This document shows positions 1 through 38,102 of a DNA stretch of 38,102 bases, in pieces. Each line of letters begins with the position of its first letter. Position 1 is the first letter of the stretch. Under the pieces are notes generated by a model. It saw nothing but the letters and a program-made list of their open reading frames with translations. It was not told where the DNA came from and made no database searches. The stretch covers positions 1 to 38,102 of the IMG/VR virus record IMGVR_UViG_3300025674_000135. One strand, written 5' to 3'. This stretch comes from a virus. The position numbers were made by a program, and so were the translations under genes.

Positions 1-721
1 TTCTATAGATTCTAGCTCTAATAAAGTAACTATTACAACTAGTGCTAATCATAACATTGCCGTTGGTATGACTGTAAATATAAGTGATTTAATTTTTACT
101 GACCCACCATTATCTCAAGCGTTACCTAACCCTACAGGTGATGTAGTTGTTACAGACAGAGTAAGTGCTACACAATTTAAGTATGCTGTTACTAGTAGTC
201 ATAGCGGTTCTTATAACTTAGGTTCATCGCCTACTGTAACATTAACAAATGTAAGATATATGTATGCTGTAGCACAAAATGCAGACGATGATCATACAAT
301 ATATAGATTCTTTTCTTCACCTGTTGATAATAAAATTACTTGCATTGCAAAAGTCGAATATACAGGTATAGAAGATGTATTTGATATTGCATTTGCAAAT
401 GATAAAATTTATCTCTTAGCTCAAAATTCATCTTCTGAAATGAAGGTTATTTCTTTTTCAGCTACTACTTTAGGTTCTGCTAGTACGGTATTAAATTTAA
501 CAGCGACAAATGGTGCAGGTGCCATTGCTTCTCATCAATATTATCCAAGATCAATTGGTTTTGGTAGTACCGCTAATAGATTTTTTATACATTATTATTC
601 GCAAGAAAGAACAGCAAACTATTCACCTCACGGTAGTTTTCAGGGATATACTGAAACTAACAACTCAAAACTTGTTGTTTATAACTCTTCATTTAGTTCT
701 AGCATATCGTTAACGCAATAT
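1..721. repeat. Terminal overlap, left copy (matches 37382-38102)
   Basis: Bases 1-721 align without gaps to 37382-38102, with 15 mismatches seen (at 128, 168, 242, 354, 406, 413, 437, 444, 466, 562, 651, 653, 655, 656 and 657). This is the signature of a circular or circularly permuted genome whose contig ends overlap. The copies are not identical, so the two ends come from slightly different members of a population or from a mis-joined variant. It is not a feature of a single linear DNA molecule. Confidence 0.9.
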
Positions 722-2515
722 GGAACAAGTCAAACAGTACCATTTTATACAGATATAACTTTGGTTGATAACACTATCTATGCCTTGAACTCAACAACAG
801 GTGCTGTAGATTTATTATCATATACAGCTCCACATACTGCGTCTAATGCAATAAGTATTGGTGGAACTGTTGCAAGACCTACTGGTTTATCAGTTCATTA
901 TGATTCTGATGATAATTTACAAATTTATGTTGTTCAGTCAGAGGATTCTGGAGGCTCTAATGGCGGTTCGTTATACAAGTTTCTTGCTACTGGAGAAGCG
1001 GTTTATTACGAATGTATAAGCACCGTAGATAGTAGTACAAATTCAACGCTTTCGGCACAGCTAAGTGCGGGTAATTGGGCTAAACGATATCCCAATATGA
1101 CGCTTTTTACAGAGGGTGCTTTTTCTGCAAATAATGGGTTTCCATCTTGTATAGCATTGTTTCAAAATAGATTATGTTTTTCTGGTGTTTCTGGAGATGT
1201 TAATACTATTTGGTTGTCTGCTACAGATGACTACAATAACTTTACTTTAGGTTCGTTAGATACAAGTGCTATGTCATTTACAATCAATTCTGGCAACCTT
1301 GATAGTATTGTTTGGTTGGTTCCTCATGAAGCATTAATTATAGGAACTTCTGGTAGTGAGTGGTCTTTACAAGCAGAGTCAGATGATGTACCAGTTTCGC
1401 CCACATCATTTAGTTTGCAAAGAAAAACTACATATGGGTCAAATAACACACAAGCTACGTTAATAAACTCTGCTGTTATTTTTGCTATGAGACAAGGTAG
1501 AAAAGTTCGTGAATGGAAATATGAATATAATAGCGATGACTTTGTAGCACAAGATTTAACAATATTTTCAGAACATATTACAGAAGGTGGTATAGAAAAC
1601 TGGGCATATCAACAACAGCCTGATGATGTTATATGGTTAATTAGATCAGATGGTCAGTTACTTGGTTTGACGTATGAAAGAGATCAAAAAGTTTACGCAT
1701 GGCACAGGCATACCTGTAATACAAGCGGTGAGTTTGAATCTGTTTCTGTGTTGCCAAGCAGTCAGTCTAGTGACCAAGTATATTTAAGTACAAAGGTTAC
1801 TATAAATCCTTCTGATTGGGTTGCTAGTGGTACATCTTATACTCAAGGTAACTATGTTAAATATAGTGGAGTTACATATGTAGCTTTACAAAACCATACA
1901 TCTGGATCAACTACACCAAATAATGACTCTACTAATTGGGAAGCAGACTCAAGTACAAAACGATTTATAGGAGTTTTAAGAGATAGAGAGTTTACAGGAT
2001 ATACAACAAATTTTGTAGGAAGCGATTTTGCTACCGTTTACAGCAGTCCTTCATCAGCAACCTTAACTGGATTAGATTATTTAGAAGGGTTAACTGTTTC
2101 TGTTTGTGCTGATGGTGTTCCCCTAGCTGATAAAACAGTTTCAAAAGGTTCTATTAATATAGGTTCTACTGGTCACTCAAAAGTAGTTGTGGGTTTAAAT
2201 TATACAGCAACATTAGCACCAATGTATTTAGATGTAGAAACAAGAAGCGGAACTAGTATGGCTTCTAAGAAGGATGCTCAATCTGCTACCATTAGATTTA
2301 AAGACACTTATCAAGCAAAAGTTGGTCAAACAAAAACAACAACAGATGCCGTTAAATTTAATCCAGATATTACAGCAACTAATTTATATAGTGAAGACGC
2401 AACAGTATGGATGGATAATGCAAGTGAGTTTTTAAAATTAGTATATGTAATAAATGATACGCCTACGCCATGCACAGTTTTGGCAATGGTGGTAAATGTA
2501 GAGGGAGAGTTCTAA
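1..2515 (+). CDS. Tail tubular protein B-like nozzle protein, C-terminal two thirds (5' end cut by window edge)
   Basis: This is the downstream part of the gene that begins at 36081. Base 1 is the third base of a codon, and joining 37381 to base 1 restores one uninterrupted frame of 1,271 residues. Position and the N-terminus at 36081 match the tail tubular protein B group that forms the distal nozzle of podovirus tails. Much of this part is Ser/Thr/Asn/Gly-rich beta-type sequence. A stretch at about bases 1801-1960 (joined residues about 1035-1087) has the W-x(n)-Y-x-G-x-x-V-x-Y-x-G-V-x-Y spacing of small CBM5/12-type carbohydrate-binding modules, which suggests polysaccharide contact at the tail tip. 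It ends at TAA 2513-2515, overlapping the next ATG by one base. The internal ATG at 68 is not the gene start. Family assignment is confident; the sugar-binding role is inferred. Confidence 0.85.
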   Translation, partial: SIDSSSNKVTITTSANHNIAVGMTVNISDLIFTDPPLSQALPNPTGDVVVTDRVSATQFKYAVTSSHSGSYNLGSSPTVTLTNVRYMYAVAQNADDDHTIYRFFSSPVDNKITCIAKVEYTGIEDVFDIAFANDKIYLLAQNSSSEMKVISFSATTLGSASTVLNLTATNGAGAIASHQYYPRSIGFGSTANRFFIHYYSQERTANYSPHGSFQGYTETNNSKLVVYNSSFSSSISLTQYGTSQTVPFYTDITLVDNTIYALNSTTGAVDLLSYTAPHTASNAISIGGTVARPTGLSVHYDSDDNLQIYVVQSEDSGGSNGGSLYKFLATGEAVYYECISTVDSSTNSTLSAQLSAGNWAKRYPNMTLFTEGAFSANNGFPSCIALFQNRLCFSGVSGDVNTIWLSATDDYNNFTLGSLDTSAMSFTINSGNLDSIVWLVPHEALIIGTSGSEWSLQAESDDVPVSPTSFSLQRKTTYGSNNTQATLINSAVIFAMRQGRKVREWKYEYNSDDFVAQDLTIFSEHITEGGIENWAYQQQPDDVIWLIRSDGQLLGLTYERDQKVYAWHRHTCNTSGEFESVSVLPSSQSSDQVYLSTKVTINPSDWVASGTSYTQGNYVKYSGVTYVALQNHTSGSTTPNNDSTNWEADSSTKRFIGVLRDREFTGYTTNFVGSDFATVYSSPSSATLTGLDYLEGLTVSVCADGVPLADKTVSKGSINIGSTGHSKVVVGLNYTATLAPMYLDVETRSGTSMASKKDAQSATIRFKDTYQAKVGQTKTTTDAVKFNPDITATNLYSEDATVWMDNASEFLKLVYVINDTPTPCTVLAMVVNVEGEF

Positions 2516-2964
2516 TGTTAGGGGCTTTTATAGGATTAGCAGGAGCGGCAATGTCAGCATCTGCGGCAAGAGCAGAAGGCAGAGCAAGACAAAAAGCGGC
2601 TGAATATAATGCTGAAATTATGCGTAATAAAGCACAAAATATTAATTATGCTAAACGGGCAGAAACTCAAATATCTGTAGAAGAATTTAGACGGTTACGA
2701 TCTCAACAAAGAGCGGCATTTGCGGCTAGTGGTGCAAGAGGAGATGTTGGTTCTCCTTTAGTAGTGCAACTGGATGAAATAGCTAAAATGAATATGGATA
2801 TACTAAATGATCGTAGAGCAAGACAAATAGAAGCAGAGGGTGCTTTGTCTGGTGCAGAGATGCAACTTTACGAAGGTAGAATGGCAAGAAGGGCAGGGCA
2901 AGCAAAAGCTCGTGCTACATTAATTAGTGGATTATCTCAATTTGCAACAGACGCAGGATTATAA
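2515..2964 (+). CDS. Small internal virion protein (T7 gp14 position)
   Basis: A 149-residue protein with a short hydrophobic glycine/alanine N-terminus (MLGAFIGLAGAAMSASAARA) followed by an Ala/Arg/Glu/Gln-rich, probably helical and coiled-coil body. Its place directly after the tail nozzle gene and before two larger internal proteins is that of the gp14-type ejection protein of T7-like phages, which leaves the particle with the DNA and inserts in the outer membrane. The ATG at 2515 overlaps the upstream TAA by one base and has a GGGAGAG ribosome site before it. The longer reading from 2470 overlaps the tail gene and lacks such a site. The assignment rests on position and composition rather than on a diagnostic motif. 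Confidence 0.7.
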   Translation: MLGAFIGLAGAAMSASAARAEGRARQKAAEYNAEIMRNKAQNINYAKRAETQISVEEFRRLRSQQRAAFAASGARGDVGSPLVVQLDEIAKMNMDILNDRRARQIEAEGALSGAEMQLYEGRMARRAGQAKARATLISGLSQFATDAGL

Positions 2965-2965
2965 T

Positions 2966-4489
2966 ATGGCTAAGATACCTTTATACAGACAACGTAGTAG
3001 ACCAAGTGCTGACTATCAAGCGGCTAGATTAGACCCAAATGTAGCGGCAACTGTGGCTCAGGGTGACCAATTGATGGGAGACACTCTTAGCAAGATAGGC
3101 TCACAATTATCGGCAATGAAAGCTGATTCTGATGCGGCTGACTACGAAAACTTTGCTTTAGAAAAACAAGCTGAGATAGCAGAGCTACGCACTAAAGCTC
3201 TTATAGAAGATGGTGCTAGTATTGCAGATGTTTTTGATACAGTTGTTCAACCAAAACTACTGGAGATAGAAAATGAAATTAAAACTCGTGGCTACACTAA
3301 TAGCAAAAAGTTTGTTCAGCGTTGGCAAAGCGATTCTGCCCGCATTGCGTTGGGCGAAAGAGAAGATCAGTTGCAAATGCAGTTGGCTGATTACGAAAGT
3401 AAAATGGTGCGTGATGCCAATAATTACTACAAGTCGGGCAACTTTGAAGAAGGTGATAAAAAACTGGCGTTACTCTCGAACTATACTGGTGAAACCAAAG
3501 CGTTAGAGTATATGTCTAGTGGGCGATATGGATACTTGCAAAATCAAATTTTACAAAGCAATGATCCTGCTGAAATAACTATGCTTGTTGCTGATAAACA
3601 ATTAACAGATAATTTAACTTTTTCACAACAACAACAAGTAATGACAACAGCTTTAGGTCGCAAGCGTACATTAATACAAGACAATGTTCGTCCTGCTATG
3701 GATGCGGCTGATAAGTTATTAAAAAACAATATGCTTACAACAACTTATATTGATCAACAACAGGCTGAAGGCAGAATGCCACCCAATGTTGCTAATTATT
3801 ACAGAGATGCTATTACGTTAAAAACACAACAAGTAGAGCTTGGTTTAGATGAGGATGTATCTAGGGGAGATGTTAAACGTATTAGAAAAGCAAAAGATCG
3901 TATTGATAATTTTATGGAGGGTCGAATTAAAAATGATCCTTTAGATGAATTAGATGATATATTAGATTTAATAAACAAAGCAGACCCCACACCATTAGTG
4001 CGTTCTAAACTAATGTCTCCTATATATGACGCTATGGCTGATCCAAATAGAAATGGATTTTTTGCTAATACAAATCCAAAAGAAAAGTTATTTACTAATA
4101 TACAAAGCAGAGCGTTAGGTGAGTTTCACAGACAGTTTAATGCATTGACTGGTACTATGCCTGCTGATCAACGTGATGAGTTATATATGGATTCTGTGTT
4201 TTTAATGGAAGACTTTTTAAAAGGAATGAAAAAAGGATACTACAAGGTAGATGGTCAAAAAATTGTACTAACAACTGGCAAAGCTCAAAAAGCTCATGGA
4301 AGTCTTGTGTTTAAAGAAGCACAAGAAGACGATGGCGAGATAGCACCGTTTCAAAACGAAATTAATCTAGCTGTTGCACAAGCATTAAAAGAAGTAAGAA
4401 AGTTTGCTGTTCGTATGCCTTTGAAGCCACGCATATCTAGTATTAATGTAACACTTGACCCTGTAGATGAATTTTTCCCAGAAAGGTAA
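2966..4489 (+). CDS. Internal virion protein (T7 gp15 position)
   Basis: A 507-residue, largely helical, charged protein starting MAKIPLYRQRSRPSADY, a type of N-terminus seen in structural proteins of environmental podoviruses. It has no signal peptide or membrane segment. It lies between the gp14-like gene and the 2,440-residue gene, so it most likely makes up the middle layer of the internal core or ejection apparatus. I chose the ATG at 2966, one base after the upstream TAA and with an AGGA-like ribosome site. The ATG at 2927 lies inside the previous gene. I recognise no catalytic motif. Structural role probable, precise function inferred from gene order. Confidence 0.65.
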   Translation: MAKIPLYRQRSRPSADYQAARLDPNVAATVAQGDQLMGDTLSKIGSQLSAMKADSDAADYENFALEKQAEIAELRTKALIEDGASIADVFDTVVQPKLLEIENEIKTRGYTNSKKFVQRWQSDSARIALGEREDQLQMQLADYESKMVRDANNYYKSGNFEEGDKKLALLSNYTGETKALEYMSSGRYGYLQNQILQSNDPAEITMLVADKQLTDNLTFSQQQQVMTTALGRKRTLIQDNVRPAMDAADKLLKNNMLTTTYIDQQQAEGRMPPNVANYYRDAITLKTQQVELGLDEDVSRGDVKRIRKAKDRIDNFMEGRIKNDPLDELDDILDLINKADPTPLVRSKLMSPIYDAMADPNRNGFFANTNPKEKLFTNIQSRALGEFHRQFNALTGTMPADQRDELYMDSVFLMEDFLKGMKKGYYKVDGQKIVLTTGKAQKAHGSLVFKEAQEDDGEIAPFQNEINLAVAQALKEVRKFAVRMPLKPRISSINVTLDPVDEFFPER

Positions 4490-4491
4490 AT

Positions 4492-7400
4492 ATGAAACAA
4501 TCTGATTTTATTATAGCAGGTGCAGAACGTGGCTATACTCAAGATGAAATCCGAACGAAGATAAAAGATTTTCGTAACGCAGGATATTCTTTTGATGATG
4601 ACGAAAAACCACAGTTTACACCTAATGCTATTTTAAATACAGATGTTAGAGAAACTATGTCTGACGAAGAAGTGTCAGCATATAACAATACAACTACTTC
4701 ATTAGAGGAAGCACAATCGACCCTATATGCATTTGAAGGTGCAAAGCGTGGCGATTCAATGGACTCAATAAATCGTGGCACTAATGGTAATCTATACGAT
4801 GACCTTATACGCCTAGAGGAGGGTATTCCAGATGATCAAGATATCGATTATGAAGGAGTTCTTGCTAAACGAAAGAGTGAGTTTACCGAGGAAGATGATA
4901 GTTATTTTGTTAGCAATGCAGATCGTTATGCAAACGCTGTACCGCAGGATGCTCCAAAAGTTACGAAACCAGAGTTAGCACCATTTGATATTAGTTTACC
5001 TTTGCGTCCTATTCGTGGTTACTACGAAGATGTAATGGCAGGTAAGTTAGGTAGAGATTTAGAATATAATCCTATTACTGGTTCAGTAGTAAAAGGTAGT
5101 GGTGATATTAGTGGCAACTATAGATATGGTTTATATAACATTGCAACAGATCAACGTATTGCATTTGCGGCTACTCGTGGTGACAAAGAAGAAGTAGCTA
5201 ACCTAATAAGGCAAAAAGCAGAGGTGCAACAAGCTATTGGTTCAGCTTTTGACTATAGTGACAGATCATATTTTAGCCCTAAAAGAGCATTTTTAACAGC
5301 AACACAGTCAGCACCATTAATGTTAGAGCAAGGCTTGATAGCCGCTCCATTTGCCGTTGGGTCTATTGCAACAACTATTGGTAGTGGTGGTACTGGTACA
5401 GCCGCAGGTGCAGTTATTGCCAATGCGGGTCGAGCTGTAAACATTGCATACCTACAGCAACAAGGTGCAGGGACAATGCTTGAGGCTTACTTATCTGACA
5501 AAGATGTAGCAAATATGTCGGACGAAGAGTTTCAACGTGCTACCGCTATAGCAAACACAGCAGGTGTACCGTATGCGTTAATAGAACGATTAGTAAATTT
5601 ACCTAGCATTGGTAAGTTAAATTTTGGCGGTATAACTGGTGCGGGTGTAAACAAACGCCTTACTAACTTTGTAATGAACAAACTAATGACCGACAAAGCT
5701 GTTGGCAATGCTGTTCGTAAAGGTTCGTTTATATTAGCGTATCGTACTCTTGGCGAAACTGTAGAGGAAGGCTTGCAACAAATTGTACAAGAATCTACTG
5801 GCATGACACTAGAGCAGTCTGATGAAGCTCGTAGCCTTATTGCAGATATTGGTGCAGGGTTAAAAGACCAAGCAAACATAGAAACTATTGCCGAGCTATC
5901 TAAGGGTGGTGCTGAAGCTATGGTTGAGGCATTACCATCAGTAGCAGTTAGTATGGGGTTACCGTCTGTAATCGAAACAGTACAAACTGATGAGTTTAAA
6001 GCGGCTGTGCAAGAAGTACAGATGAACAGAGCCGCACTAGAAAAAGACCCTGTTAAGAGACGAGACAACATAAACAAAGAACTCAAAAATCAGGGTGTAC
6101 CAGAGGAGATAGCCTTAGACCTCGCAGAACAGGCTGTATTAGCTCAAACGCCCGAAGAGATACAAGATGTCATCTCTAAGGCGAATGACGCTGTAAACGA
6201 ATTCTCGCAAGCTGAGGAGACTGATATACAGGTGTTTACGACAGAAGACTGGACTGTAGCCCGTGAAACAATGTCAGATGAGGATTTAGACAACTTTATA
6301 GGCAACCACCCAGAGATTCGTGACGATTTTGTAGCAGGTGTAAATGGTGATGTAAAAGCACAAGAACGATACAATGCTTGGGCTAAGAACAATCGTGACA
6401 CAGAATACCTAGATTTTTTAATACGCAACAAAAGACGTGACCCTAAGTTCAATGCTAGACAGGATGATTTTGCTGTGCTAACACCCAAAGTAGTTAATGA
6501 CTTGCTTAACACAGACAAATACGATGCCAAGATTAAGAAGTATCAACGTGAAGGCGAGTCACTAGCCGAGACTAAAAGCCGTGTATTAAGCCAACTTCGA
6601 AACAAAAAAGCAAAAAACATTGCTGACCAAGTGGTTCGCATTAAGTCTGCACTATCTCGTATAGCACCAAATGTTACTATAAAAACATACGCCACTACTG
6701 AAGAGTACAACTCTGCTACTGGCAAAGAGGGTGGTGGGTTTTACGAAAAAGGCGTTATACATATTAACGAAGAGCTAGCGTCCGAAACTACTATAGCACA
6801 CGAAGCATTTCACGCATTGTTAGAAAACATACTTACTGAAGGCACATATAACGATCAGATTAATCGTATGTTTGATGTAGTATTAAGTCGTGGCGATACA
6901 GAGATTGTTGAAAGACTACAAAGGTTTATGGCGTTATACCCAGACTACTCTGAAGTAGCACAAAAAGAAGAGGCTATGGCAGAGTTAGCAGGTATTATGG
7001 CTACATCGTACACATCATTGCCGTCTATACGCACATCTATATATGAGTTTTTAAACAAGATACTAAGTGTAGCAGGCATTAAATTAGCTAATGATGAGAC
7101 AGAGGTTATAGGATTCTTGCGTTCTGTAGAGCGTGGTTTTTCTACAGGCACAGTAATTACCGAACAACAAGTAGAAGCTGTAGGAACACCTACCTTAGAA
7201 GAAATACAAGAACAAGATGTAGGTGGCGTAGAACAGCGTAGAGATTTAGATAAAGAAGCCAAGTCTGTAAAACCAGTTAAAGGTAAAGAACCAAAGAAAA
7301 CTGTAAAAGCCTACAAGTTATTTAGATTAGGAAAAGACGGTAAGTTGTATCCGTTATTTGTACGGGCTAATGAAGTTATACCAGAAGGCGAATGGATTGA

Positions 7401-10400
7401 AGCCAAGATGGGTACATTGACTGAAGACGGCAGAATCAAAGCAGAACGTGGTCTTAAAACTGTTGCGGCTCGTGGTGGTTTTCATGCAGGCGATTATGTG
7501 TCTGCTACTCATATTGGTGGTAAAGGTATTGTAGGTAGCAAGAAAAAGAGTAACCAAGCTAACTATAGAAAGCCAGATCAAGTGTGGGCAGAAGTAGAGT
7601 TTGCTGATGATGTAGACTGGCAAACCGAAGCAAACAATAGAGCTAAAAGAAATAAAGATGGTTCTGTTAATGTTCGTACTGCACATATTACAGATCGAGT
7701 GCCTAATGGTGGGTATTATCGCTATAAGACTAATCCTAATATGAAGGGTAATTGGCTTATAGGTGGCGATATGAAGGTGGTAAAAAGACTATCACTAGAA
7801 GAACGCAAAGAAATAATGACTGAAACAGATATATTTGATCTGCCAGACCTAGACGAATTAGTACGCAAAGAAAACCTATCACTTAATGATTTAAGCAAAA
7901 CAGCTCAGAATGAACTAAAAAAGTTTTATCCAGAACTATACAAACAAATGAGCGAAAACCCAGATCGTGCAATGGGTGGTGTAGAGCAAAGACAAATACA
8001 ACTTAATACTGCACATGATTTATTTAATTATCTTACAGAAGAAGAAATTGTAAGTGCTAACCAAAAATTAATTGACAATATTGTAACATATTGGGAAGCG
8101 TTACCAACAGTTGAAGAAACTGCGGCTGTTGCAGAAGCAGGTATAGCTAAAAAAGGATGGTATAAAGATAGTGCTAGAGCTATTGCTACCTTGTTTGGTA
8201 ATGACGCACCTAGATTTGCCGCTTTACTAGCCGCCACATCACCTCAGACTAGTGTAGAAAGTAATTTACTTAATACTTTAAACATATGGAAAAACTGGAC
8301 GCAAGCAGGTAGACCCACAGATCGTGAAGAAATACTAGATATTATGGGTGAAAGCGTTGAGGGTGAGCGTGGTCGTGACTCTATACTTGGTGCTTGGATT
8401 AACAATAGTGTTCGTGCATTAAGCCATGATTACTCTACGGGCGAGTTGCAAATATCTGGTGCTAAAGTAAATAGTTTTATGCGTAACCTTATGGATGAGG
8501 TTGATGCTGTTACGCTTGATACATGGATGGCTCGTATTGCTTTAGTAGAACAGGCTTCATTTGGTGAAAGAAAACTAGTAGCAATGAAAGATGCTGTTGG
8601 TGGAGTAGGCATTGGCGGTGCAGGTTATGTAGCATATACAGCTAAAATTAGAGAGGTAGCAGATTATTTAAGCAGAATTAGTGGAGAAGAATGGACACCT
8701 TCTGAAGTACAAGAAACAGTATGGAGTTGGGCTAAAATACTACTAGAAAAAGCAAAGGCTACTTCAACTACAGAACGTCAAGTATTAGAGGCACAAGATA
8801 TTAGTGATGCAGATATTGCAGATACTGTTGACTTTGGAAAGTTAATAGCTGAAGATACAAACTTATCAAAAATATTAGAAGAGGCAGGTTATGGAGATCA
8901 ACTTGAAATCATTAAAGACTCAATTAGCGAAACAGTTAGCGAAACCGAGCGAACAGAACAATTCTCTCGTGGAGAAGCAGGTTCGATTGCTGAAGAAACT
9001 AGAAGAGAATACCTTTACAGAGCCGCAGATAGATTAACTCGCAGTCGTAGTAAAGAGCAAAGAACCGAAGATGAAGCAGATTTTGATGCTATCTTTGGAG
9101 AAGAAATAAACTTTGATTTTTCTAATGCAGGAATCGATAACATTATCGAAGCTCTTGGATTAGACGAACGCACACCTTCTGAAAGAATAGGTCTATTAGA
9201 AGCCACTAAAGCGGCTTTGCAAACTTATGGCACACTAAATGGTGAATTTGATAAAAATTATTTTTTAAAAAATATGTATCAAATAGCTATTGAAAGTTTA
9301 GCTAATGGAAGCCAAGACATTGTAACGCATTCGGTTGGTTTTCAAGTAGCTATAAGTATTTTACAAAAGGAAATACAAGATCTAGACGTATCCATTAACG
9401 GTGCATATGCTAGAGGACATACAGATATTGCTATGGACTTAGAGGCAACAAGAGATTCTGCCGCTAATATTATGAATCAAATAATATCAGCATACACAGT
9501 AGCAGGTGCAGAGGCAGGTCGTGCTTTAGCTTATAGACGTTGGCAGGGAAGAACAAAAGATTTACAATATTATTTAATACACGCTATTCGTGCTAATGGT
9601 GGTGCTTTGGAAAAAGAAGATTTAGATTTTATTGTTAATACATTTAATGAAATGCAGGAAACAGAAGATGAAATAGAATCTACTGTTATTGATACATCTG
9701 ATGATATAAGAGTTGGTTCAGATATAGCTGATGCAGTTATAGAAGACTATGAAGAAAAAGCCACTAAGAAAAATGCATTCTTTAAAAAGCGTGTTGCTGA
9801 TACAGAAGCATTAATAAACAAAGGCTTAAATAAAATAAAGATTGTGTTTAGAGCTAAGTTTGGTGGCAAAGAACAACGCATACCTGCAAGTGGATTTAGA
9901 GGCGGTGTTATTGACACAGAAAACTACGAGGGCAGAGAAGAACAACTTATAGCCAGACTTGCTGAAGTGTTTGTAAACAGAGCCGTAGAGGAAGGTCGCA
10001 AAGTATCTCCAGAAGAAATATACAAACAAATACAAGATACGTTAGTTGTTGATAAGAAGGAGTTTACAATAGATCAGATTAAAATGGCTATTGCTAACAA
10101 CACATTGCCATCATTTGATTTAAAGAAACAGTATGTTGCATTCATGGCTTTACTTAAAATTGCGGCAAATGCAGACACAAAGGTAAATGAACTAGCGGCT
10201 AAGTTGTTTGATATAGAAAAAGAAACTCGTGCAAACCCCAAGAATGTAAAAGAGTTTTTGGCAGAGCTAGACAAACTAGAAGAAGCATTAGAGGGATTAG
10301 CTAATACACTTAACACTATATACGATGATGAAACAGTAGGCAAGATTCGTGAGAAGATTGAGAATCTTAGAACAGCCGCTCATCAAGTAGGCAATCCTAA

Positions 10401-11814
10401 GAGCAGTAAAAAGGCTAGATCAGAAGCAGTAACAAAAGCACAAGAAGAACTAGCTGAGTTACGAGCTATACAGAAACTAGAAAAACAAATTGCTGAGTTA
10501 GAAGAACGATTAAAAAATAATGACTTTACATCTATACTAAATAAGAAAAAGAGAACAAAGAAAACTGAAAAAGTATTAGAGCTAGAAAGAAAGCTCAATG
10601 CACTTCGTGTAAGACTTAGGTCAAAAATCAGACGGTTAGAAGAAACCAAAGAAGAAAATGAATTATTTAAAATACCTGTTGGTGGTAGAAAAATACAAAT
10701 ATACAAATACCACTTAGCAGATATTATTGGTTTTCCACGACTCGCTTTAACTATGGCTGATATGTCTGCTGTTGCTAGACAAGGTTTGTTCTTATCTGCT
10801 CGTCATCCATTTATAGCAAGCAAAGTATTTAAAGATGCGTTTATGACTTTTTTCAAAGAAACAACATCAGAAGAAGTAGATATATATGTACGCAAACGGG
10901 CTGAAGATTACAACCTAGAAGAATACGGTTTGTTTATAAGAGATATTGATGGTGGTTTAATACAGGGCGAAGAAGCATTTACATCTAGGCTAGGTGATAA
11001 AATACCTGTATTTAAAACAATCCGAAGAATGTCAGAACGTCATATGGTAAACTATCTTAATATGCTAGGTGTTGAAATAATGATAGACCTTATGGAACGT
11101 AATCCAGATTTACGAAGCAATGAAAAAGCAATGGAGGCTTGGGCTAACTTTGTAAATATTGGGCTAGGTCGTGGCGATCTTGGTAAATTTGCAGGTGCGG
11201 CTGACCAGTTATCTTTAGTGTTCTTTTCACCTAGATTTACAATGTCACGAATTCAGATGGCTCCTAAGTCGATTAAAGTATTTAAAGAGCATCCAGAGCT
11301 ACGAACAGAGGTAATGACCACATGGCTTTCGTTCTTGGGTGCAGGTATGACTGTACTTACCCTTGCGGCACTAGCGGGTGCAGAGGTGGGTGATGACCCA
11401 GAAGATTCTGACTTTGGTAAGATAGTCATAGGTGACAGACGTTGGGATATATGGGCAGGTTTTCAACAGCCATTTAGATTACTAGCACAAGCTATCAAGA
11501 AGGGGGCTGTGCCAGATGACGATATTGACTTATGGAGGGCAGGCTCAAACTTTGTTAAGTGGAAGCTGTCACCACCATTCGGTATCTTCCATGAGTTTGT
11601 ATATGGAGAAGATTGGGTTACAGGACAAGATATAGGTAAAGGCGAAGCCGCACTTCAGTCTTTGACACCTATCTTATTTCAGACAGCAATAGAAGCACAT
11701 AAGCAAGAATTAACATTATTTGAAGGTGCAACACTAACAATACCAGAGTTCTTCGGGGTATCTTCGGGGGTTTACGAGAAGAAGAATAAGAAAAGTAAAT
11801 CAAGTTATTTTTAA
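4492..11814 (+). CDS. Giant multidomain internal virion / polyvalent-type protein with HEXXH motif (2,440 aa)
   Basis: The largest gene, in the place of the T7 gp16 ejection protein. Visible parts in order: a hydrophobic Gly/Ala-rich stretch at about residues 272-330; a zincin-type HEAFH motif with H770, E771 and H774, followed by a helix containing EEAMAELAG; a Gly/Lys-rich beta region at about 935-1110; a conserved phage-type region at about 1170-1400 containing FAALLAATSPQTSVESN; long charged coiled coil at about 1980-2060; and a C-terminal region (about 2140-2440) with one hydrophobic segment near 2278-2296 and an aromatic tail. The C-terminal part resembles the large polyvalent-protein-associated domains described from phages and mobile elements (possibly LPD38). 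Proteins of this kind are carried in the virion and enter the cell with the DNA. Metalloprotease activity is inferred from the motif. No lytic transglycosylase motif was recognised. Start ATG 4492 follows an AGAAAGG site. Confidence 0.75.
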   Translation: MKQSDFIIAGAERGYTQDEIRTKIKDFRNAGYSFDDDEKPQFTPNAILNTDVRETMSDEEVSAYNNTTTSLEEAQSTLYAFEGAKRGDSMDSINRGTNGNLYDDLIRLEEGIPDDQDIDYEGVLAKRKSEFTEEDDSYFVSNADRYANAVPQDAPKVTKPELAPFDISLPLRPIRGYYEDVMAGKLGRDLEYNPITGSVVKGSGDISGNYRYGLYNIATDQRIAFAATRGDKEEVANLIRQKAEVQQAIGSAFDYSDRSYFSPKRAFLTATQSAPLMLEQGLIAAPFAVGSIATTIGSGGTGTAAGAVIANAGRAVNIAYLQQQGAGTMLEAYLSDKDVANMSDEEFQRATAIANTAGVPYALIERLVNLPSIGKLNFGGITGAGVNKRLTNFVMNKLMTDKAVGNAVRKGSFILAYRTLGETVEEGLQQIVQESTGMTLEQSDEARSLIADIGAGLKDQANIETIAELSKGGAEAMVEALPSVAVSMGLPSVIETVQTDEFKAAVQEVQMNRAALEKDPVKRRDNINKELKNQGVPEEIALDLAEQAVLAQTPEEIQDVISKANDAVNEFSQAEETDIQVFTTEDWTVARETMSDEDLDNFIGNHPEIRDDFVAGVNGDVKAQERYNAWAKNNRDTEYLDFLIRNKRRDPKFNARQDDFAVLTPKVVNDLLNTDKYDAKIKKYQREGESLAETKSRVLSQLRNKKAKNIADQVVRIKSALSRIAPNVTIKTYATTEEYNSATGKEGGGFYEKGVIHINEELASETTIAHEAFHALLENILTEGTYNDQINRMFDVVLSRGDTEIVERLQRFMALYPDYSEVAQKEEAMAELAGIMATSYTSLPSIRTSIYEFLNKILSVAGIKLANDETEVIGFLRSVERGFSTGTVITEQQVEAVGTPTLEEIQEQDVGGVEQRRDLDKEAKSVKPVKGKEPKKTVKAYKLFRLGKDGKLYPLFVRANEVIPEGEWIEAKMGTLTEDGRIKAERGLKTVAARGGFHAGDYVSATHIGGKGIVGSKKKSNQANYRKPDQVWAEVEFADDVDWQTEANNRAKRNKDGSVNVRTAHITDRVPNGGYYRYKTNPNMKGNWLIGGDMKVVKRLSLEERKEIMTETDIFDLPDLDELVRKENLSLNDLSKTAQNELKKFYPELYKQMSENPDRAMGGVEQRQIQLNTAHDLFNYLTEEEIVSANQKLIDNIVTYWEALPTVEETAAVAEAGIAKKGWYKDSARAIATLFGNDAPRFAALLAATSPQTSVESNLLNTLNIWKNWTQAGRPTDREEILDIMGESVEGERGRDSILGAWINNSVRALSHDYSTGELQISGAKVNSFMRNLMDEVDAVTLDTWMARIALVEQASFGERKLVAMKDAVGGVGIGGAGYVAYTAKIREVADYLSRISGEEWTPSEVQETVWSWAKILLEKAKATSTTERQVLEAQDISDADIADTVDFGKLIAEDTNLSKILEEAGYGDQLEIIKDSISETVSETERTEQFSRGEAGSIAEETRREYLYRAADRLTRSRSKEQRTEDEADFDAIFGEEINFDFSNAGIDNIIEALGLDERTPSERIGLLEATKAALQTYGTLNGEFDKNYFLKNMYQIAIESLANGSQDIVTHSVGFQVAISILQKEIQDLDVSINGAYARGHTDIAMDLEATRDSAANIMNQIISAYTVAGAEAGRALAYRRWQGRTKDLQYYLIHAIRANGGALEKEDLDFIVNTFNEMQETEDEIESTVIDTSDDIRVGSDIADAVIEDYEEKATKKNAFFKKRVADTEALINKGLNKIKIVFRAKFGGKEQRIPASGFRGGVIDTENYEGREEQLIARLAEVFVNRAVEEGRKVSPEEIYKQIQDTLVVDKKEFTIDQIKMAIANNTLPSFDLKKQYVAFMALLKIAANADTKVNELAAKLFDIEKETRANPKNVKEFLAELDKLEEALEGLANTLNTIYDDETVGKIREKIENLRTAAHQVGNPKSSKKARSEAVTKAQEELAELRAIQKLEKQIAELEERLKNNDFTSILNKKKRTKKTEKVLELERKLNALRVRLRSKIRRLEETKEENELFKIPVGGRKIQIYKYHLADIIGFPRLALTMADMSAVARQGLFLSARHPFIASKVFKDAFMTFFKETTSEEVDIYVRKRAEDYNLEEYGLFIRDIDGGLIQGEEAFTSRLGDKIPVFKTIRRMSERHMVNYLNMLGVEIMIDLMERNPDLRSNEKAMEAWANFVNIGLGRGDLGKFAGAADQLSLVFFSPRFTMSRIQMAPKSIKVFKEHPELRTEVMTTWLSFLGAGMTVLTLAALAGAEVGDDPEDSDFGKIVIGDRRWDIWAGFQQPFRLLAQAIKKGAVPDDDIDLWRAGSNFVKWKLSPPFGIFHEFVYGEDWVTGQDIGKGEAALQSLTPILFQTAIEAHKQELTLFEGATLTIPEFFGVSSGVYEKKNKKSKSSYF

Positions 11815-11823
11815 AGAAAATAC

Positions 11824-11851
11824 TTGACAAAGATATTAATATATATATAAC
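11824..11851 (+). promoter_or_regulatory. Sigma-70-type promoter before the 108-aa gene
   Basis: TTGACA at 11824-11829, a 16-base spacer and TATAAC at 11846-11851, in a very AT-rich gap after the giant gene. It is followed by a strong GGAGG ribosome site and the ATG at 11873. It would give a short leader and start transcription of the tail-accessory, surface-protein and lysis genes using host RNA polymerase. Two other plus-strand promoters in the genome begin with the same CTTGACAA string. Confidence 0.75.
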
Positions 11852-11872
11852 ACAATGAACGGAGGTTGAAAG

Positions 11873-12199
11873 ATGTTTCAAGCAAAGCAATTTAAAAAAG
11901 ATGGGACTGCTATCCAAGTTGGCGGGTTAAGCACTACTGATGCTAAGATTACTGCGGCTAATACAGGATTACAGTTTGACGCTAATAATGACCGTATTGT
12001 AGAGATTCAAGACTACAGCGGAGCGGTTGTGTGGTTTGCAATCAAGGCAACAAACGATATTACTAACCCATCTGCGGCTAATGGAAATGCTTGTATCCCA
12101 CCCTATGGTATTACTCGTCCATTTGTACTTAAAGCAGGGCAGTATATCGAAGCAAGTGGTACAGTAAACATTAGAGCATTAGATATTCAAGAGGTATAA
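11873..12199 (+). CDS. Small probable structural protein, 108 aa
   Basis: A 108-residue protein with no signal peptide or membrane segment and a beta-rich look (alternating hydrophobic strands, ending FVLKAGQYIEASGTVNIRAL). Small proteins of this shape between internal virion genes and tail-fibre genes are often virion decoration or tail-accessory proteins, but I do not recognise the family. The start has a near-ideal ribosome site (ACGGAGGTTG) and its own promoter, so it is probably made in large amounts, which fits a virion protein. It is followed after one base by the gene at 12201. Confidence 0.6.
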   Translation: MFQAKQFKKDGTAIQVGGLSTTDAKITAANTGLQFDANNDRIVEIQDYSGAVVWFAIKATNDITNPSAANGNACIPPYGITRPFVLKAGQYIEASGTVNIRALDIQEV

Positions 12200-12200
12200 A

Positions 12201-13127
12201 ATGTCTCAATGGCTGAATTTGTCTTTAGGTGTTAACTCACTCTATAAAGCCCCAGAAGATAAACTCTCAGACCTAAACCCTTACGCAGTTTACGGATCGA
12301 CTGACTTAATGGGTACTGGTGGAGATATTGTAAAACTTAAACGAGCTAGTGATAATGCGGAGCAAAACTTTACAGAAGCGGAGCTTTGGGGTTCTGCATA
12401 TGATACATTTGCTAGTGGCACTACTACTACTGTAACAATGCTATACGATCAAGTAGCAGGTGCAGGTGCTTCATCTAACACTCACCTACAGCAGACCAAT
12501 GCCGCAACTCAACCTACAAGAAATTCATCTTCAGTTAAATCATTTGGATTTGATAGAAAGTTTTTGTATAGTAACGATATATCAACTATAAGCGATAGAC
12601 CAGATTTTGATGGTGATATAACGCTAGCATCTAGGCTTAGGTCTAATGAAACAAGTAATACAACCTATGCAAACCCACTATTTACTTATTATCAAGCGGA
12701 TAATGCGGGGTCATTAAATTTTGTTCCTGTTCACTCAGCACCACACAGACAGTTAGTAAGTCAACATTTTTCAGGTAATGAGACTTTTAAGGCAGATGAC
12801 TTTGGTAGTTCTGCCAAAAGTGCATTTGTATCTGCAGGCTCAACTCCCAATCCACCGATTGCTAGATCAGTTTTATCTGTTCACACAAGTCAAACAGATA
12901 GAGAAATAAAAGTACAAGGTGTTGATGCGGTTAATAATACTGATGACTGCGGTACAATTTCTGAAGGTACTATTACTAAGTTTGGCATTGGTGGGTGGCA
13001 AGTTGCTTCAGTATGGCAAGATGCACAACAAGATTTTAATTTATCTTGCTCAGTTATATTTGACAGAGCTTTAAGCTCAGATGATCAAGCAACACTTTTA
13101 AGTATATTAGATGGGTTAAGCGTATGA
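12201..13127 (+). CDS. Tail protein with arabinofuranosidase-B/LamG-like lectin fold, probable receptor binding
   Basis: A 308-residue protein. Residues about 25-105 have the order seen in the non-reducing sugar-binding or catalytic-like domain of fungal arabinofuranosidase B and in many phage tail proteins: a Tyr, then VKLKRASDNAEQNF, then TMLYDQ, then a Gln/Asn/Thr-rich segment ending TQPT. The rest looks like a jelly-roll lectin (LamG-like) ending with FNLSCSVIFDRALSSDDQAT. I infer a tail-attached sugar-binding protein that helps receptor recognition; no hydrolase active site was identified. It follows the 108-aa gene by one base and overlaps the next gene by an ATGA. Family recognition is moderate. 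Confidence 0.6.
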   Translation: MSQWLNLSLGVNSLYKAPEDKLSDLNPYAVYGSTDLMGTGGDIVKLKRASDNAEQNFTEAELWGSAYDTFASGTTTTVTMLYDQVAGAGASSNTHLQQTNAATQPTRNSSSVKSFGFDRKFLYSNDISTISDRPDFDGDITLASRLRSNETSNTTYANPLFTYYQADNAGSLNFVPVHSAPHRQLVSQHFSGNETFKADDFGSSAKSAFVSAGSTPNPPIARSVLSVHTSQTDREIKVQGVDAVNNTDDCGTISEGTITKFGIGGWQVASVWQDAQQDFNLSCSVIFDRALSSDDQATLLSILDGLSV

Positions 13128-13366
13128 TTGGTAAATTCTTAGTATATACAGAAGAATCAAATGCTTGGGCAAAAGCCGAAGAAGAAGGTCGTTCACAGTT
13201 ACCACAGGGTTGGAGTGGAGATAATGTAACTAAATATGTTACTGTACCGCAAGGAACTGATGCAGAAACATATGCATTAGAAGTTTCAGATTATACAACA
13301 CTCACCCAATCAGAATTAGATGCTATTCAAACAGATGTTTTGTTTAGATGGGAATTAGATGATTGA
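13124..13366 (+). CDS. Hypothetical protein, 80 aa, downstream of tail protein
   Basis: An acidic 80-residue protein with two tryptophans near the N-terminus and a C-terminal TQSELDAIQTDVLFRWELDD. Small acidic proteins directly after receptor-binding genes are sometimes fibre-assembly factors, but nothing here proves that. The start overlaps the stop of the tail gene (ATGA at 13124) and its own end overlaps the next gene by 8 bases, so the three are translationally coupled. Function unknown. Confidence 0.55.
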   Translation: MIGKFLVYTEESNAWAKAEEEGRSQLPQGWSGDNVTKYVTVPQGTDAETYALEVSDYTTLTQSELDAIQTDVLFRWELDD

Positions 13367-13883
13367 GGATGGTCAGAAGGTTATCATTGAGGGCTACATC
13401 ACTTCCACCGAAAGTAGCGGTGAGAAGGTTAAGGTAGAACGGTCTGATGATATATACTCTGGCAAAGAAACAGTAACCGAATCTATAAACTCTGGTGCTA
13501 TCGAAGTATCAGCGGAGATCGCAAAGGAAACTGTACTCAGCACAGCAATCGCACAGGCTCAAAGTATTGGTGCATCGGGCGTTATCGCACTCAGCTCTGC
13601 TACATACTTTCAAGCAGACGCAATCGTAGAAAACTCATCACAGATTATACAAGAAGCCGCACCTATGATACAGGAGCTAAACACTACAGGCACAATCACA
13701 CCACCCGAAGGCTCTAAGTATTCTGGTCAAGAGATACCCAAGACCACATCGTTTATGGGCATCAAGGTGGGCGAAGGTAAAACACAGGTAAGTCCAGAAG
13801 TACAAGCATTGCAAGACGCATTTATTAAAGGTTCAGTACCTAATAATTTTGGTGCGGATGAAGAGGAAGGTAGTGCTATATGA
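13359..13883 (+). CDS. Hypothetical protein, 174 aa
   Basis: A 174-residue soluble, acidic protein rich in Ser, Thr, Ala and Glu. The N-terminal 45 residues look beta-rich and the middle (about 50-110) has alanine-rich helical sequence (ETVLSTAIAQAQSIGASGVI). There is no signal peptide, membrane segment or recognisable catalytic motif. It overlaps both neighbours (8 bases upstream, ATGA downstream), so it is in a tight translational chain with the tail and membrane genes. A virion-accessory role is a guess from position only. Confidence 0.55.
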   Translation: MIEDGQKVIIEGYITSTESSGEKVKVERSDDIYSGKETVTESINSGAIEVSAEIAKETVLSTAIAQAQSIGASGVIALSSATYFQADAIVENSSQIIQEAAPMIQELNTTGTITPPEGSKYSGQEIPKTTSFMGIKVGEGKTQVSPEVQALQDAFIKGSVPNNFGADEEEGSAI

Positions 13884-14032
13884 TTTATATAAAGATTATT
13901 ATGGAGCAGATACAGGATAACTTGCTTGCGGCAGGTGTGGCTACACTCGGCATACTAGCAACTATCTCTATGTTTCTACCTAAAAACAACAGATTCAGAA
14001 AGTTTATTAGATGGGTAACCAAGAGGAAGTAG
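13880..14032 (+). CDS. Small single-span membrane protein, 50 aa
   Basis: A 50-residue ORF with one hydrophobic segment (LLAAGVATLGILATISMFL) followed by a strongly basic tail (RFRKFIRWVTKRK). A short span with a positive C-terminus is the layout of small phage membrane proteins such as pinholins or holin antagonists, but the family is not recognisable. ATG 13880 overlaps the previous stop as ATGA, with GAGGAAGG upstream. It precedes the PEP-CTERM gene by one base. It belongs to the lysis and envelope cluster at 13.9-15.9 kb. Confidence 0.6.
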   Translation: MIYIKIIMEQIQDNLLAAGVATLGILATISMFLPKNNRFRKFIRWVTKRK

Positions 14033-14033
14033 G

Positions 14034-14579
14034 ATGCGAAAATTATTATCGAGTATAGCTTTGATGTTGGGTATAGGTATTTCAGCCTATGCGGATTACG
14101 AATACGATTTGACTGCGAACCTATTAGAAGGAAACTACTTCTTTGAAGAGCAGGAAAAGTTTCACTACGATGTGTTTCGTATATATGCTGAGGGTGAGGC
14201 TACTGTAACCTTCGACAACTACGATGCAGACCTGTTCTCGTACCAAGATGAAACAAACTACAACGACCCCTACCTGTACCTGTACTCCATAGAGAATCGT
14301 GTGTTCGATGGCACGTCTGGATTTGCTGAGGTCTACACATTACAGGCATCAGATGATGATGGTAACGAAGAGTTAGAGGAAGGATTATTCTTTTACCTAG
14401 CGGACGTTGAGTTTTCTAACGAGCTAGTAGCGGTTATTACAAGCTACGACCCAGAGTCTGTAGGCACAGTTGATTTTAAAATATATAGCGATGCACCTTT
14501 GACTGTTGTACCCGAACCCGCAACTTTGTTTTTGGTTGGGTTAGCAGGTGGTGCATTAATCCTAACTAGGAAGCGATAA
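14034..14579 (+). CDS. Secreted PEP-CTERM sorting-signal protein
   Basis: A 181-residue protein with three clear parts. Residues 1-20 are a Sec signal peptide (basic MRK, hydrophobic core, AYA cleavage site). The mature part is very acidic and rich in Tyr, Phe and Asp, beta-sandwich-like. The last 24 residues are a PEP-CTERM signal: VPEPAT, a hydrophobic span, then the basic end TRKR. In bacteria such proteins are exported, recognised by an exosortase at the PEP motif, cleaved and placed on the cell surface or in the extracellular matrix. No exosortase is visible in this genome, so the host would have to supply one. It lies among small membrane genes next to the holin and shares the late transcription unit. 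Family call is strong; purpose in infection (surface masking, exclusion or cell aggregation) is unknown. Confidence 0.85.
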   Translation: MRKLLSSIALMLGIGISAYADYEYDLTANLLEGNYFFEEQEKFHYDVFRIYAEGEATVTFDNYDADLFSYQDETNYNDPYLYLYSIENRVFDGTSGFAEVYTLQASDDDGNEELEEGLFFYLADVEFSNELVAVITSYDPESVGTVDFKIYSDAPLTVVPEPATLFLVGLAGGALILTRKR

Positions 14580-14779
14580 TGAAAGTAGATGGAAATTTTA
14601 GCGTAAAAGAAAAAGAGTGGGTGTCTACTGCATCTAAATACATAGATAGTAAACATCTACCTGTTCTTGGACAGATACTCAAGGTAGTAGACACAACTTC
14701 ATTGATGATTGGTCGTGCTTTATTCGTGGCTATTGTTCTAGCAGGCGTAGCGATGTTAAGTGGGAGATTGTTTAAATGA
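14579..14779 (+). CDS. Small membrane protein, 66 aa
   Basis: A 66-residue protein with a polar N-terminal half and one or two hydrophobic helices in the C-terminal half (LMIGRALFVAIVLAGVAML) before a short basic end. The ATG overlaps the stop of the PEP-CTERM gene by one base (TAATG) and its stop overlaps the following ATG. It may work with the PEP-CTERM protein or with lysis, but the sequence alone does not show which. Confidence 0.6.
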   Translation: MKVDGNFSVKEKEWVSTASKYIDSKHLPVLGQILKVVDTTSLMIGRALFVAIVLAGVAMLSGRLFK

Positions 14780-14955
14780 AGAAGAAGAGCAGAGTAAACG
14801 AAGCGGGAAACTATACCAAACCTACCATGCGTAAAACATTGTTCAACCGTATCAAGGCGGGTACGAAAGGTGGCAAGGCAGGACAATGGTCAGCAAGAAA
14901 AGCACAAATGCTAGCTCGTATGTATAAATCTAAAGGCGGGGGATACACTTCTTGA
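14776..14955 (+). CDS. Small basic conserved phage protein, 59 aa
   Basis: A 59-residue basic protein starting MKKKSRVNEAGNYTKPTMRK and containing a GQWSARKAQMLARMYK segment. I have seen this pattern in small proteins of many aquatic phages, where it often sits beside proteins like the next one; the function is not known. The high Lys/Arg content suggests nucleic-acid binding, perhaps DNA packing in the head. ATG 14776 overlaps the previous TGA (ATGA). The end overlaps the TTG start of the next gene. Confidence 0.65.
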   Translation: MKKKSRVNEAGNYTKPTMRKTLFNRIKAGTKGGKAGQWSARKAQMLARMYKSKGGGYTS

Positions 14956-15185
14956 AGGCACCGCAGACAGCGTTAAACAAATGGACAAAGCAGAAGTGGC
15001 GTACCAAGTCTGGTAAGAAGTCATCTGTTACAGGAGAACGCTATCTACCAGAGGCGGCTATCAAAGCACTCACACCACAGGAGTATGCCTCAACTACACG
15101 AGCTAAACGCAAAGGAACTAAAAAGGGCAAACAATTTGTAAAACAACCAAAGGGTATCGCAAAGAAAACAGCGAGGTATAGATAA
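14952..15185 (+). CDS. Small basic protein, DUF5872-like, 77 aa
   Basis: A 77-residue Lys/Arg-rich protein with the conserved run LNKWTKQKWRTKSGKKS, a SVTGERYLP segment and a KKGKQFVKQPKGIAKKTARY end. I associate this pattern with the DUF5872 group found in aquatic phages and large viruses; the label is from memory and unchecked. The start appears to be TTG 14952, overlapping the upstream stop as TTGA, with a GGGGG run about 10 bases before. It is probably nucleic-acid binding. It ends one base into the next gene. Confidence 0.65.
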   Translation: MKAPQTALNKWTKQKWRTKSGKKSSVTGERYLPEAAIKALTPQEYASTTRAKRKGTKKGKQFVKQPKGIAKKTARYR

Positions 15186-15487
15186 TGGCTAAGAAAGAAA
15201 AATCAAAAAAACAAGTATCTAAAGAATATAAGGAAAGAAATGATCGTGAGGAAGAACGCATAAAGGCTAGAAAGAAAAGGGAAGCCGAGCGTAGACAACG
15301 TGAAAAGGGCGAAAGCAATATGCCGTCTAAGATGGAAGATATGGATGAAGGAACAAAGCGTTATCTAGAAGCAGTTTATCGTAAAGCGGCTAAGGATAAA
15401 GGTGCTTACGGCATGGCTGATACTCTTATTAATAAAGATAAAAAGAAAAAGAAGAAATCTAAAACTGTGATGGGAAAAGCTAAATGA
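15185..15487 (+). CDS. Highly charged Lys/Glu-rich protein, 100 aa
   Basis: A 100-residue protein made almost wholly of Lys, Glu, Arg and Asp, predicted to form a single long charged helix in its first half (KERNDREEERIKARKKREAE), with a C-terminal poly-lysine run at about 87-92. No fold or family recognised. It overlaps both neighbours (one base upstream, ATGA downstream). With the two genes before it, it makes a set of three small basic proteins in front of the holin. Confidence 0.55.
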   Translation: MAKKEKSKKQVSKEYKERNDREEERIKARKKREAERRQREKGESNMPSKMEDMDEGTKRYLEAVYRKAAKDKGAYGMADTLINKDKKKKKKSKTVMGKAK

Positions 15488-15909
15488 GTGTAGAATTATT
15501 GGCAATGTTGGGTGGTAGCCTTAGTGGCTTCGTGATGAAACTAATTGCGGCACAAGCACAATCGCAGACTGCAATGGTTGAGAATATGATTAAGAAACAA
15601 GGTGTCGCTGATGACTCTGCTGATCGTGCGGCTAGTCGTGATGGACAGGCGGGTGCTATCGTTCGTAGAACCATCGCCTTGTGTACTCTGTTCGCTGTGA
15701 TTTTTGCACCATTTATGATGGCGTTTTTTAATGAGCCAGTAACTATCGAAGCAGGCAAAACTGGTGGTCTGTTTGGGTTTTTGTTTGGTAATGCATTTAG
15801 TAAAGGAAATGGTTGGATAGAACTTCAAGGATATGTGTTATTGCCAGAAGTCAGACAGACTATGCTAGCACTTGTTGGGTTCTACTTCGGATCATCGCAA
15901 GTAAAATAG
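15484..15909 (+). CDS. Holin, probable three-transmembrane type
   Basis: A 141-residue membrane protein. It has a hydrophobic N-terminal segment (LLAMLGGSLSGFVMKLIAA), a long polar loop, a second span (TIALCTLFAVIFAPFMMAFF) and a third at the C-terminus (TMLALVGFYFGSSQ). This pattern matches the three-span holins of the gene-transfer-agent type (GTA_holin_3TM) seen in many phages. It would make the inner-membrane lesion that lets the lysozyme-like enzyme encoded on the other strand (23302-23673) reach the wall. ATG 15484 overlaps the upstream stop (ATGA). It is followed by a 146-base structured gap. Confidence 0.7.
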   Translation: MSVELLAMLGGSLSGFVMKLIAAQAQSQTAMVENMIKKQGVADDSADRAASRDGQAGAIVRRTIALCTLFAVIFAPFMMAFFNEPVTIEAGKTGGLFGFLFGNAFSKGNGWIELQGYVLLPEVRQTMLALVGFYFGSSQVK

Positions 15910-15916
15910 ATTTGCT

Positions 15917-16050
15917 ATCTAAATTTTAGATGGTACCATCGTAGGTTAAAGGCTAAACCTGTGGGTCTGTTCATACCCATTCCTCTCGTGTGTGGTCAGC
16001 ATGAGTAAAAGCCCTAAATTGACCACCTATTTATTAATCATTAAACGGAG
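15917..16050 (+). ncRNA. Candidate structured leader RNA before the 50-aa gene
   Basis: The gap between the holin and the ATG at 16056 is packed with inverted repeats on the RNA strand. They are 15917-15922 with 15926-15931; the palindrome GATGGTACCATC at 15929-15940; 15943-15947 with 15956-15960; 15962-15966 with 15975-15979; and a 7-bp stem 15992-15998 (GTGGTCA) with 16020-16026. It ends with TTAATCATTAAA and a strong CGGAGG ribosome site. It matches no RNA class I know. No promoter is seen inside it, so it is probably part of the long late transcript and may regulate the small downstream ORF. Confidence 0.5.
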
Positions 16051-16055
16051 GACGT

Positions 16056-16208
16056 ATGTCTATGTATAAAATTGTCGACTGGAAAGGCAACGAAGCGGTA
16101 GTAGAATCAAATCAGTATAACAGAAATGAAGTATTAAAGTTGGCATGGGAAAAGAATCCCAACATAGACAGAACTGGTTCATTCCAAATATTAATGTTAA
16201 AGTCTTGA
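16056..16208 (+). CDS. Small hypothetical protein, 50 aa
   Basis: A 50-residue ORF, MSMYKIVDWKGNEAVVES at the start, preceded by an excellent ribosome site (ACGGAGGACGT), which is why I accept it despite its size. The protein is soluble with mixed charge and could be a compact alpha/beta fold. Its stop (16206-16208) overlaps the -35 box of the following promoter. The strong ribosome site and the structured leader in front suggest regulated expression. Family unknown. Confidence 0.6.
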   Translation: MSMYKIVDWKGNEAVVESNQYNRNEVLKLAWEKNPNIDRTGSFQILMLKS

Positions 16209-16232
16209 CAATGAATTTATTTTTTATATATT
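16205..16232 (+). promoter_or_regulatory. Sigma-70-type promoter for the riboswitch-peptide unit
   Basis: TTGACA at 16205-16210, a 16-base spacer and TATATT at 16227-16232. Transcription would start at about 16239-16240, just before the first base of the riboswitch, so this is a dedicated promoter for a transcript of about 150 bases. Confidence 0.8.
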
Positions 16233-16240
16233 GGTATTAA

Positions 16241-16292
16241 GATCGTTCAAGCATCGGCTCGGAAGTAGTACATAGTGTACGAAGGAACGCAC
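16241..16292 (+). ncRNA. Glutamine-riboswitch-type RNA (glnA / Downstream-peptide class)
   Basis: The RNA reads GATCGTTCA at 16241-16249, GGCTCGGAAGTAG at 16256-16268, a hairpin of GTAC (16268-16271) with GTAC (16277-16280), then GAAGGAACGCAC at 16281-16292. The outer helix pairs CGTTC with GAACG. The GUUCA, CGGAAGUAG and GAAGGAACGC blocks in this order are the core of the glutamine-binding glnA and Downstream-peptide RNAs known from cyanobacteria, cyanophages and marine metagenomes. It lies between its own promoter and a short ORF, which is the layout of the Downstream-peptide type. The regulated product is the 20-residue peptide at 16312. Ligand binding is inferred from the class; the motif match is by eye. 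Confidence 0.85.
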
Positions 16293-16311
16293 TAACATTG
16301 GAGGTATTACA

Positions 16312-16374
16312 ATGGAAGTGACTCTCAACTATCGAGGCTCGACTTACGTTAAAGTAATCAAGCTAGACAAATAA
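16312..16374 (+). CDS. Riboswitch-controlled short peptide (YRG 'downstream peptide'), 20 aa
   Basis: A 20-residue ORF, MEVTLNYRGSTYVKVIKLDK, with TTGGAGG as ribosome site and a terminator right after its stop. The L-x-YRG-x-x-Y start is the pattern I know from the short peptides behind Downstream-peptide RNAs and from the DUF4278 group. The reading frame is very short, but promoter, riboswitch, ribosome site and terminator all frame it, so I take it as real. It may act as a small regulator in nitrogen or glutamine sensing, in line with what is suggested for related cyanobacterial peptides. That function is inference. Confidence 0.75.
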   Translation: MEVTLNYRGSTYVKVIKLDK

Positions 16375-16400
16375 AAAAGGGGCGATTAGCCCCTCTTAGT
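16371..16400. terminator. Bidirectional intrinsic terminator between the two opposing blocks
   Basis: GGGGC at 16379-16383 pairs with GCCCC at 16389-16393 around the loop GATTA. On the minus strand the stem is followed by TTTTTTAT, a classic terminator for the leftward block. On the plus strand the tail TCTTAG is weaker but still ends the peptide unit. Both converging transcription blocks end here. Confidence 0.85.
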
Positions 16401-16431
16401 TCGGTAATATGTCATTGGTTTTAGAAAGAGA

Positions 16432-16698
16432 TTATCTCCTTTCTTTTTCTAATTGTCTTTGTAAATTAGCCATAGCTCTCCAAGCTACAGCCGCCCAATC
16501 ACCTTCAAGCATATGACGCATCAGCGAGTCTAGCTCGTCTTGTGATTTACTCTTATCCCACCAGACCTTATCGCCATGGTGTTGTTTGCTACCCGCTACT
16601 GATTGCTTTGTTACCTCAACAATAGCATCGGGAAAGTATTTAATGAATCCAGTATAAACTGGTATATCTTTACGTTCTTGTGCATCTGTTGGTAGCAT
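16432..16698 (-). CDS. dATP/dGTP diphosphohydrolase-like protein (DUF5664-like), 88 aa
   Basis: An 88-residue protein with the order RKDIPVYTGFIKYFPDAI, then KQHHGDKVWWDKSKS, then SLMRHMLEG and AAVAWRAMANLQRQLEKE. This run (KYFPDA, H-rich loop with W-D, LMRH, AWRALA) is the pattern I know from the phage dATP/dGTP diphosphohydrolase N-terminal or DUF5664 group. Such enzymes would adjust or remove specific dNTPs during phage replication. The activity is inferred from family naming and has not been tested for this protein. It is the last gene of the leftward block, with a hairpin and the bidirectional terminator after its stop. Its ATG overlaps the upstream TAA by one base. Confidence 0.65.
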   Translation of the reverse strand: MLPTDAQERKDIPVYTGFIKYFPDAIVEVTKQSVAGSKQHHGDKVWWDKSKSQDELDSLMRHMLEGDWAAVAWRAMANLQRQLEKERR

Positions 16699-16904
16699 TA
16701 AAGACCATCCATCTCTCGCTCATCTATAGGCTCGATGCCTTCACAATAAACGGTATCATCTTCCTCTTCAACCATAGATATTTCGATTGGTTGCTCGAAA
16801 GCCCAACTCAATATTGTTGATGCTAATTCAACTGCATCCTCTGGTGTTTCTCCATCTGTCTTCATCTCAACAGATATATCACCTAGTGTAAATTTCATCC
16901 TCAT
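16698..16904 (-). CDS. Hypothetical acidic protein, 68 aa
   Basis: A small, very acidic protein with an N-terminal beta strand pair (MKFTLGDISVEMKTDGET), then a helix (PEDAVELASTILSW) and an acidic tail. I chose the ATG at 16904 because it overlaps the upstream stop (TAATG). The TTG at 16913 is less likely. The protein could bind a partner through the acidic tail, but I recognise no family. Translationally coupled on both sides. Confidence 0.55.
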   Translation of the reverse strand: MRMKFTLGDISVEMKTDGETPEDAVELASTILSWAFEQPIEISMVEEEDDTVYCEGIEPIDEREMDGL

Positions 16905-17044
16905 TATAGACAAACCTTTCTAGCGTATCTCATTGCCCGCTTTACACTTTCAACTGTTATCTCTAACGTAAATGCTACCGTTTCAATATCGTATAACTTT
17001 ACTAACTGCTCTATCATTACCGCTTTGCGTTTACTATATGCCAT
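16904..17044 (-). CDS. Small helical DNA-binding-like protein, 46 aa
   Basis: A 46-residue basic ORF beginning MAYSKRKAVMIEQLVKLYD and continuing with TVAFTLEITVESVKRAMRYA. The second half has the spacing of a helix-turn-helix recognition pair (VAFTLEIT-VESVKRAMRYARK). It overlaps the nuclease-like gene upstream by 11 bases and the next gene by one base. A small DNA-binding or regulatory protein is the best guess; certainty is low. Confidence 0.5.
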   Translation of the reverse strand: MAYSKRKAVMIEQLVKLYDIETVAFTLEITVESVKRAMRYARKVCL

Positions 17045-17528
17045 CTTTACTCCATACTCTGTTGTTTAGGTTAATTAAATCTATCATCTTTACTTGTGTT
17101 ATTAAATCTTCTCTGCCTTTGCGGGTGTATCCTTTATACAGGGCATCACTAGACTTGGTTACCATATCCGTTAGGTCGCATTTCTTGTTAGCCATTGCGA
17201 GTAGGTCTTTGCGTTTGACGAGAATAAAGTCATCATCCCGCTCGAATGCAAGTATGTCAACACACGACACGAGCCAACCATCTCGTCCTTGTACGTTCTT
17301 ATACTCAAGCCACACGATGGTCTCTTGCTCATCAACATCGGCTCTGCCAATTCTCTTTTTACTTTTAACATCGATGGTTCCGAAGTCGGTATAAAAATCA
17401 ATGTGTTTGTATTGCTCTTTCGGTGTCGCTCTTCTCGCATTCGGGTCACGCAGTTTAACAAGTTCATAAAATTGCTCCTCTAGTTTTTGCCCTCTATCCC
17501 AACTCTGTTTAAAATCTCTGGCTCTCAT
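17034..17528 (-). CDS. PD-(D/E)XK-type nuclease-like protein, 164 aa
   Basis: A 164-residue protein. The region YKHIDFYTDFGTIDVKSKKR carries an Asp followed after a beta turn by D-V-K, the core shape of PD-(D/E)XK nucleases. It is followed by a strand with WLEYKNV and later by a basic C-terminal helix region. Such small phage proteins often act as resolvases or recombination nucleases. It overlaps the upstream 25-residue membrane peptide gene (ATGA). Catalytic residues are proposed by eye, and a structural comparison would be needed to settle them. Confidence 0.5.
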   Translation of the reverse strand: MRARDFKQSWDRGQKLEEQFYELVKLRDPNARRATPKEQYKHIDFYTDFGTIDVKSKKRIGRADVDEQETIVWLEYKNVQGRDGWLVSCVDILAFERDDDFILVKRKDLLAMANKKCDLTDMVTKSSDALYKGYTRKGREDLITQVKMIDLINLNNRVWSKDGI

Positions 17529-17602
17529 TGATTACCACTCATAACGGCTATGGCTACAACCATTACGCATAAACCAACTAATACAATATCCCACTCAATC
17601 AT
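17525..17602 (-). CDS. Tiny single-span membrane peptide, 25 aa
   Basis: A 25-residue ORF that is almost entirely one transmembrane helix (IVLVGLCVMVVAIAVM), with the acidic residues E and D at the N-terminus. It has a perfect GGAGGG ribosome site before ATG 17602, and its stop overlaps the next ATG (ATGA). Two more peptides of this kind lie at 18129-18203 and 18200-18295. The strong ribosome site and coupling argue that it is translated. Function unknown; possibly a membrane-acting early peptide. Confidence 0.6.
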   Translation of the reverse strand: MIEWDIVLVGLCVMVVAIAVMSGNQ

Positions 17603-18139
17603 TTAACCCTCCTTTTTAAATGCCATTCTATTTAATATGTTTGGACTATAACATAATTCCATAACAGTCTTATGTTTTTCATCTGGTATAAATGGATCAA
17701 CTTCTTTTAACGAAGAGAAAAACGCTTTTGTCTCTTGGCTAAACCACATCTCTGTAGTTACTATGTTTATCTCACCACCAACGCACAACGATCTTATCAT
17801 TCCGTTTGCAAAATCTTTGTCTAATAAATTTAATTCTGGTTGATCTGGAAAAGGCTCTGGGTTAAACATCCAATAATTTTTAATATAATTATCTGGCATT
17901 TGATCTTGTACGATACATCGAGCATCTGTCAGTAAGACCTTTATGTTGTTAGCATCTTTATTATTTAATATAAATTGATTTGCTTTTTGTGGATGAATCT
18001 CAATGCCTATAAAATTAGTGCTTGGGTATCGTTTGCTTCTGGCTGTAAGAAACCTTCCGTAACAAAAACCTATCTCAACTTCTAGTGGTCTGTCTGGAAA
18101 GTCAAAAACCTTTTTATATTCTATAGTTTTAAGCGTCAT
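17603..18139 (-). CDS. TrmB-like class I SAM-dependent methyltransferase, diverged
   Basis: A 178-residue protein. Residues 19-24 (LEVEIG) with GRFL form the SAM-binding start of the TrmB tRNA (guanine-N7) methyltransferase type, and FIGIEIHP at 43-50 is the second SAM contact strand. The motif equivalent to FPDPWPKxRH of TrmB reads FNPEPFPDQPE here (about 92-102), so the usual Asp and the Lys/Arg-His that handle tRNA are changed. The fold is probably that of TrmB but the substrate may differ (tRNA, another RNA or phage DNA). I chose ATG 18139 over the TTG three bases upstream. It follows two tiny membrane peptides and has a 10-base overlap with one of them. Confidence 0.7.
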   Translation of the reverse strand: MTLKTIEYKKVFDFPDRPLEVEIGFCYGRFLTARSKRYPSTNFIGIEIHPQKANQFILNNKDANNIKVLLTDARCIVQDQMPDNYIKNYWMFNPEPFPDQPELNLLDKDFANGMIRSLCVGGEINIVTTEMWFSQETKAFFSSLKEVDPFIPDEKHKTVMELCYSPNILNRMAFKKEG

Positions 18140-18203
18140 CAAACATCCATACTGTTACCATTATCAACATCACAACACATAGCATGAAACCAAGTTCAAT
18201 CAT
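18129..18203 (-). CDS. Tiny single-span membrane peptide, 24 aa
   Basis: A 24-residue ORF (MIELGFMLCVVMLIMVTVWM and a short acidic end), one hydrophobic helix throughout. ATG 18203 overlaps the stop of the preceding peptide gene as ATGA, and its end overlaps the methyltransferase start. No strong ribosome site of its own is seen, so it would depend on coupling. Length and overlap make it plausible but not certain. Confidence 0.5.
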   Translation of the reverse strand: MIELGFMLCVVMLIMVTVWMFDDA

Positions 18204-18295
18204 TTTAAATACTCTGAATAATCTCTAATCATTAAACATATAATAACTACTAGAAATAGTATCATACTTAAATTAAACCAATAATCCTTATCCAT
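18200..18295 (-). CDS. Small single-span membrane peptide, 31 aa
   Basis: A 31-residue ORF with a polar start (MDKDYWFNL), one helix (SMILFLVVIICLMI) and a charged end (RDYSEYLK). It overlaps the end of the NinG/HNH-like gene by 8 bases and is followed by an ATGA overlap with the next peptide. GAGATGATAA upstream gives a weak ribosome site. Function unknown. Confidence 0.55.
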   Translation of the reverse strand: MDKDYWFNLSMILFLVVIICLMIRDYSEYLK

Positions 18296-18713
18296 TTATC
18301 ATCTCCTGTATCATTTTATAATATGCTTCCCCGTAGTCAGAGCCGTCAGCGAGCGTGTTCTCGTGGAGTTCAGCTAGGGTTGATGTTGGTATCTTAAATT
18401 TTAACTTAGCCATTCGCATCAGATAATCGTATCGCTCTGGAAACTTGGCTTTGAACCACTCGGTGGCGTGTAGTACATCCTTGTGCCACCAATGCAGGTG
18501 AGAGTAAGAGGATAGTACCTTCATATTAGATGGGTCTAGTTCCATATTCTTGTGTGTTCCTACGTTCAGAACATGGCTTGCGTGGCAGTTGCTACCAGAA
18601 ACTATTTGACCTGTGTATTGGCAAGTATAATTATCTCTCAACTTCACGCACAACTTAGCCTTTGCGACCAGTTTCTTTGTGTACCACGATCTGTTGTGGG
18701 GTAACTTTGCCAT
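18288..18713 (-). CDS. NinG/Rap- or HNH-like nuclease
   Basis: A 141-residue basic protein. After a Lys-rich helical start it has CQYTG, then CHASHVLNVG, then ELDPSNMKVLSSYSHLHWWH: a Cys turn, a His-x-x-His pair, an Asn and a further His block. That order resembles HNH-type beta-beta-alpha metal folds and the NinG/Rap recombination nucleases of lambdoid phages, which cut recombination intermediates. The second Cys pair of a full zinc site is not obvious. The gene starts within 20 bases of a hairpin, and SD-like sequence is weak. Nuclease class is fairly likely; the specific family is less certain. Confidence 0.6.
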   Translation of the reverse strand: MAKLPHNRSWYTKKLVAKAKLCVKLRDNYTCQYTGQIVSGSNCHASHVLNVGTHKNMELDPSNMKVLSSYSHLHWWHKDVLHATEWFKAKFPERYDYLMRMAKLKFKIPTSTLAELHENTLADGSDYGEAYYKMIQEMING

Positions 18714-18799
18714 AAATAATGCCTAGTATGTAATAGGGCTAGGCTCTCCTTGAGGAATAACGGAAATAGGTGATTACATTTCACCAACGCTTATGCAAA
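18714..18799 (-). other. Gap with hairpin upstream of the NinG/HNH-like gene
   Basis: An 86-base gap without an ORF. On the minus strand GCCTAG and CTAGGC pair across a 12-base loop just before the next gene's ATG. The A-G-G part of the stem is the only ribosome-site-like sequence, so the hairpin could hide or control it. No promoter is seen. Confidence 0.4.
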
Positions 18800-19459
18800 T
18801 TAAAAAGGTATATCGTCTAGCATTTCTTTAGACTCTGGCTCTGCCTCTTTTGTTGGCACAACCGAATCATTGAAGTATGCTTGTAGAGTCTTGTCAGCGT
18901 CATCCGCTTCTTGAATCTCATGCTTTGTAATATCTACTAACTCAAAGTTAGGATAGTAGAATCGCCCGATGTTCTCAGACCCTTCAGCTTTTATGTTAGC
19001 TGTTTCTGCATACTTAGCATCAATCCATCGATTGCAGGTTTTACCCTTGAGCTTCAGTTTAACAATATCACCAACACCGATGTCGGCAACAGGGTCTAGG
19101 AGCATAACATATACAATCTTGTAATAGTTAAGACCTTCTTCCTTCAACTCTGCTTTTAAGTCAGAGTATGTACCCTCTTTGAGAAGTTTAGAATCACCGC
19201 CCTTATAGGCATAGACCTTCAACTCATCTGTAGCATACTGAAACTCACTACTTGCTATACTACCTAGCTCTTCAGACCAACCCTCGACCGAGCTACGCTC
19301 ATCAAGTTTGGCGAATCGAAATGCATCGCTAACAAACGTCTGCACTTTATTAATCCCATCCCATACTTTCCATTCTGCACGTTGAGCGTTCCACTCAATG
19401 TTACCTACAGATGGATTCTTAGCAAAAGACTTTTGCTCTACTGGTGCTGTTCTACTCAT
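18800..19459 (-). CDS. Single-stranded DNA-binding protein (gp2.5-like, acidic DDIPF tail)
   Basis: A 219-residue protein with a beta-rich central part (about 70-170, including GDIVKLKLKGKTCNRWID) that fits an OB fold. Its last residues are EMLDDIPF. An acidic C-terminus ending in Asp-Asp-Ile-Pro-Phe is the partner-docking tail of bacterial SSB, and T7 gp2.5 also ends in an acidic tail with a terminal Phe. It would coat single strands and recruit replication proteins. Its location, just after the helicase and the 57-residue gene, supports this. Start ATG 19459 overlaps the upstream stop (ATGA). Confidence 0.7.
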   Translation of the reverse strand: MSRTAPVEQKSFAKNPSVGNIEWNAQRAEWKVWDGINKVQTFVSDAFRFAKLDERSSVEGWSEELGSIASSEFQYATDELKVYAYKGGDSKLLKEGTYSDLKAELKEEGLNYYKIVYVMLLDPVADIGVGDIVKLKLKGKTCNRWIDAKYAETANIKAEGSENIGRFYYPNFELVDITKHEIQEADDADKTLQAYFNDSVVPTKEAEPESKEMLDDIPF

Positions 19460-19629
19460 TTTATGTCCTCGTTGTTAATTACCAGACCTAACCAGTCTGT
19501 GTTTTTATTTTTACTTCTCCACTCATAGTACGGATCGAACTGACTATAGTCAATACCTTTTCTCGAACTTTTATAAGGAAATTTTACCTCCTTTTGGATC
19601 CCGTTCTCTCTGTAGATATATTTTATCAA
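19456..19629 (-). CDS. Small protein with TTG start between helicase and SSB, 57 aa
   Basis: A 57-residue ORF that fills exactly the space between helicase and SSB. The start is TTG 19629, overlapping the helicase stop as TTGA, with TTTGGAG as ribosome site inside the helicase end. The stop overlaps the SSB ATG as ATGA. The protein is basic and aromatic-rich (GIDYSQFDPYYEWRSKNKNT). Perfect coupling on both sides is my main reason to accept it. It could be a replication accessory factor; no family recognised. Confidence 0.55.
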   Translation of the reverse strand: MIKYIYRENGIQKEVKFPYKSSRKGIDYSQFDPYYEWRSKNKNTDWLGLVINNEDIK

Positions 19630-20891
19630 TGCCACTCCAAATGTTTAAAGGTTTGATAGTCTCCCATAAACTCCAGACTCGCAGTCGGGCTTATACCTTG
19701 TCGGTTCTTCTGGAACTTGGCAACGATGTGTGTGCCTTGAATGTCTAGATTCTGTTGTATCAGCTCACCGCTTACCCGTACACCCTCTGATGGTACCTCC
19801 ATCAAGAACAATATAATATCTGCAAAGTTCTCTACATTCTTAGAGTACGCTACAGTATTAGAATCATTCGGGTGGGCAAGTAATACGATAGGTATTTTAA
19901 GATCATCACGCAAAGCCTTGAGCCTACGGATGAAGTGATCATACATAACAGTCTTGCTGTCGAACCTTTCGCCCCCGTCATTAATACAGAGTAGGTTATC
20001 TATGAAAATAATGTCTGCCCCATCCTTCGCCTCGGCTACCGCCCAAGCTCTGATCTCATCTATACTCATACCTTTATCACGAATGCGTAACTCCAAGCAC
20101 TTTACTTGATCATTGGCTAGAGTTGCTTTCACCTTCTCATCTTCGGTTACCCGACCTCTGGCTCTCATCCTGTATGTGTTTACCTGCCCCTTCTGTGCTA
20201 TGAATCTTGGCATCAACTCGGATGACAACATTTCAAGTGAGGCTAGTGGTGCTTTCAGTTTAGTTTCGTGCAGGTGTAGCATCCATTGTAACATCAATGC
20301 GGTCTTACCTGTAGAGCGTGGTGCGTGTAGAATCATAAGCTCAGTAGATAGTCTACCCAAATGGTTTGTCCACTCTGGACACCACCAAGGGCAATGCCCC
20401 ACCTTACCATCTATACAGTCTTGTATAAACTTCTCGCCTAGTACATGAAGCGGTTCATCTTTCTGTACCTCCACGTTCATACCGATTAAACGGCTGAGAA
20501 CTTCGTCTGAGGCACTTTCTCCATCGTAGGCTAACCTTATACCATCTTCTAATATTTTTATCTCAGAACGCAATTTAGCCGTTCTCTTCACTTCTTTAGC
20601 ATAGTGCGTTGAGTAGGCTGATACACCTACTAAATCTTGTAGTGATAATAATCTGTCAAATCCGCCTACCGATTCTAGCTTGTTACGCTTCTCTAACTCG
20701 CTTCCTATCATAACGGCATCGATAGCAGGATTCTCGATATACATATCTAATAGTACCTGCCATAAGATTTGATTCTTCCTATCGTAGAAGTCTTCTGGTT
20801 TTACATCTAGCTTGCCGATGCGTGAGGGGTCTAACAAACACGACCCCAACACGCCCTCCTCACTTTCCATATGAAATGGCATATTCCTCAT
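19626..20891 (-). CDS. DnaB-like replicative DNA helicase
   Basis: A 421-residue protein with the DnaB layout. The N-terminal helical domain (about 5-110) includes SEEGVLGSCLLDP. A RecA-type ATPase domain has the Walker A-like HAPRSTGKTALM (about 189-200), Walker B DIIFIDNLL (about 293-301) and a sensor strand IPIVLLAHP. The Walker A starts with Ala instead of the usual Gly but keeps GKT. The enzyme would unwind DNA at the fork by 5'-3' translocation. No primase or polymerase is encoded, so it must work with host DnaG and Pol III. It overlaps the initiator gene upstream by ATGA, suggesting loader and helicase are made together. Confidence 0.9.
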   Translation of the reverse strand: MRNMPFHMESEEGVLGSCLLDPSRIGKLDVKPEDFYDRKNQILWQVLLDMYIENPAIDAVMIGSELEKRNKLESVGGFDRLLSLQDLVGVSAYSTHYAKEVKRTAKLRSEIKILEDGIRLAYDGESASDEVLSRLIGMNVEVQKDEPLHVLGEKFIQDCIDGKVGHCPWWCPEWTNHLGRLSTELMILHAPRSTGKTALMLQWMLHLHETKLKAPLASLEMLSSELMPRFIAQKGQVNTYRMRARGRVTEDEKVKATLANDQVKCLELRIRDKGMSIDEIRAWAVAEAKDGADIIFIDNLLCINDGGERFDSKTVMYDHFIRRLKALRDDLKIPIVLLAHPNDSNTVAYSKNVENFADIILFLMEVPSEGVRVSGELIQQNLDIQGTHIVAKFQKNRQGISPTASLEFMGDYQTFKHLEWH

Positions 20892-21511
20892 AGTTCAACT
20901 GCCTTCCTTTCCTCTTGTTTAATTATCTCATCTTCCCACATACGATTCGTAGGGTTTATCCAACCTTGAAAATCCTTGCGGTACTTATACTCTCTTGCAT
21001 CTATGTATGCAGGTATGGCTTTCGTTATCGCAATCTTATCTTCATACGACAGCTTCTTCCAATACCTCATAGCTGTTTGCTTGTTGCCCTTACGTCCATA
21101 CTGAATCCAGACAGTCTCAAATAAGTTATCTGTTTCTGTATCTGGTTTAGTATATGGTATAGGTTGCTCAGTTCTTGACTCTCGAATGTTTATTTCTGAA
21201 CATTGGATTCTGTCAGATAGAGCATACCACTTGGTCTGATCGTAGCCTATAGCATTGAAGTTGCCAGACTCGATTAATCCCTCTGCCTCCATATCTCTCA
21301 ACAGTCGACTGATCTTCTGTCGTGACCAATATGGATAATGGTGGCTCATATCAGATGCGGATTGGTACATCCACACCTTGTTGTTGTGCTGATGGGTAGT
21401 CTTATCTTTGTTCTGATTACACCAAAAGCGAATGTGCTGTAGGAGCAGGGATTTCTCAACCCCATACTCCACAGCCTCCTGCACGTTAAATGCATGGCAT
21501 TCTCTATTCAT
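20888..21511 (-). CDS. Replication initiator / helicase-loader-like protein
   Basis: A 207-residue protein. The first part (about 10-105) looks like a winged-helix DNA-binding domain (YGVEKSLLLQHIRFW, then RQKISRLLRDMEAEGLIESG). The C-terminal part (about 130-195) has FETVWIQYGRKGNKQTAMRY and DFQGWINPTNRMWEDE, the short helical domain typical of phage replication proteins that bind or load DnaB-type helicases. It would bind the origin and bring in the helicase encoded immediately downstream (4-base overlap). The ATG has a strong GGAGGAATA site in the end of the previous gene. The origin itself was not identified. Confidence 0.75.
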   Translation of the reverse strand: MNRECHAFNVQEAVEYGVEKSLLLQHIRFWCNQNKDKTTHQHNNKVWMYQSASDMSHHYPYWSRQKISRLLRDMEAEGLIESGNFNAIGYDQTKWYALSDRIQCSEINIRESRTEQPIPYTKPDTETDNLFETVWIQYGRKGNKQTAMRYWKKLSYEDKIAITKAIPAYIDAREYKYRKDFQGWINPTNRMWEDEIIKQEERKAVEL

Positions 21512-21745
21512 TTATTCCTCCGTATCGTATTGAAACACATACCCTCTAGCGTGAGGATACCTACCTCGTAAGTTTCCTATAATATGACAGCGGTCTATGC
21601 CTGTCAATCTACTTGCTTCGGATATTGAGTTAAAGGTAGCACCCACCGCTAAAAGTGGGGCTTCCTGTTCTGGATGAGTAGTACCTATCTTGTCTGTTAT
21701 TATTACACGACAGCTCTTGCCTTGTCTTGTAGCAATCATATGCAC
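21512..21745 (-). CDS. Small NUMOD1-like helix-turn-helix DNA-binding protein, 77 aa
   Basis: A 77-residue protein whose second half reads FNSISEASRLTGIDRCHIIG followed by an Arg-rich turn and GYVFQYD. A strand, a SISEA-type helix-turn-helix and a final aromatic strand are the features of NUMOD1 modules, usually attached to homing nucleases, but here without a nuclease domain. It may be a regulator of the replication genes that follow. The start overlaps the previous gene by 10 bases. Its coding region also holds a good minus-strand promoter at 21579-21607. Confidence 0.55.
   Translation of the reverse strand: MHMIATRQGKSCRVIITDKIGTTHPEQEAPLLAVGATFNSISEASRLTGIDRCHIIGNLRGRYPHARGYVFQYDTEE
21579..21607 (-). 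promoter_or_regulatory. Internal leftward promoter before the replication genes
   Basis: On the minus strand TTGACA (plus-strand 21602-21607), a 17-base spacer and TATTAT (21579-21584), inside the 77-aa gene. It would transcribe the initiator, helicase and SSB genes independently of the main early promoter. Confidence 0.6.
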
Positions 21746-22695
21746 TCATCCTCTCTGTACTTGACACCTAACATATCTAGCCCACGCTTAACTAAGCATA
21801 CGCCTTGATAGTTGGATTCAATGTCATCAGCTTCGACCACGCTACAACTGTAGCCCTGCTTGGCTTTAGACCCAAACGCAACCACCATAGCTAATGTAGG
21901 CTTGTCATCTGTACTGGCGTTCTTAGCATAAAAGCTAGCCTGTATTTTATGATGTGGCTTAACTTGCTTGCTAGATTTCCAGTCAACAATAGCTAGATGT
22001 CTTACACCTTTGTAGTCAACATAACCTAGCCAATCGTACTGACCAGTCACATTGATGTTAGTGTCACGAACACGAATCTCTGTTTCGATTGTCTCTGGTT
22101 GAAACTTGTCGACCCAATGACCTAGACCATCTGGCAAATGCTCTCCGCTATCATCCTCACCAAGTAAGAACTTCTCGATAGCATCGTGCATAGCTGTGCC
22201 GTTTGTCTGTGCATCGCTTATTGCTCGAACATAATCTTGGTGTGTGCCACCTTGATCGAAAGCCCACTTGATTATGCCGTCAAACCCTCCACCTAAGTTG
22301 AGATAGTTTAACAAGGATGAGATGCGTAAATATCTAGCACCAATACTAGGTGAGAATACATCTTCATCTTCAACCTCGATAGCAACACGAACGCTACCCA
22401 GAATACCTTTGTGTTCTGTGTTCCAACTGTCACCATTGTCGGGGGTGTATGCATAACGCACCACCTCACCGACCTTAGCTTTGACGGCTAGCTCTTGGTT
22501 ACTGCCCTTGTGTCCACCTCTGGATTTAGGAACATAACCAATCTTAACATCCTTATACATAATCTTAACTGCGTTAGGATCGTATGGGTTGTCTGGCTCT
22601 GGAACAAACTGAACCGCACCAGTCGGGCGTAACTCTCGGAGGAGGTGATTCCTCTCCCCCTCTTTGAGTATGCCTGCTGTTGAGAACTCTATCAT
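21736..22695 (-). CDS. HIRAN domain fused to PD-(D/E)XK (RecB/Cas4-like) nuclease
   Basis: A 319-residue protein. Residues about 4-95 form a HIRAN domain (PEPDNPYDPNAVKIMY and IGYVPKSRGG), a fold that binds DNA ends, for example in HLTF. Residues about 160-275 form a RecB-like nuclease with H170, E206, D221 (GQYDW), the IVDWKSSK motif (D238, K240) and a Gln-containing helix (Q252, IQASFYAK). The enzyme likely trims DNA ends in recombination or replication. I chose ATG 22695, which overlaps the upstream stop (ATGA), over a GTG 15 bases earlier. Domain recognition is good; the biological role is inferred. Confidence 0.8.
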   Translation of the reverse strand: MIEFSTAGILKEGERNHLLRELRPTGAVQFVPEPDNPYDPNAVKIMYKDVKIGYVPKSRGGHKGSNQELAVKAKVGEVVRYAYTPDNGDSWNTEHKGILGSVRVAIEVEDEDVFSPSIGARYLRISSLLNYLNLGGGFDGIIKWAFDQGGTHQDYVRAISDAQTNGTAMHDAIEKFLLGEDDSGEHLPDGLGHWVDKFQPETIETEIRVRDTNINVTGQYDWLGYVDYKGVRHLAIVDWKSSKQVKPHHKIQASFYAKNASTDDKPTLAMVVAFGSKAKQGYSCSVVEADDIESNYQGVCLVKRGLDMLGVKYREDECI

Positions 22696-22874
22696 AGATG
22701 TGACCCCCACTTCTCATCGGTGGTTAACATCTCTGCATTAGCTTGCTCTTGTGTCATGTGTTCATCTTGCAATACATTGACGATAAAATCTGCGATACGC
22801 ATCGCTTGCTCATCATCATATGCTAGACCACTTATGTTGAAGTAGCCGTCCTTTCGTTCTATTTCTAATGGCAT
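22692..22874 (-). CDS. Small acidic protein, 60 aa
   Basis: A 60-residue ORF with a strand pair at the start (MPLEIERKDGYFNISGLAY) and a helix (EQAMRIADFIVNVLQDEHMT). A very good ribosome site (AAGGAGGCAAT) precedes the ATG, and the end overlaps the HIRAN-nuclease gene by ATGA. I recognise no family. Coupling suggests a helper of the nuclease, but this is only position-based. Confidence 0.55.
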   Translation of the reverse strand: MPLEIERKDGYFNISGLAYDDEQAMRIADFIVNVLQDEHMTQEQANAEMLTTDEKWGSHL

Positions 22875-22988
22875 ATTGCCTCCTTCATTGTTAATAAAAT
22901 TGGTGTGGGAATAGTATGTGTCAAACGTGGGAAGGGTGTCGTTTTCAACCCTTCAGAAAATGGGCGAGGGAGCCACCCCCGCATTAGG
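22875..22988 (-). promoter_or_regulatory. Gap with hairpin and weak leftward promoter candidate
   Basis: A 114-base gap. The minus strand holds a 7-bp stem (GAAGGGT with ACCCTTC) and then TTGACA (plus-strand 22919-22924), but only a poor -10 at usual spacing (AATTTT at 17, TTTTAT at 19). The gap ends with the strong AAGGAGG site of the 60-aa gene. A restart of transcription here is possible but not firm. Confidence 0.35.
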
Positions 22989-23102
22989 CTATAGTTTATC
23001 TTCAGCGTCAATCTTTGACAGATCAAGAGCATAGTCTTTCTCTTCGTCTTCACCCCAATACCAATCTGGGGGGTCTACGGGTAACTGTGGAATCATTTCC
23101 AT
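22989..23102 (-). CDS. Small acidic protein, 37 aa
   Basis: A 37-residue ORF (MEMIPQLPVDPPDWYWGEDE at the start) that is strongly acidic with a Trp/Tyr cluster. It overlaps the end of the upstream 70-aa gene by 10 bases. I prefer it to the other frame in this place (22865-23053), which encodes a proline- and arginine-rich string that does not look like a protein. Function unknown. Confidence 0.5.
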   Translation of the reverse strand: MEMIPQLPVDPPDWYWGEDEEKDYALDLSKIDAEDKL

Positions 23103-23305
23103 GATTTTTTATCTCCGTCTTTGTATTCGCTAATAATCTCATAGTCTGTGTTGCCATAGCTTTTATCAACTTCAGTAGCTGAACTGATAATATCATATGG
23201 ATTACGACCATTCGCAACGAACTCATTGTAGTCCTTCTCTGAGAGAGTGACCTCGTGAGTCTCCGTTACTTCTTCATATATAATACATTTCACATGATGC
23301 TTCAT
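23093..23305 (-). CDS. Hypothetical protein, 70 aa
   Basis: A 70-residue soluble protein with strands near the start (HHVKCIIYEEVTETHEVTLS) and a short helix (EKDYNEFVANG). The ATG at 23305 overlaps the lysozyme-like gene's stop (ATGA); a longer reading from 23386 would run through that gene. No family recognised. Confidence 0.55.
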   Translation of the reverse strand: MKHHVKCIIYEEVTETHEVTLSEKDYNEFVANGRNPYDIISSATEVDKSYGNTDYEIISEYKDGDKKSWK

Positions 23306-23673
23306 TTTAGATACCTTTCGCATTTTGACCAATAATAATCGGTAGCACTTGGTCTGTCGAACAAACCACGATAGCCACCATTCCATAACCTACAGTAGAT
23401 TTCATAGGTTGGCTTTTCACCTGTACGCTGTTCATAACGCTTGCCGTAGTAGGTGAGCCATAGCTTGGCAATCTTCATACTAGCCTGCCTGTCATATCTA
23501 TCCATCGATAAAAACTTCTTACGATAGATACGATTTACATCTTCAATAACTGGCATTTGAATCTGAAGACAGCCGATACTTGCACCGCTGTCACCTACCG
23601 CTTGATCGGGGTAGATTTCTCCACCCGTCTCAACAGCGATAAGCACAGCCAATAGTATTGACCAATCAATCAT
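23302..23673 (-). CDS. Lysozyme / transglycosylase-like endolysin candidate
   Basis: A 123-residue protein with a hydrophobic N-terminus carrying E15 in AVETGGEIYP, then AVGDSGASIGCLQIQ, and later YCRLWNGGYRG. The Glu after a hydrophobic helix, the G-x-S-x-G-x-x-Q-I segment and the N-G-G turn are the layout of lysozyme-fold transglycosylases (SLT or goose-type), with E15 as likely catalytic acid. It would cut peptidoglycan and is the only wall hydrolase seen, so it probably serves as the endolysin for the holin at 15484. Its first 14 residues could be a signal-anchor. It is unusual in lying in the leftward early block. It overlaps both neighbours (ATGA). Confidence 0.7.
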   Translation of the reverse strand: MIDWSILLAVLIAVETGGEIYPDQAVGDSGASIGCLQIQMPVIEDVNRIYRKKFLSMDRYDRQASMKIAKLWLTYYGKRYEQRTGEKPTYEIYCRLWNGGYRGLFDRPSATDYYWSKCERYLK

Positions 23674-24059
23674 GAGTTGACGTTCACAGCTAAGTTGCCA
23701 CCACTCAAGCGATTTCTTCGCTTCAAGTAATTATCACTAACCTCATGCTTAACAAACCTATTTTCATATTGCTTGCTAGGACTGAACACATCTTGACAAA
23801 CAAATGTGCAGGTTACATCATCACGATATGAGCTGACCCATCCATCACTATGTTGAAACCATATCTGCCAATTATCACCATCTTCTGGTTCATGACAAGT
23901 AATCTCAAACAGCTTGAAATGATGATCTTTCCATTTCATCGTGTTTCCGCTTGAGTAGGCGAGTGTGTGAGGATTCTTAAAGAATGCCTCAAATGGAGTA
24001 TTACCCCATCCCCAACCTTGATAGCTTGTTACTGCATACTTGACGTATTTTTTTTCCAT
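23670..24059 (-). CDS. Hypothetical protein, 129 aa
   Basis: A 129-residue protein rich in Trp, Tyr and Phe (YQGWGWGNTPFEAFF, DGDNWQIWFQHSDGWVSSY) with two Cys near the middle, probably a compact beta fold. No signal peptide or membrane span. It is preceded by hairpin element copy 1 and a GAGAGGAATAGT ribosome site. Function unknown. Confidence 0.6.
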   Translation of the reverse strand: MEKKYVKYAVTSYQGWGWGNTPFEAFFKNPHTLAYSSGNTMKWKDHHFKLFEITCHEPEDGDNWQIWFQHSDGWVSSYRDDVTCTFVCQDVFSPSKQYENRFVKHEVSDNYLKRRNRLSGGNLAVNVNS

Positions 24060-24062
24060 ACT

Positions 24063-24157
24063 ATTCCTCTCTCGAATGCTTTTTGAGGAGTTGCGACCTC
24101 GACAGCATCACTATAATACTGCCCTGCATTAAGGGGTTTTTACACCCCCCGCTCTGC
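24063..24157 (-). repeat. Intergenic hairpin element, copy 1 of 5
   Basis: On the transcribed (minus) strand the element contains GCAGAGCGGGG, hairpin A (GGGG with CCCC), TTAATGCAGG, hairpin B (24103-24108 with 24116-24121, one G-U pair), hairpin C (GAGG with CCTC around TCGCAACT; 24085-24088 and 24097-24100), then a GAGAGGAAT ribosome site. The stop codon of the 86-aa gene lies inside hairpin A. Confidence 0.8.
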
Positions 24158-24400
24158 TTTATATGAATCAAGAAATCTATCGGTGAGAACTTCGTCTACA
24201 TCAGTAAGAATACCAATAGTTTTTAGAACCCTCAGTACCGCAGAGTACCTGCCTCTAGCATCTCCATAATCTAGGTGATCTACCTTCGACCATGTCGTGC
24301 CATCTTTTCTACAGGCTTTCTCGTGCTTTACCCAAGCATTGTAATCATTACGAGCATCGAATAATTCATCAGCGAGTGATTCCAATATTTTTGTGTCCAT
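24140..24400 (-). CDS. Hypothetical protein, 86 aa
   Basis: An 86-residue mostly helical protein (DTKILESLADELFDARNDYN and RYSAVLRVLKTIGILTDVDE) with mixed charge. ATG 24400 follows the conserved GAGAGGAATAAC site of element copy 2; the upstream in-frame extension runs through the element and is not used. The last codons (AERGV) are encoded by hairpin A of element copy 1. Function unknown. Confidence 0.6.
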   Translation of the reverse strand: MDTKILESLADELFDARNDYNAWVKHEKACRKDGTTWSKVDHLDYGDARGRYSAVLRVLKTIGILTDVDEVLTDRFLDSYKAERGV

Positions 24401-24406
24401 TTTGTT

Positions 24407-24504
24407 ATTCCTCTCATAGTTGCTGTGCTTTTTGCGGAGTTGCGACCGCGACAGTATAATTATAATACTGCCCTGCATTAAGGGGCAAAAGCCCCCCGCT
24501 CTGC
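24407..24504 (-). repeat. Intergenic hairpin element, copy 2 of 5
   Basis: Same architecture as copy 1. Hairpin A is GGGGC with GCCCC (24482-24486, 24491-24495). Hairpin B is a perfect stem (24452-24457 with 24465-24470) whose loop contains TATAAT. Hairpin C is GCGG with CCGC (24434-24437, 24446-24449), while copies 1, 3 and 4 have GAGG with CCTC: a compensatory change around the same loop. Confidence 0.85.
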
Positions 24505-24505
24505 A

Positions 24506-25507
24506 TTAGATTGAAACTGCAAGCTCACGCTCAATGATACGACCTTGAGCAATGGTAGCCTTGACCCGATCACTATCACCCAAGATGTTAAGCACCTTGT
24601 GTTTAGTACGATGACCCGCACCGACCATTGATGTCTTGACTTGTGATTCTGCACTACGCTTAGAGTCTGCATACCCATGAGTATGGAACTCAGTAAAGGC
24701 ATTGAACATATCGTAGCGAGTCTCACCCTTGTTACCCATACCAGAACGGTACAAGCCATGAATGTGATTCGCTAGATTAGTACCACGACCAGAAACTGAG
24801 TTATGGTAGCCTAGACTAAACAATCGTGCATCGTCATCATTCATCGGAGTGTTCATCAAGCGTTCGCATTGCTTGATAAATTCACTACGAGAATCGAACA
24901 TCTCTGCCATTGCTTCGATCATGCCGTTGAACTTCCAACGAGCCGATTTGGTTTTACGAATTGTCATTCTGACAAGATCGTTTTTACCTTTTGCTTTAGT
25001 GGCAAAGAACTGATTCATGCAAGTAAGACGAGTGAGTGTATCACCAAACGTAGTAGAGCATGAACCATCATGGCTAGACCACATAGTTAGGTAACCCTTG
25101 AAGGCATCACCATTGATTGAAAAATCAGAGTGATTACCTACATCAGCCTGTATAAATACACGACCGCCACCATCTGTCATACCCATGTTAGCTATCGTAA
25201 AATCGTGACCCTCAAGAGAGTTGCACAATCCCTCGAATAGCTGAGTATTCTGAATGATTTCGTAGCCTGTGCCGACCGTGCCGATCTGCTTACCATTGTC
25301 CTCACGAACCATAGCAAGCTCTTTGGCTTCGATCAAAGTAAGACCCAGATTATCAGCATATGCCGATTCATCTTGGCGAGCAGGAGCATGAAAAAACTGC
25401 TTCCGTTTCGCAACTTTCCAATCGAGGATTGAACCCTCGAATGAAGTGGTGTTGCCTTTTTGCGAGTACTGCGTCAACTGACTAGCATTAACATTTGTTG
25501 CATTCAT
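24506..25507 (-). CDS. DUF932 family phage/plasmid-like protein
   Basis: A 333-residue protein of the DUF932 group, known from phages, plasmids and genomic islands. Landmarks are AMVREDNGKQIGTVGTGYEI near residue 70, FEGLCNSLEGHDFTIANMGM, the GGGRVFIQADVG strand, CSTTFGDTLTRLTCMNQFF, and the helical C-terminus with YRSGMGNKGETRYDMFNAFTE. Its biochemical role is not established; a link to anti-restriction or conflict functions has been proposed because of its genomic neighbours. ATG 25507 follows the GAGAGGAATAGT site of element copy 3. It is the largest of the repeat-flanked genes. Confidence 0.8.
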   Translation of the reverse strand: MNATNVNASQLTQYSQKGNTTSFEGSILDWKVAKRKQFFHAPARQDESAYADNLGLTLIEAKELAMVREDNGKQIGTVGTGYEIIQNTQLFEGLCNSLEGHDFTIANMGMTDGGGRVFIQADVGNHSDFSINGDAFKGYLTMWSSHDGSCSTTFGDTLTRLTCMNQFFATKAKGKNDLVRMTIRKTKSARWKFNGMIEAMAEMFDSRSEFIKQCERLMNTPMNDDDARLFSLGYHNSVSGRGTNLANHIHGLYRSGMGNKGETRYDMFNAFTEFHTHGYADSKRSAESQVKTSMVGAGHRTKHKVLNILGDSDRVKATIAQGRIIERELAVSI

Positions 25508-25513
25508 ATTACT

Positions 25514-25612
25514 ATTCCTCTCATTGTATCGCTGTGCTTCTGAGGAGTTGCGACCTCGACAACCGAACAATTCGATTGACCTGCATTAAGGGGCGAATGC
25601 CCCCCGCTCTGC
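25514..25612 (-). repeat. Intergenic hairpin element, copy 3 of 5
   Basis: Hairpin A is GGGGC with GCCCC around ATTC. Hairpin B pairs 25560-25567 with 25571-25578 around a 3-base loop (8 pairs, one G-U), with a stem sequence unrelated to copies 1 and 2. Hairpin C is GAGG with CCTC around TCGCAACT. It lies between the 45-aa gene upstream and DUF932 downstream. Confidence 0.85.
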
Positions 25613-25613
25613 A

Positions 25614-25751
25614 TTATGATTTATTATATTTACGCTTTTTTAATCCGAATGAGTTTTTGCAAACAATACGTTGATGGGTATGAACTTGCCATACCTTTGG
25701 CTCTTCCTTAATAACTCCTTTATCATCACGATAGTATTTCGTTTCAAACAT
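25614..25751 (-). CDS. Small basic protein, 45 aa
   Basis: A 45-residue basic protein (MFETKYYRDDKGVIKEEPKV at the start, Lys/Arg-rich at the end). The conserved GAGAGGAATTAC site of element copy 4 precedes ATG 25751. It is bounded on both sides by element copies, which supports it as a real gene despite the small size. Function unknown. Confidence 0.55.
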   Translation of the reverse strand: MFETKYYRDDKGVIKEEPKVWQVHTHQRIVCKNSFGLKKRKYNKS

Positions 25752-25755
25752 TGTA

Positions 25756-25854
25756 ATTCCTCTCATTGATTCGCTGTGCTTTTGAGGGGTTGCGACCTCG
25801 TAAGTTGAACTATTCAACCTACCCGCATTAAGGGCTATGAAGCCCTCGCTCTGC
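25756..25854 (-). repeat. Intergenic hairpin element, copy 4 of 5
   Basis: Hairpin A is AGGGC with GCCCT around TTCATA (one end pair changed together compared with copies 2 and 3). Hairpin B pairs 25801-25809 with 25813-25821 (9 pairs, one G-U). Hairpin C is GAGG with CCTC with loop TCGCAACC. It precedes the 45-aa gene. Confidence 0.85.
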
Positions 25855-25855
25855 A

Positions 25856-26110
25856 TTAGATTATTTGGAGAGTTTGTTTGACTCCGTCACTACTCCAATA
25901 ATCATTCCATTTTTCACGATCATCCCATGAACAATGCCACGTTATATCAAGACCCTCTTTTTCAAGAAGCAATGAGATAAACGGGCGTATCTCACCATCC
26001 TGCGTTCTGGTTGGTTTGATATCAAACTTGGAGCATAAAGTAAGCATATAGCCCCATTTGCAATCGACATAACTGTGTCTAATCATACATGATTCTAATC
26101 TATCACTCAT
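25856..26110 (-). CDS. First gene of the leftward block, hypothetical 84-aa protein
   Basis: An 84-residue protein with four Cys and many Trp (CKWGYMLTLCSKFD, DITWHCSWDDREKWNDYWSS). The ATG at 26110 follows element copy 5 with its GAGAGGAATTATT site. It is the first clear gene after the early promoter, about 395 bases from the likely transcription start. First-expressed small phage proteins often act on host functions, but no family is recognised here. Confidence 0.6.
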   Translation of the reverse strand: MSDRLESCMIRHSYVDCKWGYMLTLCSKFDIKPTRTQDGEIRPFISLLLEKEGLDITWHCSWDDREKWNDYWSSDGVKQTLQII

Positions 26111-26114
26111 AATA

Positions 26115-26192
26115 ATTCCTCTCATTGTCACTCTGCATTCATTCGGGGTTGTGACCGTCAAGACTCACACAATATGAGCCTGCCTGCATTAC
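26115..26192 (-). repeat. Intergenic hairpin element, copy 5 of 5 (promoter-proximal variant)
   Basis: Has hairpin B (26162-26168 with 26176-26182, 7 pairs including one G-U), a shortened hairpin C (CGG with CCG around a TCACAACC loop) and the GAGAGGAAT site, plus the TAATGCAGG box. It lacks the G-rich hairpin A. In the other copies hairpin A sits at the end of a preceding gene, and here no gene precedes. Confidence 0.75.
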
Positions 26193-26505
26193 AATGAGAG
26201 AGGAGGCGAACCCGCTGTAGTAAGGATGTTAACCCGTTGAAGTCTTCGCCATTACGAAGCGGTTTTGTAAGTAACCCGCTAAGGATATGATCTCGTCTCG
26301 CTTGCCATATCATCGCCATTGTCGTTGGTCTACCGTCACAGTTTCAGCCGTTGTCGCATGGAGCCTGTTAGCATTCCCATCGCCTCCCGAAGGATGCCTG
26401 CCGTTACCCACTCAGCTCGTAAGTGCATTGACGTGTATTTGAGTTGCCCGCCATCTGCAACCGCCCGACTCGCACCATCTCGGACTCGCTCTCTTAATTG
26501 TTACA
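26193..26505 (-). ncRNA. GC-rich structured leader or non-coding RNA of the early transcript
   Basis: About 310 bases, clearly richer in G and C than the rest of the genome, between the early promoter and element copy 5. On the minus strand it has hairpins such as AGCGG(G)TT with AACCGCT, immediately followed by CTTCG with CGAAG, and three CGGGTT repeats. No long ORF exists. Three short frames overlap end to start (26478-26404, 26411-26310 with a GTG start, 26313-26158), which could be coupled tiny genes, but their ribosome sites are weak. I favour a structured RNA; no known class was recognised. Confidence 0.45.
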
Positions 26506-26511
26506 AGGCAT

Positions 26512-26540
26512 AGCCTATCACAACCTGTGAAAGACTGCAA
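26512..26540 (-). promoter_or_regulatory. Main leftward early promoter with possible operator
   Basis: On the minus strand TTGCAG (plus-strand 26535-26540), a 17-base spacer and TAGGCT (26512-26517). Two A-tracts lie just upstream at UP-element distance. The spacer contains the 13-base inverted repeat TCACAGGTTGTGA, which looks like a repressor or activator site. The -10 is weak against consensus, so the A-tracts or an activator may compensate. Confidence 0.55.
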
Positions 26541-26600
26541 GCCTTTTTTTCACATCTTTTTTCAGTTGATATTTGGGGGGTTCAGATTTACCTTGAACAT

Positions 26601-27008
26601 ATGAAATATAAAGATGCCAAAACCCTATATGATGAGATCAAATCAGCAGACAATAAAGAACTCTACGCTATATGCACAGAGATAATCAACACTACACGAA
26701 AACAAGAGAAACAAATCGAAAAAAACAAGACAAAATCGAATGTTTTAACCACCGCCATCGACTTCAACGATCAATCCCTAACACGCACGCACACGTTGCA
26801 AAATTTATACCAAATGATGCTTGACGGGAACGCCACAGCGGGGAAATACTTTGCAGAGTATACAAATATCAAGCAAGATAATGACAATCTTCGTATAGAG
26901 ATAGTACGTTTTAAAGATATTAAAGACTATGATGATCTGAGCGAGACTGAACCAACCTTAGACAACATAAACTCTTGCGAAGAAATCAAAGGGCAGGTAA
27001 GAAATTAA
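26601..27008 (+). CDS. Possible small terminase subunit, 135 aa
   Basis: A 135-residue, charged, helical protein (LYDEIKSADNKELYAICTEI, then LQNLYQMMLDGNATAGKYFA). It is the first gene of the rightward block and lies four genes upstream of the large terminase, where a DNA-recognition subunit is expected. The segment LYQMMLDGNATAGKYFAEY resembles the central helix pair of small terminases. No clear helix-turn-helix is seen. The ATG at 26601 has no good ribosome site. Assignment rests mainly on position. Confidence 0.45.
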   Translation: MKYKDAKTLYDEIKSADNKELYAICTEIINTTRKQEKQIEKNKTKSNVLTTAIDFNDQSLTRTHTLQNLYQMMLDGNATAGKYFAEYTNIKQDNDNLRIEIVRFKDIKDYDDLSETEPTLDNINSCEEIKGQVRN

Positions 27009-27024
27009 GGGGTGGGGTCGGGGT

Positions 27025-27053
27025 TTGCGATTTTCAATTTTGCGAAATATAGA
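27025..27053 (+). promoter_or_regulatory. Rightward promoter before the terminase cluster
   Basis: TTGCGA at 27025-27030, a 17-base spacer and TATAGA at 27048-27053, in the 59-base gap after the 135-aa gene. The spacer includes a second TTTGCGA, giving a direct repeat 15 bases apart (27024 and 27039) that could bind a regulator. Flanking G-rich runs (GGGGTGGGGTCGGGG) lie immediately upstream. Confidence 0.5.
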
Positions 27054-27067
27054 CCCCTCTAAACAAA

Positions 27068-27244
27068 ATGAAAAATTTTAATATTCCAGATGTGAAACTT
27101 GAAGACCTGTCTTACTGTGAATGTGTAGACTGCGGAAATTACTTTTATGTAGTTGAATTACCTATGGCGATAAACGACCCTAAGTTTTGTCCATACTGCG
27201 GGGTTGACTTTTATTATTGTTTGGGGGAAGAAGATGACAGTTAA
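27068..27244 (+). CDS. Zinc-ribbon-like small protein, 58 aa
   Basis: A 58-residue ORF with CECVDCGNYF and, 19 residues later, FCPYCGVDFYYC. Two C-x-x-C pairs at ribbon spacing suggest a structural zinc ribbon, common in small nucleic-acid or transcription-associated phage proteins. It follows the promoter at 27025 closely and overlaps the next gene by 11 bases. Function unknown. Confidence 0.65.
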   Translation: MKNFNIPDVKLEDLSYCECVDCGNYFYVVELPMAINDPKFCPYCGVDFYYCLGEEDDS

Positions 27245-27374
27245 GACTTGCCAAGAGTGTTGTTGTATAGACACGGAGGATAATCCGATACTAGAAGTGT
27301 TGGATGCAGAGGGTGAGGTTGAAGAATACATATGTATGATGTGTTATGCGGAGGAGATAGATGAGCGGGGGTAA
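27234..27374 (+). CDS. Cysteine-rich small protein, 46 aa
   Basis: A 46-residue acidic ORF starting MTVKTCQECCCIDTED and carrying CMMCYAEEID near the end, so again two Cys pairs that may bind one zinc. It has a GGGGGAAG ribosome site within the previous gene and overlaps both neighbours. With the gene before it, it forms a pair of tiny zinc-ribbon-like proteins in front of the terminase. Confidence 0.6.
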   Translation: MTVKTCQECCCIDTEDNPILEVLDAEGEVEEYICMMCYAEEIDERG

Positions 27375-27546
27375 TGTACCACACAGATACACACAGGAAG
27401 CCCAAGATGAGCGTGATTGGAAGAAGGGCAAAACCAGAGATGGTGAGAACTACAACTACGCCAAGTACGACAAGAAGGCTTACCAGAATAACTATGACGA
27501 GATAGACTGGAGTGCTAAAGGCACAGGGAGCAAAAAGGCTAAGTGA
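27361..27546 (+). CDS. Small charged protein, 61 aa, upstream of terminase
   Basis: A 61-residue hydrophilic protein (NYNYAKYDKKAYQNNYDEID in the middle, Lys-rich end) that is probably disordered. GGAGGAGATAG precedes ATG 27361. It overlaps the previous gene by 14 bases and the terminase start (GTGA). It may help packaging, but no family is recognised. Confidence 0.55.
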   Translation: MSGGNVPHRYTQEAQDERDWKKGKTRDGENYNYAKYDKKAYQNNYDEIDWSAKGTGSKKAK

Positions 27547-28925
27547 AGATACGCATACCAACGATATGCCCTCGTGAGTATCAGTTTGGCGTATGGAACG
27601 CTGTAGAGAGCGGTGCTAAGAATGTTGTGATCTCTTGGGCGAGGCGGCACGGTAAGGATGTCACTACGGCTTCCATATTGAGCTGTAAGGCGTTAGAACG
27701 GGTTGGTTCTTACTACTACCTGTTTCCCACAAGAAAGTGGGCTGAGAGGGCGTTATGGAATAACATTGTTACCATCGGCAAAAAGAGTGGCAACCTGTTA
27801 GATATTATTTTTCCCCCTGAGATTGTAGAGTATAAGAACAATACGGATATGAAGATTGGGCTTATCAACGGTTCGGTGATTAACTTTAGCGGTACTGACA
27901 ACCTTGATTTTGTGGGGCAGGGGGGTTATGGCTATGCCCTGTCTGAGTTTTCGCTTCACAAAGAAGAGGTCACGGGGTTTTTGTCTCCGATTTTAGATGA
28001 AGGTAATGCGTTCTTTATAGCCAACGGTACGATGCGTGGTAGAAAAAATCTTCTGTACCAGATGTACGAGGCTAACAAAGATGACCCTAACTGGTTTACC
28101 GAGTGGCTGACGCCACAAGATACAAAGCGATATTGTTGGGTGGGCGATGAGATGAACCTTAACCCAGAGCTTCTTGGCAAGATTGACCCGCTTACTGGTA
28201 ATGAGTATCTAAACATTCAGAACCGTGTAGATTCTAAGATGATCAGTTATTCGCTTGCTAGGCAGGAGTATCTGAACGAGGCGGTTGCCGATGTGGCGAA
28301 CTCTGTGTATGGCTACGAGATGACTAAGCTAGAAAACAAAGGAATGATTACGCCTTTGATACACAACAAAAACGATGTGGTATATACATTTTGGGATTTA
28401 GGTGTGGATGACCCGACAGCGATAGTGTTTGGTACGGTCGACAGCAGAACGGATAGAGTGCAGATTATTGATTACTATGAAAACACAGGGTATGATATAA
28501 AGCATTATATAGATGTGATACACCAAAAAGGATATAACTATGGCGGGCATTATATGCCACACGACTCCAAGAAAAGGGCAAACAATACAGGCACTAACAT
28601 TATTGATTTTTGTCGTACAGAGTATGGCTTTGAGGTGCGTCCGATTCCTAAAACTAACTCTGTGCGTGATGATATTGAGATTATTCGGAGGTTTTTGCCA
28701 AGTATATGGATTAACTCAAAACTAGATAAGTTGATTGAGTGTTTAATAAACTATCAATGGAATCCAGTTACAGGCAGAGTTTTGCATAATGAATACTCTC
28801 ATGGAGCAGATGCTGTGCGTATGATGGGTATGTGCATTCACAATCGTATGATAGATCAGTATCTTAATATTGATAGAACTAATGTAACACCACAATACTT
28901 AGATGGAGGTGGGTATTTAGTATGA
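27543..28925 (+). CDS. Terminase large subunit (packaging ATPase-nuclease)
   Basis: A 460-residue protein with both terminase domains. Near the N-terminus the Walker A-like ARRHGKD (33-39) follows the conserved CPREYQ adenine-motif region, and the ATPase core continues with FPTRKWAERALWNNIV and GQGGYGYALSEFS (Walker B area). The RNase H-like nuclease has FWDLGVDDPTAIVF (D near 284), MPHD and HGADAVRMM near the C-terminus, giving the acidic metal ligands. It drives DNA into the prohead and cuts it. The start is GTG 27543, overlapping the upstream stop. Length is on the short side but complete. Confidence 0.92.
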   Translation: MKIRIPTICPREYQFGVWNAVESGAKNVVISWARRHGKDVTTASILSCKALERVGSYYYLFPTRKWAERALWNNIVTIGKKSGNLLDIIFPPEIVEYKNNTDMKIGLINGSVINFSGTDNLDFVGQGGYGYALSEFSLHKEEVTGFLSPILDEGNAFFIANGTMRGRKNLLYQMYEANKDDPNWFTEWLTPQDTKRYCWVGDEMNLNPELLGKIDPLTGNEYLNIQNRVDSKMISYSLARQEYLNEAVADVANSVYGYEMTKLENKGMITPLIHNKNDVVYTFWDLGVDDPTAIVFGTVDSRTDRVQIIDYYENTGYDIKHYIDVIHQKGYNYGGHYMPHDSKKRANNTGTNIIDFCRTEYGFEVRPIPKTNSVRDDIEIIRRFLPSIWINSKLDKLIECLINYQWNPVTGRVLHNEYSHGADAVRMMGMCIHNRMIDQYLNIDRTNVTPQYLDGGGYLV

Positions 28926-29308
28926 CACCGTATGAAAGAGCAAAAGAACTATACAAAGACAAAGAAAATGAATTCTTTGAAATACTTGAACATTGTGGCA
29001 AGGTAGGCGGCATTCATTCTGATGAAGATTGTTTTGTATGTGCTTATCAGACTTATTCAGAATCTATAAAAAATAAAACACAAAAAAGACTTGACAAGCT
29101 AGACACTTGGTATATATACATTCTCGCAGGTGACCCGAAAAAGGCATTTCATTACACGATGAAAGATATGAAATATGTTGCCTATGAAAGATTTGACGGC
29201 AAGGTAAGACTAGTAGAAAAAGAAAAAATAGAGAATTTACTGTGGCGTACATCTCTGCGAGGTAGAGAATTTAGTGATCACCGCCATAGATTTGAAGTTG
29301 GAGTTTAG
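28922..29308 (+). CDS. Hypothetical protein, 128 aa, between terminase and portal
   Basis: A 128-residue, mostly helical soluble protein with three Cys in the first 45 residues (EHCGKVGG, DCFVCAYQTY) and a basic C-terminal region (WRTSLRGREFSDHRHRFEV). Its ATG overlaps the terminase stop (ATGA). Genes at this place can be packaging or head-completion factors, but this family is not recognised. A sigma-70-like promoter lies inside it at 29091-29118. Confidence 0.6.
   Translation: MTPYERAKELYKDKENEFFEILEHCGKVGGIHSDEDCFVCAYQTYSESIKNKTQKRLDKLDTWYIYILAGDPKKAFHYTMKDMKYVAYERFDGKVRLVEKEKIENLLWRTSLRGREFSDHRHRFEVGV
29091..29118 (+). promoter_or_regulatory. Possible internal promoter before the portal cluster
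   Basis: TTGACA at 29091-29096, a 16-base spacer and TATATA at 29113-29118, within the 128-aa gene. The sequence starts with the same CTTGACAA string as the other rightward promoters. It could boost portal expression, but it lies in coding sequence and may be chance. Confidence 0.4.
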
Positions 29309-29310
29309 TA

Positions 29311-29547
29311 ATGGGAAGTTCAAAAACGCCTGAATATACACCGCCACCTGCACCTATGATTACTCGTATGCCTATAGAGGCTGATTTCGAAAAAGACGCA
29401 ATGAAGGCGAGAAAAAAGAATCAAAAAGCAAAAAGACCTAAACAGCCATTACAATACAAAGATGTAGTTGGTCAGGGCAAAACTTTATCAGATGTACGGG
29501 GTTCTGGAAAAGGAACAACCGTTTTTAGTATGGGTAATTATCAATAA
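29311..29547 (+). CDS. Small proline- and lysine-rich protein, 78 aa
   Basis: A 78-residue protein with a proline-rich start (TPEYTPPPAPMITRMPIE), a Lys-rich middle (KARKKNQKAKRPKQP) and a glycine-rich end. It is probably disordered or a linker-type virion protein. GGAGTTTAGTA precedes the ATG. It shares the proline-rich opening with the next gene, so the two may be diverged copies of one head- or portal-associated protein. Confidence 0.55.
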   Translation: MGSSKTPEYTPPPAPMITRMPIEADFEKDAMKARKKNQKAKRPKQPLQYKDVVGQGKTLSDVRGSGKGTTVFSMGNYQ

Positions 29548-29556
29548 GGACTTATC

Positions 29557-29769
29557 ATGGGTAGATCATCAGCACCAAAACCTCCACCACCTCCACCACC
29601 ACCTTCTCCTACGCCAACTCGTGTAGATACAGCAGGTCAACAAAAAATGGCTCAAAAAACACAGGCGGCTAGACAAGGTAGAGCATCTACTATTCTTACC
29701 AAGCGTAAAGCAAAAACTAAAAAACTTGGTGAAAATACAAAAGGCACAACAAACATATTGGGTCAATAA
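29557..29769 (+). CDS. Small poly-proline protein, 70 aa
   Basis: A 70-residue protein starting MGRSSAPK followed by eight prolines in a row, then a polar Gln/Ala/Lys-rich C-terminal half. Preceded by AAGGACTTATC as ribosome site. Small Gly-Ser-Pro proteins directly before the portal gene are common in environmental podoviruses; function unknown. It overlaps the portal ATG by one base (TAATGG). Confidence 0.6.
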   Translation: MGRSSAPKPPPPPPPPSPTPTRVDTAGQQKMAQKTQAARQGRASTILTKRKAKTKKLGENTKGTTNILGQ

Positions 29770-31430
29770 TGGATGGCAAAGCATTAGTTAAAAAATTTGA
29801 CTCAATGAACTCATATGCTATTGGTAACTGGAAAAACCTTTGGCAAGAATGTGCTGATTGGGCTATGCCTACAAACGATAACATCAATCGTGTTCGTTAT
29901 GAAGGTATGGAAAAGTCACCACAACGTATGATTGATACCTGTATTGAGGCTAACTATAACTTTGCCGCAGGGTTTTATTCTCATATGTTTCCGCCAAACA
30001 GCGTGTGGGCTAAATACCGTCACCCCAATCCAATGCTAATGGCTGATGAATCTGTTGCTTATTATTTTGAACAGGTCAGCCGTATTGTGCATCAGTTGCT
30101 TATTGGCTCTAACTTTGCACAAGAAGAGTTTCAAGCGTTGCTATGTATGGGGGCATTTGGAACTAACTGCTTAACACTAGAAGAAGACGAGAAAGATATT
30201 ATTCGTTTTCGCAACCACATCATTGACAATGTGCGTATTGAAGAAAACAACTTAGGTGCGGTAGATACTATTGCCCGTGAGTTCAAGCTAACACCACGAC
30301 AAGCGATTCAGCAGTATGGTGTAGAAGCATTGAAGGCGGCAGGTCTTGAGCAGATAGAACAAGAAGCCCAAGATTATAAGCATAAAAAATATACATTTAT
30401 TCAGTTTATTATGCCTCGTGCATCGTATGACAAGTCTTCTAAAAAATCTATCAACAAGCCATTTGCTTCTTATCACATAAATCGTGAGCGTGGTACTGTG
30501 GTTCAAGAGGGTGGATTTGACTACAACCCATACAAAGTAGCAAGATTTACTAAAGGCAATGACGAAGTATATGGTCGTTCGCCTATGAGCATGGTACTTG
30601 GTACAGCTAGACGCACAAATGTTATCTATCGTTCTATGGTGCTTGCCGCAGAACAAAGAGCTAATAGCCAATGGCTTGTGCCAGATGATGACAGCGTAAC
30701 CAACATCAGCAACCGTGCAGGTGCAATAATTAAATGGAGAGCAACTAACCCTAATGGTAAGCCAGAGCGTTTGCCACCTTGTGGGGATTCTGGTTTGGCT
30801 TTTGAAATGTATCAAGTGCATGAAAAGCAAATCAAACAGATGTTCTTTAATCACTTGTTCCGTCCTCTAGAAGATTACCGTAACATGACAGCTACCGAAG
30901 TAAATGAGCGTATGACTACAGATATGATGACGCTTGCACCGTTTGTCAGTCGTTACCTTAACGAACACGTTAATCCTATGATGGAACACCTTTTCTATAT
31001 TGCACAGAAAAAGAACTTACTGCCAGAAATACCTGCGGCACTACAGGAAGACCCAAGCTATGAGATTGACTATGTTGGTCGATTGTCTATGGCAACTAAG
31101 TCTTTTGAGACTATGGGTGCAATCAACACATTGCGTGTGTTCGGTGAGCTATCTCAGATGGATCCAAATATGCAGGCATCATTGCAGAATGTTCAGCCAG
31201 ATAAACTCTTCCGTGAGATATGGTATGCAAACAGCTCTAGCATGAATGCATTAAAAGACCCAAGCGAGTTAGAAGCTGAACGAGCGGCACAAATGGAGAT
31301 GATGCAACAACAGCAAATGATTAATGCCGCACCTAAGATAGCAGATGCCGCACAAAAGGTAAGTGGTGCTGTTGACCCAACTAGTATTGTAAATCAAGTT
31401 GAACAGGGAGATATTGATCTTGGACAATGA
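29769..31430 (+). CDS. Portal (head-tail connector) protein
   Basis: A 553-residue protein of the T7-type head-tail connector family. Diagnostic parts include the N-terminal YAIGNWKNLWQECADWAMP, the SPQRMIDTCIEANYNFAAGF helix, MGAFGTNCLTLEE, the YGRSPMSMVLGTARRTNVIY segment and FRPLEDYRNMTATEVNER. Twelve copies would form the ring at one capsid vertex through which DNA is packed and ejected and to which the tail attaches. The C-terminus is Gln/Met-rich, as in many portals. It lies between the packaging genes and the scaffold. Confidence 0.92.
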   Translation: MDGKALVKKFDSMNSYAIGNWKNLWQECADWAMPTNDNINRVRYEGMEKSPQRMIDTCIEANYNFAAGFYSHMFPPNSVWAKYRHPNPMLMADESVAYYFEQVSRIVHQLLIGSNFAQEEFQALLCMGAFGTNCLTLEEDEKDIIRFRNHIIDNVRIEENNLGAVDTIAREFKLTPRQAIQQYGVEALKAAGLEQIEQEAQDYKHKKYTFIQFIMPRASYDKSSKKSINKPFASYHINRERGTVVQEGGFDYNPYKVARFTKGNDEVYGRSPMSMVLGTARRTNVIYRSMVLAAEQRANSQWLVPDDDSVTNISNRAGAIIKWRATNPNGKPERLPPCGDSGLAFEMYQVHEKQIKQMFFNHLFRPLEDYRNMTATEVNERMTTDMMTLAPFVSRYLNEHVNPMMEHLFYIAQKKNLLPEIPAALQEDPSYEIDYVGRLSMATKSFETMGAINTLRVFGELSQMDPNMQASLQNVQPDKLFREIWYANSSSMNALKDPSELEAERAAQMEMMQQQQMINAAPKIADAAQKVSGAVDPTSIVNQVEQGDIDLGQ

Positions 31431-31629
31431 TGAATTAAATATACTTGTAGGTTCATACCGCAGAGTATTTTCTACACAAGAAGGCGATACTGTGTTGAAA
31501 GATATAAGAAACTTTTGCTCTATGGATGAGCAAGTAGGGAGTCAGTTGACTCATTCAGAGTGTGCGTATCGTAATGGTATGCAGGATTTATTTAGATATA
31601 TAGAAGCTATGGCAAGTGAGGACAGATAA
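31420..31629 (+). CDS. Small protein after portal, Bbp19-like
   Basis: About 69 residues with the order DELNILVGSYRRVFSTQEGD, VLKDIRNFCSM, then SECAYRNGMQDLFRYIE. The pattern of an aromatic-Arg helix, a T-x-x-G-x-x-V-L-x-D-L core and a later A-Y-R-x-G-x-x-D segment is that of the Bbp19-type small phage proteins next to portal genes. The start is uncertain: TTG 31420 has GGGAG about 9 bases upstream, while another TTG at 31399 would add 7 residues. Both overlap the portal end. Function unknown. Confidence 0.6.
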   Translation: MDNDELNILVGSYRRVFSTQEGDTVLKDIRNFCSMDEQVGSQLTHSECAYRNGMQDLFRYIEAMASEDR

Positions 31630-32265
31630 ATGCGTAAATCAATATACAAACGAAAAAAGAAAACAGAAGAAAAACCAACTGAAGCTGTAAAAAAAGGAAG
31701 CTCTCGTGGAAATTATAAAGGCGGTAAGCCTAAATCAACTATTTCTGAAGCCTTAAAAAAAGCTGATGATTATTTAAAGAGTGGTAAGAAAGTAACAAGT
31801 AAGAATAAGCGTGGTGAAGGTGCTAATCGTTTAGCTAATAAAAGAAAATCTGAACAGCAAGAGTTGCAAGCTACTATGAAAAAGACTTCTCGTGGTAGTC
31901 GTCCTACTGAAGCTACTCGTAAACTTCGTGCAAAGATAAAAGCAGAAAAAGATGCCGCTAAAAAGAATCAACCACCTAAAAAAACAAATCGTGTTCCTTC
32001 ATCTAAAGCACCAACTAAAAAAGCAGTTGGCGGTAAAGCACCCGTAAAAGGTAAAACACCTACAAGTGAAGCGGCAAAAGCGGCTGTAGGTAAAAAGAAA
32101 GCAACCGAAGCTGTAGCAGAAGTTGTTAAGAAACAAAAAGAAAAACGGTTATCACCTAGTCAAAAAGTTTACACGGACAAAGAAGGTAAAAAGTACAAAA
32201 AAGTACGAACTACTGCATCTAAAGTTCGTGGTGGTGGAATGAAGTACAGACGGAAATATATGTAA
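31630..32265 (+). CDS. Lysine/alanine-rich histone-H1-like protein, 211 aa
   Basis: A 211-residue protein that is extremely rich in Lys, with Ala, Pro, Ser, Thr and Gly (for example KAPTKKAVGGKAPVKGKTPT). The composition and the repeated K-x-x-P/A pattern resemble the tails of histone H1 or of bacterial HU-type extended proteins, so it may neutralise packed DNA or coat ejected DNA. There is no globular domain apart from a possible helix near the start (TISEALKKADDYLKSGKK). It is expressed among the head genes and overlaps the next basic gene by one base. Role inferred from composition. Confidence 0.55.
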   Translation: MRKSIYKRKKKTEEKPTEAVKKGSSRGNYKGGKPKSTISEALKKADDYLKSGKKVTSKNKRGEGANRLANKRKSEQQELQATMKKTSRGSRPTEATRKLRAKIKAEKDAAKKNQPPKKTNRVPSSKAPTKKAVGGKAPVKGKTPTSEAAKAAVGKKKATEAVAEVVKKQKEKRLSPSQKVYTDKEGKKYKKVRTTASKVRGGGMKYRRKYM

Positions 32266-32546
32266 TGCCTAAAACTGCACTCAATCGTAAGAAGGGTGTT
32301 TCTATGCGTAAAGTGCATAAAAACCCTACTGGTGGCTTATCTGCAAAGGGTCGCAAGTATTACAATGCTAAAACTGGTAGCAACTTAAAAGCACCCGTAA
32401 CAGGCAAAGTAAAACGTGGCAGTAAAGCCGCCAAAAGACGAGCATCATTTTGTGCAAGAATGAGCGGTATGAAAGGTGCTATGAAAGACAGCAAAGGAAG
32501 ACCAACAAGAAAAGCACTTGCTTTACGAAAATGGAAATGTAGATAA
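32265..32546 (+). CDS. Small basic conserved phage protein (DUF6321-like), 93 aa
   Basis: A 93-residue basic protein with the conserved run GGLSAKGRKYYNAKTGSNLK, then AKRRASFCARMSGMKGAMKD and a C-terminal PTRKALALRKWKC. I know this arrangement from small proteins of many podoviruses and cyanophages, possibly filed as DUF6321. It is likely a DNA-associated virion component or packaging helper. The ATG overlaps the stop of the Lys-rich gene by one base. The two genes plus the scaffold form one run. Confidence 0.7.
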   Translation: MPKTALNRKKGVSMRKVHKNPTGGLSAKGRKYYNAKTGSNLKAPVTGKVKRGSKAAKRRASFCARMSGMKGAMKDSKGRPTRKALALRKWKCR

Positions 32547-32568
32547 TTGAACAAAAAGGAGAAGTAGT

Positions 32569-33432
32569 ATGAGTGAAGAAGTTCACGAAGAAGTACAGGA
32601 AGAAGTAGTAGATAGTGGCGTTGAATATAGCGAGCAAGAATATATTGATATGCTTTCTGATGACGGCACTTTTACAGAAGAATGGCGTAACTCTTTACCA
32701 GATGATTTAGGTAAACACTCTATCTGGTCTAAGTACACCACACCAGAAGACCTAGCTAAAGGTGCTATCCATGCACAGGGTTTTACTGGTAAAAAGTTAC
32801 AAGAGCTAATGGAGTCTGATGACCCTGCAATCATAGAACAACGCAAAGAAATATTTAATGTTCCAGATGCGGCTGAAGATTATTCAATTGAGTTTCCTGA
32901 AGCACCAGAAGGTTTTGAAGTAGATGATGAAGCCATTGGTGAGTTTAAGGAAGTTGCTCATGCTATGGGTTTGTCAAATGAGCAAGCACAGGCTTTGGTA
33001 GAATATGAGTTAGCTAGAAACGAACTTGCTGAACAGGAAGAAGAAAAAGAATACGATATGCTTGCAATGGAGGCAGAACAAGACCTTCGTGAAGAGTGGC
33101 GTGGAGATGAGTATGAATACAATATCTCTCGTGTTGCTGAGTGTCTTGACTTCTTGGGATTATCAGAACTAAAGGATGACCCACAGCTTGGAAACAATAT
33201 CTCTTTTATTAAGGCAATAAATGATAAGATAGTACCTTTAATTGCAGAGGATGCGATCATTGCCAATAAGAATGAGTCAATTGCTACTATTGATGATCAG
33301 TTAGTTGAAGTTGAGCGTAAAATGTATTCACACGACAATACTAACGATTTAAGTTATCAACAGTTAACAAAGGAATATGGACAGTTGTTGGCTAAGAAAG
33401 CATCACTTAATCCACCTGCAAATTTATTATAA
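32569..33432 (+). CDS. Capsid assembly scaffold protein
   Basis: A 287-residue very acidic protein, Glu-rich at both ends (VHEEVQEEVVDSGVEYSEQE) with a helical, coiled-coil-forming second half (AEQEEEKEYDMLAMEAEQDL). It sits immediately upstream of the capsid gene, the usual place of scaffolds in T7-like phages. The protein would guide prohead formation and leave before DNA packing. A strong AAAAAGGAGAAG ribosome site precedes ATG 32569. No protease motif is seen. Confidence 0.8.
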   Translation: MSEEVHEEVQEEVVDSGVEYSEQEYIDMLSDDGTFTEEWRNSLPDDLGKHSIWSKYTTPEDLAKGAIHAQGFTGKKLQELMESDDPAIIEQRKEIFNVPDAAEDYSIEFPEAPEGFEVDDEAIGEFKEVAHAMGLSNEQAQALVEYELARNELAEQEEEKEYDMLAMEAEQDLREEWRGDEYEYNISRVAECLDFLGLSELKDDPQLGNNISFIKAINDKIVPLIAEDAIIANKNESIATIDDQLVEVERKMYSHDNTNDLSYQQLTKEYGQLLAKKASLNPPANLL

Positions 33433-33440
33433 TAATTTAC

Positions 33441-33469
33441 TTGACAATTAAATTCTTACAAAGTATTAG
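33441..33469 (+). promoter_or_regulatory. Sigma-70-type promoter before the major capsid gene
   Basis: TTGACA at 33441-33446, a 17-base spacer and TATTAG at 33464-33469, directly after the scaffold stop. It explains extra transcription of the capsid gene relative to the genes before it and would begin the structured leader at about 33476. Confidence 0.75.
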
Positions 33470-33475
33470 TTTTTC

Positions 33476-33610
33476 AGATTTAACACAGATACCTTTTTAT
33501 AAAGCCTGTTGGAGAGTCTGGGGTGAGAACCTAAAATCTAGGCAAGACCCGTAAGTGCGGATACTCAGAGCCGAAATAAAACTAATTATATTAATCATTA
33601 AATTGGAGGT
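33476..33610 (+). ncRNA. Structured leader RNA of the capsid gene
   Basis: A 135-base untranslated leader between the promoter and the capsid ribosome site. Complementary segments include CCTA 33530-33533 with TAGG 33539-33542, enclosed by GTCT 33516-33519 with AGAC 33545-33548, a CCG/CGG hairpin (33549-33551, 33558-33560) and a possible closing GAGT 33514-33517 with ACTC 33563-33566. It ends with TATTAATCATTAAA before the TTGGAGG site, the same box as in the leader at 16032-16045. Most likely an mRNA-stabilising or regulatory leader; no known class was matched. Confidence 0.55.
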
Positions 33611-33616
33611 TTAGAT

Positions 33617-34645
33617 ATGTCGCAAGACCTATTAAACACATATGTAATTGGCTTTGACCGTGCGATTCGTGAAACGGTTGAAGTTAAAGGTGGTAAACTC
33701 CGTCCTTACGTTCAGCTCGCTACTGGCGATCTTTTCCGTAAAGAAGGTGTCTATCAGCGTACAACTGGTGGCGGGTTGCCCCAGAAAGTAACAAACCGTT
33801 TCGGTGACTCACCTGTATCAGAACTTGATTACAGCCGTAGACGGACATCTCGTCAAGCATTCCAAGATGGTCAGTTCATGGACTGGGCAGATTTGAGCAA
33901 GATGGGAACTGATCCTCGTAACGCTAAACTAAACGCAATGAAGAACAAGTTCATGCGTCAAGAGGATATCATCCTCGACCAAGCGTTCTTAGGAACAGCT
34001 AACACAACTGACGTTGAAACTTCTGCATCTACACAAGCATTTCGTGATAACGAAGCTGTAAGCGTAGACGCTAATGCTGATAACAACTATGACTTCACTT
34101 ACAAGAAATTCTTGTCTGTGCTAGAAAAGTTCGGTAACAACAACGTAGACATTGATTCACAAGCTCCTGTGTTCAAGATTTCTTGGGTACAATGGAAGCA
34201 AATGATGGAAGATGATAACTTCATCAACTTCGATTATACTGCGAATCGTCCGCTTGACCGTTCAGCAGGTGCTATCTATGACTACATGGGTGCGAAGTTC
34301 TGTATCTCTAACATTGTTCCTTTCATCAACCGTACTGGTGCTGAAATTGAAACATTGGAAGCAAGTTACTCTTCAACTTCAACTACTCTACAAGCATACT
34401 TTGAAATCGCTGATACTGATTTAGCGTCTACAGGTGCTTGGCAGTCTGCTTCGACTGACTCTACTCGTGCGTGTTATGCATTTATGCCTGATGCGGCTTT
34501 GTTGGAAATCAATCCTGATATGACTACTAAAGTGTCAGAGCGGGCTGATAAAGGCTTCAACTACTACGCTTACATGAAGGCAGAGCTTGGTGCTGTCCGT
34601 ATGGAAGAAGAAAAAGTTGTTGTCATTCCTTGTTCAAATTCTTAA
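33617..34645 (+). CDS. Major capsid protein
   Basis: A 342-residue protein in the capsid position, after scaffold and with its own promoter, leader and a very strong TTGGAGG ribosome site. It opens with MSQDLLNTYVIGFDRAIRET and includes LDYSRRRTSRQAFQDGQFMD, DIILDQAFLGTAN and FNYYAYMKAELGAVRMEEE, the layout of HK97-fold coat proteins of environmental podoviruses. Several hundred copies would build the head. Codon choice appears slightly more biased than in neighbours, as expected for the most abundant product. Confidence 0.85.
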   Translation: MSQDLLNTYVIGFDRAIRETVEVKGGKLRPYVQLATGDLFRKEGVYQRTTGGGLPQKVTNRFGDSPVSELDYSRRRTSRQAFQDGQFMDWADLSKMGTDPRNAKLNAMKNKFMRQEDIILDQAFLGTANTTDVETSASTQAFRDNEAVSVDANADNNYDFTYKKFLSVLEKFGNNNVDIDSQAPVFKISWVQWKQMMEDDNFINFDYTANRPLDRSAGAIYDYMGAKFCISNIVPFINRTGAEIETLEASYSSTSTTLQAYFEIADTDLASTGAWQSASTDSTRACYAFMPDAALLEINPDMTTKVSERADKGFNYYAYMKAELGAVRMEEEKVVVIPCSNS

Positions 34646-34659
34646 TTAGGAGATAGATA

Positions 34660-35073
34660 ATGGCTAATTCTACTGAAGTAACTGCACTTAACGCAGGCAT
34701 TGTAACAAAGTCAAACTATCGGGGTAATGTGCAAGTTATTCCTGTTTCTTTAACATCAGGAACAGGTGCAGGAACTGACACTATTAGCGGTAAACTTCCA
34801 CAAGAAGCTCGTTTAATTGGTGCAAGCCTGTTCTTTACAGACCCTAATAGCGGTGGCACTAACTCTACTATCCTAGTTGGTCATGCAGATGATACTGATG
34901 CGGTAGGCACTTCTGGTGCTGTTTCTGCGGCAGGAAGCATTGCATTCCCTACTACTGGTAGTGCGGCAGGTAGTGTTGACTTAGGAGAAAAAACATTGAT
35001 TGTAACTCGTGACAGCAATGTCGATCAAGCGATCACAATCTCTGGATACATCCTTATTGCTACAAATGAGTAA
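34660..35073 (+). CDS. Probable capsid decoration / minor head protein
   Basis: A 137-residue protein rich in Gly, Ala, Ser, Thr and Asn with alternating strands (QVIPVSLTSGTGAGTD, ARLIGASLFFTDPNSGG). It lies 14 bases after the capsid stop, with AGGAGATAG as ribosome site, and a strong terminator follows. Small beta-rich proteins in this place commonly stabilise or decorate the shell. The specific family is not recognised. Confidence 0.6.
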   Translation: MANSTEVTALNAGIVTKSNYRGNVQVIPVSLTSGTGAGTDTISGKLPQEARLIGASLFFTDPNSGGTNSTILVGHADDTDAVGTSGAVSAAGSIAFPTTGSAAGSVDLGEKTLIVTRDSNVDQAITISGYILIATNE

Positions 35074-35081
35074 TACTTAAT

Positions 35082-35110
35082 GGGGGGTTCGCCCCCCTTT
35101 ATTTTTTTTT
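35082..35110 (+). terminator. Intrinsic terminator after the head genes
   Basis: GGGGGG 35082-35087, loop TTCG, CCCCCC 35092-35097, then TTTATTTTTTTTT. A six-pair GC stem with a stable UUCG tetraloop and a long U tract. It ends the capsid transcript or reduces read-through into the tail genes. Confidence 0.95.
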
Positions 35111-35121
35111 AGGATACTACT

Positions 35122-36072
35122 ATGGCTTTGACAAAAGTACAGATATGCAACATGGCTCTAAGTAAAATCGGCAACGAGCGTAATCAATTAACCGATGCAA
35201 CTTTTTCAAACAATACAGGTAGTATTTTCAACCAATGCGATTTACACTACGAACAAACTCTAAAAGAACTAGTTCGTATGCATTCTTGGAACTGTTGCAA
35301 AGCTCGTTCTGAGATAGGTGTGTATAAAATTAAGTTTGCTGTTGGTTCTACTATTTCGTCTCAAAGTGGTTTTAGTGGTAATCTTATAGCATCTACGCCA
35401 GACTCTAATGGCAGACCAACTTTTACAACAGGCACAAGTGGTCAAAATGGATATGTTAGTCTAACCTACGATAATACAAATGATCGTTGGTCTTTAACTA
35501 TGGGATACAACGGTGGCAATGTAGCAGTAGGAACACTAAGCACAACATCGTTTTCGCCTGTAGGTGATTACAACTCTGGAAGCACAGCCGCTACTGGTGT
35601 TACTCTTACGGCTGTAAAACCAACATTTGGATACGACTACTCTTTTAAAGTGCCAGATAATTTACTTCGTTGTTTATATGTATCTAACACGGATGACGCA
35701 TATCAATATGCAAAACCAAACGTAGAGTGGGAAATAGAAAAAGATTCCCTACTATCTAACGATAATAGAATTTTTATTTGTTACGACAAATTACCAGAAC
35801 CAGAAGATATGGATGCATTATTTGCAGAAGTATTTTACACTATGCTTGCAGGCAAGTTAGCCGTTCCAGTTGCAGGAAACCAAGATTTGAAAGACTCTTT
35901 AATACAAGAGTTTTATGGTGTTATCTTGCCAGAAGCTAGACGAGTTAATGGATTTGAGCAAAATAACTATGCTGTTAATGATAGCGAATGGTTAGAGGCT
36001 ACTTATACAACTACAAGTTCAAGCAATAGTTACCCACCGTTCTCGCAGACAAACTATAACAGTATTCCATAA
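35122..36072 (+). CDS. Tail tubular protein A with inserted domain
   Basis: A 316-residue member of the T7 gp11-type adaptor family. The N-terminus (VQICNMALSKIGNERNQLTD), LKELVRMHSWNCCKARSEIG and YDYSFKVPDNLLRCLYV are the family's landmarks. It would bind the portal and carry the tail nozzle. T7 gp11 is just under 200 residues; here an extra, Gly/Ser/Thr-rich segment of about 95 residues (roughly 72-167) separates the W-N-C-C-K helix from the YDYSFKVPD strand. The insert looks like a separate beta domain displayed on the tail. Start ATG 35122 follows the terminator; AGGA upstream. Confidence 0.8.
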   Translation: MALTKVQICNMALSKIGNERNQLTDATFSNNTGSIFNQCDLHYEQTLKELVRMHSWNCCKARSEIGVYKIKFAVGSTISSQSGFSGNLIASTPDSNGRPTFTTGTSGQNGYVSLTYDNTNDRWSLTMGYNGGNVAVGTLSTTSFSPVGDYNSGSTAATGVTLTAVKPTFGYDYSFKVPDNLLRCLYVSNTDDAYQYAKPNVEWEIEKDSLLSNDNRIFICYDKLPEPEDMDALFAEVFYTMLAGKLAVPVAGNQDLKDSLIQEFYGVILPEARRVNGFEQNNYAVNDSEWLEATYTTTSSSNSYPPFSQTNYNSIP

Positions 36073-36080
36073 GAGGGGCT

Positions 36081-38102
36081 ATGCCAAAGAAAATTGTAAA
36101 TAGCTTTAACGCAGGTGAGCTTTCCCCTTATTTGTATGCTCGTGAAGATGTAGATAAATATCAAGCAGGCTGTCAAGAGTTAGAAAACTTTGTGCCTTTA
36201 CCTTATGGTGGAGTTGTACGCAGACCTTCTGTAGAATATGTATCTCAAACAAAATCAGATCAAGAGATAAGACTATACCCATTTACATTTAGTGTAAGCG
36301 AATCTTTTATGCTTGAGATTGGCAATAGCGATAATACTGCTAGCGGTGGATACTTTAGGTTTTACAAAAATGGTTCTCCAGTAAATAGTGGTAGCAGTCC
36401 ATTTGAGGTAAGTCATTCTTATTTGCGGACTGAAATAAAAGATTTAAAATTTGCACAATCTGGTGATGTATTATTTATTACACACCCAAGTCATGTAGTT
36501 AGCACTTTAAGCAGAACATCTGCGGCTGATGATATTAGTTGGCAGTTTTCTGAATATGATTTTAGTACGGGCTTCCCTCCTATGAAGGAACAAAATACTG
36601 ATGAAAGTATTAGTGTAACTACATCTGCAATAAACGGAACGACTATATTAACTGCAAATAGGGATTTATTTAACTCTAACCAAGTTGGTGCTTACTTTGC
36701 GTTTCAGGCTTTAAGAACAACAGCAGAGCAATCTATAACGGCAAACTATGACTCTTCTCAAATATCTCAATCAGTAAATGCATCTAATTCAAACTGGACT
36801 CTTGAAACCAATGGCACTTGGCTTGGTCGTGTAATCATACAAAGAAGTTTTGATGAGGGTGTAACATTTTCAGATTATATTGTTGTGGGCGATACCACAG
36901 GTAATGGTACAGCCGCAGGAACTAGTAATTCAAAAAACTTTATAACTTCCTCAGAAGAACCAGAAGGCAATAATGTTAGGCTTCGTGTTAGATATGATCA
37001 TGTAAGTAGAGCTAGTGGTCAGCCTTTTAATTTTAGTTTATTAATTGAAAGCCCATATGTTAACTCTTTGGTTAGAATAACTGAATATACTAGTGCAACA
37101 GAGGTTAAAGCATCAGTAATAAGTCCTTTCCAAGATAAAATAGGAGACTATAATGCTTGGGCGTCTGGTATTAATTATAATGCAGGAAGTAAAATTTTAA
37201 GTGATGCGGCATTTACAGCAACTAATTTTAATTATACTAGTGGCAATCCAGTTGAGTTAACAGGTACAGCTCATGTTGCATTAGGTACTGGTTTAGTTGC
37301 TAATGATTTAACAAATATGAACAATGTTGTTGGTCTTGGTACTGGTAAGGTATCACAAGAAACATATACAATTAGTGCGGCTTCTATAGATTCTAGCTCT
37401 AATAAAGTAACTATTACAACTAGTGCTAATCATAACATTGCCGTTGGTATGACTGTAAATATAAGTGATTTAATTTTTACTGACCCACCATTATCTCAAG
37501 CGTTACCTGACCCTACAGGTGATGTAGTTGTTACAGACAGAGTAAGTGATACACAATTTAAGTATGCTGTTACTAGTAGTCATAGCGGTTCTTATAACTT
37601 AGGTTCATCGCCTACTGTAACACTAACAAATGTAAGATATATGTATGCTGTAGCACAAAATGCAGACGATGATCATACAATATATAGATTCTTTTCTTCA
37701 CCTGTTGATAATAAAATTACTTGCATTGCAAAAGCCGAATATACAGGTATAGAAGATGTATTTGATATTGCATTTGCAAATGATAAGATTTATATCTTAG
37801 CTCAAAATTCATCTTCTCAAATGAGGGTTATTTCTTTTTCAGCTACCACTTTAGGTTCTGCTAGTACGGTATTAAATTTAACAGCGACAAATGGTGCAGG
37901 TGCCATTGCTTCTCATCAATATTATCCAAGATCAATTGGTTTCGGTAGTACCGCTAATAGATTTTTTATACATTATTATTCGCAAGAAAGAACAGCAAAC
38001 TATTCACCTCACGGTAGTTTTCAGGGATATAGTTATGTTAACAACTCAAAACTTGTTGTTTATAACTCTTCATTTAGTTCTAGCATATCGTTAACGCAAT
38101 AT
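36081..38102 (+). CDS. Tail tubular protein B-like nozzle protein, N-terminal part (open at window end)
   Basis: An open frame of 674 codons running off the window, continuing at base 1 when the contig ends are joined. The N-terminus MPKKIVNSFNAGELSPYLYA and ENFVPLPYGGVVRRPSVEYV are characteristic of the large tail nozzle proteins that cap the tubular protein A ring. The joined protein has 1,271 residues. The copy of 37382-38102 here differs from bases 1-721 at 15 positions, 9 of 13 changed codons being amino-acid changes. Preceded by GAGGGGCT as ribosome site 8 bases after the previous stop. Confidence 0.88.
   Translation, partial: MPKKIVNSFNAGELSPYLYAREDVDKYQAGCQELENFVPLPYGGVVRRPSVEYVSQTKSDQEIRLYPFTFSVSESFMLEIGNSDNTASGGYFRFYKNGSPVNSGSSPFEVSHSYLRTEIKDLKFAQSGDVLFITHPSHVVSTLSRTSAADDISWQFSEYDFSTGFPPMKEQNTDESISVTTSAINGTTILTANRDLFNSNQVGAYFAFQALRTTAEQSITANYDSSQISQSVNASNSNWTLETNGTWLGRVIIQRSFDEGVTFSDYIVVGDTTGNGTAAGTSNSKNFITSSEEPEGNNVRLRVRYDHVSRASGQPFNFSLLIESPYVNSLVRITEYTSATEVKASVISPFQDKIGDYNAWASGINYNAGSKILSDAAFTATNFNYTSGNPVELTGTAHVALGTGLVANDLTNMNNVVGLGTGKVSQETYTISAASIDSSSNKVTITTSANHNIAVGMTVNISDLIFTDPPLSQALPDPTGDVVVTDRVSDTQFKYAVTSSHSGSYNLGSSPTVTLTNVRYMYAVAQNADDDHTIYRFFSSPVDNKITCIAKAEYTGIEDVFDIAFANDKIYILAQNSSSQMRVISFSATTLGSASTVLNLTATNGAGAIASHQYYPRSIGFGSTANRFFIHYYSQERTANYSPHGSFQGYSYVNNSKLVVYNSSFSSSISLTQY
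37382..38102. repeat. Terminal overlap, right copy (matches 1-721)
   Basis: Right-hand partner of the terminal overlap, inside the tail nozzle gene. The offset is 37,381 bases and the reading frame continues exactly across the junction. The 15 mismatches are listed at the left copy; five of them cluster in three adjacent codons (38032-38038). Confidence 0.9.

Follow-up and report, generated by a model that had tools for sequence, protein, structure and literature searches.

The analyzed window covers positions 1 to 38,102 of IMG/VR virus record IMGVR_UViG_3300025674_000135. On its minus strand, from 26195 to 24085, one RNA motif occurs five times, ahead of five consecutive leftward genes (Table 1). 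A first-pass annotation, made from the letters alone, had described a five-copy intergenic element at 24063-26192; direct reading and alignment place all five copies on the minus strand in agreement with it, and with the shared architecture it had laid out (GCAGAGCG, TTAATGC-GG, GGTCGCAAC-CC, then GAGAGGAAT and the ATG). Every gene of the block keeps its own Shine-Dalgarno sequence, and the search turned up no ribozyme at the gene boundaries past gene D. The portal gene product (head-tail connector, PF12236) is <30% identical to those of the best-matching Pelagibacter and other phages, and a megablast against INPHARED returned no near match to the block among phage records. The window also carries a glutamine riboswitch with a tiny ORF behind it, which suggests a cyanobacterial host for the virus.

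Table 1 Ribozymes and genes of the leftward block, in the order of transcription
Feature	Coordinates	Strand	Family match	Remarks
Front type-P1 twister	26124..26195	-	RF03160, 41.1 bits, E 6.5e-7 (gathering score 67.2)	Predicted cut 26191 (U)/26190 (A)
Gene A, 84 aa	25856..26110	-	No Pfam match	Stop UAA one nt ahead of ribozyme 1 GCAGAG
Type-P5 twister ribozyme 1	25784..25855	-	RF02684, 38.4 bits, E 9e-6	Predicted cut 25830/25829
Gene B, 45 aa	25614..25751	-	No Pfam match	Stop UAA one nt ahead of ribozyme 2 GCAGAG
Type-P5 twister ribozyme 2	25542..25613	-	RF02684, 40.9 bits, E 2.1e-6	Predicted cut 25588/25587
DUF932 gene, 333 aa	24506..25507	-	PF06067, E 3.1e-24	Stop UAA one nt ahead of ribozyme 3 GCAGAG
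Type-P5 twister ribozyme 3	24434..24505	-	RF02684, 43.9 bits, E 3.7e-7	Predicted cut 24480/24479
Gene C, 86 aa	24140..24400	-		3' end overlapped by ribozyme 4; stop codon in ribozyme 4 P1 loop
Type-P5 twister ribozyme 4	24085..24158	-	RF02684, 36.8 bits, E 2.4e-5	Predicted cut 24131/24130
Gene D, 129 aa	23670..24059	-		First gene past the last ribozyme

By sequence and predicted fold, all five copies are twister ribozymes, a known self-cleaving class, and would be expected to cleave. An Rfam search of the whole window returned three of the five elements as type-P5 twisters at the gathering threshold, and all five were matched as twisters when the search was confined to the region alone. Ribozymes 1 to 3 lie above the RF02684 gathering score of 37.6 and ribozyme 4 just under it. 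The front copy fails the RF03160 gathering score, a curator's cut-off rather than a structural feature; in a search of 47 records, the window among them, no match passed it. The Rfam search found no twister in the window beyond these five and no pistol ribozyme, and the type I hammerhead model had no match in the 47 records in a search run without a positive control. The first-pass annotation had proposed modules for RNA processing or translation, of which processing was the right class of answer; it had overlooked two loop-loop pseudoknots, the Rfam family and the identity of the elements as ribozymes.

In twister nomenclature, the hairpins first labelled A, B and C are P1, the optional P3 and P4. 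P2 and the internal loop that contains the cut site are built from GCAGAG and UUAAUGC, and the P4 loop makes both pseudoknots. The type-P5 copies contain all required stems (P1, P2 and P4) as well as P3, whereas P5 pairing is not evident in the copies. Twister types take their names from the open stem, types P1, P3 and P5 being circular permutations of one fold; types P3 and P5 have been described before (PMC5408937). The fold is that of the published twisters RF02684 and RF03160, with the same P1, P2, P4 and optional P3, both pseudoknots and the loop bases, and the U-A cut site and invariant G agree with the published description (PMC5408937).

We aligned the 11 type-P5 copies of the window and two sister phages (L237 and L238). 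With the pseudoknots included, 97.3% of cells were paired, compared to 86.1 ± 1.3 in shuffled alignments, and pairing fell to 41–54% once partners were slid. The covariation score of 0.397 (shuffled, 0.181 ± 0.020) was reached in 0 of 500 shuffles. There were 29 double-change cells, and nine pairs were altered on both sides, six of the eight in P3, two of the six in P1 and one in P4. The core was invariant: GCAGAG, UAAUGC and GGUC-CAA do not vary, and the catalytic A and the GCAGAG loop are unchanged across every type-P5 copy of the group. The compensatory changes first noticed in hairpins B, C (GAGG/CCTC to GCGG/CCGC) and A (AGGGC/GCCCT) are real and above chance (0/500 shuffles), and their extension to 11 copies from three phages bears out the original claim that the structures are selected as RNA. 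Pseudoknots T1 and T2 were 100% paired within the group but showed no both-side change in type-P5 copies, so that covariation of the type-P5 pseudoknots comes from a wider viral set. Among the matches listed, the varying T1 pair of 148 distinct viral type-P5 twisters, in a search whose pattern fixed the neighbouring positions and left the two varying bases free, was U-A in 110, C-G in 18, G-C in 14 and A-U in 3, i.e., standard-paired in 145 and non-Watson-Crick in 3 (viral twister counts from the type-P5 and type-P1 pattern scans, here and below, are to be read as "at least"). T2 was also mostly paired in the viral twisters among the matches listed.

The front copy differs from the others, as the first-pass annotation had recognized, but not by the loss of hairpin A that it had proposed. 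It appears to be without this hairpin because it is circularly permuted: its outer strands, CUCUCAUUGU before and ACAAUGAGAG after, make a P1 of 10 bp, and GCAGAG lies after P4 instead of ahead of P1. The copy aligns to RF03160 end to end, with the open P1, P2, P3, P4 and the pseudoknots all present. The TCGCAAC loop, taken to be conserved in all five copies, reads TCACAAC here. Its computed fold shows the 10-bp P1, but the fold energy is ordinary (z -0.56), so energy alone is no evidence. Orthologues of the front copy are present in L237, L238 and L283, and among them T1 displays a double change, from GAGUG/GGUCAC in the window and L238 to GAGCG/GGUCGC in L237 (U-A versus C-G). The Shine-Dalgarno sequence of gene A sits in the 3' strand of the front-copy P1. 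In the wider set, this holds for 18 of the 64 type-P1 twisters with a callable start among the matches listed; release of translation by cutting is thus possible for some type-P1 copies, but is not the rule.

Twister position relative to stop and start codons was strongly non-random, in counts that are descriptive numbers rather than independent trials (ORF calling followed a simple rule, and the sequences include related ones). Among the matches listed, an upstream sense ORF stopped ≤10 nt from the 5' edge in 102 of 134 distinct viral type-P5 twisters (random, 8.2%; antisense, 10/134), and a near stop combined with a Shine-Dalgarno sequence and start ≤80 nt away was seen in 107 of 134 (random, 8.8%; antisense, 7/134). 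Contigs of bacterial genomes provided an independent second set, in which the corresponding values were 37 of 60 (random, 5.8%; antisense, 5/60) and 40 of 60 (random, 8.4%; antisense, 0/60). Among cultured isolates, the genomes of Desulfosporosinus lacus DSM 15449 and Desulfosporosinus sp. I2 contain type-P5 twisters. The preferred registers were a stop, UAA or other, 1–2 nt ahead of GCAGAG; a UAG sharing the G of GCAGAG; and a UGA inside GCAGAGUGA. The motif itself partly dictates this UGA register; without it, 82 of the 134 among the matches listed still have the stop ≤10 nt away. Other classes likewise had a stop within -15 to +10 nt, at 25 of 52 pistols and at all nine type II hammerheads, the latter matches having been found using the group's own sequence (random, 5–6%). 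In a survey of 40 records chosen for a locus with a type-P5 match, arrays reached 15 copies within 9.4 kb of an 83-kb viral contig (L285), with 7 copies in another record and 6 in a 5.5-kb fragment. Nearly all copies in L285 lie at gene boundaries, most with a UAG joined to the ribozyme, then an AAGGAGA-like site and a start. Five of the records that have type-P5 twisters contain, in addition, a pistol (G004, G041) or a type II hammerhead (G003, G012, G034).

The DUF932 gene led to two close relatives, L237 (98% identity) and L238 (93%), both of which share the block. L237 carries one type-P1 and four type-P5 copies there; L238 has one type-P1 and three type-P5 copies, and its two remaining boundaries are occupied by pistols (62.2 and 59.2 bits) in the same flanking layout, a class unrelated to twister in fold and sequence (RF02679; PMC4604425). 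L264, a relative by its portal, has a type II hammerhead (47.6 bits) in the same block, and further portal relatives contain type II hammerheads (L246, 41.0; L282, 61.1) or a pistol (L243, 66.8). All sister-phage ribozymes inspected are in the sense direction, directly 3' of the stop codon of an upstream gene. Three unrelated self-cleaving classes hence stand at comparable positions in related phages. What unites them is self-cleavage; this is our strongest argument for selection on cleavage and suggests that cutting itself is what evolution keeps. No Rfam ribozyme was found in more distant portal relatives, many of which are fragments, and in L261 plain hairpins, then A/T-rich runs, stand at the block boundaries; the function is therefore either not essential or otherwise provided. 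The L261 arrangement would also fit ordinary structured intergenic RNA, with hairpins that protect 3' and 5' ends or serve as RNase sites and do not self-cleave. For the elements of the window, we find this hardly credible, given that they retain the non-helical core and both pseudoknots of the active class, which simple hairpins do not need, and are exchanged for two other self-cleaving classes.

Gene content also changes between these boundaries. The gene order is A-B-DUF932-C-D in the window, X-A'-B-DUF932-D' in L237 and Y-X'-A''-E-DUF932-D'' in L238. The DNA homology that the window shares with L237 (96.9%) begins at the start of ribozyme 1 and continues until 8 nt beyond ribozyme 3; that with L238 (93.0%) begins at ribozyme 2 and has the same end. 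In the numbering of this comparison, ribozyme 1 starts at 1146 and its block at 1147, ribozyme 2 at 1388 and its block at 1385, and ribozyme 3 ends at 2567 where both blocks end at 2575. Homology blocks bounded by ribozymes with differing genes indicate that the ribozymes are also points of cassette change, as the first-pass annotation had supposed in suggesting boundaries for the shuffling of small gene cassettes. The elements might then be mainly DNA recombination boundaries, i.e., repeated homologous sequence for cassette exchange, with ribozyme activity secondary or decayed, since homology with both sister phages sets in where ribozyme 1 or 2 starts and stops where ribozyme 3 ends, with different genes outside. 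Such a role needs shared sequence, however, and the sister phages hold non-homologous pistols or hammerheads at such boundaries; moreover, the compensatory changes and invariant catalytic bases point to an RNA function, and a broad range of phages retains both the sense orientation and the register with the stop codon. We therefore consider it unlikely that recombination is their main role.

The ribozymes probably serve to divide the polycistronic RNA of the early block into mRNAs of one gene each. This reading is supported by their identity, the conservation of pairing and pseudoknots, their position, and the exchange of both classes and cassettes; cutting in the infected cell, stabilization of the products, and this effect as the reason for retention are what we infer from it. 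The leftward early block would be a ribozyme-punctuated operon with one transcript through all genes, an assumption made because no promoter for the block was identified in a scan for sigma-70-type sites (13 sites versus 9.0 ± 3.3 in shuffles; no excess, and not one per element). During transcription, each intergenic region would fold as a twister and cut between U and A of UUAAUGC, a position deduced from PMC5408937. After cutting of a type-P5 copy, the upstream message would keep the P1 hairpin with GCAGAG, a short 3' end right behind its stop codon, and P3, P4 and the Shine-Dalgarno sequence would pass to the downstream message, which would begin with 5'-OH AAUGC. The assignment of hairpin A to gene ends and of B and C to gene starts, made in the first-pass annotation, fits exactly because the predicted cut falls between P1 and the rest. 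The predicted pieces measure 361, 242, 1108 and 349 nt, plus the rest, and would be single-gene mRNAs, each with a 3' hairpin and a structured 5' leader. In bacterial mRNA decay, a 3' terminal hairpin and a structured leader with a 5'-OH should slow degradation, and such ends should let the messages of adjacent genes vary independently in stability and expression. The front type-P1 copy would trim the leader; uncut, it would hold the Shine-Dalgarno sequence of the first gene in P1, so that cutting may also free translation. As the boundaries are self-contained, genes would be swappable between them.

The cut ends could instead be joined. A host RtcB or the ribozyme itself would ligate the 5'-OH and 2',3'-cyclic phosphate ends into protected circles or re-ligated RNAs, an end chemistry that follows from the ribozyme class, in a layout where adjacent ribozymes flank single genes. 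This is very improbable: six records (the window, G041, G023, G013, G042 and G051) contain no RtcB or RNA-ligase domain, every gene retains its own Shine-Dalgarno sequence, and tandem hammerheads gave no spliced or circular products when these were sought (PMC3088659).

Processing of phage RNA by ribozymes has precedents. In 2011, hammerheads clustered around single prophage genes were proposed to cut long phage RNAs into operon- or single-gene mRNAs (PMC3088659). As in those prophages, where several ribozymes flank single genes or short blocks, the window has five sense ribozymes flanking single genes, one per block boundary. The present case differs in the ribozyme class, in the occupation of every boundary, in arrays of up to 15 copies elsewhere, in the joining to stop codons and in the exchange of classes among close relatives. 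The fold matches that of known twisters (PMC5408937); what differs is that a single operon uses two permutations and has a copy at every boundary of the block, with type P1 leading and type P5 separating the genes. Gut phages have self-cleaving theta (HDV-like) ribozymes, also with an inferred role in RNA processing, but these have a different fold and are found at the 3' ends of tRNAs instead of between protein genes (PMC10879173). An association of twister with hammerhead ribozymes, and of both with genes of Mu-like phages, has been described, for a reason that "is still unknown" (PMC10085705, 2023). In the literature searched, the founding twister and pistol papers aside, we found no account of a stop-codon-joined ribozyme array or of class exchange at operon boundaries, although priority is uncertain. 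The ribozyme class is known; what is new is the arrangement and the comparative evidence for retained self-cleavage at gene boundaries. The 2011 idea (PMC3088659) is thus carried further, by the array of twisters, by the swapping of classes and by the fusion to stop codons. One operon with a ribozyme at each block boundary, class swaps in its kin and a position locked to stop and start codons offers a direct test of this role. If the reading is right, these phages would need no protein nuclease to process their own messages, with cut sites doubling as exchange points for accessory genes.

PeSL modules of T4-like phages, with which the elements had initially been compared, pair a promoter with a stem-loop. 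They, too, are stem-loop modules that recur in the gaps of small early genes, but the likeness is not supported: here the scan for sigma-70-type sites gave no promoter per element, the element is a ribozyme, and the proposed mechanism needs no promoter at each copy. In a broader reading, which we consider less likely than not, phages might widely use ribozyme-punctuated operons, with any class (type-P5 twister, pistol or type II hammerhead) as the mark. The fusion of the upstream stop codon to the 5' edge of the ribozyme would place a terminating ribosome over the strand required for folding, so that translation gates the cutting, and a front type-P1 copy would lock the first Shine-Dalgarno sequence until cut. 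Within this proposal, stop-codon fusion and class exchange are seen directly in the genomes, and ribosome gating is hypothetical.

A two-way ribozyme, in which a second GCAGAG after P4 would serve both permutations, was also considered and rejected as not general. A near match to such a second GCAGAG follows P4 in 11 of 145 cases among the matches listed (2.4 expected), of which six are the group's own GCACAG remnant. Rfam type-P1 matches that overlap type-P5 matches in other records are weak, and the overlap probably reflects the shared core.

In most type-P5 twister copies of the group (found in the window and in L237 and L238, close relatives by the DUF932 gene), stem P4 is followed on its 3' side by GCACAGCG, which equals GCAGAGCG with a single base change. 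The motif occupies the position at which the type-P1 copy carries the real GCAGAG loop bases and was probably left behind when the permutation arose by duplication.

The densest array seen lies in L285, an 83-kb viral contig with 15 type-P5 twisters within 9.4 kb, in most of which UAG and GCAGAG have the G in common. Three type-P1 twisters of another viral contig, L208, have a long P1 in which CCU-rich 5' strands pair with Shine-Dalgarno sequences, and are candidates for cutting-dependent translation.

Table: Features in the window and in other viral records.
Feature	Location	Strand	Sequence or match
GCACAGCG in type-P5 copies	window 25542-25784	-	
Type-P5 twister array	L285 (3300027896_000024), 20000-32500		
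Plain hairpin, several copies, at gene boundaries	L261:3200-6700	-	TAGCATGGCACGAGCGGGTCGCTCCCGTTCC then AATTTTATT and GGAGAA
Type I hammerhead-like sequence between two genes	L264:6550-6600	-	by eye: CCTAACCGATGACGCC...GGCAGAAACCGC...GCGGTCTTAGG
Non-coding leader (~400 nt) upstream of front ribozyme	window 26200-26600	-	
Glutamine riboswitch, then GGAGG, 20-aa ORF and hairpin	window 16242-16375	+	RF01739, 47.8 bits
Near-identical terminal ORFs	window 510-713 and 37891-38094	+	

In the sister phage L261, gene boundaries of the same kind as the ribozyme-bearing ones carry a plain hairpin, whose 5' edge often coincides with the stop codon TAG. L261 has no Rfam ribozymes and the hairpin itself has no Rfam match; it may serve as a weak terminator, protect 3' ends or represent a kind of processing element not yet described. 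The hammerhead-like candidate in the portal relative L264, in which CCGATGA replaces CUGAUGA, was not found by Rfam.

Part of the leader before the front ribozyme is common to L238 and L283, which both carry an orthologue of the front copy; no promoter was identified for it. The ORF downstream of the glutamine riboswitch reads MEVTLNYRGSTYVKVIKLDK, and the layout is similar to cyanobacterial glnA/downstream-peptide arrangements, which hints at a cyanobacterial host. Only a few substitutions separate the terminal ORFs of the window, a pattern that an imperfect overlap of the record ends would give.
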